DNA of 64,000 nucleotides from Taenia hydatigena (Eukaryota > Platyhelminthes > Cestoda > Cyclophyllidea > Taeniidae). The DNA is taken from contig JADWOT020000009.1 in NCBI GenBank assembly GCA_036345935.2, forward strand, positions 2,623,381-2,687,380, written 5' to 3'. The notes under the pieces are model-generated. The model did no database searches. It saw only the letters and a list, made by a program, of their open reading frames with translations, and was not told the origin of the DNA. Made by a program: the position numbers and the translations under genes. Shown one piece after another: positions 1 to 64,000 of the stretch. Each line of letters opens with the position of its first letter. The first letter of the stretch is position 1.

Positions 1-2959
1 ACTTCCTTTCTGAGCATTCTGGTTGGCCAAGGAGGACGCTGAAATACTACCAAAATGCTCATTAAACTACCGCGTCTACTGTTTCGTCGCGTACTAGCAG
101 ATACAGCGATCCTAATGCTTCAGACGTCCCAACAGATATTTAAGGCATTTGTATGCAGAAGCAGCTACCTGACTGGGCTCTGATAAATACTTAACACATA
201 TGCAGCCACTCTGAGCTACATAAAGGTTCAGTTGATCCAGTATTGTGGGGGAGGGAACTCAGAAAAACAGACGTTACCGACTGAAGCCACAGGCTCTTGC
301 TTTGAAAATTGGGCTGCACAAGGATTAAATACCATTCTACTACCATTAGGGAGGTCTAATTTGAGATTCAAATGAGTAAAACAACACAGATTTTGATTCT
401 ACCGGTCAGTGCATTCGACTTTCTGGTTATTTTATAGGAGTGGACCATTCATTGAATCAACTTAGGAAGTTATTTTCTAGGCAAGGATGAAGTCGCCCAT
501 CAACACAAACATGATTACATTCACTTCTTCTGAAACAAGATTGCCAAACCCCTATTTGGAGAATACATTTCACTCCAACTGTGACATTTTAATGGCAGTG
601 GAATTTCAACCATCTTGAATGTGATTAACTTAACCACTGGAAAATCATTTGCATTGCAATGTAGGTGAAATCACAGGCACTGCAAAAGGGTTAGTAATGA
701 AAATGAAAATTCTGCTCACCTCTCAAAAATCTCCATTCAAAAATTAGCGGGTTGACCGCCCTCATTTACCTCCTTGACCCCGTGCTCCCTTCCACCAAGA
801 GCGATCACATTTTCTATGCCAACAACGTGGGAATGACATACAACAACTGCAAGTGACGAGAATTATTGTCCTATCGCTTCACGGTCATTTCGAAACTACA
901 CCTTTCGATCTCCAAGGTTCGATTTAGGAAGATTCTAATACAAAAATGAGGTGCGTTGTAGCTTCCCAGCGGTAACACTTCGGCCGGTTTAACACTTTTC
1001 TGTCTGATAAGTTCAGCTGAATGTGTTCGATAAATGTCGACTTATGTGTAGCTCGTAATATTTTATTCTGCATTGCATTCCTTTGCCCAAGTCCATTAAC
1101 TTTGTCATTCAGTCAAAGTCCAAAATTTAATGTTCGTAGGTATCCTATCACCCTTTTATGGCAATAATTTGCATAATAGAGTCAAATAGGGCTGTGAAGA
1201 TTTCTGCGCATTCACTGCTCAAAAAGGCTCTGCCACTCGGCACAAAGTGGTGCGCTATACTGAATTACTTTTTCCATCAATTTGAGAGGACAAAGCGAGC
1301 GACGGGGTGATTGGGTGGTTCTTTACCACTCCTATTTGCTTCCACCAGGCTAGCAGAGATCCTCAGCTGCCAAATGAGACACGCATTGTACCCACTTTGA
1401 GCATAATAGGCGGACGATTTGAAAACAGATACCAGACATTTCAAATGTAATGGCTGCATAAATGCTTCTTCCAAGGATTCGGTGTTCGCCCTCCCCACTG
1501 ATTAGGTCGCGTGAGGACATGCTGTTTTAAAATGCTTCAGTAATAGCCAGATTAGGGCATGCAAGATTGTTTCTTTAAGAGTCAAGAGAGCTGTCTTTAT
1601 GTCTGAGAATTTGAATTCACCCACTTGTGTTGACAGCCTACTGCGAAAAGTTCGTTATGTTCACCTGTCAAGAGAATCACTTGCTGACATCCCGGATGAG
1701 TAAACAGTAAAGAATACGCTTGGTCTTGATATCTGTTTTAATCCTTGATGAGTGTAAAACCATGCAAACTGTCCCTGCATTTATCATGCAGATTGAATTC
1801 ACGCAGTCTCCTTGTTCTTAGATCATCAAATTAAAGCGCAAAATCAGTGAGAATTATAATACTTTGGACCTTATTCGTAGTCCATAGGCAGTGTTATTCA
1901 ATCGGTCGCACCTCGAATACCTTAGGCAGCATTCCTTTTGGCAGGCAACTTTATTACACAAGCGTTCTCGGTTATTTAGAGGCATAAAGTGGCCTCTCAC
2001 GCACTCAATCAAAGTGCGGTATAGTGGTAACTGCATTGCTAAAAATTCTTTTCTTTTTTATCTTTCCCCTCCACTTACTCCACTGTACAGCTTTTTAGGC
2101 TGTAAAGGAAAATGTCAGTCATTAGAGCCTCCAATGCCCATCGCTACTACTTGTAGGTAATTAATGAGAAACCAATGCATTGAATAAAGGCAAAGGCCAT
2201 AGCTGGGGAAACGAAATTCGGGTTAATTTATGCATCTTTGTGAACAATTTTGAACTCATTATGTTAAAATAGTTGTTTCTCAAAGTGCTAATAAGAGTAT
2301 TTGAATAAAAGGCAGGAATATATAGGCGTGTGTAAATCCAAATGTGTAGTTAAGTTGCCTTATTTAGGTTGTACTTAACAAAAGTAGTTAACATGCCGTA
2401 AAAACTTACTTCTCCCTGATCACGGATTTGGCCTAAGCTAGAGTGAAATAAGCAACCCTCAAAGTGGGGTAAAATAAGGAGGAATAGTATGCACCGCCCA
2501 GAGTTCTGTCTGAAGACGACTTAGAACAGGGTTCAAGTCTACTGGAACGGCTCAAAAGAGGCCATTCTGCCAGGTGGAAGTACAAGCGCGAAGTCTTCAG
2601 TGTCCACGGAATCAAAAAGGAAAGTTAAACAAATTATCAAAGTACTACTTAGTTCCTCCTCTTTTTCAGCCTCTATTTAGGTGCTCATGCTGATCAAACT
2701 GCCCCGCTGGGCATCACAATTTTGTAAAAAACATCCACGAACCAACCACGTCAGTCATCGAATCTACACACAATGGGCAATTCTACCGGAACTAGAGTTT
2801 TGTCCTGTTTGGGAACTGCATTGAGGAAAGACAGAATGTTCTAGCTATTTTGTAAGTTCATCACTACTTGTAACAATACTGACTCAAAGAGAGAGTTATT
2901 CGATAAGGAGCAGGTTTAAAGGTTTCACGTCTGTTTAACCTAGTTTCTTTGTTCTCACC

Positions 2960-3480
2960 TCAGCGCTGCTTGACCGTACCTATTTGGGTTTCATCCAGCT
3001 AGTGGAAAGGTGAAATGGATGAGATGGTTCACGAAATGATAACAGCTTTCCTACCGAACACGTAACTGAGGTAGTTGCCGAAGGCCGTCGTCATCGATTC
3101 TCCTATGCACAGTGTATGCCCTTATTCTGTCGCTTCGAGGTTTAGCCCTCAACCATAGAAATCAGAGCAATTGTCCTTTATCATCGGGTTCGCAACCCGC
3201 TACCACCAATGCCCCGTCGCAAATCCTTCCTGAAGGCGAAATGCAGCACAATACTGGGGTCGAATATGGATGACCGATGCAGGGAAGAGACGGAGGCTAC
3301 TGGCATGGCAAGTGCCCACGTAACCAAAAAAGGGAAATGAAACACAACTGAAGCACCGCAAGAATGCGTAAAATGCATGCTTGTTGCAAAAACTACCGCG
3401 ACTTTCTACTGAAATAGGGGACAATTCTTGCATTACATCTACATGTAGACGCGATTTCTGCTTCATTTGTTCCACTAACC
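2960..3480 (+). repeat. Degraded dispersed repeat, long copy A
   Basis: This segment resembles 36890-37400 in the same order and orientation. Shared blocks include a TATTTGGGTT..ATCCAGCTA block near 2980 and 36915, and a CACCAATGC..TTTCCTGAA block near 3205 and 37225. The 3230-3325 part also carries the short core seen in five other copies (GAATATG..GACAGAGGG..GGCATGGC). Divergence is high, so this is an old insertion. Class unknown; no reverse transcriptase or transposase frame is readable. Confidence 0.5.
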
Positions 3481-4082
3481 TTTTAATTAGCGAATGCAGA
3501 AGTCTTTTCTGTAAAAGACACTAAAGGGATTTCCCGATTATTATCTTGGAAGTTGTTGGCTCTAAATTAAATTCTCAAAGTACAAGAGGATCATAATATC
3601 TAAAACGAACATCACGAGTTCTAAAAAGGCGCTTTTTACTTAGTTTTTCGAAAATTTGCAGCTTTAGTACCCTCTTCCAACGCCCATAAAATGTTGGAAT
3701 TTATGATGCCCAGCACTGTGAAGTACAATTATGCCGGCTTAATCCACTGTAGATGAGTTCAACAAATAGCTTCCGGCTTTGGCGGTAGTTCCGTGGCCTC
3801 CTCCTCTCCTAGAAAGCCATCAAAATGCTTATTAAAGAAAAAGGAAAACATCCAACCTAGCCAATAACTTCAATGACTGGGATTTTGGACCATTTTGCCC
3901 ATCTTCATATGCTCATACGTCTTAATATGGATAGCAAAATAAGAAGCTCTGGTAAACTGTCTTGTTAATCACTGTGCGATATTTTGCGAAATTTCGTCCA
4001 GTGTTAGCAAAAGCCTTAATAAACTAGACCCAGTAATGCGTGCATTCATTATTCCAATTCGACGTATTGAAATACCGATGCA

Positions 4083-4192
4083 GAGCCTCCGAGTCCTGCA
4101 TGAAGAGGAAAGAAGGCGTACCACCAGGGCAGAACATGCATTGCCGACGTAAAGCCGCGATAAGGGGCCATTGACATGGCCTGGAAGCCATA
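4083..4192 (+). repeat. Short dispersed repeat, core copy
   Basis: It matches, with many substitutions, the core at 62982-63116. A purine-rich AAAGAAGGC block is followed by a GCAGAACATGCATTG block, a GACATGGCCTGGAAGCC block and an end near ACTGCTCAG. It is a member of the dispersed family in this window; the age and the parent element are unknown. Confidence 0.5.
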
Positions 4193-4769
4193 CTGCTCAG
4201 TAGCAGTTCAATGACAGATCCTTAAATTAACCTGAAACCAAAGTGAAAAGTTAAACAAAAACGCCAAAGCATTGCACCAGTGGGAATTGGCCACGCTGAA
4301 AGACGCTAAAAAGCCATAACCCATTGAAACTATAAAATTTGCTACTCTTTTCTGACCTTTCATTACTGCCTGACTAAAAATATTCCCAGCTTTAGTCTGG
4401 ATTAGCAACAATGATGCTCGGCACAATAAGAGACCCTAAAAACTTAGTGTGTGCAACTGGCGATGTTCTCGGTTTAGCGCGCACTTGCTATTTTTACAGA
4501 CCTGTAATTATTTAAGCTCTCTGCGCAAACTCTTCAGTCTACGGAATTTCAGTGTTAAAATACTGTTGCAATGCTGCCCTCTTTTAACTCCTGTTTGTGG
4601 TTTGACAAACTCTCCCTCCCCCCTTCCCTACATTTGCAACGAAATTTCACTCAAACTCACATTCTGCTGTTGTTAGGAGGAACTAATTGTTGCAATACTT
4701 TGATTATTTGCTTAGCTCCCCACTTCGGTTACACGATCGCTTAAGGCTCTGCGATTGCAATTTGCTGGA

Positions 4770-4885
4770 CAATATGACATCTAGGTCATGTCAGTGTACA
4801 CAAGCATTCCTTTACGCCAGCTGTGCATACTCCACACTAGTATTATGACTTCTTCTATCTTTAGGAGAGCCTCGAGGGACCATAT
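4770..4885 (-). repeat. Short dispersed repeat, inverted core copy
   Basis: Read on the minus strand, this starts with GGTCCCTCGAGGC, followed by an AAGAAG block, an ATAATACTAG block and a GAGTATGCA block. This is the same order as in the plus-strand copy at 62982. It is a degenerate member of the same family in opposite orientation. Confidence 0.45.
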
Positions 4886-5577
4886 TGGTGGCAGCGGAAA
4901 ACGAACCCGATCCTAAAGGGCAAATGCCCTGATTCCCACTACTTACTGGCAAAACTTAACGTGATCAAAGCATGGCAAATGCTCCGAATGGGAGAATCCA
5001 TGACAACCCTTAACAGAAGGGTTGAAAATGACAACTATCTTCAGCAACCACCCCAGTTCCGTGTTCGGCAAGAACGCTACCAGCAACTGAAGCGACACCA
5101 TCTGTGAACCATCTGGAATGGTTAGAGTCGTCTACGGTACTTACTTGAAGATGTCGATGAGGTAGACACCCCATACCTCCTGCACCTCTCTACTAGCTGG
5201 ATGGAACCCGAGCAGATATATGGCTGAGCAGTACTGTAGTAGGAACAAAGTAGCAAGAAGGAGTAGATACAAAACCCTACCTCCACGAAACTACTTTACA
5301 CCCGGTTCTTTGTTGGATTACTCTTTCTAGGCCAGTATCTTTACTACTAGTGATGAACACGCACGATGTTCAGGCAGGACAAACTCCCGATCCACTAAAA
5401 TTGCCAAGAGGGATTCGCGAAGTTGAGATCCATTATTCGCTCAGTTATACGCAAATTCGATGACTGGCGCAGTTGGTTCGTAGTGCGGAGCTTCAAGGTC
5501 AGGATGGCTAACCCAATGTTTTAATAATTTGTGTAACTCACGATTTTGGTAACGAACCACCTAGGAACTCCACCATT

Positions 5578-5700
5578 GTACTTTTGCTGGAGGATTTGGC
5601 CTCCGAACCATGTCAGCGACCTCCAGCTCTCCTGTATGCCGACAATGCATATCCTACTCAAGTATTATGCCTGCCTCCGTATTTGGGGCAGTCTCGGGAC
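5578..5700 (-). repeat. Short dispersed repeat, inverted core copy
   Basis: The minus strand reads CCCGAGAC, an AATACTTGAGTAGGATATGC block, a GACATGG block and a GGAGGCC block, in the order of the 62982 and 63231 copies. It is one of the better preserved members. Two inverted copies (this and 4770-4885) lie close together. Confidence 0.5.
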
Positions 5701-7922
5701 GCTAAATACAGTCCTAAGATATTTGTGGGAACAATATCAGGTAAATAAATTTCTTGTCTAAAGCAAGAAGCTTTCTGCGTAGAGAATTTTGATCGCCTAT
5801 AAAAAAAGTGACAGTGACATCAAAAATCTCGCAGTGACTTCCCAAGGACTAAAGTGAACACAATCGTTCTGACGCATCCCAGAGCATGATGTGCTTATGA
5901 TTGGCTTTGCAGAGCGCCTCATAATGCCCGGCTTAGGCTGCGACAAATAGTCCGGTGACAATGCCATGCAGATGACAAAGAACAATCGCCGTGACTATAG
6001 GAAATAAGCAGATGCAATAACTAGTTTCTGAGGCTTAGTGACGTCTTGATCAACATACCTATGTAAGTAGGGAACCGGATCACAAGAGGACTCCTTGCAG
6101 TTGCTATCATACAACACAAATTTTCTATGCTGAACATTAAAAATTCGCATTAAACTCAACACGCAAATCTTTCTTGCAAAGTACTCCATTAGTTAATAGA
6201 TTTTTACCAGTCAATCTATTGGACGGATTGAGCACTGTGCCATGTTTCTACATTACAGCGTCAAGTGTAAAATATTTGTCGGAGTCGTGGACCAGGAGAT
6301 AGATTACGTTCAGCTAGTAATGATCATGGTCATAATTTGAAGTACGAAGAACCTCTCTGTTGCCTCTAGTTTTATGCTTCGAAGTATTATGAAGTGAACA
6401 TTGAATCAAGAAGTCAAGCTCTTGCTTTCTGATGAGATACTGGCCAAGTTGTGTAGTCTTAGAACACAACATCCACCATGGGCATGGTGATTGTAACCTT
6501 CAGTTAAAACTTCTCTTCCATTTGTAATAGCTGCCTGAGTATAACTTGAATAGGTTATTCTCCCGTTCTTGAGGTCGCATCTATTATGCAGGTTTGATAT
6601 TCGACCTTATAGTTCCTCATCAATTTATACAACTTGGTTTATCTTATGCCAAATCCTTTAACCACCTTGGTACTCCTGGAATTTACACTGAGATGAAATA
6701 TGTGAGAGTGAATCCAAAAAAGGGAAAGACAGTTAATCCTCACACCTACCAATGTAGATGTCAAAGATTGACTCGAAAACACATAAATGCAACAGCAATT
6801 TCCCCCCACGTTCAGTGGAATTTACAAATACTTGAGGAACAAAATCTCTTCAAACATCTTTTATGCTTTGCATTTCATGTTCATAAAGCGCAGCTAAATG
6901 CTCATTTCCAATCAAATAGGTATAAGCCTTCTCTTGGATTTGCAATATCAATTGGCGTATTAACAATGTTTAAATTTGAAAAGCCCTTGTAGTACTTTTT
7001 TCCTGACATCAACGATAGCAAACCGGTACAATGAAGACGAACCATTCTTATTGCACGACAACGGTTTGGAGGTTACGCATAAAATGAGAAATACGTGATG
7101 TGAAGTCAGACAAAAAAATGTAAATCAAGGAAACATTCAGCTTTGTGAAAGAAAGAAATTTAAAAGTAAGTAAAGCTAGGCTGGAACGTATTATGAATAA
7201 TTAACAATGCGCTAAAAGCAGAATAGAAACTCTAAAGAATAAAGCAACCAGTCCCCCGGTTCACGAAGCGTAAAACAAATCAGTTCTGCCAATGTAAGCA
7301 CTAAGAACCTTATCTTCTGGAAGTAGTTCGTGGTGCTGCTGCCAAAATCTCAATTTCTGTTCATTGCTCTCTTTAAAAATAACTTGCAGCTTCATTAAAT
7401 GAATGAATAAAACATTCCACTGTGAACCATCGGAGAAAACAGAAGCATTCCCACACGCCGTAACACTGTCTCAGCAATTAGACAAATGTGAAATTTTAAG
7501 TCAAAAAATCTAATCACATTAACTAGATGAAAAAATAATCGGCGACTTATCAAACGAAATAACGTTAAGCGCATTAAAACAGCGAACTCAGCCTGTTCCA
7601 GATCATCACTTTTTCGGTAAATTTTCAATGAATAGGCAAAGATTTGCTCAAATTTATGAGCCTCCAATGAATAGCAAAAATTAATCATTTGGGAAATTTT
7701 AATAGGAATAAAGTTAAAAAACCAAACTATCAATGAATTCATTATCAAATAACAGCGCTAAGAGTGTGCAGAGTAGAAACTGATGGACAGAGAGGAGAAA
7801 TCGAACAGGAAGGGAATAGGAGCATATACGCATGCGTACTGGCGAAGTGATATGCAAGACGAGTGAAGACAGTATTTGAAATTGCCACAGTTAGTCCTCT
7901 TGCAGCATGTAGTGGGTAGTTG

Positions 7923-8047
7923 TTACGTTGGTTGCTGTGGCTGAAGTTGTTGTTGCTCCTGACATTGGAGCTGTTGCTGACACGGTTGCAGCTCCATCAG
8001 AACTCCCGGGGATGAGGTGGAATGTACGTGGCTCGAAAAGCCGTCGA
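7923..8047 (-). CDS. Candidate terminal exon, Gln-rich tail
   Basis: On the minus strand a good acceptor (TTTCACTTCAG at 8048-8058) is followed by an open frame entered in phase 1. It reads VDGFSSHVHS, then a Gln-rich end (CQQQLQCQEQQQLQPQQPT) and a TAA stop at 7925-7923. The splice signal, the low-complexity Gln tract and the in-frame stop make it look like the last exon of a gene whose other exons I could not join. It could instead be chance: the plus strand of the same bases is also open for a shorter stretch. Partner exons may lie between 8.1 and 11.5 kb. Confidence 0.3.
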
Positions 8048-11000
8048 CTGAAGTGAAACACATGCTACTCAAATTCTGTAAGTAGGTTTTTGATAAGGAC
8101 ACTGCTATACCAAGAACAAGCTTTACGCACATTTGCAATTCAAATCAGCAGGTCTGAAAAAAGGCTTAGTTTTAAAACAAACCAACCCATTGTTGTGCAA
8201 TAACAAACAATGAAGTAAAAGTTCAGCTTATAAAAACTGATTGCCAGTTTAATGTGGACTTAACTATTGTCTTATTTTTAAAGCACATGGGCTGCACAAA
8301 ATTTGACAAAGTAAATGCTGATGAGCACTTAAGAGGACACGTATAGCAAGCACTCACCTCTATTAGTCAATCACTTCCATTTGTGTTGATTACCCTATGA
8401 TGGAATACTATCAACCGTGTTGGATGATGCATGCTTCTTTATTCAACAGAACAAATCGTATTTTAACTCTGAGAGTTTTTAGTAAAACCGCATATTTGCC
8501 CGGATCTGAATACGAAATAAGTTGGCTATACCTTATGCAAATGTAGCAGTACTGTTGCAATTGCGTGTCAACTTAAAAATACTAAGATATTAGCTATGCA
8601 TTTGACGGTGCAAAGGACTCCTGATGCTCAATCCTTGATTGACGTGGTTGTTTGTAATATAATAAAAATTTCGACAGAAAAGCTAGAAAAGTGTAGCTTA
8701 GAATACAGGGCAAAATTTATTTTGTCAGTTTAAATAATAAGGTGGACTATGAATATTAAGGTAAACATAACTGCAAGGCTAGTGTCGCTTTCAGCTAGAT
8801 CCAGAGGGTTATGTGTTGTACGGTTTGATTAAAGGGATAATGTAACCAAATCCACGCACACAAAATTATCTCTACGCCCAAAAAGTTGATTGACGGATGA
8901 ATGGAAAGGCGATGCCTTGCAGAAAAAAACGGAAAGAATGTGAAAACCATTCACAAAAGTAACAGCTGACAAGGCTCAAGTGCATCCCTTTCACGATTCT
9001 TCATTTCCTACGTTTCATTTTTCAAGGTCTGCCTCCGGCTTGCAAGATCTAGATGAAGCTTTGCCAATTCACACAGAAATGAATGGCTACCAGCACACGC
9101 CATTCTCATGGATATGGGAACTTATTTTGAATTTTAGCATACCCAACAAGTAAGTAGCTAACGTGTGTAGCTCTTAGGGTAAGTGGCGCGATGGAGATAG
9201 ACGCAAAAGGAGACCCTATCAAAGCGTTCTAAGTCAATGTTGTTTCGTACTTTCTATGAAAAGCTTCACGTAGCATCAAGACGCATAGTCCACGATATCA
9301 CAACAAGCAGGAAAAACCGTACGATTAAGGTCATAATATTAGCACGGCAGAAGGTTAGTGATTTCAAGCGTGCGTTCGCCTGCGCGATTTTTTTGAGTTT
9401 CCTAGGATTGAAACTCTATGTTACCCACACTACTGGTCTTCCAGATCATTTTTGCGTCTATGATGAATTTGTCACCGAAATTGTATGGCTTCCAATGTCC
9501 TCGGAGAATGGCTCATCCACTTTTTTGAAAAATCAAGAGGATGAGGTAATAAGGTAACGTGCATATTCAAACGATTCTTTAATAACATTTTCGGAAAACT
9601 AAAAGTGAAAGTCAATTCTAATGGCTAAGAAGATAACATATTTTAACTTCCAGACAAATTCAAAAGCGGCGATGACAATAGACTCAAGGGAATGTGAAAA
9701 TGAATAAACTGTTAACTCCGCAAGGAGCAGTGATAATAATATTCTAGTGTCAGTGTTTGAGAATATGATTGCTGAACTGCACTAAGTTCAAATTGACCAT
9801 AGAAACTTCACTCGAGATAATAACGAAGTACTTTTTCTTGGTAGTTGCATGAATAAGTTTTCCTTTAACCCTATTTCAAGTTACTCGAGATGCCTTGGAT
9901 AATCTTAAAGGCCTAGGAAAAAGCAGTAGGCAGTTGAGTTTAAGAAATCGTACGAAAAAAGCGAATAGACGCGTACCAAGGCAACAAGTGCATGCGTTAG
10001 GGCGTCAGTTGATGCCACATCGTGCCAAATAAAGTTGCTAGCGCGCATAAAATTGAGCTCCGAAAACCTACCTGGTACTCGTAATGTGGTATGTGAGATC
10101 CTACAAGGGAAAACGAAGAAAACGAATTCTTGAAATGGCGTGAGGTGGTGTCGAAGGCAAAAATTCACTTAAATCCACTTGTTAAGTTCGAGAAAATCTA
10201 GATAAATTAGCGGCGCACACTGCAGCTTGTAAGTGTAGCCACACAATATCAATGAACCTCGATGCTTCCAATTGCAACATTTAAAAGGGCATGGAAATGT
10301 GATTTTCCAACCGATTCGGGATAGAAGTGCGCATCGGTGCAAACCAAAAGAGGCCTCAGTTTCTCCCCACCCGAAGGAGCGTATAGTAATAATGTTAATA
10401 ATTTACGCAACCTGCACCAAATGTCACCTCATCAGCCACACATATTCCTAATAATCGAAATCGTAATAGCTTACATAAGAGCCGAGAAACGCTCCCTCGC
10501 AACTGCAGCAGAGGATTTGGAAAAGGAGAATCCGCGAAAATGAGTAAAATTGCTAGTGCGACTAAGCGAGTATCAGAACCACATTTATCATGGAATTAAT
10601 TGTATGCCTTTCAAAAGGACGCCGTAGTTTCGTTGACTGTACAGTGAGCGGATGAATTCCTAAATTTCTTGATCTGATAAATTGTGCAATTGGTTCATCG
10701 TTTGTTGAAGAAAAGTGAACAAATGACGTGCCAACTAAACACCAATAAAGAATTCTATGGAACGAAAAAGTAGAAAAAAAAAATTGGTTTGATGATTTGA
10801 TAAATTCAGTGTTTATCAGTTCTTGATGGACTCGCAATCACGGTTTTCTAATCAACTCCACTCATGTAAAATGACCCAGACAAAACTCAAGCATCCTTTG
10901 CACACCGTCTAAGCTAACCGACAATTGAATTCTAGCAGGCGTAGTTACAAACAGAAATTCGTACATGCTACACAAGACACAAATTATTACCAGAAACACC

Positions 11001-11422
11001 AATTAAATTCAACCTTAACTTGTCCAAATGCTTAGACACGCGGTCGTAGTAAAGTGCTGAAATGAAATCACCACCTTCATCGTTAGGATCGTGGAAGAAA
11101 ATTGTCGAGCAGAGCATGAGAAAGCGGAAAAAATTGAAAAAATTAATTGTTCTCAGATTACCCTACATCAGCTTTATTGTTTTACAATCAGCCAATCTGT
11201 TTAAGGCAAGACGGTAATGAGCAGCGCAAGTAGCATGTGATATCGGCAGTAGGGGTGCTAGCACTGGATTTTATAATTTATCAACAACACTAGGCATCAA
11301 GTTGGAAGACAAGACCTGGCGCTTGATATGCAGTGAGACTTTTGGCTGACGAAGAGAATGACCTTCTGAACTCGTCGTCCATTGGTTAAGTGACACCTGC
11401 ATCATTACATCAAGAGGCTTAC
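8048..11422. other. Unresolved region between two exon-like segments
   Basis: No continuous gene could be assembled here. Exon-like segments with good splice signals on the minus strand occur at 10502-10475 (28 nt) and 10100-10072 (29 nt). Splicing them directly to the candidate first exon at 11473 creates a TGA, so that model fails. A minus-strand open stretch also occurs around 11090-10980. The rest shows nothing I can support. Confidence 0.4.
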
Positions 11423-11473
11423 AAACCCTGGCGCAGCTCCAAAATCATTGGTCGGTGTAGCTGAATCAGCCAT
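11423..11473 (-). CDS. Candidate first coding exon (17 codons)
   Basis: A minus-strand acceptor (ACCTGCCTTCAG) is followed immediately by ATG. The frame reads MADSATPTNDFGAAPGF and ends in phase 0 at a strong donor (GTAAGC). An acceptor abutting the start codon would suit a spliced-leader trans-splice site or a short 5' UTR exon. I do not recognise the protein and could not find the next exon with confidence. The terminal-type exon at 8047-7923 lies downstream on the same strand and could belong to it. Confidence 0.35.
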
Positions 11474-12343
11474 CTGAAGGCAGGTATAGCAAGTACGCAA
11501 CTCTTGAAACTGTTGTCTTTTCTGATCGATGTTAACATGTCAAAAGACATCTCGTGTACTTCGCCGGAAAAAGATATGACAACAACAATAGCGATTTACG
11601 AAAGTGAGACGGGAGGAAGTAGCACAAATACCTAGTCGATTCTCAATGATAATATTGTGCAGATGATAATCTGTATATGACCTAGGAGTGTTTTATGCCT
11701 CTATTACACCGAAATATGGCAGAATATTAAGAGTAATACAGCAGCGTGCAGGCAATGCTATAAATATGGGTATTCATGAGTCATCACATGTGTCAGTGGA
11801 ATGGAATCTCTTCCCATTCCACATGAGTCAAATTCAAGTGTCAAAACAAGCAAGTATTTGGGACTTGCATAAGTCATTCAGATAATGACTATTGCTATAA
11901 GAAGAGGCTGATGAGGAAGGCCTTTTAAAGCTATGCCCCAGTAGAACTTAATTATCAATGTTAAACTCACTCTTCTTTAAATGTGAAGTCATGCGACGAC
12001 TCAGCTACACGTTTCGATGGAATCACATGGTTTTCTAGGTAATGTAGCAAAAAATCTAAGTAAAATCCCATTTCACCTCAGAACTGAAGCATGCCAAAAT
12101 AAATTCAGCCTTTAAATAGAGGAACAAAAGTGGTTGATGAAATGCACTTCCATGGAGAGAAGCAAAAAGATAATGCTTGAGTTAGGGACGATTTAGAATC
12201 AAACCTCAGGCTTACAGAAACGCTACAACTGCGTAAATGAGCAAACTCAAGACAGGCAAATGGGAGAATGAACCTATGAGTGGAATTATTAGCTGAAAAA
12301 CTCAGATGCGTTTTGACGCGCCAATGAGGATACAAAAATTGTT
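11474..12343. other. 3' flank of the KANK gene
   Basis: About 870 bases lie between the KANK stop codon and the candidate exon at 11473. They presumably hold the KANK 3' UTR on the minus strand. I did not find a canonical minus-strand AATAAA close to the stop, so the cleavage site is not located. Nothing else is visible. Confidence 0.4.
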
Positions 12344-12457
12344 CTAGCAGACAACATCAAGACGTACTGATTTGTAGATAGCCGATCTTTCCTGCATGAG
12401 TCGAATTATATCCTCATTTCCACCCGCCTCGGCTATGCTCAAAGCTGTTGATCCCTC
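12344..12457 (-). CDS. KANK: KANK exon 7: ankyrin repeat 5 and stop
   Basis: The terminal exon is entered in phase 0 after a CCTTTTTAG acceptor. It reads EGSTALSIAEAGGNEDIIRL and ends in a short tail (SVRLDVVC) with TAG at 12346-12344. It matches the KANK repeat beginning GSTALSIA. The tail is shorter than the typical vertebrate C terminus. Confidence 0.9.
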   Translation of the reverse strand, partial: EGSTALSIAEAGGNEDIIRLMQERSAIYKSVRLDVVC

Positions 12458-15400
12458 CTAAAAAGGTAAAAAAACCTGCGAGCGAGGTAAGCAAATCAGT
12501 CTGCTTTTGGCCTCAAAGAGACAGAAAGCATAAGCTCTGAAATACGCGACCGGAAAATTTTGCAGAGACAGCCTCTGAGAGCCTGCCAAAGCCAAAAAGG
12601 CGTGCGGTTGGACTAGGATATTGCTTCATATTTATGATGAAACAAAGCAAACTAAGATGTAAAAACTTGTTAATTCTGTACCCAATGTAGTATATTTATT
12701 GTACAATGCAAATATAGCTACAATTCTAAAAGATATTTTTCAAATTTCGCCAAAGGTATTTCGACAGTATGAAGAACTTTAGAGATAATTCACGAGGTTG
12801 CTTTTCAACCAAATGCACAAGTAATCCGAACTAGCTTCACTAAATGTAATATAGGATTTCTCATTTCTGCATCTGCATCATATAGCATGACTGCTGGCAT
12901 TAATTTTTTAAAACTAAAACTAAAACACAGTAACTATCCTCAGGCTATTAGCATTCCACATTTAATTTAGCAATCGGTTCGCACCAGAAATTTGATGCAA
13001 TCACTTACCATAAACCGGTAAAGAACACATGTCAAATATTTGTCAATGTTTTTGACACAGAGTTCGAACAAAATTAGGGTGGGTATAGTAAAAGGAGGGG
13101 AAAACAAGATTGGAGGACATAAATCACACGTTTTTTACCAGCTGCATAACCGGCTTCTGTTAAGGCTAAGTTTTAGCTTCCGCATCCATATATTCGTATG
13201 TAACTTAACGGCGTATTTTAAAGATGGCAAAAGATTCATAACTCATCGAAGCAATGAGACCAAGGGACAAATTTAAGGCACTTGCCATAACTCTGTAGGA
13301 GTGTCTGTTGGGATAAGTATATTCCACAAGGTTAAGCAAGGTTGATTTCTCCAGAAAATAAGTATTTCAACAATGAGCTACACGAAAACACTTATCCCGG
13401 GTGAAAGTGTGGGCTCTCAATCGTGCTAACAGAGAAGGCATTCACGTCAATGAAGCTGCAGATGAACGTGATAAGTCTAACAACAAAGAAGCCTAATTAT
13501 GATTTATTTGTTGAGAAATGTGAGTAAAGAGCGGAATGTGATTACGAAACTAAGAACTCACTCAGAAGACTCCGTTTTAAGAAAATAAAGGAACAGAAAA
13601 AGACCGATGGACATTAATTCAACGGAGGATCGAGCAAATAACTTCACAGATCAGATTAAAAAACCCATAAGCAGGAGGGGGAAGAAAGCGAGAGGGGAAG
13701 TCACGGTGTTTATAAGTGTTTTTACAATCCTTCAGTAACAAATAAATTAACTCTGCCATTCTACCGAGAAATAAGAAGCAATGCATCCCCTTGCAAGTTC
13801 TTCTAAATAGGCCAACCAATTAAATAATACTATTTGTAAATGATCGACAGTTAGTTGGAAATATAGAATTGGTAATGGAATTGAAAAGGCTCGCGCAAAG
13901 AGAAGGAAGAAATTGCAAAGATGTTTTGTAATTTAGAACGCACATTGCTTCAGGCAGCTAAAATGATTGACCTCAGAGAGCGGCTTACCGAAACATTTCT
14001 AAAAAGATAAATGCCAGTTTCTGAATACGAGGCAATCAGGATGTAACAAGTTATTGAATGATTTATTCGGAATGTGAATAAACTCAAAAGCCAACATTGG
14101 CACTTTGTTATTTGTCATTAATGATTACGATTAATCCATATGAAGAGTCTATAAACCATACCATCATAAAACAAAAAAAATTTGCGCAGTTTCTAATATG
14201 GCTTGCCACAATGACTTATAAGGACTTGTGAAATGGAGTTCGTTATGCGCGTTATGAAGCATGGATAAATGACAATCTACCGGTACTCTTTACTATGGCT
14301 TTGTAGTATTTCTTCTATTTTTGGGCCTAAATGACCCGCCACTCTACACCTGAGTCTCACTTCACCCCTAGGGGATAACCTTCGTTCGGTTGTAGTTTAC
14401 CTGCTCTAAATCAAACAATCATTACAGTTGAGATCGATCTATTCGACACAACTTGAAAGTGAGAAACAGCCAGGAAGAAAGAGACATTCTTACAACGCAA
14501 GACCTTATAGCGCACTTTGGGATGAAAGGGCGATACTGAGCCATCCTCACCCTCCAGGTTGCCTTAATGACATTGCTCCAAGTGATGATTGTCATCTCTT
14601 CGTATTAGATGATAATTGCATGCGAAACGAACAGTCGAGAATTGAAACCAACAGGGAAGCGATTGCTTGCTTCAAAATGCAAAACGAGTGTATAGAGGTG
14701 GAATTAGCGAGCGTATCTGACTGGAAAATCATTACAAATTGTAGTAATGATTATTTCAAAGAAATTTCGACAATTTTCCAATGCAAAAAAACTAGATTTA
14801 TATGACTGTCTTATAAAGCAGTCATAATGTTTGAGTGATGGCAAACTGGCGCACGTCTGGATAGAGGCTTAGGATTTTTGAATTATCAAAAGCACTAGTT
14901 CCTACTCAGTGAAACCGTGACCTCGAGAGTGGCCAAGTTTTGAATGAATTTGCATGCGCTAGCCACGTGTTAATTTGAATATGCAAGTTGGCACTAGCGA
15001 AGAAAACAACAAGACTTTTCAAATGTTTACTCATCTAGTTCAAGCAAAGTGATAATTTATTCAGTAATCACGAACTCGGTTTATTTACGCACAAACAGAA
15101 CGCACTTTATTCCATGTGCATGAGTGAATGAACAATTAAAGAGGACCAGGGGGTTTTTAGGCCATTTCAACTATCGCGGTTGGATACTTTCACATGAATC
15201 ATATAATGAGCTGATGACAACACAAGGTAAAACATCATCGTATGAATGTGAAAATTCCATTAAATGAGAAGTTAAGCTCCCATATTGCGCACCAATGACA
15301 GTGTTAATGGTCGATGCGGTCATGAGAGGCCAAACCACAAAAGGATGCAGAAAAGTTAAAGTTGCAGAAAACTTTTTTTCATTATAATGTGTTCCATGGT

Positions 15401-18400
15401 CTTGCTAATGCATGTGCCAGAAGACCCTCCATCCCCATCTTAGTGAGAAAAAAGATTGGATGTTATGTAAGAGAAATTTCTGATGGGGATCTTGCCGACT
15501 AAAGTAATGGTTTCCTTTGTGCATTCTCGCAATAAAAAAGTACTAACATTGAGTATTTTAGTAAAGTTCAAAGTAAAGTAAGTACTGCTTCCTTCGCCCT
15601 GAACTACGGCATAGTTCTAGTGTGCTTGAAAGTAGCTGATGTGGCAGTTGGTTTCATCCAAAATCCGATGACCTCCTTAGACATCCCAAGTTACAATTTT
15701 AAGAATGGGATTTAAGATGCGACTGATTTAAGAAGCATTAAGTTTGCCGTATCCCCAATTTCGCAATTTCGAGCGACTGATTATACCAAATTCCCATAAA
15801 AACTTAACCATTTTACGGAATGCTAATTCAAGAGGAGTTACAAGGTTTAAAGAAAACATAACATCGCATGGTTTTACGTCAAAAACATTCATCGTAAGAA
15901 CCAATCTCTTTTACAATTAACACTTATCAGTAAAAAGCGATGATTGTGATGGTGACGGTGATGAAGAAAGTTTTAAAAGCATTGCCAGCGGTGACTGCAA
16001 CGAGTAACTTAGTGTGCAAGAATTCCATCCCTGCGTACCTGATCCTTCAGATCCAAGTTGAGCTCCGGTCGAGCAATTAGGAGTCTGACCATGTCTAGAT
16101 TGCCACAATCGATGGCACACATTAGTGCAGTGTTGCCGATTTCGTCCTGCGCATTCACGTCGGCGCCATGACGCAGCAGCAGCTCTACTACCGTGGTATT
16201 CGCCTTCCGCGCCGCCAACATTAGCGGCGTCTGACCCGGCGCTGTCCCTGCCCGAGCGTTCACGTCGCCTGCCGCTAGGAGACGCTCCAAAACCGGTACT
16301 GCCGACGCGTCTATCGACTGTGTTCCGGGCAACACGGCGACAAAATAGACAAATGTTACATGAATCCTCATTTAAACTGCACACCCTATGGTCTACAACT
16401 ACCCAGTATCTACCGCCAATGGTGGTATGGAGTTCATATATTTGTAAGGGAAGTTCATGCTATGTATCAAGAATTGATCTTTGACAATAGGACAACTTTT
16501 TAAAATAACCACTCTTAAACAAGCCAGTCCCCACCTTTATCGATGGTACTTTGATTTTTTATCTTGGGTTGAGTAGACGTGCCCATATTTCTTCAAACGT
16601 AATGAATCGACCCAGAAAATCGTGGTCTCACCTGCCAAAATCCTCTGTTAACTTAATGTAGCATTAGGCTCTTCATATTGGCCAAAAGCGGAAAGTTATC
16701 ATGTAGTCAGGTGTCCAGAATCAAAAAGATATCCCACAAAATAGCTGATTGATTATAAAAAAGGCTGTCAAGGCTGACTACTGGGAATTACCATACATAG
16801 GACTGTCCTTGACAGGTGTGCAGCAATGAAAAGCAATCAAAAGTTTCATCAAAGTGCTGTGCATAAACCCTCCTATCAAGCAGATATCCGCAGATTTTTG
16901 CCTTCTTTCGGCATAAATTGCCGCGGACATCACCACTGTTGATTGGCAGTCTAAACATTACTGATATACGATGCGCAGGCATCATAAAATGCTTAGTGTA
17001 TGGATGTAACATTAAATCCCCGTTCTGACTTGAGTACCCTTCGCATTATGAAACGTGTAGCGCAATTGCCGATACCGTGCAGAATCCTTTACGCAGAATG
17101 CCAAGAGAGACTATCACTTGAATATATTATTTTTGCGTTTTACCTCAACGCAAATAATGGCGAACAATCCACATTCTATGTTGAAAAATACCTTATGTTT
17201 AAGCTGTCCAAGAAGGATCATGACATTTGATATAGAGAGCAGAATTTCTGGCAGACAATGTGAGTAATACAGAGACTTGCAAGATACTTCCAATAGTTCA
17301 CCTCGCTGTTCACAATTTTTTGTAGTTTATTTTCCGAGACCCATCTAGCACCTGGTACGGAATGCTACTTAATCCTCATGAGGAAACACTACTAATTTGC
17401 GTCACTCAACAGCTGCACATTACGAGTCGTTTTTAACTGCACCGTCTACAATAATTCATGCGAAGAAATTGAGATAGATTACGGCATTTGCCACAGAGAT
17501 GCTATTTGCGGGCGCTGCAATTCTCGTATACACTCAAGTAAAGTAATGAAGCTAAACAAACTTATCTGCCATTTCGACAGTGCAGTTTCTTCGTTTAGTT
17601 ATACTCCCTACTAAACCAACCCTATTACTGTGGCAACTTAACTACCTAGCAACGTGGCATAACTGATTTAAAGGCCCCAAAATTTCAAAGATGCAAACTG
17701 GCCCAAAGACGAACTAATATTTCCTACATGCTCCATTTCTACGATTGTAAGCCACACTTGAACAAACTTGTTGGATCCCTTGAAAAACTGACGATAAACC
17801 CCTTAATATGACCTGCTCCGTACTGAAATACGCAGAAGGGAGGCATTGAAGGGATGGCACCATGCTTTCGATAGATTAATTAAGGAGGTCAAATTCTTTT
17901 GAAGATTGCACATAAACAATAGCCAGCTTCTGAAGCACCTAGAAGGTGCAGGTTATTTGAGAATGAGATAAAAATAAAAAAGGAACGAATCCACAGCATG
18001 ACTTTAAATGCTGCTACAATCAATGGTTAGGCAAATTCGCGTGGCAATGTGACTGAAATAATTATGAAAAAAATATATAAATGATATAGTTACATCATGA
18101 GAACCAATTTTGCTATTAGTTCACTCGCCAAAAAGTTAAACATGCATTCGCTTCCAAACCACCCACTTTTATTTGTACAAATTTTCAACGAGCAAGAAGA
18201 AATCGAATGCAGCGCACAAATTCACTGACTTATAAGCAGCATAACCTTTATAAATGAATGTTTCAGTGTTTAAATTATAAGCTGCTACATTAGCCTACTA
18301 ACTGAATTTGAAGTGGTCTCATCAAGCATTAAACTGCGCCCCTTTATGATTAGCTAGTTGGCTTGCCACAAAATACTAGTATGTCTCGTGGATGGTAATT

Positions 18401-21400
18401 GCCCCTGCATCACCTTTTTCTCACCAATAGAGAATTTCTAAGTAACAAACGATCATTAACATAGAGGTTTATCAAATAAAGTATTGCCCAGGTCATATTA
18501 TGCTGAAAAGGTTTAAAACCAAATGCACAGAACAGCAAAGCAGAGAATACATCATTAAGTGACGAAAACCTCACTCTAGTGTTAGCAGGCAAACCAGAAA
18601 CAAAGAAGGGTTAGGAAGACATTTAAACAGGAAGGTAATAACGATGACTGCTGATCAAACGAAATCACCGAGACTCACCTGACTAGCCAACTACATTGAG
18701 GACGAAATTGGATAAATACAGATAAATACATTTTGGTATTTTGCCAAGGGCGAATGGAGGTCACAGTTCGGGCTTGCACTTAAATGAGTACTTCCGTTTG
18801 ACTTATCATTCCGTGAAGGCTCTGGATTTTCGACATCGATAGGGACGGAATAAGTCGAGTTTGGACAACCATTTGGACACATTAACGCACATAAATTTGT
18901 AAGTCACTATCCTGAGTACAAAGTAAAAACGCTGTTGGGCTGCCAATCCCACATCAATACATTAGCAGTATCCTTATGCGTTTCATTAATCCAAATCAAC
19001 TACTTCGGAGCAGAGGTAGCGACCAACTAAAAACGCATCATTCTTAGCAAGAAAGAAACTTCCAATTTGTCAAATGGCCTCCTTCATTGGAGCTGAAAAT
19101 GTCATTTAGGTAAGATGAGAACAATTGAATTAATTCAAAACCACAAACTGACTACAATGTGGTCTTTAAATGAGAAATTGAAGAGTAGTGAGCTCAGTGA
19201 ACTAAGGAGGAATTCTGAATTGCTACTCCATCCCAACAGCATGAATCGTGGGATTAGGAAAACCTAGGATATATTTCATTCAGTTCAATGGGCCTTTTAA
19301 AATGGTAGTTACATTATTAAACAGACTGTTAGTGACTTCAAGTCATTCGAACGTGACAAGATGGACGATCAGAATAAAGGAAGGAATCTAAAGTTGCCAT
19401 CTGATAATGCTTACATCACTGATGGCGGCGATCATGATGGGAGAGAAGCCAAAAGCATTTTTCTTGTTAGCGTCCGCGTAACCGGTGTTAAGGATGAGCG
19501 AGACGGCACGCCAGGCACCATGACCCACAGCGTAATGAAGGCATGTGGAACCCTGTAATGCAGGCTCAGTTAGAAAATTCACCAGTGACTAATTAGAGGT
19601 AAAAACCACCGCAATCTTCAGTCTTTACAAGGTCTCTGCCACCGATAAATTATTAGCCTCAAGCAATACAGATGAATATTCTTTTCTCGGGAAGGGAATT
19701 TGTTGCCAACAAAAAATCTATGCATACCTATAGCTTAGCTATTTGCGCAATAGTCTATTGATTCCCTTCCCATAGTATCAACCTAGATGACCTCGCCTCA
19801 TGAGCATGAAAAAGTAGCCTACCCGAGTCGTAGGCATTCGCACGAATAGGCAAAGGAGTTGAGGAGCACTGTTGTAGAGGAAGGCAAACAAATCCTCCAT
19901 CTGCTCGAGATCAATGTGCGTTTGGCTCACCATATCGAACCAGGATTTGCGTACTATGTCCAAGTGTTCTTGCTTAAATGAAAAAACACATGTTATAAGT
20001 CAGGCACTCGATTTAGACGACGATAGATTTCGAACTAGAAACCCACACGTCGGTGGTTCTCTGCTCTCCAATATTTATAAGCAGTAGATATCTTGTTTTT
20101 TTTTAATTTCAGAATCGAAAACAAAGTTCAAAAAGCACTTTAATACATGATTTTAGGCATCTAAGTAGTTTCAACTTATAAAATACTTTGAAATGGTCTC
20201 TCGCCTAAGCCAAGGTAACAGTGAAATGATGTTACACTTTTGGAAATAATTTTGGGATATGATTTATTCAAATCCATAGTTAAGGAATAAAAAACCGGAA
20301 ATCGGGGTAAACTTATCAAATAAACAAGTGAAAATTTTATTTTAAATGCTTTCAATAAGTTTTTCACTTAAAGATTTAGGCAACACTGTATTCATTAAGA
20401 AGTACTCTTCTATTTAAAAAAACGTGAGGTTGACAATTCTCACCATATCATTAGTCAGCGTGCCGCCAGAAGAAGACAAGTAGAAACTACTGAGCGCCTC
20501 CACCGCCTTTCGCATTTCCGTTGTGACCTGGTATCTGCAAATCAACCCCCCAACAAGGATTAATCGCCCGACAAATGTGAAAACGCAATACGATATGCCA
20601 AAGGCGCAACAATTACGTGTAATTTCGAAGAGGAATGTTGGGAGAATTGGCTCGATATACAGCAGTAGTTCCCGACACGGGGCTCATTGTCCTGAAAAAG
20701 TTAAAGCAATTATATAACTTCACTGAGTGGAAAAGAAGGGAAGGCCACTCATTTTACCTTGCAACTGGTGTTCGACGGAACTGCTGATGGTGTAGAGTGG
20801 ATATCGAATCAGAATCTTCTGGGGGCGTAAAGGTTGGTGAACGCCCTACCTCAACAGTTCGAGAAAATGACGGCTGGGGACGCTCCGATGGAAGCGGTGG
20901 AGTTGCCGCCTTGGGTGAGGGACCATGTGGCAGTGGACTCATGCTGCGCTTCGGAACTTCCTTATCAAACCACGTCTCAACCATGACATTTTCAGATATG
21001 TAACGTTTCTGCGAATCGGATGTCGAGGCTGGCTGAGTCGACACCACCTCCTGAAAGCGAACGAAGAAAAGAATTAGTTGCGCTTGGTCTAGACTCCAAT
21101 CATCATAGTTGAGAATGGCACAAAATGCTTAAGGTCAAATAAATTAAGCATTCGTCTGTACAATTATTTACAAACGTAGGCTACCTGGAAAAGTCGAACT
21201 TTACACGAAAGCACATACGCAGTGAAGGCTGAGTGAGCATAACTGCGCTTTGTGGAAGGTGATCGGGTACTAAATCATCAAACCATTCCAATTCACAAAA
21301 AACACGACACTCCATAGTGCTATATTCATCCTCGTTTCCCAATGGCAAAACGAAAGAAGGAAGATCCTTGAGGGGATATAATCAAACAAATGTAGGCAAC

Positions 21401-23658
21401 CGCGATTCAAGGATATGTAAGAAAAATGTTTGCCAAAAATTACAGGTTAGCGAGAAATCTGGTGATTTCAAGGGATTCAAATCACTGTAGAATTTCTATT
21501 TGTGAATTCAATCTTAAGGACTAGCACTATCGATTTAAAAAACGCAAATACCTAATATATAAACGCAAATTCGAAGATAATTTTATCTGATTAGGTGCTC
21601 TGACAACGTTATAGCCGTATTTGCCATCATTGTTTCGAACAGAAGAGGATTTGTCCATGAACGCACTTCTCTTCCGCACAACAATCTATGTTATTCAATC
21701 TGTGCAGGCAAAAATCAGAACCAACTTTATTCAGTTAAATTTTTACTGCTGCGATAGGTTTCAGTTCGCTATATAAAAAACTGCAATATCTACAATCTTC
21801 TGCCCATTAACAAAAAAATTATAATCGAGAAAAAAGTACTAAGTGATGGCAACTTCTAGTAGACAGGGATTCCTAAAATGCGCTGGGAAGTGAAACTGAT
21901 TGACCAAGACACTTTCTCCAAGTTAAAAGTGTCAAAAGCTCACCACTAACACGAGTTAAGAGGATCATAAACATGGTGGGCCAAATGACCTTTTTTGAGT
22001 CCTTCAGTACTGCACTAAGAGAATCAATGAGCGCGCTTGGCGGTGGCTTTCCTTCACCGCTAGTTTCGAAGGTTTCCGAGGAGACCTTGCCCTCCTTGTC
22101 CACGTGACCAGCGATGCGTTTGATCCTATACGTCGTCACCCTCCGACTGGCTGTCTCCGTGGTCGCGGTAGAACGCGGAGTCGGCGGTGGTGGTGAGAAC
22201 GCCCGAGGTTCGGTTAATGTCGCTTGGCTCCCCGTCTCCACGCGTCTGAAGAAGCACTCTGTAGATCCACTGAAATCTAACGTCACTGGTGACTTATCTG
22301 TCGGTGTGGGAGTGTGCAATATACCCTGGGAGCGACGAATCACCAAGTCTGTATTGATCCCCAGGTTTCTACGTGGAGGTTCGGAAGCTGTTCGCTTGCT
22401 CACCATAAGGGGGCGAACGTCCAGTCCGACAGAAAACATTTGTGGTTTCGGTGGCGCAGATGCCACTGTTGGTGGCACTGACGTTGCTTCTGCTTGTCTC
22501 AGCTCCTCCAAGCGCTCAATAAGGCGACGAATGAAAAGAGATACATCGGTACGGCTATAGCGGTAGAGGCTTTTGATAAAGGTTCGATCAGCATTCGGAT
22601 ATTCCGTGCAGATGGACCTCAGAAGACGTGCAAAGTACTCATCCAGATCGTCCGTCATGCAAGCGGAGTTCCGTTTGTCCTGCGAATGGGCAGGATCTGT
22701 GGTAAATCCTCTTGTGGAAGTTATTGGTTTTACGCAAACCCCAAAGTTGCGTAGAAGAGGAGGTCCATTAACATAGGCGGCCTGAGATACGGTACGTTGT
22801 TTTGAGGGTGTAAGTTGTGACGCAGCATCCCTACAAGTGGGACGTTTACGCTTAATCTCCTCGGTGAAGTAATGGCTAAGCCTTTCCCAATAGATAGGTG
22901 GAAAGTCAGCAGGATTCACGGAGCGAGAACCAGTGTCAAGAAGGAAATACTGGTTTACATCGGAGTCACCAACACCAACTGAATGTGTCACTTTTGTCGG
23001 CACAGGAGTCTGGTAGTTGAGTGGTGCTATTTCAGCTTGAATTTGAGGCTTTCGTCGTGTGGTAATGGTATCTTCAATTATCTCTTCGTCATACTCGTCC
23101 CCACCGTCGTCAATGTATGCTGTTTCTTCCATCCGCCCCATCAGTTCCATTTGCTTCATTCGTCTTTTTTCTTCCTCTTCCTCTACCCGCTGCTGTAACT
23201 GCGCTTCACGCTCTGCAATTTTTTGCTCCCTTAAACGAAGCTCCTCCTTTTTCAAGGCTTCGTCGTAGAACTCGCTACGAAGTCTTCGAGAAGTCCCAAA
23301 AATTAGGAACTCATCTTGACCACTTTGAAATTTTACTGATTCTTCGGTCGGTGAAATGACTTGGCGCGTGATTGGTTTTACGTAAGCAACATTGCTCTCG
23401 TATAAACCATTCTGACGATGTGTTTCTGCAATAAATTCATCGGGAGTGTCTACGTGTAGGCTAAGACGTTGTGGACGTGACGGTAGGTTACTGAAAGCCG
23501 ATGTTTGTATATGTTGCTGAAAATGGCTTTCTGTAGGATGTGAGTTGACATCATCATCACGGATGTATGAAATGCATTCTTGTGCACGAACAGTTGAGGA
23601 TAATGGGTTTCTAACCACAGTTGACTGTAGCAACGAATCCATATTTAGCCCGTAGGAT
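12344..23658 (-). CDS. KANK: KANK-family ankyrin-repeat protein
   Basis: KANK proteins are adaptors at cell-matrix adhesions: the N-terminal KN motif binds talin, a coiled coil binds liprin, and five C-terminal ankyrin repeats bind partners such as kinesin KIF21A. Seven minus-strand exons are readable: 23658-21990 (or -21944), 21050-20758, 20534-20444, 19972-19823, 19552-19415, 16317-16039 and 12457-12344. With the 21990 donor the frame is continuous for 906 codons (905 residues). The order is an acidic/charged coiled coil (about residues 130-170), a low-complexity linker, a helical KANK-type pre-ankyrin domain, and five ankyrin repeats carrying GSTCLHYAVGHG, GQTPLMLA, GNTALMCA and EGSTALSIAEAGG. 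The pre-ankyrin part (RKSWFDMVSQ) fits the EWFRISSQ region of vertebrate KANKs. I see no KN motif at the N terminus. The identity rests on ankyrin sequence and order; the function in this animal is inferred. Confidence 0.9.
12458..16038 (-). other. KANK intron 6
   Basis: A 3.6-kb intron inferred from the flanking exons. Several open frames occur on the plus strand (for example 14428-14805, 125 codons), but none has recognisable content. I see no gene nested in it. Confidence 0.6.
16039..16317 (-). CDS. KANK: KANK exon 6: ankyrin repeats 2-4
   Basis: This 279-nt exon of 93 codons is in phase 0 on both sides (acceptor GGAACACAG, donor CAG|GTACGC). It holds GDVNARAG, GQTPLMLAARKANTTVVELL, HGADVNAQDEIGNTALMCAI and RLLIARPELNLDLKDQ. 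This is the clearest evidence for the family, since the GDVNA..GQT, GADVN..D and GNTALMCA blocks are the KANK-specific ankyrin signature. Confidence 0.95.
16318..19414 (-). other. KANK intron 5
   Basis: A 3.1-kb intron inferred from the flanking phase-0 exons. It contains a short 10-bp tandem duplication (GATAAATACA twice near 18712). No gene, RNA or recognisable mobile element is seen. Confidence 0.6.
19415..19552 (-). CDS. KANK: KANK exon 5: ankyrin repeat 1 and start of 2
   Basis: This 138-nt exon is in phase 0 on both sides (acceptor CATTACAG, donor GAT|GTAAGC). It encodes GSTCLHYAVGHGAWRAVSLI and then NKKNAFGFSPIMIAAISD. These match the first KANK ankyrin repeat (GNTALHYSVSH type) and the AGYTPIMLAAL segment of the second. 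Confidence 0.9.
19823..19972 (-). CDS. KANK: KANK exon 4: pre-ankyrin domain
   Basis: This 150-nt exon is in phase 0 on both sides (acceptor TTTCATTTAAG, donor CGG|GTAGGC). It encodes QEHLDIVRKSWFDMVSQTHI and a helix ending NSAPQLLCLFVRMPTTR. It aligns residue for residue in spacing with the vertebrate KANK segment running up to the first ankyrin repeat. Confidence 0.85.
20444..20534 (-). CDS. KANK: KANK exon 3: pre-ankyrin helix
   Basis: This 91-nt exon lies between a CTTGCAG-like acceptor and an ATG|GTGAGA donor. It restores phase 0 and encodes YQVTTEMRKAVEALSSFYLS and a short Gly/Thr stretch. It corresponds to the helical segment that precedes the ankyrin block in KANK proteins. Confidence 0.8.
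20758..21050 (-). CDS. KANK: KANK exon 2: Ser/Pro-rich linker
   Basis: The acceptor is GCTTTCAG and the donor is AAG|GTAAAA. The exon enters in phase 0 and leaves in phase 2. It encodes a Ser/Pro-rich, probably disordered linker (EVVSTQPASTSDSQK near its start, SPLPHGPSPKAATPPLPSE in the middle) that precedes the pre-ankyrin helices. Confidence 0.8.
21051..21989 (-). other. KANK intron 1 with an open minus-strand stretch
   Basis: Between exon 1 and the exon at 21050, a minus-strand segment from about 21371 to 21185 is open for some 62 codons (it contains CRVFCELEWFDDLV). It is bounded by a CTCAAG acceptor-like site and a CCAG|GTAGCC donor. Its phases do not fit either neighbour as I read them, so I left it out of the model. 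It may be an alternative exon or chance. Confidence 0.3.
21990..23658 (-). CDS. KANK: KANK exon 1: coiled coil and linker
   Basis: The start ATG at 23642-23640 is the first in the frame after an acceptor (CACTTTCAG, exon from 23658). The product has a charged coiled coil (EALKKEELRLREQKIAEREA and following), an acidic patch (DDGGDEYDEEIIED) and three related short motifs (NFGVCVKP, FSVGLDVRP, NLGINTDLV). Pro/Ser-rich linkers (SPPPPTPRS) follow. The 3' boundary is uncertain. The frame-compatible donor at 21990 (AAG|GTCATT) is weak, whereas a consensus donor at 21944 (G|GTGAGC) ends in phase 1 and cannot join the next known exon without an extra one. Confidence 0.8.
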
Positions 23659-23668
23659 CTGAAAGTGA
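23643..23668 (-). promoter_or_regulatory. Acceptor 16 nt before KANK start codon, possible trans-splice site
   Basis: A pyrimidine-rich TCACTTTCAG lies 16 nt upstream of the KANK ATG. No upstream KANK exon is evident, and the preceding gene ends only about 405 bases away. In flatworms such an acceptor is often where a spliced leader is added. This could equally be a normal cis acceptor for an unfound 5' UTR exon. Confidence 0.4.
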
Positions 23669-23746
23669 CCTATAAAGCCAAAAATAAAGTGGCTGGCACA
23701 TCCGAAAACAGGGAGCAGAACGCAATTTCTTTCAGCGTCCTGTTAA

Positions 23747-23752
23747 TTTAAT
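23747..23752 (-). terminator. Possible polyadenylation signal of the micro-exon gene
   Basis: The minus strand reads ATTAAA about 310 bases past the stop codon at 24063, just before the KANK leader region. It is the best poly(A)-signal candidate in this short intergenic gap; the motif is common by chance. Confidence 0.3.
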
Positions 23753-24062
23753 AGGCAAAGAAATCTAAGATCAACTATTCTTTGAAGAGCAATAATAACT
23801 GTGTATTTAAACCATCTAGTAAACCATGCAAGTTCTCAGGCAAGAACCGTTAATGCTTGGTAACAGCGCGCCGACGATTCAACAAAATATCCCTTACATA
23901 AATGTAAAAAAATAATGGGGGGGAATGCCGTTGTGATTCTGATAAGAGACGGTAAAATGTGTTGCTCTAGTGATAAAAGACGGTGAAAATGAGGTTGTCA
24001 ACATAAGACATTAAGAAGACAATTGACAGAAAGGAGAACGAATCTTACAAGTTGTCAGAGAA

Positions 24063-25240
24063 CTAGCTGGCTGGAGGACCGATATTGAGAGACACGCCCA
24101 GGGCGCCAAACTTCAGACGCAGACCCAGCTTACGGAGGAATAACCAATGAAAATCTGGAACCAAGCCTCGCACGGTGAACTCAAACAAAATTTACCTAGT
24201 GGGCATCAGATTTAGTTTTGCTACTAGTACGCAAAATTAAATGATTAAAATCTTTTTGTGCACAAATAGCAGTTATCTAGGGGTTTAATTAACGTTGTTA
24301 ATTCAGAATTAAAAACAATAACATATAATAAACAATGTTTTAACATGAAGCTTGCCATTTGCCTTACAAATTCAATCCCGCTGTGGTTTTGATTTTGTGC
24401 TAGGGATTGCTTTCGTTATTTATGGTGAGTTAGGCTATTATTGCCCTCTTTTACCCGGCCAGGTTCCGATTGACTAATTAGCGGGCAGGTAATTCATGCC
24501 TTTCAAAGTTAAAGAAACTGCCTTTCTCGACTTACTCTCCAAACACCCTAGATTACTTTGGCCGCGTCCCACATTTAAAAAGCACACTTCGATCCATAGA
24601 ACATTTATTCAATCCATTTGACTTTACTGTGCAATGTGCTTGAGTTACGATGAGTGAAAAATTGTGCGATGGGTTTTCATTGTTCAGAAGTACTGAGGCG
24701 AAATTTCGTTGCATTTCACGTTCATTTGGACTTCCATTTTCAGTTGTCAGCTACTGGAGCAAAAATTTCTCAATTAAAAAACTGATTTACTCATTTATTT
24801 GTACCTAGACCTGTACTCGCATAATAAAGCTTTTTTGAAAATTTTACATAAAACAGCCTCACATAAATGATTCATCACTGCCTACCTTCACATGCTGGCT
24901 TGAACTCTTCAACACACTCTTCTACTAAAATGTAAAAGTCATTAGCATGCTGACATTGCCTCCCAATTTTTCCCTATTATATCCATTGAGAAGACCGAGG
25001 CTAGTGTATATTGATGATCTCAACGACCCATTATCAATACATACTTGCCCTTGTTGCAGGTTCCTCATCGCATACCACAACTTCTCGCGCGGGTACGTAT
25101 CCTGCGTCAAAATTACGAATACCGCAGTCAAATTTCAATTTCATTTTGCACTGTTAAACACAAGGTGCCCTTTAGGTGCTCTCTTGCCAGTTCTATTATT
25201 GACACATTAAAGAACTCACCCGATCGTGAGGCCCTAGATG
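24063..25240 (-). CDS. Micro-exon gene: 3' exons and stop
   Basis: The exons are 25240-25220 (21 nt, SRASRS), 25101-25045 (57 nt, YVPAREVVVCDEEPATRA), 24924-24886 (39 nt, EECVEEFKPACE) and the terminal 24154-24063 (92 nt), which reads FHWLFLRKLGLRLKFGALGV and ends SLNIGPPAS with TAG. The last exon enters in phase 1 after TTGGTTCCAG. Its hydrophobic/basic tail is unlike the rest and could be a membrane-binding amphipathic segment (inference). The 730-nt last intron may hide further exons. Confidence 0.7.
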
Positions 25241-28200
25241 CTAAAAGGAGGAAAATATGTGTGATTTTATGCCATTTTAAATAGAGTAACGAAGTCAATT
25301 TCTTAATACTCACACGAGCGTGTCATCCTTCTAGCATTGCATGATTGTGCACATCCCCCTAGATGAATTCACAGATATCAGTAATGAAGTACTGCTTAAA
25401 TAATGAGCAATCAAGTTATCAACTAGTTCGCTTTTAAGTGTCAATGTATGAGTCTTAAAATTGTTTGTTGTTAAAATTCGCCTTGAGGAAAGACTTACTA
25501 CAGCAACACGAAGAACTGGGGCAACACGACGAACCGCTGCGGCGGCACGGCTCTGTAATATAGGTGGCGATTAGGAGTCAGTTATTTCAATACTTTCTAA
25601 GTATTTATTAAGCTTCATCACTTCTGTAATACCTTCGACTGTGCTCTACACGCAGGGTTAGAGAATTCATTTTGCCTTCTTTTGCCATAATTTCTAATTC
25701 GCTAAGACCTTACCTGAGGGCTGTAATTCATAAAGCTCATCTTCAGAACAAACTTCTTTGGGTTTCCGTGCCAAGCAGCATGACGATTTTGAGCCTGAAT
25801 AAGACATCCGCATTAATGCCCACGTCTTTGAGGCAGGACTTGGGATGAAATGTCGGTGATGAGTGAGCACTTACGGACTGGAGCGGTTCTAGTCTTCTGA
25901 CAGCATGTTGGAGTGCGTGCCGCTATGAGGAAAACAAAACCCATTTAGAAAAATGTCTAGTTTACAAATGCTAAGGTGTAGGGCTAAGGAGATCGTCACT
26001 CTTACTTTTCGTACAGCAAGATGAAGAGGTCGATTTTCCTACAAAAGGTGGGAAGTTGATCAGAAGATAAATAAGTGGACAGAATAAACGTAAATTATCG
26101 AACTTTTCTTTACTCACTTGTGCTTGTTTTCTGCATGCAGCAGCTCGAAGCTGTAAGGATAAAGTGTGAGACGTTACATACTAGTCGATTAATCCGCTAC
26201 AGCTTAGTATTTATTAAACCTACAAGCGCAGGGACTACTCCTGGGCTCTGGAGTTATCGGTTGTGAATAGGTCGCACAGCATGGAGGCGGTGGACAGTAA
26301 TACGAAATCGGTTGCGGCGGTGGTTGATAGCAAGCAACTATGAAAGAAACAGCAAGGAAATTTCAAGTTTCCTTTACACTTGAACGAGTACAAATTTTCA
26401 AGTTGGAAACTTGCCTGGTGAGATTGGCATGATGCCAAAAGTGGCTAAAATTTCAGAAATGAACCACAATGAAAGGTGTAGTGCCTGTGTGTAGAATTTT
26501 TTGTATTTGAATGTGTACCTATCGACTCGATTTCTTGCAATCTAACTGCCTGCATCCAATTTACCTGTAGGGATCGGACAGCAGTATGCTGGTTGTGGTG
26601 GACAGCAAATTGGCTGAGGTGGGGGACAGCAAATCGGTTGCAGATCAGTCGTCGAAGCTTGAACTGTTTAAAACAAAAAATAACCAGTAGCCTTTCTACA
26701 ATCAGCCTTCGGACAAGGGGAAGTGGGCTTAAACATTTGATGTGAACCGATGGCTTACTCGGCTGACAACTTGAACGACCTGAAACAAAAGTAACGTTTT
26801 GTTATTCCTATAAATGGTAAAACAAAGAGGATTTTATAAGTTTATATTGAATCTTGACAAAAATAGCACAGTTATGCCTATAAATTCTAACAATCTCAAC
26901 TTACGGACTCGATATCCTCTGTATTCTGGCGTGGGAACGGGTTCTGAAAGAAGTAACAAAGTGCGATTATATGTAATATACATTGTCTCACGTATCTTTT
27001 CCATGGATCAATGGCAATTACCTGGTTGGATTTCTGGAATTTCGGCTAAAAATAACGAAGTGTAGAGATAAGATAATGATTTAAAAAGTGAATTTTTTGT
27101 TGTAATCTAGAGATCTGAGATTGCTTACGAATCGGTATCTCAGGCATTTGCGCTAAAATAGTGAAGAAGCTAATTAAAATGGGCTAGTTGACACCAAGTT
27201 GATGTAAGGTGACTTACGTATCTCATACGCTGGCATTGGCGTGTTCTCTAGGAGAGATTTGAAACACGTTATTATGGAGATAGATAGAGGCATATGCTGT
27301 TCCCAATTAGATGCACTGGTAGCTCCCATTACCTGCAGCCATGATTTTCTCATTTTCTTCACACTTAATCACCGAAAGTTTTTGGCAGAATTCAGCAAGC
27401 AAATTCTTCTCCGATCCCGTGTCCGCATGGTATGCTGGCACACAAATTGACTCAAGTTGTCGGCCTAAAGTGGACAGCAAATTGGTTCCCCATTTTAAGG
27501 GGAAATGCCAATTAGTGCCTTGTGGACTTACTCAGCATTGCCAGTTGGGATTTCCTTTCGCATTCTAAAAGGATAAGAATTGTTAGATAGTTGTCTAATT
27601 ATATCCACACAGTCATTGTTAGAAGAACTCGTTAATCATCCTGCCTTGAGCTTGAATTTGAGCTTTGTAAGCCTCCATTTCCTGTATGCAGCGTTGGGTC
27701 AATGCTAAAAGACATCAAACACTCCTGCATTTCCCATTTACATCCAGCAAAATTTTATCCTCGTAGGTATTCAGGAAGCTTACCTATTTGTTGTCGAATC
27801 GGTGCGCCTCTCTGATTCGCTTCCATAAGAGCTGTGGTGAAAAAGGAATTCCGTTTGATTTGGTAGTTTTCATGGAGCATGAATGGATAGCGCCTTACCT
27901 TTCTCATATTGGGCTCGTCTTTTCGCCTCCATATCTCTCAAAACCTTTAGTTTTTGACCTAACAAAATAAAAAAGTGTGTTCAATTAATGCATGAAATGC
28001 GTAGAACGTGTAATATCACGCTAAAATAGACTTACAGAAAAGTTGCATCAACTCCTGCTCCTTCCGTTTTCGAGTGCATTCGGCCTCTAAAAAGAAAAAT
28101 GTGTGGTGAATTTGGATGTCACAGCCTCGTTGCTGCATTCGTCATTCATTCCAAAGGAGGACACATGCTACATTGAGTTGTTACATTATGCAGGCGTCAT

Positions 28201-31200
28201 CCTTATTTGTTACCTGAAAGCGTTCTCCACTCACCAGAAATCTTTTTTTTAACCTCCTCATTCCGCATTTGCTCAGCTTTGGCTTTTCGACGAGCGGTTT
28301 CCTGCGCCACTTCATATTCTGCCTGTTGTCGTTTTTGAGCCACTTCAGCGTCACGCTTGGCAATGAGCTCCTGTCGTCGTCTCTCCGCATCTTCTTCGGC
28401 CTCCCTCACCCTCTGCCTGTAGCCCTCTATGTCCGCTACAGGCAAGACAAATAAAACATTTTCAAACCTACTGGACTATTGCAGAACAGGCTAGTGCATT
28501 ACCTAAGATTGCAGTTGCTCGTAAAATGGCAGTGCAGTGCCACTCTGGGTGTCATGTGAACAGGTGAGAAAATTATTTAAAAATTATACTTACGCTCGAT
28601 ATATCTTATATCGTATGCCGAGCCAACGTTGCTAGTCCCATAACGTGAGTAAGAAGCTGCGAGGACACGACACAGCATGTTAATTAAAGACGACTGCTCA
28701 ATCCTCTTGTGCCTATTGGAACGAGGCTTAAAATATTTGAATTGGGAAGTAAATAGGTTAACAAAATAAATTCAATTGTGTTAGTCAGTTAAAATAGATA
28801 ATCGCTTTCACCTGGTAGGACTGGCTCGAGCACGCTACGACCTGTTAAGATAAAATCATCCGAAATGGAATTAATGTACTCTTAAGCGTTTACCAAAGAT
28901 GGCAACATGTACCAGAGAAACCCGTATTGAGATTGCCAGAGCTTCCTCCATAGACATGGCTACTCCTAATGCCAATTCCTCCAAGAGCGTCACTTCCGCC
29001 GATACCTCCTGTGTATCCTCCGCCTCTTCCGATCATTCTGCCGGAACTGACACCTCCACTGAACCTGTCGATCGTGTCTTCCATACCTCCTCCAATTGCG
29101 CCGTTCATCCCACCAATACCAAAGCCTCCATTCATGCATCCGGCACCGACGCCAAAGTTTCTACTGCCAATGCTACCGCTGAGCCCACCAAGAGCTCCAT
29201 TGAGGGCATTGACACTTGCACAGAGACCGTTGATAGCTGCAATGCTGTTTAGGCCTACCACTGTACTAGCTACATCTCCAGTTAAGACACAGCCACCACC
29301 ATTGTTGTTGTTGTTGGCGTTGTTGCTATTGTTGTTGCTGTTATTTCCGTTACCGTTGGTGTTGAAGTTTTGGTTGCCGACGTTCATTTCTTTATCGACC
29401 TTGTTGTTGTCATTAATGTTAGCATCAACACCAACACTGACAGGAGTGGCAACGGCATTCCTTCTTACAATACTGGGTGTGACACATTCGCGGTCTACAT
29501 TTATATTTGTTGTCGATGCTGAAGCACAAAAAAGGAAATATTTATTGACAGTAAATTCATGCGCTTATAATTGCTTGGCTTTTCTTTCATCGAAAGATTA
29601 CCAGTACGCGTTCGTTTCATTTAAAAATGCACTTTTCTTACTTCAAAATTGCACTTTTTGTTCATAATTTGTAAAAAGCTACAATACAAGGCTATTTGGC
29701 ATTAGTCCTGGGACTGTGCATCAGAGTAGCCAAATAAATGCTGCCTTAAACTTAACAGGTGAATGTAACCGAGTGCACAGAAATGGCATGAACAGCCTTC
29801 TTTGACAGTGAACTGAGGTGAAAGCTGGGTGCAGGTCAAAGTACTAAAATCTCGACAATGCCCCTTAATTTAATCACTTACATCCATAAGGCACCATCAC
29901 AATTTTTGGGACTAAAATGGGAATAGTGACTTTGCTATGTCGTTGTAAATCTCACCATTTTTAAAATCATGCCATCAGTATTGAAGTTACCCATTTGGTT
30001 CTGTGGTTTGCAGATTTTCCTCAGGCAGCATTCTCCGCCTATTGGTATGATTATCAATTATTAAAACGTACATACGGTTATTGAAGTTTGAAAATGGATT
30101 GCTCTTCTACCAACTTTAACTTACGTGGCTTATCAGGATCTAAAACAATTTCAAAGGTGGAAAAGTGGAATTATTTCTTCATTTTCAAGTTTATTACTTA
30201 TCTGTCCGATAAGTTGGACGTGTGATTTTTCTTTCTTGTCCCTTGATCGTAATTGCACAAAAGCAACCAGCCTCTTAAGCAGCCTTGTCGTAAAGCAGAT
30301 AACATAAGTGAACAACTACACTATCACCTTATGTCTTAGTCAGTTGGGAGCATTTAAAGCCTGCAAGTTTCACAACTCACCACCACTGTAGTACTCCATA
30401 TCGCAATAGGTACTACAGTTGCATCGTGGCGCCATGTCCATTCCGAAGCTTCTGCTGCTGCAAACTGGTTATGCGAAAGGATGAAGAAATCTCACCAGTT
30501 ATCAAGGCAGTAGCCGTATTTGCATCGATCAACTCAATCAAATTCAACTTACCATTTAACTGGACGTTTGAATGACACGCAGCCTCTAAAAAAGGGATAT
30601 GAGTGAGTGCCTTTATTACTTTTGGGTACTAAAATATGCTCTGACGAGGCAATACTTACGTTGGCAAGCGTTCCTGCGAAGCTTTGGCCAGGTAAATTTT
30701 TTCTTCCGTTGATTTGGAACCAGGACTAGTATTTGAAATAAAATATATTATTCAATTAATTATTCGCTCTACTTTCTTCCTAAAGTTATCTGATTTTTGA
30801 AAGTAAATTAACGAAACAAATGTGCCTTTACTCTGATAGGAAGTCAAAACATTATCGTACCGGTGTCCGAATTCGGTGGGCCAAAAGTTAATTGCGGCAC
30901 TAAATAGTTTCCACCATGAATATCAGTTTCCATGGCTGTATGCGGGTGGATCGCGGATTGAGTTTCAACGTTTTGAGGTGAGTTATTGAATTCTGCAGAA
31001 AAGCAAAGGTCAAAACGAAAGGACTCGAACGCACTTGGCATTTGGTTGATGAGCTCGATGAGCTGATTTAGCTTGTCACCGTCAATCGATCCGTTAGTTG
31101 GAACTGAAATTGCATAGAAAATTGCTTTCGTCCATGAATATATTAGTTCCAAAGTAACTTAAATCATTTTAAGGATTCTATTATGCTCCTGTTAGATATA

Positions 31201-32241
31201 TCAAAAAGTTATTTAGGCAGAAAAAGGCCTAGTTTTAATGTTAACTCTTACTGCTACACTTTTACGGGTTATTTTTAAACGCAGCATTGTAAGAATTACT
31301 ATATTTCTCACGTTTTCCTGGGGACATTTCATTCGAGTAATCCTTTTTTGGCAACGGAGGATAGGCTACGTTTGGACGGCCATCCCTAGGTCCATTGTCT
31401 GCACAAATAAGAATAATCCCTTTTTTTTTAATTTCTAACCCTCTGTAATCATTATCTTCTCCGGTCATTTAACTTTTCGCCTGTCGCCATTTACATTGCC
31501 ATGCTACTCCACTTTGTCCACTACTATAGACAGGTTTAAGCAAGCATTTCATAACCATTGAAAAGAGAATTAGTTTGGTGAGACGTGGAGCATTTGGATC
31601 CGGTCGCATACTGGGAGCATTTGAAATTACCCCGCCTTCCGATTGCATGAGGATTATGGTTACTTACTACTTCTAATCGCATTCCCTTGCTGGGGGCTGC
31701 AGTTACAATCCCTTGATGGCATTTCACGATAGCCGGGAGAGTTAGGGTTAAGACAGGAAACTGCAAGCATTTTTAAAAGACAGTGCATTCAATACAATTA
31801 TTTCTGCTCTGGACAGCTAAGCAATTTTTCACTCATTTTGTGCTACTCCGTTTATTCATAACCCACTCTCATTTACTATGAATATCAGTTTGGAGCTGCC
31901 GAATGAGTCTAGACGTTTTCAAGCTTGTCAGACTAATAATCCAACTTAACAATGGCCTACAGTGGCTAGGATTTACCGTGATAATGAATTATGTATATTA
32001 GAGCAAACTATTTTGATGGTATAATAGGAGTAAGGGATATTTACCAGATTTCCCTAGGTTCTTGTGTGACATTTCAGCCGAGTAATCCCTCTCTGGCATT
32101 TCGTGATAGTTGTGGCTATAAAAGGCGCTTCCCATTCTGGGGTCTGAAAAGCAGGTAAGGGGATTTTCAGGGAACGATTGAATAGAAAGTTTCATCCAAA
32201 AGTCGTAAGCTTACTAGTTTCAAAGGTTGTTCGATCCATTC
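24063..32241 (-). CDS. Mosaic micro-exon gene, novel Cys/Pro/coiled-coil protein
   Basis: I do not recognise this protein. On the minus strand I can chain 37 exons with proper splice signals. Each internal one is a multiple of three in length, and each starts with two bases completing a codon and ends with one base of the next (phase 1-1). Thirteen are 15-33 nt and most others 39-132 nt; typical introns are 50-300 nt. Starting at ATG 32239-32237 the product is about 971 residues, ending with TAG at 24065-24063. Regions in order: DYS/EMS repeats (9-101), a globular-looking segment (102-182), Cys-containing short exons (183-274), an Asn/Gly-rich block (275-476), a charged coiled coil (508-702), a Pro-rich stretch (703-748), PICC repeats (749-819), CC-pair exons (820-902) and a tail. 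No signal peptide or clear membrane helix is seen. The architecture recalls flatworm micro-exon genes (MEGs), but it is longer and apparently not secreted. The 5' end is uncertain. Confidence 0.8.
25499..26150 (-). CDS. Micro-exon gene: five exons each with a Cys-Cys pair
   Basis: The exons are 26150-26118 (33 nt, SSCCMQKTST), 26038-26006 (33 nt, KSTSSSCCTK), 25922-25875 (48 nt, ARTPTCCQKTRTAPV), 25794-25714 (81 nt, SKSSCCLARKPKEVCSEDEL) and 25552-25499 (54 nt, GSSCCPSSSCCC at its end). Introns are only 70-160 nt. The repeated S/T-C-C-x-x-K pattern in successive exons points to serial exon duplication. Confidence 0.8.
26224..26663 (-). CDS. Micro-exon gene: PICC repeat exons
   Basis: Exon 26663-26565 (99 nt) encodes QPICCPPPQPICCPPQPAYC and a short end. 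Exon 26337-26224 (114 nt) encodes CYQPPPQPISYYCPPPPCC and ATYSQPITPEP. The tandem Q-P-I-C-C-P-P unit resembles cornified-envelope or structural Pro/Cys repeats in composition only; I do not claim homology. The Cys pairs could form cross-links. Confidence 0.8.
26759..27247 (-). CDS. Micro-exon gene: proline-rich micro-exons
   Basis: There are five consecutive tiny exons: 27247-27218 (30 nt, NTPMPAYEI), 27152-27129 (24 nt, QMPEIPI), 27045-27022 (24 nt, EIPEIQP), 26943-26905 (39 nt, PVPTPEYRGYRV) and 26779-26759 (21 nt, RSSCQP). Each has clear GT-AG signals, mostly GTAAG donors, and is phase 1-1. The PEIP-like core recurs between neighbours, which suggests duplication of a micro-exon. The product is an extended Pro-rich linker. 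Confidence 0.8.
27333..28841 (-). CDS. Micro-exon gene: coiled-coil exons
   Basis: The exons are 28841-28812, 28656-28594, 28435-28235, 28086-28036, 27958-27899, 27831-27784, 27704-27645, 27564-27532 and 27464-27333. All are 3n and phase 1-1. The 201-nt exon is a near-continuous charged helix (DIEGYRQRVREAEEDAERRR and onward). The next four continue with KRKEQELMQLF, VLRDMEAKRRAQYEK, LMEANQRGAPIRQQI and CIQEMEAYKAQIQAQ. The last (132 nt) reads RQLESICVPAYHADTGSEKN and ends KCEENEKIMAA. Together they predict a parallel coiled coil or filament-like rod of about 190 residues. The donor at 27645 is GC rather than GT. Confidence 0.8.
27470..27490 (-). repeat. Intronic remnant of the PICC repeat
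   Basis: On the minus strand CCAATTTGCTGTCCAC, identical to a stretch coding P-I-C-C-P in exon 26663-26565, lies directly upstream of the acceptor of exon 27464-27333. It is followed by CTTTAG, where the splice acceptor now sits. It looks like a former repeat unit that became intron. Confidence 0.5.
27565..27644 (-). other. GC-AG intron
   Basis: The coiled-coil exon ending at 27645 is followed by GCAGGA instead of GT. The upstream bases (CAAG) match the strong AG|GC context known for GC-AG introns. No GT nearby keeps the phase-1 frame. The acceptor is TCCTTTTAG at 27565-27573. Confidence 0.6.
28913..29518 (-). CDS. Micro-exon gene: Asn/Gly-rich exon (606 nt)
   Basis: The largest exon has a TTTGTGCTTCAG acceptor and a TCTG|GTACAT donor; 606 nt equals 202 codons, phase 1-1. 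After a Val/Asp-rich lead (RRNAVATPVSVGVDANIND) comes an Asn run (NNSNNNSNNANNNNN), then Gly-rich sequence with repeated GG-I/M-G units (GGFGIGGMNGAIGGGM). It is low complexity and probably disordered. A second donor at 28894 (TTTG|GTAAAC) exists but would break the frame. The Asn codons may be length-variable. Confidence 0.75.
29882..30725 (-). CDS. Micro-exon gene: six short Cys/basic exons
   Basis: The exons are 30725-30660 (66 nt, QRKKKFTWPKLRRNACQ), 30585-30553 (33 nt, AACHSNVQLN), 30464-30381 (84 nt, MAPRCNCSTYCDMEYYSG), 30139-30125 (15 nt, PDKP), 30038-29991 (48 nt, GECCLRKICKPQNQM) and 29911-29882 (30 nt, PKIVMVPYG). All enter and leave in phase 1. The 15-nt exon has a strong pyrimidine tract and a GTAAGT donor. 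The Cys spacing suggests disulphide or metal-binding potential, but no known zinc-finger pattern fits. Confidence 0.7.
30861..31103 (-). CDS. Micro-exon gene: 243-nt exon, globular-looking segment
   Basis: The acceptor is GCAATTTCAG and the donor ACCG|GTACGA. It encodes 81 residues with a helical start (DKLNQLIELINQMPSAFESF), one Cys, and a Gly/Pro-containing end (LVPQLTFGPPNSDT). No domain recognised. An internal TTTTCTGCAG near 31000 would also keep phase 1, so the segment might be two exons. Confidence 0.7.
31312..32143 (-). CDS. Micro-exon gene: three related DYS/EMS exons
   Basis: The exons are 32143-32045 (99 nt), 31760-31668 (93 nt) and 31398-31312 (87 nt). They carry YHEMPERDYSAEMS, YREMPSRDCNCS and YPPLPKKDYSNEMS respectively. 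The shared Y-x-x-M/L-P-x-x-D pattern indicates that one exon was copied and diverged. All three have phase 1-1 boundaries with good signals (donors GTAAAT, GTAAGT, GTGAGA). Confidence 0.75.
32215..32241 (-). CDS. Micro-exon gene: likely first coding exon
   Basis: This 27-nt segment lies between an ACGTATAG acceptor and a CTA|GTAAGC donor. It contains ATG at 32239-32237 and reads MDRTTFET, ending in phase 1. The acceptor two bases before ATG could be a spliced-leader site. Because the whole exon is also 3n and phase 1-1, it may instead be internal and preceded by 32779-32732. Confidence 0.6.
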
Positions 32242-32731
32242 CTATACGTGCGATGATTTAGTGGTGGAAGATGGAGCTCAAGGTCTGCTTAGCTCCTTAC
32301 CGGCATATTCTTGCCCCTTATATACAATCATCGGGAAGAAGTGCAGTTTTAAAGTACCTCTTGCCGTCATCTCCCTTCGTTTCATTAGACCCTCATTTTG
32401 GATCAAAATTGTCTAATAGTCCGCTTGAGGACAATGACAACCGAAAGATCTATATCGAAATGCGAAAGTTTAAGGAGTTGGAAGCTTTTGGGGTAAGAAG
32501 TACATATCTTAGGCGAGAAGCGTCATCAAAGCCTCTAGCAGCTTGAAAAAATTGGTTCACTAAGTTTTCCAGCGATCTTTGTAACATAATTATTGGTAAG
32601 TGGTAAATAGGGCGTTTTAGGCACCGTAAAAGAAGCCAATGATGCTGAAGGAAAAAAAGAATTTGTGAATAGATTGCTTAGCTGAATATTAGCTGGCCTT
32701 AGATCAGGATCACTTCCATTACTCCTCATAC

Positions 32732-32779
32732 GTGCTGCCAGCCCCGTGTACTTAAAGTACACTTGTGCTGCTGTTCGGT
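32732..32779 (-). CDS. Possible extra 5' exon of the micro-exon gene
   Basis: A 48-nt open segment lies between a CACGCTTGCAG acceptor and a GCAC|GTATGA donor. It is 3n and phase 1-1 like the rest and reads RTAAQVYFKYTGLAA. If real it places the start codon further upstream than 32239. I found no earlier exon with an ATG. Confidence 0.4.
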
Positions 32780-35700
32780 CTGCAAGCGTGCGAAACAACA
32801 GACTAAACAAAGTCTGGGTCAATTAAGGTTTTTGAAGCATTAATGGCTCTGCTTGTGGTTGGTAATTTTGGACGAAGTTGTTTGATTCCTTTTAATAACC
32901 TCGGTAAATTTTTCCTAAAAATGCCAATGATACACTCCTCTAACCGATCCCATTGAGGCTAGAGCAATGGGAAGTAAATATGAGCTTATTGGCAATGCTT
33001 CATGGGACTTTTACGGAGTGATCTTTGCGACTAAAACTATTAGGATCTTATGTTGCTTGCATAAAACGCTTCAAAGGAGCAACTACCAGAAGATGAGTTA
33101 TCTCATTAACTGGATTGTCAAATTCGATGTAAAGTCGAACTATAATTTTCTCGGACTGAAATCACGGTATTGGGGAGAGCTTTTGGGAAGTTCTTTCTGC
33201 TTGTCAGCTTCTAACAAAGTCTGTAATATCTTCATTCAATACTTAAAGCTTCTGAGTATAAGCTTCATGTGGTCAGCAGTTTGGATGTTCGGTGTAGGAT
33301 TTGCGAAATTCCCTCAGACAATTCCCTCAGAAACAATACGAACACAAAACATCAGTTTTCACTCGTACACAAGGGCCCGTGGCTGCAAAATATTCGTTAA
33401 CCGTCATGACAAAGGAGTGGAATGACCACTTTCCCTTACGAAGCGCAGTGCCGCCTTTGAACCTCGACAGCAGTTGTCGGAAGTACTTGACTGCAGCTAT
33501 TCACGTGGCAAATTGAGGGGAACTCTTCTAAAATTGCAATCGACTGTTCATGTATGCATCAAAGGATTGTACCTGTAGGCAGTTTAAATTTGTATCCTAT
33601 CTAGGCCCAGTCGAGGCCAATTTGGTTAAGCTCGATCGTGACGAAGCAGGGTATTCCAACGGATTATGTGCTGCAGAGGGTTAAACAGCAATGCATCTGT
33701 TTGGAGAGGTCCAAGCAACCAATCAAGGCATTTTGGTGATTTAAGCTCTGTGATGTATCGGTAGGTATCCATTTGGTGTCAAAGCCCCTCTGAAGGGATG
33801 GCGACGTCTGACATCAGGTCTATTAGCATGGAAAAAGGGGTAGCTGCGTGGATGGTTAGCTTTACTTGAATTGATGGATTGATTGAGGTAAATGGATGGG
33901 GCCATAGCCACCCATTTGCTTAGCTAGCCATGTTATAATGAAGACACCAGTGTTTAACTCTGCAAAAACCAACAGAGAAAAGAAAACGTCGTTGGATCGT
34001 AGCGTCAGGAAGAGAGGAGTATTTTAGGTCATCTGGATATATGTACCGCAATTCCTTCAACAATACCTCGGTATTCAGACTAAACCAGTGTTGTATGTTA
34101 GAGCTTATATAAACTTTGGTGCTTATCAATTATTCTAGCCCAGTACATACAAATTTGGGTGTCTGGAGGTTTTAAGATGAATTTAAGTGGCTTGACCTGA
34201 TCGCCACCTAGAGATTTGTGGTTTCGACAAGAAATCGCTTCTCTCGTTCTTGACCAATTTCGAGAAATCATACCAGCTGCAGATGGGCAATGACCGATCG
34301 CTGAAGTGTTATTCCATGGATCCCATGGTTTCATCGACTTTTAATTTCGTGGATTCTGTTTTACGATCATGTCGCAAACCTGATTAAGCTCTGCTAGCCT
34401 AAACTTATGGGATGGAAGTTATACCTTCTATCCATCACTCTGAGGAAAGAGATTAACTCCAAAAATGCCTTTGAACCACCTGATACCCGGGTTAAACGTT
34501 ACTTTGTCTCCTGGGTCACAATGAAATTTCACTTTGCTGTTGACAAATGCTAGAGATTGACAGTGCAGGTGTCGCGGCTGATGTAGTGCATGAAAGCAAC
34601 GCCTTCACCCTAGCTAACCTACCCATCAGCTTCATATTCTGCTAGACGGTAGTTCTAGTTTTGATTGATCCACGAAAAGATACCTCATCGTCATACATTG
34701 TATTCGTGTGAAGCACCACTATGATAGGAAAAGACATTATGTATAGGGCAGATCTTTGCTTATCCGCGCGACTGTTCATGACCTTTATTCGGACGTCTTG
34801 GGCGTTGGCTGCGGCTGTCGCGCATGCTCACCTGTGCTACCGCTCAATCTGCAATCATGCGATCTAACACTTTTTTTCATTTTGCTGATGTGAACTGCTA
34901 ATTTTACATCATATTAGAGGACTTGGATGTTTCATCTGCACTAGAAAATTCAGGTATGCCTAGCCTATTACTGCATCAAACGGTAACAATTGTTCCCTCC
35001 GATCATTTAAGCAGATCTTGGGTTGTGATTGTAATCAGAGCATGATTACATTTTATGCAGCACATCAGAAATGTACTGGCCCGGAAAATTTTTATGCCAC
35101 AGTTGTTTGACATTATTTACCTTACTACAGACTAAAAATTGGTTTGTAATGCAGCACTTTCAAATGCTCACTTAATTCCTTATTTCTGTGGGGCTAGCAA
35201 AATTAAAGCACATACAGGAATGAAAAATTTTTATTTAAAATTGCAATCCGTTGATGACACTGACACTTTGGACTGAGTCGCCTAGTGTCTTTCTTAAGGA
35301 AACAACTCTTCATGTATCGTAAATGGCGATGATCTAATGAAGAAAAAGCATTTTTGCTAAGCTCTCCAAAAGCAAAATTATATTGTTTCTTCCCTTTTAA
35401 AAATTAGTGATAGCTACTGCAGCAAAATGGTTATGGCTTATCTCTCCCCTTAGCTAAAAGGAAAACAGGCGAGCATACACAAATTGCTACTCAATTTTAG
35501 TAAAAATCATGAGAAGCTGGAAGTAAATGGATTTTGTTTTTAGCATGAACGGGCCTTTAAGGAGACGCTTTTAAGTGGAAATTGCACAACAGAAATAATG
35601 TACGGTGATGGCTGAATTTGGAAAAAAAGGGTTTATTTAAATGTTCTGCGTTGATGCTATGCTGTGGAAGTAAATAGATATTTGGACCTTTGTTTATAGT

Positions 35701-36395
35701 TGGGAATCAATACTTTTGTGTTTAAAATCGGTTTTCGATAGTTCGACCTGTACTAATGCGGTAAAAGTACACTCCCTCTATTCAGAAACGATGTACTAAG
35801 ATTTAATTATGAAAAGAGCACTCGCATCAGAATGAGACTTTCATTTTACAGCTGCGCACAATGAGGATGCCAACTTGTCGATGCTTCGTCAAGTTCCACG
35901 CGGTCAGTCGGCGGATGCGCCGTGTATAGGACAGTTCGCTCCAGACAGACAACGATGGTGGTCAATGCTTTCATGGAGCGTACAAGGTGGTAATGGGCGA
36001 ATTTTTTCATGGGCAAAAATAAAGAACTCTCCTGAATTCTTGTATATGCGGAAGACTTTCAGGGACAAGATGGTCCATCTATCAGCAGTGGACGAGTTGA
36101 CTTATTGATTTTAACGGTTTTAAAATCCAATCTTAAATAATGCGCTTTGTTGTGGCAGTTCAGTCGCCAGATCACATCACCGAGGTAATTTCTGTAAGCA
36201 TGATCAACGCCCAAGCCTAACCTGTTTGGAAATTGGACAATGGGAATGGTGAACCCAATTTTTTACTATCAAGCCTAGTCTCAAAATGCTGGCGTGCGTT
36301 CGGTGTCAAAGCGGCTTTTGGTCTTTAATCAGTGTGAAAGAGTTGAATATCTTAGAATGAAATATTTGTAGTGCCCTAAGACTTCCATGAAGACG

Positions 36396-36482
36396 AAAGA
36401 AACCGCATTGTCAGGGCAGATTATGTGTTGTCGACGTATAGAAGGGCTGATGGAGCTACTGGCATGACTATAGGGCCAGCGG
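36396..36482 (+). repeat. Short dispersed repeat, core copy
   Basis: The segment shows GGGCAGATTATGTG, then GTCGACGTATAGAAGGGCTG, then ACTGGCATGAC. This is the same block order as the family core at 62982-63116. The copy is degenerate. Confidence 0.4.
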
Positions 36483-36889
36483 AAATGCAATCGCAGCGCC
36501 TTCAGTGGCCGCAAAACTAGAACTGGAAGTTTGAAAAACATGCGAAGCAGTACACAAATCCTCTCTCCTTTTGGCTATCGTCCCCGACGCTTCGCTTGGT
36601 TGATCTCCAACCTTGGCAATTACAGTGCAGTCCGCGCAAAGGACATCACCCACGAATTAGCCTCAATGATCATCTATTTTGCGTGCAGCAGAAAAAAATA
36701 CCTGACTTTAACGTAACTCATTCCCCTTGACAAGTCTAATGCATCTAGTATTTCTTCCTGTTTAAAATCTGTGCTGACTACCTTGTATGGCCATCGCTAG
36801 TCGTAAGAGCACTGGCCCAGAAGCCGAGTTTAAAAAGGTTTCACGTGGATGAAGTTTCGCATCCATTCCTACTTGCCACGCCGTTTTCA

Positions 36890-37400
36890 CTTCAAACACT
36901 GCTCACGCATATCCATCTATTTGGGTTCTATCCAGCTATTACAGACGTGGAGAGATTTTCACATATTCACATATCCCTATGACAATGACGTAGGCGCCTC
37001 CGTAACAAACCTTTCAGGATGGATTACGGTCAGCGTCGATTCAGGTATTAATAGCATTCCTGCAGATCACGGAACTGGAATGATCACCAAAGGTAGACGA
37101 CATTTTTAACCCCTCGGTTGAGGCTCTACACAGCCTTTTCCTTCCTTCTGTCACGTTAAGGCTTAGCATTCAGAAAAAGAAAGCAAATACGTTATTTCCC
37201 GTGAACAAGTATGCTTTTCACCGCCACCAATGCAGCACTCCAAGTCTTTCCTGAAAGAATTCATAACGGGTTACAAGCATGGCCCGAGAGCCATGCCGCC
37301 TTATGGAAGGAGGTGAAGGGGTCTTGAGTGCCCCTGTAACTAAAACGGGGAGCTGAACGCTCAACGTGTGAAAATGTTTGTACCAGTTTAAAGCAACGAA
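36890..37400 (+). repeat. Degraded dispersed repeat, long copy B
   Basis: The partner of 2960-3480: it shares the TATTTGGGTTCTATCCAGCTA region and the CACCAATGC..TTTCCTGAA region in the same order and with similar spacing. It suggests an element of at least 500 bp. No coding capacity is left. Confidence 0.45.
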
Positions 37401-37600
37401 TCTCTGACTCCACATTGCAACCAGGCAATCACTCAACATACTTTTATAAGGGGAAGTAAACAAATCATCTGAAGAAAGCGTTAATCTCCTTTGGCTGCTG
37501 AACAATCAGCCCACACCACCCACAGCAGCCATCGCCATCAAGGGTGGTAATTACGAGATCCCTGTGGCTCCCCTTTTCGATACTTTTGTAAACTAACAAG

Positions 37601-37606
37601 TTTATT
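37601..37606 (-). terminator. Candidate poly(A) signal of the transporter gene
   Basis: A minus-strand AATAAA lies about 525 bases past the TAA stop at 38129, which would give a 3' UTR of ordinary size. No closer canonical signal was noticed. Confidence 0.4.
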
Positions 37607-38128
37607 TATCTTACCCATCCACTTTTTCCAGGCCTTTTCAAGTGCTTAATCTTTTATGCATACCAATATCAACGCGACACTTCCGGTGTAATAGAAAAGA
37701 GAGTACACAAGAGACATGGGTTTAATTAGATGAAACAAATAACCCTTCTTTGATACAATGCACAGCGGAACAGCTCCCATTGTCTGGAGGCTTTGCTCAC
37801 TCCAACAGAGAAGCCTATTAATCTAAAAAATCACTTATTAAAATAATCACCCTTACGGGGGAAGGAAGAGAGGAACGATAAGGATGTGTGGGTGAGGGGA
37901 AGAGAAAGGTTAAGATTGTACAAAACGCGGTCGGCGTCGAAACCATCATCAGCCGACTTTGCACAGCACCCGACCATCAGGAGGTTGATAATCAGGAGGA
38001 AAGAAGGTAATCACAGTTAGAAACACTCAAAATTTTCCTGGTTGTAAATCACCAGCGTATAAAAGGGAGCCCAGTCTCTGGAAGCTTTGAGAACAAAAGG
38101 AAAGGAAATGGGTGGAAATAGCGGCCCG

Positions 38129-38502
38129 TTAGCTTTGAGTTTCACCCTCCTCCTCCAACACGGAACAGATAAAGGGGATGGTAGAGTCGGAGAGCCCCGC
38201 TTTGGCTATAGATGGTCCCATTGAGAGCTGAGGCGATGAGGACAATGTTAAAGGAGTGGCGGGCACTTCAGTGGCACTCTGATCGCCGTTGAAGTGCTGA
38301 CACCAGGGCGACCTGACAGGGTTCATGCCAGTATTATGTCCTTGACTTTGCTGACGACGATGGATGTGATGTACCTCATCGCGGATCCCAAGTATCTGCC
38401 GAATGGGGAATTCCAAGAGAAAGACAAGCCCACCAACAAGAAGCCAGAAGCCGCATAAACGCATTGACCAAACGTACGAACCGGTCAAGTCGTTCAAGTA
38501 GC
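38129..38502 (-). CDS. Transporter exon 8: TM12 and C-terminal tail
   Basis: 374 nt, entered in phase 1 after ATTTCCTTTCAG, ending TAA at 38131-38129. It begins YLNDLTGSYVWSMRLCGFWL with TM12, followed by a hydrophilic cytoplasmic tail of about 80 residues with a His/Arg patch (DEVHHIHRRQQSQGHNT). It ends VLEEEGETQS. Confidence 0.9.
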
Positions 38503-41500
38503 CTGAAAGGAAATAAGCAGTCGTTAATTCCTATATCGATTCTAGGCGTAGTTCCATTGAGAAATCATGGTTAACTAAAATTGCAGTACTATTTCAAATT
38601 GCGTAATCGAAGCAGACGTACTGCATCAAGGATGAATCAATTTAAATTACAGTTACTTCATTAAATAAGTAGACTGCAATGGCATATAGGAATAAAGTTA
38701 AACAAATGGCTTCATTTAAAACAAAACAATCTGCTACTCAAAAGACTGGGTAAAACCATACCGTCGAATTTATTCATAGAGACAGGTAGCTGTTTAAATT
38801 GAAAGTCCCATCTTTGTTGGATAATAATAATAATATTAGTGATAATGAGGACGTTAAGAATAGACTAGTCTACTCTCCCACTTAACGCTGTGAGGAAAAT
38901 AAACGACTAAAAAATGAATTTGTCATCTATTCGTCATTACTAGAATTACTATTTGTTTGCTGTTGCTGATTTGTAAACAATAACTAATTACTCACTAAAT
39001 TTACTCTTTTAGCGTGAATTCTGCAATTACTCAAACGCGTATGCCCGTCTACGAGTAAGAAACACCACGATTTCTGGAGCAGCAAAGGTAGCATCCACCT
39101 GACGATTGTAAGAAAAAGGATGAAAAGGCATCAGGGCTGTCGATGACTATAAAGTAGACTGCCGACAAACAGCGAGGACCTGAGACCACGTTTACGATAA
39201 GCATCTAAGGATAAATTTGCCTGGATCCCATGCATCTCATGATAATGATGAGTTAAAGGCTTTCAACAGGGTCTCCCACGCCAGGCTTATGAGTTTGTTT
39301 GAATGATAGCAAGAACCAATGCGAGAAGATTCGACCTCCCTCATTAATGCATCTAATAACGAAATCTCTGAAAAAATTTGCCGTCACAACTCAAATGCTA
39401 TTATCATCCTGACACCAAGCATACCCTATGTTTGTGTTACTCTTTTAACCTCAACCAACCCATTTCGAGTGAATTCACTGTAGTCAATTACTATTAGCCG
39501 ATTGAGACCACTTGTCGAGCATCGGGAATCGGGATTTAGATTATGTCCGTGCATCACATACGTGAAGATGGTGGTGAATGTTTTAAGATGCTTTTCACCC
39601 CGATAAATAAATCTTTGTTCACTTCAATTGTGACTTTTCGCGAAACCGTAAATGGAGCAACAATAAAATCAAACACAAATCCGAAGCAATTCGCTCGGTA
39701 GGTTTGATTAATTTCGTCACTAACTTACCGCAACAGATAAAATGCAGCAGACAAATGCGACTCTTGGAGCAATAAAGTAGTTAAGATTGCGTTTTAATTT
39801 CACAAGAAGCTTTAAAGTCAAACGGAGATTCTTGATTTTGAGAAATCGAAGCCACATTTATTTTCCAATAAGCTTGGTTTTTCCTCATATTTAGTGATGT
39901 GGTTCATGAGCCCCTGACCTTTCCTTTCGATAAACCCATTGAAATCTTTCAACTCTTCTGCAAAGTTTAAAAGTCAAAAGCTGCTTTGACACTGAACGTA
40001 CACAAAACTTTCAGAATCGCATATGCTGGTGAACAGTTGCATTCATTGTTCCTATAGACCAATTTTTCCAAGATTAGGCAGGCGCTTCATGCACTGGCTG
40101 CATACCTACAGAAATGACTGCCGTGGCATGACCGAGTAACTTAACCGCCATAACCAAGACCACCAAAAACGGTTATACAGCCGAGCATCTTCTACCTGGT
40201 GACCCCTTTCAGTGAACTATCTAACCGCTGATAATTGGGCCATCCTATCACCGTATTGTACTGTGCTTCAGATCTTCTGCATGTACAAGTTTTGAGGAGG
40301 GCTCTTAATCTTTGCTCACAAGAAATTTTGTTTACCAACACATCCTGTATATTCCATGAATGCATTGGCGACTGTCATCTTGAATGACTGTCTGAAGCAG
40401 ACTGCCCCAAACACGACATTTGCGCCGACAGTATGGGCCTAGAAGTAAGGAACAGTAGATGGTAGCCCTATTATGGGCAGCTGTAAAGCAAAAATTCTCA
40501 GTTCGATTCAAAATTTTCCTGTAACTTAAAAGCTCAGTATCATTATACAAAGCTTGGTTAGAAGTAAGCACTAAAATTTCGGGAACGCACCGATTACAGC
40601 CTGAGCAGGCACGTACAAGAGACCGAGATTGACCATCATGATGGCGAGAGATTTCGCTAATCGTTCCGGGCCGACCCAGTCGGAGAGAACAATTATCATT
40701 TGAGTCATTGCGGTCCCGCTGCATACGCCCTGTAGTGCAAAGCAGACGTAGTACGCTGCCGTCTGCGCGTTTGTCGGGGAGCCCTTAAGAAGTCTCTGTA
40801 ACAGAAAGTCGTCTTCTGTTTTAGTATGGATTTCATTCGTCCTACCGTGAAACACCCAAAACAGAAGGGGAGTAAGCTCAAACGTGCACTGGAATATTTG
40901 TTTTACATATACAGCTATTCGCATGGACTTCAATTTGTACGGTCCGGCCGCTGCTCTGGCGTGATCACGCTTTGTTCATACCTAAATTATCCCAATCTAA
41001 CTCTACGGTGGCATCCTGCTTCCGGATTCGGGATGACTTGGGCGCTACATAGGTGCCACCAGCACGCATAATCAAAAAGCCAGTTTTTCACTTTAAGAGG
41101 GAGATGCCCATAACGAATGGTGAAATTTGTACAGACTCACAACAGAAGAGCTATCAAAACTGTCGACTTCTGCGACATCTCAGGTCCCAATTCTGCATAA
41201 TGACCAACGACTGAGCACGACCAGATTCAGATGAAAGTGAAGAGTCCCTTGAAGAAACACACTGTTGCGTTTTGCGCAGAGTAGAGAAGGGCCCGATAAC
41301 CCTTAAGTTATTGTCAGATGAAAACCGATTGGTGTTACAGATGCGCTTTTTCCAAAGTACTAGTCAGCCTTTAGCACTAATTTTCACTCCCGATGAAGCT
41401 CGACTGACAGGGGGCGAAACATTTGGGAGCTTCGAGCAGATTCGCAGCAGGTACTGTTACTGATGAAACTGAACATGCCTTAAATGTTGAAAATGCATTA

Positions 41501-44500
41501 GTATAATTCTCGCTCCAATTCGCAGGAAGCAAATGTGTGAAAACTGCAAGTATTGGCAACGAACGTATTTATAAAGTAAATAATTTCAGGCAAGCAGCCC
41601 TTATTACTTCGTTGGGAAAGACTCGGAAGCTACATACTCCTACAGGAAGGAACTAGCTCTCGTCGGTTGGTAGGCGTAAAAAATGAGCAAATTCTCAGAT
41701 AGCTCCTAAAGCGATTGTCATTTGTCATAGTTCGAAAGTTTCGGCGGCTGTGGCGCCGTGCCGATTGCGCAAGTCACAGGGGTCTGTATAAACACCAGGC
41801 CAAGTCGGAAATGGAGTGGCACCTTCGGATGGTGTAAACAGTCAGTTCAAGCGAGGACTGATTTTGATGACGAATGCAAGCCAAATGAGTGGAATCAGAA
41901 AGCTGCAACTTATCTCTCACTGCGAATGAATGAAAAAACCCATGCCTCATGATTTAAGAGGAACTTCGTTTGAACTTTGAATCCCAAATTCAAATCTCAT
42001 TCCCATCTTGGATAAGGATTGCAGTGTATCGAAAAGCCGCGTACATAAATGACACCACGTAGACGGGTTTGAAGTCAATTACCAAACCTCATCCATTGCA
42101 AAACTTATCTACCTTTATGAAATAGTAAGAGATAAAAACGATAGCACTTCTACGTAAAGTGCGTTAGAACATTTAACTGCATGGGATCTTAAATCCCCCC
42201 TGAATAATGGCCTCCAAATCCTTTTTTGTAGTTACAATAAAGCTACATCAGTTCACAGAATCTAATTATGGTTTTATGTTCCGTCCACGGAACTGACTTG
42301 ATCTTTCAAAATGAAACCGAACATACAGTAGCAATTGCAAAAATACTTTTATTTAGTAATCGACCTAGTAGATCAAAAATGGCGCTTTTGAGTGATATTT
42401 ACCCTCAAAAAATCCGATTACATCTCATTGAATAAATACACAAACGGAGGAAATGTATCCAACAATTAAAGCCTATAGCTTTAATTCTTTAACTCTTATT
42501 TGATTTGGCATCGGATATCTGATCTTGACCACTGGCTTGTTTCAGAAGCTTTCAAAACAGTATTATTTGCAACATTAGCAAGTCTGTGTTAAGGTAAAAG
42601 ATGTTGAAAAAGATCTCCTTACAATGGTCTATTAGCTGTAGGTTGTAACGGATGAGTGAGAAAGACAAATTTTTTCAGATAGAGACGAAATGAAATTGCT
42701 GAGCCCACATTATGGCGTGAAAAAGGAGCTTAACAATAGTGGAGTCTCCGTTATCGCAAGTTCTACTGCCTACAAACTGAGGCCGGTAGAAAGGTGCTTT
42801 GAAGAGGCGAGACTAAAAAATATCCAGTTTAGAAAAAAAATTAAGCTCTTAAGATGGGGAATGACAACCTGTTAAGGAGGAACAAAAAGTTTCATTAACA
42901 TACTAACCAATTTAGTGTACCTCTCAAAAGCGACATCAGGGATTCACAAAATTGTAGGGGACCACCTTAATAGTGACGCAGTGAGGAGGAGAGATGAGGC
43001 ATGAAAACAAAGGAATGCCAACATTCGTTTAGTTACCAATCATTCAAAACACATCTCCATGCGCGCTTTTTTGACAGGTTTGCTAAACTGGTGTCTCAGA
43101 ATAAAGTAATAAATCAAAGTTGAATTGTTCTGCAAAATGTATTTTCCAATAGGATTTAGAAACAACAGTAACATAAGGAGTGATAAGGAAAATGAAAACG
43201 AACAGCCAAAGGGTAGATTTTAGCCTTGATCTTACACCGGAGCCCATTCCATGATATAACGGCCTTATTCATTCTCAATGTAGCAGTTTCACCCTTATTT
43301 GTAGATTGGCAATTGAATTCGTGACGAATGCTTTAATAAACCCGTAGTTTTGAAGACGGTAGGATGCCTTTGCTTAAAGCTACGCAATACCTTAAATACA
43401 GATAAAAAAGAATGTGGCAGAATGTACCATCCAGAAATGGCTTCAAAATGCTTCGCTATTGTCCACTGTCACTTGGCATTAACATAAAAAGTAATAATTT
43501 TCAGCGACACATAACGTGAGTGACAAATCACTTAACTGACGCTTATCTCAACCCGAAAGGAAACTGCTCGGCAAATATGTGCCATTCACATGCACTAACA
43601 ACAGGTGATAGATCATAAGCTCCAAAGACCACCAGACGGTTTTTCACTCCACTCTCTCCACTTCTTTCACATCACCAAGTACGTGTCGTTGGGACATGAA
43701 CGTTCGTTAACAGACTTGTGGCAGGAAGTGGCTCCTTTGTTCCAGCTTGCATTGGACAAAGAGCTTTTGGCCAGTGAGTTAGTTTTTACTTAGCGATTCT
43801 TCTACTCACTACCCTTCTCCGCACAATTCTGGAACACGCACTACTCCACCTCCCAAAGAAAATACTTGAGAAGAATGTATGTGTGTGTGTGTGTATGCAT
43901 GGTGAAGTGTAGAGGCAATCATCCGCCTGGGTTTTCACCTGCTGAAGGGTAGGCAACAATTGCGTCCCAGGTCTGTCCACTTGATGGGATGGGTGCAAGA
44001 CAAATGTCTTCCTCATAACTAATCGAGACTGATCAACTAGGAGAAAGAGAATTGCGTTCTTGAAAGGCAGCGCAAGACCGCATGCTACATACTACCGTAT
44101 AACGTACTTGCCCGTAGCAAGATCTATACCTTGGGGTGAGACGATAGACACTGTTCCATTCTGCCTCATCCCCCTATTCCTCTGTTGATATTTCTCAAAG
44201 CACCAACTATCATCCTTGCTTGCAATTAGAGAGTCGCAATCGCATGAGAAGTAGAACAGGCAGATAGTGGGGTATCTGATTGATCAAAACGATGGTGTCT
44301 GTTTGAGCCAGGATTATTCTTGCCTTCCAGAGAAAAAAGCACGTTCGATAAAAGTGAAACTTGTTTTTTTCCATGTCTTGTTGGAAATGCAGTCGGTCTT
44401 ATAACTTTCAAGATCAGAATTATAGTGACTTTATAAGAGCCATACTACTAGCTTGTTATACCTACCCCGCGTCTATGAGAAAGCCACGTTAATACGCACG

Positions 44501-47500
44501 TCTATGAGGACATAATGGTACTGCCTCAATCCCAAAACCACCGCTTTACCAAAATGGGTAGAGATGCTGCAGAACGCCAGTACTCCAAAGAGGCGTCTAC
44601 AGAAAACACCTTTTAGAGAGCCTCCCTTACCCCTTGCTTCGATAAGGAAGAAAGAGCCTTGGGGATCCATCCAATACCGGTAATCTGTCCAAAAGCTATG
44701 GCAACCGCAGACTCGACGATCCAGGTTGCCGCAAGGAAAGTGCCTCTACGACCCTTGCACATCGGTTTATCAGTCAGCCAGCCGAAGAAGAGTCTTGAAA
44801 AGAGGTCCACTATGCCCGCCACTGCTATCGCTAAGTTAGTCTACAACGAGGAGAAAATGAGTAAAAGAATTGTTTGCGAATAACAAACTGATTACATGTT
44901 CTTTGCTTAACGGGGTTGGAACACACTAGCCACTTCTCGTGAAAAGTGGGTCAGTAAACGCACCTTTGCCAATAGTGCGTTTTCATAGTGAAAGAAGTGG
45001 GGAATAAATTGATGGTCTTTAAATTTAATCGGCCGTGAGTGGAATCCATTTGCTTAGTGCTTTCCGCTAGTCAGTTGAAGGTTTCGTCCTCCACGTTGTT
45101 ATTCACGCGTTAGCCCCGAATGATGTTCATACTGGGGTCAAGTAATTTTCTTATTACCATCAAGAATAAAGAGCGCTTATGAACGTGAAGCAGATCAAAT
45201 TATTTACAGAAAGTATTTCTGATCTTACTTATGTTTATGCACAGTCTATGCTTAGTCTCATGGATGTCTACAACTGGCAAAATTGACAACCAATCATTTT
45301 AGTGGATCACATTGGCAATCTCCCAAATTTTTTGGCTCACCTGATGCCTATGGTTGACAAAATATTCTTTTGAAAACGACTGATATCCCAAACTGTCTTC
45401 TAACCATCCGTGAATCCAAGATTAAGTAGACTTGCATTAATTCATGATAAAATACACTTTTCCTTTGCGAATAATTTAACTCGGCAAAACTGAGACAGAG
45501 CAAACTGTACAAGTACTCATTTGGGAAATTATATTAAAAATTTTAATGGGAAACACACTTTATTCCAAAGCTACGCAATGGTTACTTTGGCAGCGAGATT
45601 AAGTCTAACCAATTTTAGAAGAATGCTTTCATTCTATCAGTTTGAAACCTCTCCTCCAGCAGTAAAGTTTACCACACAATGGTTAGGTAAATCTATAGCC
45701 AAATAGGTAGGGTAGGGGCTATGGTGGTAGTCAATGCGCCAATAAATAGAAGGTGGTGCTTCACCTTTCGTATAACCAGGCTCAACTAAAGGTTCTTTTC
45801 TTGCTACTGTAAAACTACTTTGGTTGAAAAAGATGCGTCAACTATTTACTAATCCTCCAACAAGTTCTTGCCTCGCACCAAGGCTTCTTACTTGGGCAAA
45901 ATTGGAGGAACGCGGTAAAAACGTACACCTTTGTATACCTACCCTTAACATCAACTAGTTTCCAACGGTTCGATGAATCAACGACCTTTAAAAGGCAGAG
46001 CCGGAGAATATATAATCAGAGTAATTGAACAATCCACTTGAGATTTAGCAGTTTATCAATAGAAGGGGTTGAAACTCCTAACCGTGTTGAAAATGCTGTG
46101 GGACAGGAAGGCTATTTATATTGCATAGTAAATCTAGGAAAATTGTGTACTGTAAATACGATTAAAGCCACAGCGGTGAAGAGTGCGCTTCATACAACAT
46201 GTGCTGCCTTCACTAAAACTTTTCCATCTACTGTGTTCAATACACATTTGCCTACTTATAAAATCTGTTTTCCTCACATGACTAACACTTAGCCGTGACT
46301 CTCAAGTCTTCCCAAATAGTATGAGTTTAAAACTGGCCAATTCACTAAATATAGAGAAAGATAATTACTTTCATTCTATGAATATAACAAACTTCAATAA
46401 ATGAGGATAAATGAAGGTAAGCAAATAGCACAAATGCTATGACGTGACTTACCGTGTGAGCGGAGAAGCCAATTTGGGAACCGTAGGGAGGAGCAATGAA
46501 GGATATTCCCACATCACCATTGTCCGAAAACACCTTACCGATGACGTAGATTATAAGGAGAGCTGTCGCCAGCCTGGCTGCGTCGTGCCCCCTCACCGAG
46601 GCCTGAGAGTATGTTACTGACACGTCGTCCCTGTGCGGAACGGAAAATGTTAACCGTTAATTTAAATGTATGGGTTCATTCCTGTCAAATATGCTATCTG
46701 TGACACTATACCAGAATAATAGTCCTGAATTTTGATGAGTGGATGCTAAGAGCACAGTGCGGTTGGCTGGATCAAAGTAATCGCAAGGCAGAGGAGCTAT
46801 TTAAATTCCATCAACTACTCCAATCTTAGGTCCTACATAACGATTTGTGATGGCGCGAAACCTTACTGAATAGAATTGAGCTGCTTACAGTGCAAATATC
46901 AAAAAGGTGACTTAAGTACACTGTGATCCTATACAAATTGTTAAAATGAGAACTGAGTGGAAATGGGGAATGAATGCAAGACGCGAGTCAGCAAAGCTAC
47001 TTCATATTGTGCTCTTTATTAAATCGTTTTGCTTTTAAACAAACATCCCTGAGAAAAGGGTTTGAAATATGGAATACAACCACCGTCAAGCCTTTAGCGA
47101 TATACAACAAAAGAATTCCTACGATCATACCAGAGGTGTATCAATCGCTATCGAAACAAAACATCACTGCCGTTAAAATCGATGGTCTTATAGCCTTGGT
47201 GAGAGCTATTCTTAACGTGCGACAGCGCCGATACTGAGCTCAAAAGTGAAAGGGCTGTATAGCGGAATATTTAGTCCAATCGTCCAGAGTTTCACTAAAG
47301 AATAGATATCTGCTCACGTTACACATTTTAATAGACCCTCAACTCTCCTTCACGGCCATTATAAAGCTACATCCAGGTTCCCTTGAGTTATAAGATCTTT
47401 AGAGATAAAAATGAATAATATTACGGTCCTTATACCCAGTCCTCGAAATTCCTATTCAATGTCTATTTCCAAAATCTGCTATAATGCTGTATTGCCACCT

Positions 47501-50500
47501 AGACGTGTCATGAGAGTAGTGAAAGAATGATTCAGAATGGAATGTAATCAGCCTCTATCTGAAATGGTGCAAACTCAGCTTAAATTCCGAAAAGAACAGA
47601 TTTTTTAAAAGGCTGGATATTTTCGTAATGAGAAAGGGCAAACCAAACACCTAAGTGTAGTAGTAGACAACTAGGCAAGATTTTTCTACATCTACTGAAC
47701 ACAAAACAGCAAGACGTGAAAAGAGATGTGATGTGAAAACACATCGATGTCATGATTGTGCAATTGTCGCCCTTTCGTAAAGGCAGCCAATTTTTTGACA
47801 CTAAGAGCGAACAAATGGTGTTAAAAAATAGTCGCCTCTCCAGCAAGAACTGTTCTGGTAATTAAACAACCAGCCCAAGTCGGAGTAAATCTGTAGTAGG
47901 ACATTTTAACCGTCAGGAACAATGTTGATACTAAAGAAAAAGGCAAGACTTTCGGATCATCAAATAAGCTGGCATAAAAGTTCTTCTGCAGGTATCGCCC
48001 AGAGACCTAATGGATAGTTCCAGAGTTTACAGCAAAAAATAAGGATTTTTCCAACATCTATCACGGTTAGCCCAAAGTAAGTACGATAACCTAGCTGTAT
48101 CAAATCGTCCGTTGCAAACACAAGATGCAAAAACAGAACCTATTTGCCAAACAGTACCTAGCAAAGCCAAGAATGGAGTGTAAAATAAGAACAAAGCCCA
48201 AAAGACCCTGTTGGCAAGCCAAGACCTCACGGAAGCAAACTTTTTCGATTTACCGATTTAGAGTGGCAGAAACACTGAGCTTGAGGTAGTATTTTAAGCC
48301 GCGTTACTTCATTTTTTGGAACTCGAAACCAATAACAGCACCAGACCATGTAGGGGCTGAATTGGTGAAAAAAGAAATTAGAATCCATTCATAGAATTCA
48401 ACTAGTGACTTGAGTATCACTAGTAATTTACCAATCATCACTACACCTCTTACAGTTTCACTTTACAATCGTGGCTTCCACTACAATAGTAACTCCCATC
48501 AGTTCGGTAGCTTTTCACAATTGCAACATTGACATGTTCGGCAACAAGAACACTCCTCGGTCTTGCGTTATTCACAAGAATAACCGATAAACTAGGCGAA
48601 ACAGGCCAGTTATCAAAATCAGACAGGCTACATGGGAAGCCCATACAGAATTTGTAACTATTCAACGCCGTTCCCCCCCCCCCCCCCCCCCCCCCCCCAT
48701 TTTTTTCAAACTATTTTAGCTTTATGGCTTCCATTTGACAGGATAAGAGGAAGTACGACCTTCGTGACTGAACCCTGGCGAGTTATAAGACGCGGGCGAC
48801 AATAATACTAATCTCTGAACCGTGGTAAATCGGATGACAGCGCACCTGCGTCTAGTATCAAGGCTGGACGGGGCAAGGAAGTGCAGGCAAGGGGCGAGGG
48901 TGGGAAGATCTGAGCGCCGCGAGCGCAGACATGCAAATGACGGTATCCTGTCCAGTGGGTAGCATTCCAAAGAAGTTTGCAAAATCGATGAAAATCCTAG
49001 GGTTTAAGACCAGTCTGATCCATTGATGGAATGCCGTACACATTTATTTGGACGTCACAAAGCGTCAAAGGTACTGGCTCATGCGAAATTTCCTCATCGC
49101 GCTGAAATTAGGAGACATCTCGGAGTACGCTAAGAATATGGACAACCAAACAAGAAGGGAACACAGACGGACATAGAACTTGGAGAACAATTTCGCCAAA
49201 ACACACTAGCCTCGTTTGCATGAATGAATCATCAATTCTGGCGACCTCGGGCGACAAAACGCGCCGTCCTCTTTTGAGGCTGGGAGTGAAAGTGTGTACG
49301 CACCTACACGACAAAATCACCCGATTTAGCATACAGGACTGAGGACGTATGCAGTGTGATGCGGGAGTTTATTTGCATAAGTATTCTCCAAATCTTACCC
49401 ATTCTTCCGCCTAAAATACTGATGTTTATAACCCAAAACCCCATGGAAAAACTAGCTTCGCTTTTGCATCTTGTGAACAGATAAGGTGGCAGTGAACCCA
49501 GCCAAGTCAGCTAGTATCGATGAGTGCCATTGAAGTATGAGTGCGAGTGGAAAACCACAAAGATTTCTGCCGAAACTTGCATGAATAATGAGAAACAGAC
49601 GATCTCGAAACGAACAATAAGTAACTAATACTTAACTAGATGTGTATTTCATTTCTTACTCTTTTTCTGGTGCTTGGCTATTTTAACAGTAAAACAATTC
49701 AACGCCTAAAATTTCCCGCATTAAGTTCGAAGGTCTAGTTGCATAGGCTACATGCGAACCTTAATGCATGGGTGGGAGTAACAATTTCAACAAAAGCCAA
49801 CAAGAGGCTATATATATTAGCTGCAAAACTGACGTACCACTAACTGTTAGGCTTCCTCTAAATACTCGGTAGGCTTTAAAAGAATTTACCCTAAATCACA
49901 CCTTCCATGGAGGATGTAATTGGACAGGCCTTAAGGTTTTTGGCTGCAAAGTTCCGATTTATGGTATCATTAGGGCGTCTGTAAATTTGTGATCTCGTAA
50001 AACTTGAAGATATTCTAGGGTAATTATAACACGATATTTTAAGAACTCCAATGTTATGGAGACGGAAATGCTCTCATCAACACTCACTATATCCATATGC
50101 GGTTCCGATATCAGAGACCAATGCTAGTTATAAGATAGAATTAAAGATGTTTAGCAAGTGTAAAAATTTAGCATGGTAGAAACAGAAGTACCTTCAAAGT
50201 ACTTGGTACATCATAGCGCATGTATGATATCCTATGAACGATCAGCTTGTCCTGACCTACCTTCAACACTACTAGTTACTACAAAATGCCGCTCACAATG
50301 GCACTAGCTTGATTCAACTCCCTAATTGTGGGAACACATTACCACATTAATCTAGGTTTACAATTCGGCACCGATGCATAGAATTGTGCTCGGTACTTTA
50401 CGAATGAGAAGAAAATGTACTAGCCGCTAGTTTACATTTCGTCAAAACAACGAGCGATGTAAACAAAGGCCGAAATCTTGACAACTCAACTAGGTCAAAC

Positions 50501-53500
50501 ACATAGCACTTTAAAACAGGAATAATCACAGAATAAAAGACTAAGTAAATCTACTTATTCTACGTGGTTTTACTTAAACCATTCAACCAATAAACCAAAA
50601 ATTGCAAATGCACAGTCTGCAGCAAGACAGCGAGGAGCGCTCACCTATGCTGCAGCATCGAATCAATTTCCTTTGTTTCAATGTCATCAGCACTACCTCC
50701 CAAGGGACTGGGAACAACATTGGAAGAGGGTTCCTCCTCTTCTTCCTCCACACGTCGGGAGATTGAGGACGAGCTGACAGCGATGTCTGTCTCCATGACG
50801 GCTTCCACCACATGGCGTGGCATGAGAGCCGCGGTGATGCAGAGGTGCAAAGAGAAGGCCGACATGATGAGGGTGCCTGAGCGCACCCCATAGCGCTGCA
50901 GCACAAAGGTGACGAAGCTGGGAAAGGCCATCTGACCAACTGACACGCCCGCCACACTCAACCCGTTGGCAAGACCCAGCTTTTCGCGAAAGCAGCGGCC
51001 AATCACGGAGAAGATATTGAAGTAAACGCAGGAGAAAGAAAAACCTAAGTAGAGGAATCAAGTGCCCACGAATGTTATCCTTGAGTCGGGGCGGTGATGC
51101 TTACGCCCATGTGTGCTTTAGACGGTTTTACTGAACCTAAGATGGTGGCAAACGATCTTAAATGTTCCAATTGCCTGCAAATTATAAAGTTGTTGAGGGG
51201 CAAATCTCGACATAGTCTACTCTAAAAACAATAACTCAACGAAATTATAAGTCATCAAGCAGAATTAGTAAGTCCTGAGGTTCAACTACCGAGTCAATAT
51301 CACAGTGGGCAAGCCATTAATAAACGGCATTGCTATAGATCCTATCCGATGAGAAGTCCTGAAAGTAAAAGTTATAGGATGAATTAATCATCATATTTTC
51401 TTGCCTTCTAAGCCAATTGCGATTGAGACAAGCACCTATTTTATATCACAGTGTTTTCTTAGAGACTACAATCAAAATATGTAGACTTGGCAAGTAAAAC
51501 GAGACAACAGGTTTCTTTCTAGCGCCACCTATTCATAGGGTCCTATTTGAGTTTTGCATTTGTTAACGGATATTCGCACTCCAGCTAGACGTGGCTTAAT
51601 AAGTCCATTCTTTTCGACGTCGCATAGCCACAGTGTCCCATCGGGTGTTCAAAACATGGTAAGGGCCGAATTTATGGCAAAGTCTTTGTTGGGGTCGGAA
51701 CCATGATAATATTAGAGAAAAAAATTGCACCGAAAATGTATAGAATAGAAGAAACCATACTGCTGTCGTGACAACAAAGAGAGCTTAAAATAAGTGGCAA
51801 AGGAAGTAAAATGGAAGAAGGTATTGCTATAATGTTTAAATACACTTGTAAATCAGTAATAAATGCTAATGGTTATCAGATCCATCAGTTAGGCCAAGCT
51901 ACCAAGTCTGTAACTCAATAAAACTAGGACAAAATTTTCAAATTCTTGAAGACAGAAGTAAACAAAAGTATGATTTAATTAAGACAAGAAAAATAGGGGA
52001 TATTTGGAATGCATGGAAGCCTGAGAATCCCGGTCTGAATAAACAAAGTCGCGATAGACGTTCTTTGATTGACGAGAATGTCAGCCAAATGAACCCGTGC
52101 CGTGGTCCATAATATCTATCGTTCATTGAGGCTCACAAAGGGGAGTAGAATTTGAATTCTAACAAAAATTGTCGAAATATCTTAACTTTACCCATTAAAT
52201 CACAAGTCGCTAGATGCGGAAACCCACTAGCAGAACCAACACCAGCCTAGTTGCATAAGCATCTGAGTTATTCCTAGTTAAGGCTACTTTTAATAGCGAT
52301 GGCAGCAAGATTCACTTCAATGTAAGCCATAGGTCGGATGAGGAACCCTAAAAATATTGAACGGTCAGCAAAAAATTAATGGATATAAAACTGCGAAAAC
52401 AATCGAATTGTGGGATGATGTTTATTAGCGAAGGTCGTGCAGTACATAATGCCTCCAGGGCATCCCCGTAACAGGAAAATTTGTGCTTCAAGCTCAGTTA
52501 AGATCAAACGAAAATTTTACTTTTCGCAGGCACTTTAAATGCGGGAAGGAGTAGGTGAAATTGCACCTATTTCGATCAAGAGCCGTTCTCATTCACGCAT
52601 TCATCACGCTGAAGGTTTAAAATTCCGTTTAAGCTGCCTATACTGTTAGTTATTGTACTGTACTTGCTGTTACTGCACTGTGTTGCCCCTGTCGCACGTT
52701 GAAAATATGCACAACACACATTATAATGTCTTCATTACACTACAGCAATTGTTTTAGTCTCATTACTAATTAATAATGCAATCTAATACTAGACAATCAA
52801 TTGAACAAATACCTCCGAAGGGGAATGAATAGGTGAAAAACGCCATGACAACAGTTCTCAGAATGAAGTGCAGAACAGGAACCTCCCAATCCCTTTATGT
52901 ACCACTTTGCAGTTAAAGGATGACCATTTTCGTCCAAAAATTATGCATCCATAAACTTAGGAACAGAATGTAATATGGCTTATCGAGAATCTGTGTGCTG
53001 CTGACATTGCAGTCACCCACGAGGACCCCATGGGCGCGCACACAGCGCACACCAAAGGGAGCCAAGTATTTATAAGTTTTGTGAAAAACGATTGTCTTAT
53101 TTCTGTTTCTGTCGAAACAGGACGATTTTGTGAGATCGGAAAATTCTTCCAATCCCTCGATTGCCAATTATGTAAATCACGTACGGTTTTTCAACTTGAA
53201 CATAAAAGAATTATAGTCGAAGAAGGGCAGCATCATAGAGGCCCCACAACATCAACCAGGTGATCCAAAAGGCAAAGCAGCCAAAACTGGCAGATATTTG
53301 ATATACCGCTGAGTTTCGACCTTAATAGCGGCCTAACAACGACCACAACGTTAGCATTCTTCCCTACGCCCTTTTTCGTGGACAGATCAGGGAGGCAGGA
53401 AGGTCGCATCCAGCAGATACTCGGTAGTGATATTGCAGTGAAAAATTGGTTTGAGTTATAGCAGAAGCATACGTTTATTTTCCTTATTGAAATGCAACAA

Positions 53501-56500
53501 GCTCTTCAACGAAGCATTAAAATCGTTTGGACGTATCGAATATGAACGAAATTCGTAAGTATGCTACAACAATATCCGATGCATCGGCAAGACGGAACAG
53601 TGCTTTATTAACGGAGGCATAACTTTGCTCCCAAATTTGGACAGATTAGGGTCTATAATCAACAAAATAATTGTTCTGACCCATTTTGGAAATTCTTGGG
53701 ATTACGTTGCGCCGTTTGACATCGTTTACTAGTCTCAACGCACATAATACAAAATTTGGCTTTAATTTCTGCACAAGGACAAGTTCCTCGCAACATTTAT
53801 TCGCATATGTGCGTATGGAAGTCCAGATACCCATTTCTATAGCTAGTAAGTTACCGACAAATGTAATCTTTTGCCAGTACCTTTAACAAGTATGTAATGC
53901 AGGGAGACACTTGTCCAAAAAACGTATTAGCGTTTTAGTTATAATCTCCAACCTCACATTGTGTCCTAGGAAAAGCCTGTTCAAATACAGAATACCGTGC
54001 CCCCTTCGTCAAATACAGAATACCGTGCTCCCTTCGAGTCAGGGATAATAAATAAACAGATATGGTGGGATTCCAACCACTACTCATATTCTAACCGGCA
54101 ATGTAATCTTTTCTTCTGGCTAAGTGGTAGGCATACTTCAAACCTTACTTCAGTTGAGAACAGCAAATGAACATTATTTTAAACGCTATGGAGTGATTGA
54201 AACAACGAAGGCAGAGTATTCTTTACCACAAGTAAGCTTAAAGGTTCTTCGCCTGTGTACGGATAGTAACAATTTGATTCCACTGATCCACAATAAAACT
54301 AACAGACAATCATCTCTAGATATTCAAACCTAGGTAGAGCATAGCGTCAATGAAATCATACGACTCAGAAGAATGTTGTGCAGAGTGTTCTCAGCTCGGA
54401 TCAGGACTCGTAATTTTGCACCCTCGCAAAAAAAGATATGCTATCATGGTGTTACAACCCGCAGTGGTGGGCTTAAAATGTCTTCCATTACACAATGGTA
54501 GGCGGTAAAAATGTCGAGCCCAGTTCGATCTAAACAGCATTAAATGAAATGAGATGTGACAGGGAGTAGCGGGTGAATGCAACAATGTGCAGAGATGGAC
54601 GAGATTTCTACAGTTCAGAGAAGAAATCAAGCGGATATCCGATCCCGCAGACGAAGGCAATCGAAGTATGGCAATAGTGGGATGCTCACCCATCAACAGT
54701 AAGACGAATTGTTAGACATTGTAAGCCTCTCGGAAGCGGCTCTACTTCTGTTATTAAGACAATAGTCGAGGGCGCTCCACCGAGGTAGTCATTTCGGTGC
54801 GTAGTTGGCACGTGGTCGGCCGAAGAAAGTAAGACCTATTATAATATTCCGCAAGAAATGAATCTTTTTTCAGGGAACGTGAGCAATCTTGAGCAAAAAT
54901 AAGCAGTCTTTAACTTTTGACGCACAGTGTGTTCTGAGACAGTGATTAAAAGGCGAAGCAGGTTCTACTAGAATGACCCAGTCGTACTGAAAAGTTCTTT
55001 TAAGGTATTAGTTGAACGCTGAGTTGATAATCAAAACATAGACGCCGTTTGCTCGTAACTTGTTAAACACTTTCTGGAGGCTTAAGAACTGCTTGATTTC
55101 TCTACAATTCCATTTCATTTCTTATCTTTAGAGTTAACCAGAAGGCGGCTATTCTGAAAGACGTTAGTTTCAAAATCTCCAGTGATTTTGAGTTGCATAG
55201 ACCAGTTCAGTAAGCGGAGGTAGTAAGTAAAGCAGAGGAAGAGACTAAAAGTAGATAGAGAAGACAGTGAGTCATTACCATTGCTTATTTCTATTCCAAT
55301 TACAGCTATTGAACTGGCCGACTATCCCAATCCAAATTCAAACACGAATCGGTAGATACTCCCAACAGTAGTCTGATCATCTGACCAAGTACAAACACAG
55401 GAAGCCGTGCGAAGAAAAAGGTATCCAAGCAAGACAATTTACCTACACCTCCACCGATAGCAACGGCCCAGACAGTGACGGTGGGTGCGATGGAAGCGAC
55501 AAGGAGACTGATGCAGGTACTGATGCCACCGATCATCACAACTGCCCGATCACCGATGCGCTGCACCACAAAGTGATTTGGAAGGGCTGAGGCGGACAAA
55601 AAATAGTCGTGATTAAAGATTTTTCGACAAGTCCCAGCGTGCTTTTAATGACCCTCAAGCTTGGGATCAATGTTACCCCAAACTCTACATGCGATGCAGT
55701 GGACTGGCAAAAACAATGTAGGATATAAATAAGAGAAGGTACCTCAAAAGCTAGAAATCCCAATTTACAGGCACACAGCAATAAAAGCCCACCGAGGCAA
55801 TGCCACAGGCGGCGGCAGGTGTCAAGTGTGCCCATTACACACATTTAGCCACCATGCATGTAGGTGGACAGTCTAGTCGAGTCAAGGCACCGATAATTAA
55901 GATGTCACTGCTAAAGATGGTGGTAATTACATTCTCAGAACACAAAGAGTGTAATAGTTAACAGCGTTTTGTGAGTCAAGGCACAAAACTTGCCCCCGCA
56001 GAAATTCATTCGCAAAAACGACTTCAAGAACAGCGCAAACCCGTGGTAGGACACTCAGCTACACCAACTTATTTGTTGGTGTCAATGGTTTGAAGGCAAT
56101 CCTACCTCCACCACCGCGATGACTCTTAATGTAGAGACAGCAGTCAATTCCTGCGAACATTCAGACAGCACATCAGGCGCCTATCTGATCTTGCAAGTCT
56201 GACGTAAACATAACCTGCCGTGAATTTGTAAAAGGGGCGAATCCCTTCATAATACCTTTCAATACCATCATTCCTGAGCATTCGTAGCTTTGAATACTTA
56301 ACCCACACTGACCGCCAAGACATCTTTCCGTATTTCAACATCGATGACGAAGTGGAGCAGGCTATCCCAGGATGGTTTGATCTTGCTGACAATTATTTAT
56401 ATGAAGAACGCCTTAGGATGTTGCTTGAATGCTTTGAATGCCACGTGCATGAGCAAAATTGAAATGAGTTATCCCTGACAGGATGCATCAGTATATTTAC

Positions 56501-59500
56501 TTGACTTCAGTAAATAAGAGCACTTCCGAGTCTAAGCATGTTCCATGAATTTTGTCACATTCACGGTTGAAGAGACGCCCAGACTAAAAAATACCTAATG
56601 GAGATGAAAAGGGAACGGGAAAAAACGTCCCTCTGAATATTAAGAGCGTTGCTAACTATTCAAGAAGCAACTTCTCATCGTTCTTTGGAAAAAAACGAGG
56701 ATGGAAGCAAAAAACCAATCAAAATACTCCATTTTGAGGTAAAATTGAAACACAACGATTAGGGATTCGACAAAATTTCAAATGAATACAAGTTTGGGTG
56801 TGTAGTAGACTACCAAAAGAATTGGTTTCATCGTAAATACTTGTAACGAAGATCTGTCACCACGACCAACTGCAGTTACCACTTGGAAAATTATGCGCTG
56901 CATTTGTGTTTCTATCAATGCAGGTTGAAACCGGAAGGCAAGATAAATTACTGTAGATGGAAAAAATAATAAGGCACTTGTTGATTCCATAGGTATTAAA
57001 ATTGGAAGTGAGTTCCATATGCCAGTGTATTCAAGGTGTGGGAACGAAATGTGTTTAAAAGTTACCAGTTTGAGGAAAATGGAGAATTGGTCCACGTAAG
57101 GTGGAAGCATAGAAAATAGCCCTTCTGCATACACGCTAATTAGGCGGCATCTACAGACGCCTGAAGGGACTATGAACTGCAACAAATTTAGCCGCTCTCT
57201 CTCGCAAAGCACTAGAACCCCATCAAAATTTAAGTTCCATGACTGAAGCTATTAACACGAACTGAACAATAACTACGACGGAAAGAAACGCGCAAATCAG
57301 ACACACAAACAGTGTCTTCTTTGACTTGGTCAGGGAAAGTGGCCGCTCTATGCGACCTTGTCTCATTTTTTCGGTGGTCAATAAAAAGAGCAACTGGATG
57401 GGTAAAACTCTTTTGCCATAAAAGTCTGTTTTACATAAAATGAGACACGATAAGAATTTATCAAGATCGGTCACAGCGTGTGCTTAATTACGAGGTTTCA
57501 CCAACATCAGTCACCCAGCATTTCTGTATACTAAAGATAAAGTGGCAAACCTTTATTGGTACGCTTTACTAAGGACTAAGGCGACCCGTGTATTAATATG
57601 TGGTTTTACTCATTTATTTTCGTTTCAAAGTAGCTGTATTTTTAACAATGAACGACTAGTAGTTGAAATTTCAGGACATTAAAATGTCTATGCGATAAGT
57701 CGGAATTGCTTCCACGTCGAAAAATTTCCACTTCAATGAGCTCCTAAAATTCCCAATAGGCATTTCCGCCTTCTTTAATCCATTGAATCGAACTAGACTA
57801 AGCAGAAACGAGGGAAGGAAAGGATGGGATTAAGTTGTGTACTCAGATTCCGTAACAAAGTGGTTGAGAAGGGAAAAAGGGAAGAAAGTACAAACTCGTT
57901 TTCTGGAAGTTTAGATGGCTATTGAGAGTGGGGCGACTTACAAAGAATAAACATGAGCATGTAGATTATGCCGCCCGTTAGGGTGAATATTGCAGTGGGC
58001 GCCTCGAATTCATCCTGAAAGGCCTCCATGATGATGCCATATGACTTGCTCAATCCACCCAGTAGAAAGTTTGCGATGAAGCCACCTAGACGAAAAACAG
58101 TTTTAGTGTAAATTTAGAGTAGTGTTACATTCCTGATTTTCGGACAAACAAGAGATATGTATTAAAATACCCAACAGAGTGGTTCAATCCCAGTGAAAAT
58201 TGCAAAAAGGTAAACCAACTTGAATGCATTGGGGATATTGAAGCAGCAAAGAAACACATCGTGCTCAGATTGACGAGGAATTTCTGTCGAAGGTAAACAT
58301 TACGATTCATAGTTTATTGGAGTATTCTTTTTCAAGCATACTGCAAGTAAGTTTCAAGCAGGTTTGGCAGACCATCGATTATCCTACATCAAAAAGCATG
58401 GTTGAGGATACCAAACAGGAGAGACTAATTTGGTACCTATTGGAATGTTAGAGCCGAGAAATAATCGGCTATGGGTGGATGTTTATCAACTTATTTTAGT
58501 CCCCAATTTACATGAATGCTGGACCGAAGATTAGTACTACAGAGAAGTGGATGATTTTGGCAATGAGCTGAGTAACCGTCGGCCATTGGGGTGTTTATTG
58601 CCAAAATCCTCAATTGACCTAGATAGCCCTACTCTCTGGGCAAGAGGGAGTGAATTTCGCCTCATAAAATACATTTTATTTTTCAGTATTCTTTGCTCCA
58701 CGGTTTGAGCAATGGCAACAGACATTAAGAAACACCACGTGGACACGTCACCCTTTTGGCCATGGCAGTGTGTTTATGTGAGCTTGCCAACCAATAGGGT
58801 GAGGAGGCTGATTCGCACCAGTTAGCTTGCCCACGGCAAACGGACGAACGGCGGTGGACTAACGTGTTTGTGCGCATGCCATCACCACCGCCATTTTCTA
58901 AGTTCGATATTGGAAGTATACTAAATGTTTCATCTCTTGTCATAGTTGAGGCATTTTAAGCCGAAAATACACTAACAATTTTAGAACAAAACGTGGAATC
59001 GGTTACGATCTAGGAGGCTTTCACAAAAGTAAGAGGATCATCCAATTTTTGAAATATCTCTAATGATAACAAACCAAACACACTATAGCATTAGCTTTGA
59101 ATTCAAACATTCGCTTCTAGTGAAAAATAAATGTAATGATCACGAAGGTGACCCATAATACGAGCCATAAAGTTAGGGAAGGCCCAAAAACAGTAAAACT
59201 GCCTCTCATAAAAATAGGTTTAACCAAAGTACACCGATTTAGGGGAATTGTTTTCTTTAAAACAATAATTTACAAAACTACAGAATCTTCTGAACTACTT
59301 TGCTTACTGAAATACTCAACACTAAAACTTCCATCCTACTTTAACAAGACATGGAAAAAAACACGAGTTTCACTTTTATCGAACGTGCTTTTTCCTCTGG
59401 AAGGCAAGAATAATCCTGGCTCAAACAGACACCATCGTTTCGATCAATCAGATACCCCACTATCTGCCTTTTCTACTTCTCATGCGATTGCGACTCTCTA

Positions 59501-61774
59501 ATTGCAAGCAAGGATGATAGTTGGTGCTTTGAGAAATATCAACAGAGGAATAGGGGGATGAGGCAGAATGGAACAGTGTCTATCGTCTCACCCCAAGGTA
59601 TAGATCTTGCTACGGGCAAGTACGTTATACGGTAGTATGTAGCATGCGGTCTTGCGCTGCCTTTCAAGAACGCAATTCTCTTTCTCCTAGTTGATCAGTC
59701 TCGATTAGTTATGAGGAAGACATTTGTCTTGCACCCATCCCATCAAGTGGACAGACCTGGGACGCAATTGTTGCCTACCCTTCAGCAGGTGAAAACCCAG
59801 GCGGATGATTGCCTCTACACTTCACCATGCATACACACACACACACATACATTCTTCTCAAGTATTTTCTTTGGGAGGTGGAGTAGTGCGTGTTCCAGAA
59901 TTGTGCGGAGAAGGGTAGTGAGTAGAAGAATCGCTAAGTAAAAACTAACTCACTGGCCAAAAGCTCTTTGTCCAATGCAAGCTGGAACAAAGGAGCCACT
60001 TCCTGCCACAAGTCTGTTAACGAACGTTCATGTCCCAACGACACGTACTTGGTGATGTGAAAGAAGTGGAGAGAGTGGAGTGAAAAACCGTCTGGTGGTC
60101 CTTGGAGCTTATGATCTATCACCTGTTGTTAGTGCATGTGAATGGCACATATTTGCCGAGCAGTTTCCTTTCGGGTTGAGATAAGCGTCAGTTAAGTGAT
60201 TTGTCACCCACGTTATGTGTCACTGAAAATTATTATTTATACGTTAATGCCAAGTGACAATTGGGAGTGGCGACACGTGATCATTTGGTATTAATAGAAA
60301 TGGAGTACTCCTGAGCGTGACGCGTTGCACTTTGAGTGATTTGTCAATAGAATTGAGTGGCTTATTTAAGTCATTTCAGGGCATACCAATGCCTATTCAT
60401 GTTATCCAATTCCATGTACTTCACAAGTCGTTACATGTGACAAAGGGTTGTTGCAGTGATCAACCCCAATAACCATTAGTAATTGTTGCGCCACCTGGTA
60501 AATGACGTCAAAAAGTCCACAATTCCACTCAAAACTACCCAAAATTCTACTTATATCTCGATAAAATCTGAGACATTAATGAGGATATTCAAAGAAAATG
60601 AAACTGAATGCATGAAAAAATTGCATGAAGAACGCGGACCAGTATTGCTAATTTGAAATTGGCGTCTACACAGAAAAGTTAAACAATTGGTACTTTCCAC
60701 TACGGTTTACTTTTGTCCATCTGCGAGACGTAGCTTACCGGGCACCTAAATCGAACTAACAACCGTTTATTCTAGTCAGCATGAGGTTTCAAACTGAATC
60801 TGGAAAGTTGCACCATTGTCACAAGGACGAAACGTGAAGACGACCGTAGGTTTCAAGTGCGCACATTTACGACATTTCACTCGGATAATATCACCCCGCC
60901 AGTAAAAAGCATGGGTCTTATTATCTGATTGGTGCGTCTTTGTAATTATTAGGCGATTTCACATGGGGACACCCATCTCCTTGCGATTTTAGGGTTATAG
61001 TGGGTGTAAAAATCGTGTCGTAGCTCTAGGTATATCATGAACTCACATAGACCCTATTAGTGCGTTGTTGTGAAATAAAACGATGCAATGATTCGGTCAC
61101 CAGTTCTATATTATGCAATAAGAACCCATGTAAACCATGATGGCTGCTCAAAAGCTTCTGGTAAAATTGGCGGCACGAGTAAGTAAAACCCGCTAGAAGG
61201 CTTGCTGCCGACTACTGATGGGTCATCACATATGTGTACGAAAAGTTAAAGTTCATTTTTGTCCAAATACTTGATCACTGGTCTGAATTGAACATTTGAA
61301 GATGCAACGCAGAACCATAACTTCAAGCACCACGAACATAAACTAAGACAGTTTTCGAAATTCCAGGCAAAATTTCTCCAGTTTATTTTGAATGCATAAA
61401 GATGATGCAAGAGGGCATGCATGACAACAGCACCTGATCATTGTAACGTCATCAGCCGAGGTAAATATTACGGTACACAAGTATGCCTTAAGGAAAGGAT
61501 TGATGACTAAAGTATGAACGATCAAAAAAGCCAAATGACCATTACCAGGATAACTGACATTAGCTTCCGAAACCCATTTCATAAAAATATCAAGATGCAC
61601 CCTATTGTTAGTTGAGACATGAGAAAACCAATACCTGACTAAGTGAAGGCTGTATGGAACCAAACTAATGATGGGAGACAAATGAGAGCATGCCAATGTC
61701 ATGTCGGGGTAAAAAATGCAGTTACCCAAAACAGTTCCCCAGGCACGCGGACTATCCACTACGATCGTCGTCAT
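38129..61774 (-). CDS. SLC16-like (monocarboxylate transporter) MFS protein
   Basis: SLC16 proteins are 12-TM major-facilitator carriers; some move lactate, pyruvate or ketone bodies with protons, and others carry amino acids, thyroid hormone or creatine. Eight minus-strand exons chain in frame for 559 codons (558 residues): 61774-61726, 58085-57942, 55586-55443, 51044-50645, 46630-46453, 44840-44678, 40815-40591 and 38502-38129. Family evidence includes the TM1-TM2 block GGFIANFLLGGLSKSYGIIM, the TM4-5 signature region FREKLGLANGLSVAGVSVG (family form YFxKRRxLANGLAxAGSxVG), a large TM6-7 cytoplasmic loop with acidic residues, and TM11-12 with GYLNDLTGSYVW. The usual TM1 signature (DGGWGW) is altered to SPRAWG. 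TM8 keeps DLFSR but not the full proton-coupled set, so the substrate cannot be predicted. It is probably at the plasma membrane. Confidence 0.9.
38503..40590 (-). other. Transporter intron 7
   Basis: 2.1 kb, no internal gene. It holds a short ATAATAATA tract near 38822 and otherwise unremarkable AT-rich sequence. Confidence 0.6.
40591..40815 (-). CDS. Transporter exon 7: TM10-TM11
   Basis: The product runs SPTNAQTAAYYVCFALQGVC, then SDWVGPERLAKSLAIMMVNL and GLLYVPAQAVI. The D-x-x-G-x-E-R-L-A-x-x-L block is the TM10-11 signature. The donor is G|GTGCGT (phase 1). The acceptor is uncertain. The better pyrimidine tract ends at 40796 (exon from 40795) but enters in phase 0, whereas the upstream exon leaves in phase 1. 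The frame-compatible site at 40815 (AAAACAG) has a poor tract. Confidence 0.85.
40816..44677 (-). other. Transporter intron 6 with inserted repeat
   Basis: 3.9 kb containing one copy of the inverted repeat pair (43468-44382). The remainder shows no gene; 41700-41950 is slightly richer in GC and may be decayed mobile DNA. Confidence 0.6.
43468..44382 (+). repeat. Inverted repeat pair, copy 1
   Basis: About 915 bp here match 59342-60258 on the opposite strand with only scattered differences by eye, plus a length change in a TG microsatellite (near 43877). Homology stops sharply at both ends. I see no terminal inverted repeats and no clear target-site duplication. Two mid-size frames in it (43605-43793 plus, 43786-44016 minus) are present in both copies but are not recognisable proteins. 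It is likely a recently active non-autonomous element or a segmental duplication. Confidence 0.85.
44678..44840 (-). CDS. Transporter exon 6: TM8-TM9
   Basis: 163 nt, phase 0 to 1 (acceptor CTCGTTGTAG, donor ACCG|GTATTG). It reads TNLAIAVAGIVDLFSRLFFG, WLTDKPMCKGRRGTFLAATW and a following helix. G-x-x-D-x-x-S/G-R-x-x-x-G-x-x-x-D is the TM8-loop pattern of SLC16. Confidence 0.9.
44841..46452 (-). other. Transporter intron 5
   Basis: 1.6 kb, nothing recognised beyond AT-rich unique-looking sequence. Confidence 0.6.
46453..46630 (-). CDS. Transporter exon 5: loop and TM7
   Basis: 178 nt, phase 2 to 0 (acceptor TTCCGCACAG, donor ACG|GTAAGT). It encodes DDVSVTYSQASVRGHDAARL, then a hydrophobic helix (ATALLIIYVIGKVF) and SFIAPPYGSQIGFSAHT. 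These correspond to TM7 and the loop into TM8. Confidence 0.85.
46631..50644 (-). other. Transporter intron 4
   Basis: 4.0 kb. It contains a homopolymer of 26 C at 48673-48698. No exon or gene is evident, though the GC-richer part 48720-49300 shows short overlapping frames of no recognisable content. Confidence 0.6.
48673..48698 (+). repeat. Poly-C homopolymer (26 C)
   Basis: An uninterrupted run of 26 C residues, followed by AT and a short T run, lies inside a transporter intron. Long C tracts are rare in animal genomes and unstable. The exact length is likely to be imprecise in an assembly. Confidence 0.95.
50645..51044 (-). CDS. Transporter exon 4: TM4-TM6 and cytoplasmic loop
   Basis: 400 nt, phase 1 to 2 (acceptor CTCTACTTAG, donor CATAG|GTGAGC). 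It contains SCVYFNIFSVIGRCFREKLG, LANGLSVAGVSVGQMAFPSF and TM6 up to LHLCITAALMPR. It ends in an acidic/Ser-rich loop (SSSSISRRVEEEEEEP) typical of the variable TM6-7 loop. Confidence 0.95.
51045..55442 (-). other. Transporter intron 3
   Basis: 4.4 kb. It contains a 28-bp tandem duplication (53981-54036). No gene is recognised; plus-strand frames near 53030-53263 are not supported. Confidence 0.6.
53981..54036 (+). repeat. 28-bp tandem duplication
   Basis: Two adjacent copies of a 28-bp unit starting TCAAATACAGAATACCGTGC, differing at one position. A simple recent local duplication. Confidence 0.9.
55443..55586 (-). CDS. Transporter exon 3: TM2-TM4
   Basis: 144 nt, phase 1-1 (acceptor TCCGCCTCAG, donor GTAG|GTAAAT). 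It reads LPNHFVVQRIGDRAVVMIGG, then ISTCISLLVASIAPTVTVWA. The N-x-F/R-x-G-x-R-x-V-x-M-x-G-G pattern is the standard MFS loop 2-3 of this family. Confidence 0.9.
55587..57941 (-). other. Transporter intron 2
   Basis: 2.4 kb, no recognisable genes or repeats. A 144-codon minus-strand frame (56778-57212) is hydrophobic in places but has no family resemblance that I can see. Confidence 0.55.
57942..58085 (-). CDS. Transporter exon 2: TM1-TM2
   Basis: 144 nt, phase 1-1 (acceptor TTTTTCGTCTAG, donor CTTT|GTAAGT). It encodes GGFIANFLLGGLSKSYGIIM then EAFQDEFEAPTAIFTLTGGI and the start of TM2. The S-K-S-Y/F-G and FQ-x-x-F positions match the SLC16 TM1-TM2 loop. Confidence 0.9.
58086..61725 (-). other. 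Transporter intron 1 with inserted repeat
   Basis: 3.6 kb. It contains the second copy of the inverted repeat (59342-60258). The rest shows no supportable gene. Confidence 0.6.
59342..60258 (-). repeat. Inverted repeat pair, copy 2
   Basis: The reverse complement of copy 1 at 43468-44382. A stretch of over 200 bases through the middle differs at one base. The shared sequence begins at the AACAAGACATGG end and stops at CCAAGTGAC. The two copies bracket transporter exons 2-6. Confidence 0.85.
61726..61774 (-). CDS. Transporter exon 1: N terminus
   Basis: ATG at 61774-61772 begins MTTIVVDSPRAWGTVL and ends in phase 1 at a G|GTAACT donor. The N terminus is very short for SLC16, and the first TM signature is degenerate (PRAWG in place of DGGWGW). 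I chose this start because the sequence and phase run directly into exon 2 and an acceptor lies just upstream at 61796. Confidence 0.65.
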
Positions 61775-61805
61775 GGCCAAAGAATGGACAGATTCCTATA
61801 AGGCG
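61775..61805 (-). promoter_or_regulatory. Acceptor 21 nt before transporter start codon
   Basis: GCGCCTTATAG ends at 61796, giving a 21-nt leader before the ATG. It could be a spliced-leader acce­ptor or a cis acceptor for a distant 5' UTR exon. Its tract is short of pyrimidines, so support is modest. Confidence 0.3.
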
Positions 61806-62981
61806 CTGGAATATAAATTAGAATAGCTATGATAAACCATCTGTTTCAACGCCTAAATAAAAGCACTCTCTGAACAAAAAATGATATGCATAAAAAAGGA
61901 ATTCGAATTCATCACGAGGTTGATTTAGATATTCATGCACAAATTAATGAAATCAATAAAATCTGGTAAGATTCACGTAACAGCAAAAAGCAGGTGGTAA
62001 AGAACCGATGGCCCACTATTTTACCCACAGTTTTGAGTCGGTTAAACACCTTAACTCAAGAGCATCCCATGCTCGGCAAAGTGACTTAAAAGTGGATTTC
62101 AATTTCGCGACAATTGTCTGTCCAACTCTTGGAGCACATAACGACATAGTGTTGATATCACAATGAATGCAATGAAGCATCAAGCACAGTAAATAGTCAA
62201 TACATAGTGAAAGGTAGCATAAAAATAACAACTTCTGATCGAAATCGATGTAAATATTCGATAGTGTCAAGTTTAGCAATGATATTACACATTGACGGGA
62301 GTAAATACAAATAACGCTCGATATTGAACAGACGCATAAATCGGAAAACCGAGACGTATCAGCTGTGCAAACATCAACACCTCCTCAGGACCTTCCAGGC
62401 TGAATGCTGACAGAGTCCAACCTCTCACGCGAAAATCGCGAGTTGATTGGACAACTTGTGAGACTAGACGCACGAATAGAATTGGGAATCAATGGAACTG
62501 ATCAAAATTAGCCTGTGTAGGTATGCGCACCCCCATACGGTAAGAGACACAAACTGTAACTTGCATCGAAGGTAAATAGAACTTTTGAAAATACTTGTTG
62601 GTAAAAAACGGTGATAAAAGTGAGTTTCGAAGTCTGATACAAATGGCCAATGAACTATTTGTCGGTTTCTTAGGTCATAACCAACTGATACAACTGACAT
62701 AGATAAACAAACCGCATAAAATTTATAAGGAAGGCAGCTTATAATAATAAGTACATTTAGTACACCCATCAGAGATGCAAAGATCTTTTTTAGTACTTGC
62801 GGCAATATATTGGAATTTTTTAAACAGCTAAATTGCTCAAACCTCTAAAATGTGTAAATATGATTATAAGGCAATCTTTAAGAGACGTATTTTGTTGTAT
62901 AGGATTTGTGTCTTTTTAATCACAACCCTTTCATTTTAGAGTTATTAAATTCGTGTTGCAACCAAATTGATTGCTTATCGT

Positions 62982-63147
62982 CCGAGGGTCCCTCGAAGGC
63001 AAAAGAAGGCAGAATACTAGGGTAGAATATGCATATATATTAATAGACAGAGGGTAATGAGCTGCTGACATGGCCCGAAGGCCAGCCAACGCAACTAGAG
63101 CAATATGGCCACCCCTGTAGTTCAAACAAACAAAGTACTACATACTG
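62982..63147 (+). repeat. Dispersed repeat, direct copy 1
   Basis: The best-preserved family member. Blocks in order are GGTCCCTCGAAGGCAAAAGA, TAGGGTAGAATATGCATA, GACAGAGGGTAATGAGCTGC, ACATGGCCCGAAGGCCAGCC, AACGCAACTAGAGCAATATG and a tail AACAAACAAAGTACTACA. It is paired with the copy at 63231. Confidence 0.75.
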
Positions 63148-63230
63148 TTTAGAGAAAAAATAATTGTCCCCGTGATAATGACCTTATATACCGTTGTCAT
63201 AGTTAGAACTAGAGTTAAAGGTGTAGCGTC

Positions 63231-63408
63231 CCGAGGCTCCCTTAAGGCAAAAGAAGGCAAAGTGGCAGAGTAGAATATATATATTCACCGGACAGAGGGA
63301 AATAGACTGCTGGCATGGCCCGGAGGCCAGCTCACGCAACTAGGGCAGTACGGTCACCTCTGTGACCTTGACAGAAAACGGCAGTTCTAACAAACAAAGT
63401 ACTACAAA
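63231..63408 (+). repeat. Dispersed repeat, direct copy 2
   Basis: Same block order as 62982-63147, roughly 75-80 percent identical by eye, with about 20 extra bases (TGACCTTGACAGAAAACGGC) before the common AACAAACAAAGTACTACA tail. The tail marks a shared 3' end. Confidence 0.75.
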
Positions 63409-64000
63409 GGAATCAAGGACTTAGGCATGCTGATAAACTAAGAAACTTTTCCCCATGGCCGTATGCTTCAATACTTTGTGGTCATTCTTTAGCCATCTCA
63501 AAAATTGTTTTAAGCTGCATTTCTATTCCTTTGACGACTTGTTAGCAGGTAAACAATGTTTTGCTTTTCCTTCTGTTGCTAAGTTACTCATATCAGTGGT
63601 TCTTTATCTGCCCGCCTTCCTTTCTTAATTGTTTTTTAAGCAGTCATTAGAACGACCTTAGAAATCCCCACCAGTGTTCTTCGAACTACACTTTAGGCCG
63701 TTAAATGATCCCCCAAAAAACGTGAATTTTGTAGCGGATCTTTGCTTCCTTGATAGTGAGTTCCGTAACTATCTTTTGTTCTGGGAGCGATTAACGAAAA
63801 TATGCATTTTCTGGCGCTACATGTCTTATTGTTGCCGTCGTTGGAGCACCCAGTTGCATTGAGGAATCACTTTTCTTTCCTTTACAAGCTACGTCTTTAA
63901 CAATTTAAACGTGTAGCTAAAAAGGAATTTGTGCATAACCTTTACGCACTCCAAATTCATTGGTTGCTAACTCCCTCTAATATTACTGGGTAGTAATAAG

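What the first reader, a model, noticed from the sequence alone, without database searches (positions are those of the whole stretch)
24063..32241. A 37-exon mosaic micro-exon gene encoding an unrecognised Cys/Pro/coiled-coil protein
A chain of at least 37 minus-strand exons, thirteen of them 15-33 nt, can be read with consistent splice signals into one frame of 972 codons. The product strings together unrelated low-complexity and repeat modules (DYS/EMS, Asn/Gly, coiled coil, Pro-rich, PICC, Cys-Cys). Flatworm micro-exon genes (MEGs) are typically short, secreted proteins. This one is much longer, contains a rod domain and shows no signal peptide, so it may be a new class of structural protein.
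Basis: partly seen in the sequence, partly recalled or inferred. Interest (0 to 1): 0.92.

Follow-up and report, generated by a model that had tools for sequence, protein, structure and literature searches.

The report
Tapeworm 40-exon cysteine-rich rod-protein gene
The stretch holds a real tapeworm gene, cut into 40 mostly tiny exons, that encodes an uncharacterised protein with a long helical rod and a cysteine- and proline-rich tail; it is a candidate, still unproven, for one of the 'keratin-like' building proteins of tapeworm eggs and hooks.

Summary
The minus strand at 32239-24740 carries 40 exons encoding 960 aa; all 39 introns are phase 1 and all 38 internal exons are multiples of three. 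A chain finder recovers 30 phase-1 exons here, against at most 4 in 200 random sequences. The gene is conserved: 39 of 40 exons match an Echinococcus multilocularis 'conserved hypothetical protein', 38 of 40 match Taenia crassiceps TcWFU_005430. Other relatives occur in three taeniids, Mesocestoides and Hymenolepis/Rodentolepis. The window is therefore taken as a taeniid tapeworm; one genome search found no second copy.

It is not simply a new class. It meets the published tapeworm definition of a micro-exon gene (27 of 40 exons under 70 nt) but not the schistosome description: 12.4% rather than about 80% of the coding sequence in 6-36 nt exons, and no signal-like N-terminus. No Pfam domain. 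AlphaFold2 predicts a 129-residue helix in mostly low-confidence sequence. Best guess for function: a cytoplasmic, disulphide-cross-linked structural protein (keratin analogue). That function is inferred, not shown.

The parts
32215..32239 (-). exon 1, start codon, MDRTTFET
   Evidence: in-frame TAA upstream
32045..32143 (-). exon 2, repeat copy 1 (HEMPERDYSAEMS)
31668..31760 (-). exon 3, repeat copy 2 (REMPSRDCNCSPQ); absent from the T. crassiceps model
31300..31398 (-). exon 4, repeat copy 3 (PLPKKDYSNEMS)
   Evidence: DNA repeats D2/D3
31035..31103 (-). exon 5, conserved DKLNQLIELINQMP
30861..30992 (-). exon 6
30660..30725 (-). exon 7, basic KKKFTWPKLRR motif
30553..30585 (-). exon 8, micro-exon
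30381..30464 (-). exon 9, Cys-rich
30125..30139 (-). exon 10, 15-nt micro-exon DPDKP
29991..30038 (-). exon 11, GECCLRKICKPQNQM
   Evidence: read in another frame in two other species' models
29882..29911 (-). exon 12, 30-nt micro-exon
28913..29518 (-). exon 13, the one large exon: Asn- then Gly-rich, with a short conserved block (GLNSIAAINGLCASVNALNGALGGL)
28812..28841 (-). exon 14, 30-nt micro-exon
28594..28656 (-). exon 15
28235..28435 (-). exon 16, first part of the helical rod
28036..28086 (-). exon 17, rod
27899..27958 (-). exon 18, rod
27784..27831 (-). exon 19, rod
27645..27704 (-). exon 20, rod; followed by a GC-AG intron
27532..27564 (-). exon 21, micro-exon after the long helix
27333..27464 (-). 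exon 22, strongly conserved block (VPAYHADTGSEKNLLAEFCQKLSVIK)
27218..27247 (-). exon 23, Pro/Glu micro-exon
27129..27152 (-). exon 24, 24-nt micro-exon PQMPEIPI
27022..27045 (-). exon 25, 24-nt micro-exon PEIPEIQP
26905..26943 (-). exon 26
26759..26779 (-). exon 27, 21-nt micro-exon
26565..26663 (-). exon 28, PICC module (PICCPPPQPICCPPQPAYCC)
26415..26444 (-). exon 29, 30-nt micro-exon; followed by a GC-AG intron
26224..26337 (-). exon 30, Pro/Cys module
26118..26150 (-). exon 31, Cys-Cys micro-exon
26006..26038 (-). exon 32, Cys-Cys micro-exon
25875..25922 (-). exon 33, Cys-Cys micro-exon
25714..25794 (-). exon 34, SKSSCCLARKPKEVCSEDELYELQPS
   Evidence: a similar block is seen by eye in Hymenolepis P0007
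25499..25552 (-). exon 35, Cys-Cys module
25314..25358 (-). exon 36
25220..25240 (-). exon 37, 21-nt micro-exon
   Evidence: weakest in P0002, 3 of 7
25045..25101 (-). exon 38
24886..24924 (-). exon 39, IEECVEEFKPACE
   Evidence: acceptor 24924 chosen because it restores the conserved IEE
24740..24753 (-). exon 40, terminal, VADN and stop TGA
   Evidence: same C-terminus as E. multilocularis P0002
24604..24609 (-). AATAAA, possible polyadenylation signal

Best explanation
A protein-coding taeniid tapeworm gene (one copy found in its genome) built almost entirely of phase-1 symmetric exons, probably enlarged by duplication of such exons (exons 2-4 are recognisable copies). Its product is a cytoplasmic structural protein: a disordered Asn/Gly-rich head, a helical rod of about 130 residues, a Pro-Glu hinge, and a Cys-Pro / Cys-Cys tail. 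Proposed mechanism: the rods associate side by side and the paired cysteines cross-link between molecules, giving a hard, insoluble intracellular material, analogous to (not homologous with) vertebrate keratin plus keratin-associated protein. The likeliest site is the 'keratin-like' embryophore blocks or the hooks of the tapeworm embryo. Shown: gene model, conservation, phase rule, tail composition. Predicted: the helix. Inferred: cytoplasmic location (hydropathy only), assembly, cross-linking, site.
For: Gene. Exon copies: DNA repeats D2/D3; pairs 2-3 and 2-4 rank first and second by z-score among the exon pairs tested, while pair 3-4 is not among the 18 listed. Rod: AlphaFold2 of the E. multilocularis orthologue gives a helix at 523-651 with 10-residue block means of 73-96 over 521-650. 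Tail: 32 Cys in residues 694-960, 30 of 32 kept in T. crassiceps and 30 of 32 in E. multilocularis, against 201 and 181 of 235 non-Cys residues (one-sided Fisher p 0.16 and 0.018). Best 19-residue hydropathy mean in the N-terminal region -0.53. Taeniid embryophore blocks are laid down in a syncytial cytoplasmic envelope and described as an inert keratin-like protein, and the hooks as keratinised (PMC5486576, PMC5846836, passages read).
Against: No expression, localisation or protein data were found. Hymenolepis/Rodentolepis relatives are less Cys-rich (2.1-4.3% in the seven members, against 5.7%), and so is M. corti (2.4%); some of those annotated tails look misframed by eye, but the two Hymenolepis tails tested gave no match in either frame. 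Periodicity was not found in the whole rod with the broad residue set; a weak period near 3.66 appears with a restricted set. Tail Cys conservation is significant in one of two comparisons. Rostellar hooks as the only site are unlikely: H. diminuta, which has a family member, lacks scolex hooks (PMC6121280, start of abstract in a listing). No relative was found outside Cyclophyllidea, although other tapeworm embryos also bear hooks (recalled), so a general hook role would need undetected relatives. Other annotated keratin genes exist in Echinococcus (PMC10302083, passages read).
Confidence: 0.35

Rival explanations
1. A micro-exon gene in the schistosome sense: a secreted or surface protein whose symmetric micro-exons are skipped in many combinations to vary an antigen facing the host.
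For: Every internal exon could be skipped without a frameshift; meets the tapeworm MEG criteria (against PMC7653826); the T. crassiceps model lacks exon 3.
Against: No hydrophobic leader; only 12.4% of the coding sequence in 6-36 nt symmetric exons against about 80% in schistosome MEGs, which are almost without exception secreted or membrane-anchored (PMC5825161, passages read). The E. multilocularis model keeps 39 of 40 exons. No splice-variant data either way.
Confidence: 0.12
2. A tapeworm cytoskeletal or tegument scaffold protein (intermediate-filament-like or microthrix-associated), not a sclerotised material; the cysteines bind metal or partners rather than cross-link.
For: Long predicted helix, Gly-rich head, no signal-like N-terminus.
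Against: No intermediate-filament Pfam match in the window protein or in 13 relatives (the four weak hits there are to other families and below their cut-offs); no PDB relative of P0002; a Cys-Cys/Pro tail is unusual for a dynamic filament (inference).
Confidence: 0.3
3. An egg, vitelline or germ-line structural protein elsewhere (eggshell, sperm), for example like the Cys/Pro-rich sperm mitochondrial capsule or cornified-envelope proteins.
For: CCPPPQ-type repeats resemble those protein kinds (recalled, not tested).
Against: Eggshell precursors are normally secreted (recalled); the protein searches returned only tapeworm relatives.
Confidence: 0.15
4. The exon chain is a chance assembly or a pseudogene.
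For: Free choice of GT/AG sites can join much by eye; many of these short exons are open in more than one frame.
Against: 30 automatic phase-1 exons against at most 4 in 200 random sequences; 39 of 40 exons conserved in the E. multilocularis model.
Confidence: 0.01

Closest known systems
E. multilocularis conserved hypothetical protein (P0002, 995 aa) and T. crassiceps TcWFU_005430 (P0001, 959 aa)
   Same: 39 and 38 of 40 exons at 50% identity or more; same module order.
   Different: Annotated only as hypothetical; the T. crassiceps model lacks exon 3 and has another last exon.
Hymenolepis/Rodentolepis relatives: H. weldensis ACTXT7_008721, _008722, _008723, two H. microstoma proteins, R. nana and H. 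diminuta proteins labelled 'CCDC66 domain-containing'
   Same: Shared rod and VPxYxxDT..EK block; an N/D-QLI motif in 5 of 7; PERD-type motif in 5 of 7, plus PEREY in P0013.
   Different: 35 and 28% identity to P0002 for the two aligned; H. weldensis has three genes with consecutive locus numbers, the window's genome gave one. The CCDC66 label is not borne out by Pfam.
Micro-exon genes of tapeworms (criteria of PMC7653826)
   Same: 27 of 40 exons under 70 nt and divisible by three; three runs of five.
   Different: No leader-like N-terminus, unlike the tandem MEG family with a shared leader-like motif that the paper describes in H. microstoma.
Vertebrate hard keratin with keratin-associated proteins (works like; recalled)
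   Same: Gly-rich part, helical rod, Cys-rich part, cytoplasmic (here inferred).
   Different: No intermediate-filament domain; no homology detected.

Membership tests
Micro-exon gene, tapeworm criteria (PMC7653826) | At least 7 exons | tested here: met
   40 exons
Micro-exon gene, tapeworm criteria (PMC7653826) | At least half of exons under 70 nt and divisible by three | tested here: met
   27 of 40
[quoted passage not shown]
   three runs of 5
Micro-exon gene, schistosome description (PMC5825161) | About 80% of coding sequence in symmetric exons of 6-36 bp | tested here: not met
   357 of 2883 nt, 12.4%
Micro-exon gene, schistosome description (PMC5825161) | Secreted or membrane-anchored product with signal peptide | tested here: not met
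   Kyte-Doolittle proxy only: N-terminal maximum -0.53, overall maximum 1.52 in the chain; SignalP not available
Micro-exon gene, schistosome description (PMC5825161) | Protein variation by micro-exon skipping | not testable with these tools
   no RNA data
Intermediate-filament protein / keratin | Pfam intermediate-filament rod | tested here: not met
   no Pfam hit for the window protein at E 1; none for P0001, P0002, P0006-P0008 at E 0.1; no such hit in 8 others at E 1
Intermediate-filament protein / keratin | Heptad coiled-coil rod | tested here: inconclusive
   long helix predicted; period test negative for the whole rod; weak 3.58-3.76 peaks in 5 of 9 tests
CCDC66 (UniRef label of relatives P0011, P0012) | CCDC66 Pfam domain | tested here: not met
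   no CCDC66 hit at E 1 in P0011 or P0012
Tapeworm embryophore or hook 'keratin' | Present in purified embryophores or hooks | not testable with these tools
   no proteome data; searches gave no identified protein in the listings or passages seen

The most novel reading that the evidence does not exclude
This family is the molecular identity of the 'keratin-like' material of tapeworm embryophores and/or embryonic hooks: a lineage-specific invention, grown by phase-1 micro-exon duplication, that does the job of hard keratin without being an intermediate-filament protein.
Probability: 0.18. Interest if true: 0.8.

Novelty: new variant of a known kind. Interest (0 to 1): 0.5.

Why it matters
The gene shows a micro-exon architecture carried to an extreme (39 of 39 introns in one phase) in what looks like a non-secreted protein; the schistosome paper read here describes micro-exon genes as almost without exception secreted or membrane-anchored. 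The phase rule gives a usable gene model where automated ones appear to fail: parts of the T. solium, T. asiatica and Hydatigera models match these exons in other frames. If the structural reading holds, it offers a named gene for the keratin-like material that makes taeniid eggs so resistant, which the passages read here describe by electron microscopy and a 1966 chemical analysis.

Tried and rejected
Chance chain: rejected. My first terminal exon (24810-24791) and exon 39 acceptor (24921) were replaced after comparison with P0001/P0002. An extra exon at 28712-28692 was considered and left out: weak donor, no counterpart in P0001 or P0002. CCDC66, peptidase S1 and chitin-binding labels on relatives: not borne out by Pfam. 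Paralogue in the window: no match at E 0.001 outside 24700-32300 except the neighbouring-gene part of P0006. Paralogue in the genome: 16 matches, all within this gene; a second query with Hymenolepis P0010 did not complete, so a diverged paralogue is not excluded. Whole-rod period test: negative. Fold search was not run: only one long helix is confident, so matches would mean little. Literature for a described protein of this family or for embryophore/hook proteins: (top rows only); none of the titles, abstract starts or passages seen described one. Passages of PMC5440512 and PMC4836691 gave nothing on this gene. Supplementary tables could not be opened, so I cannot say whether this gene is in the published list of 35 E. 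multilocularis MEGs. The species was not identified; the genome is 306 Mb in 1354 contigs.
Full report
WHAT IS THERE. Read on the minus strand, 32239-24740 resolves into 40 exons and 960 codons. Intron ends are GT-AG in 37 and GC-AG in 2 (after exons 20 and 29). Every one of the 39 introns interrupts a codon after its first base, so all 38 internal exons are multiples of three. Exon lengths run from 14 to 606 nt, with 13 internal exons of 15-33 nt; introns run from 42 to 363 nt. An in-frame TAA lies seven codons before the ATG (six codons between), and an AATAAA lies at 24609-24604.

MORE THAN CHANCE. The opposite strand gave 1-3. In 200 first-order Markov sequences the maximum was 4 in that frame class and 5 in any class. 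The other two frame classes on the target strand reached 17 and 11, because many of these short exons are open in more than one frame; the phase-1 class is clearly ahead. Of the 11 minus-strand control windows clear of the gene, 10 gave 0-3 and 15201-22801 gave 7 in another class; plus-strand windows gave 0-4. The splice-site scores were set by hand, after I had looked at the locus.

CONSERVATION. The first protein search (residues 500-800) gave 6 relatives: T. crassiceps TcWFU_005430 (P0001), E. multilocularis (P0002), T. solium TSMEX_005094 (P0003), T. asiatica (P0004), Hydatigera taeniaeformis (P0005), Mesocestoides corti (P0006). Exons at 50% identity or more: P0001 38 of 40, P0002 39, P0003 22, P0004 21, P0005 20, P0006 10. 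Junctions crossed without a gap: 34, 38, 25, 21, 21 and 27 of 39. I take the low counts in P0003-P0005 to be in part annotation errors: pieces of these models match exons 33, 34 and 38 (T. solium; 32 weakly), 11 and 12 (T. asiatica) and 10/11 (Hydatigera; 8 weakly) in another frame than mine. For exons 8, 11 and 12 two species' models thus disagree with P0001 and P0002; the uniform phase and the two full-length models decide for the reading given here, and RNA would settle it. A profile search added H. weldensis P0007 and P0008 but did not list P0006, probably because only the candidates sharing most words were scored. A search with P0007 added H. microstoma (P0009, P0010), R. nana (P0011), H. 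diminuta (P0012) and a third H. weldensis gene (P0013). The three H. weldensis genes have consecutive locus numbers, hence probably a tandem array. Mesocestoides and Hymenolepis are Cyclophyllidea, as are the taeniids (recalled), and no other group appeared; the searches depend on shared five-residue words, so relatives further off may be missed. In the window's own genome all 16 matches fall at C9:2648426-2655530, inside this gene.

SYNTENY. Residues 33-145 of the M. corti model match the window at 38500-38141 (52%), an ORF upstream of this gene. Its gene predictor evidently fused two neighbours, so the gene order appears conserved between Mesocestoides and this taeniid.

MODULES. Exons 2, 3 and 4 carry three divergent copies of one unit, seen in DNA (D2/D3) and as the two top exon pairs by z-score, 2-3 and 2-4; this is the clearest trace of growth by exon duplication. 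Exon 5 has a short conserved block. Exon 13 is Asn- then Gly-rich. Exons 16-22 form the rod region. Exons 23-27 are rich in Pro and Glu. Exons 28-30 are 14% Cys and 30% Pro, and exons 31-37 are 16% Cys and 23% Ser. AlphaFold2 on P0002 with 8 sequences: mean pLDDT 43.8, 741 of 995 residues under 50, but a helix at 523-651 (block means 73-96 over 521-650) and shorter helices including 659-676 and 688-716. Hydrophobic periodicity: none for the whole rod with the broad residue set (1591 of 2000 shuffles as high). With ILVMFYW the 129-residue helix peaks at 3.66 (about 1.4% of shuffles as high), near the 11/3 of hendecad coils; of nine tests, five gave p under 0.03. I treat a coiled coil as possible, not shown.

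TAIL CYSTEINES. Of 32 Cys in residues 694-960, 30 are kept in T. crassiceps and 30 in E. multilocularis, against 201 and 181 of 235 other residues (p 0.16 and 0.018). This suggests, but does not prove, selection on the cysteines. In residues 1-265, Cys is no better kept than other residues (9 and 7 of 12).

KNOWN KINDS. Pfam: nothing at E 1 for the window protein, nothing at E 0.1 for 5 relatives, and only hits below cut-off for 3 of 8 more. PDB by sequence: nothing for P0002. Micro-exon genes: the tapeworm criteria in PMC7653826 (passages read) are met; the schistosome description in PMC5825161 (passages read) is not.

FUNCTION. The passages read describe the taeniid embryophore as blocks of inert keratin-like protein laid down inside the inner envelope, a syncytial cytoplasmic layer, and the hooks as keratinised (PMC5486576, PMC5846836). 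A protein without a signal-like N-terminus, with a rod and a Cys-Cys/Pro tail, fits such a material. H. diminuta has a family member and no scolex hooks (PMC6121280, start of abstract), which argues against a role confined to rostellar hooks. A review lists one or two annotated keratin genes in Echinococcus (PMC10302083, passages read), so other candidates exist. I found no expression data for this gene, so the functional part stays an inference.

Noticed in passing
window 21876-23669 (-): 598-aa open frame just downstream with a charged stretch and no Pfam hit at E 1.
   Followed up: partly
window 38132-38530, 40574-40975, 50644-51057 (-): Upstream ORFs; the last two match the major facilitator superfamily below the curated cut-off, the first has no Pfam hit but matches the N-terminal part of the M. 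corti model of this gene.
   Followed up: partly
window 16012-16371 and 19415-19588 (-): Ankyrin-repeat ORF and a further possible ankyrin-like exon read by eye.
   Followed up: no
P0009 (H. microstoma, 1816 aa): Contains a long stretch twice (from residues 122 and 951; the first 186 residues identical), as if two gene copies or an assembly duplication had been merged.
   Followed up: partly
P0004, P0005, P0011, P0012: Database names (peptidase S1, chitin-binding, CCDC66) are not borne out by Pfam scans.
   Followed up: yes
window 27644-27643 and 26414-26413 (-): Two GC donor sites (GC-AG introns) in one gene, both in phase 1.
   Followed up: partly
window 48673-48698: A run of 26 C.
   Followed up: no
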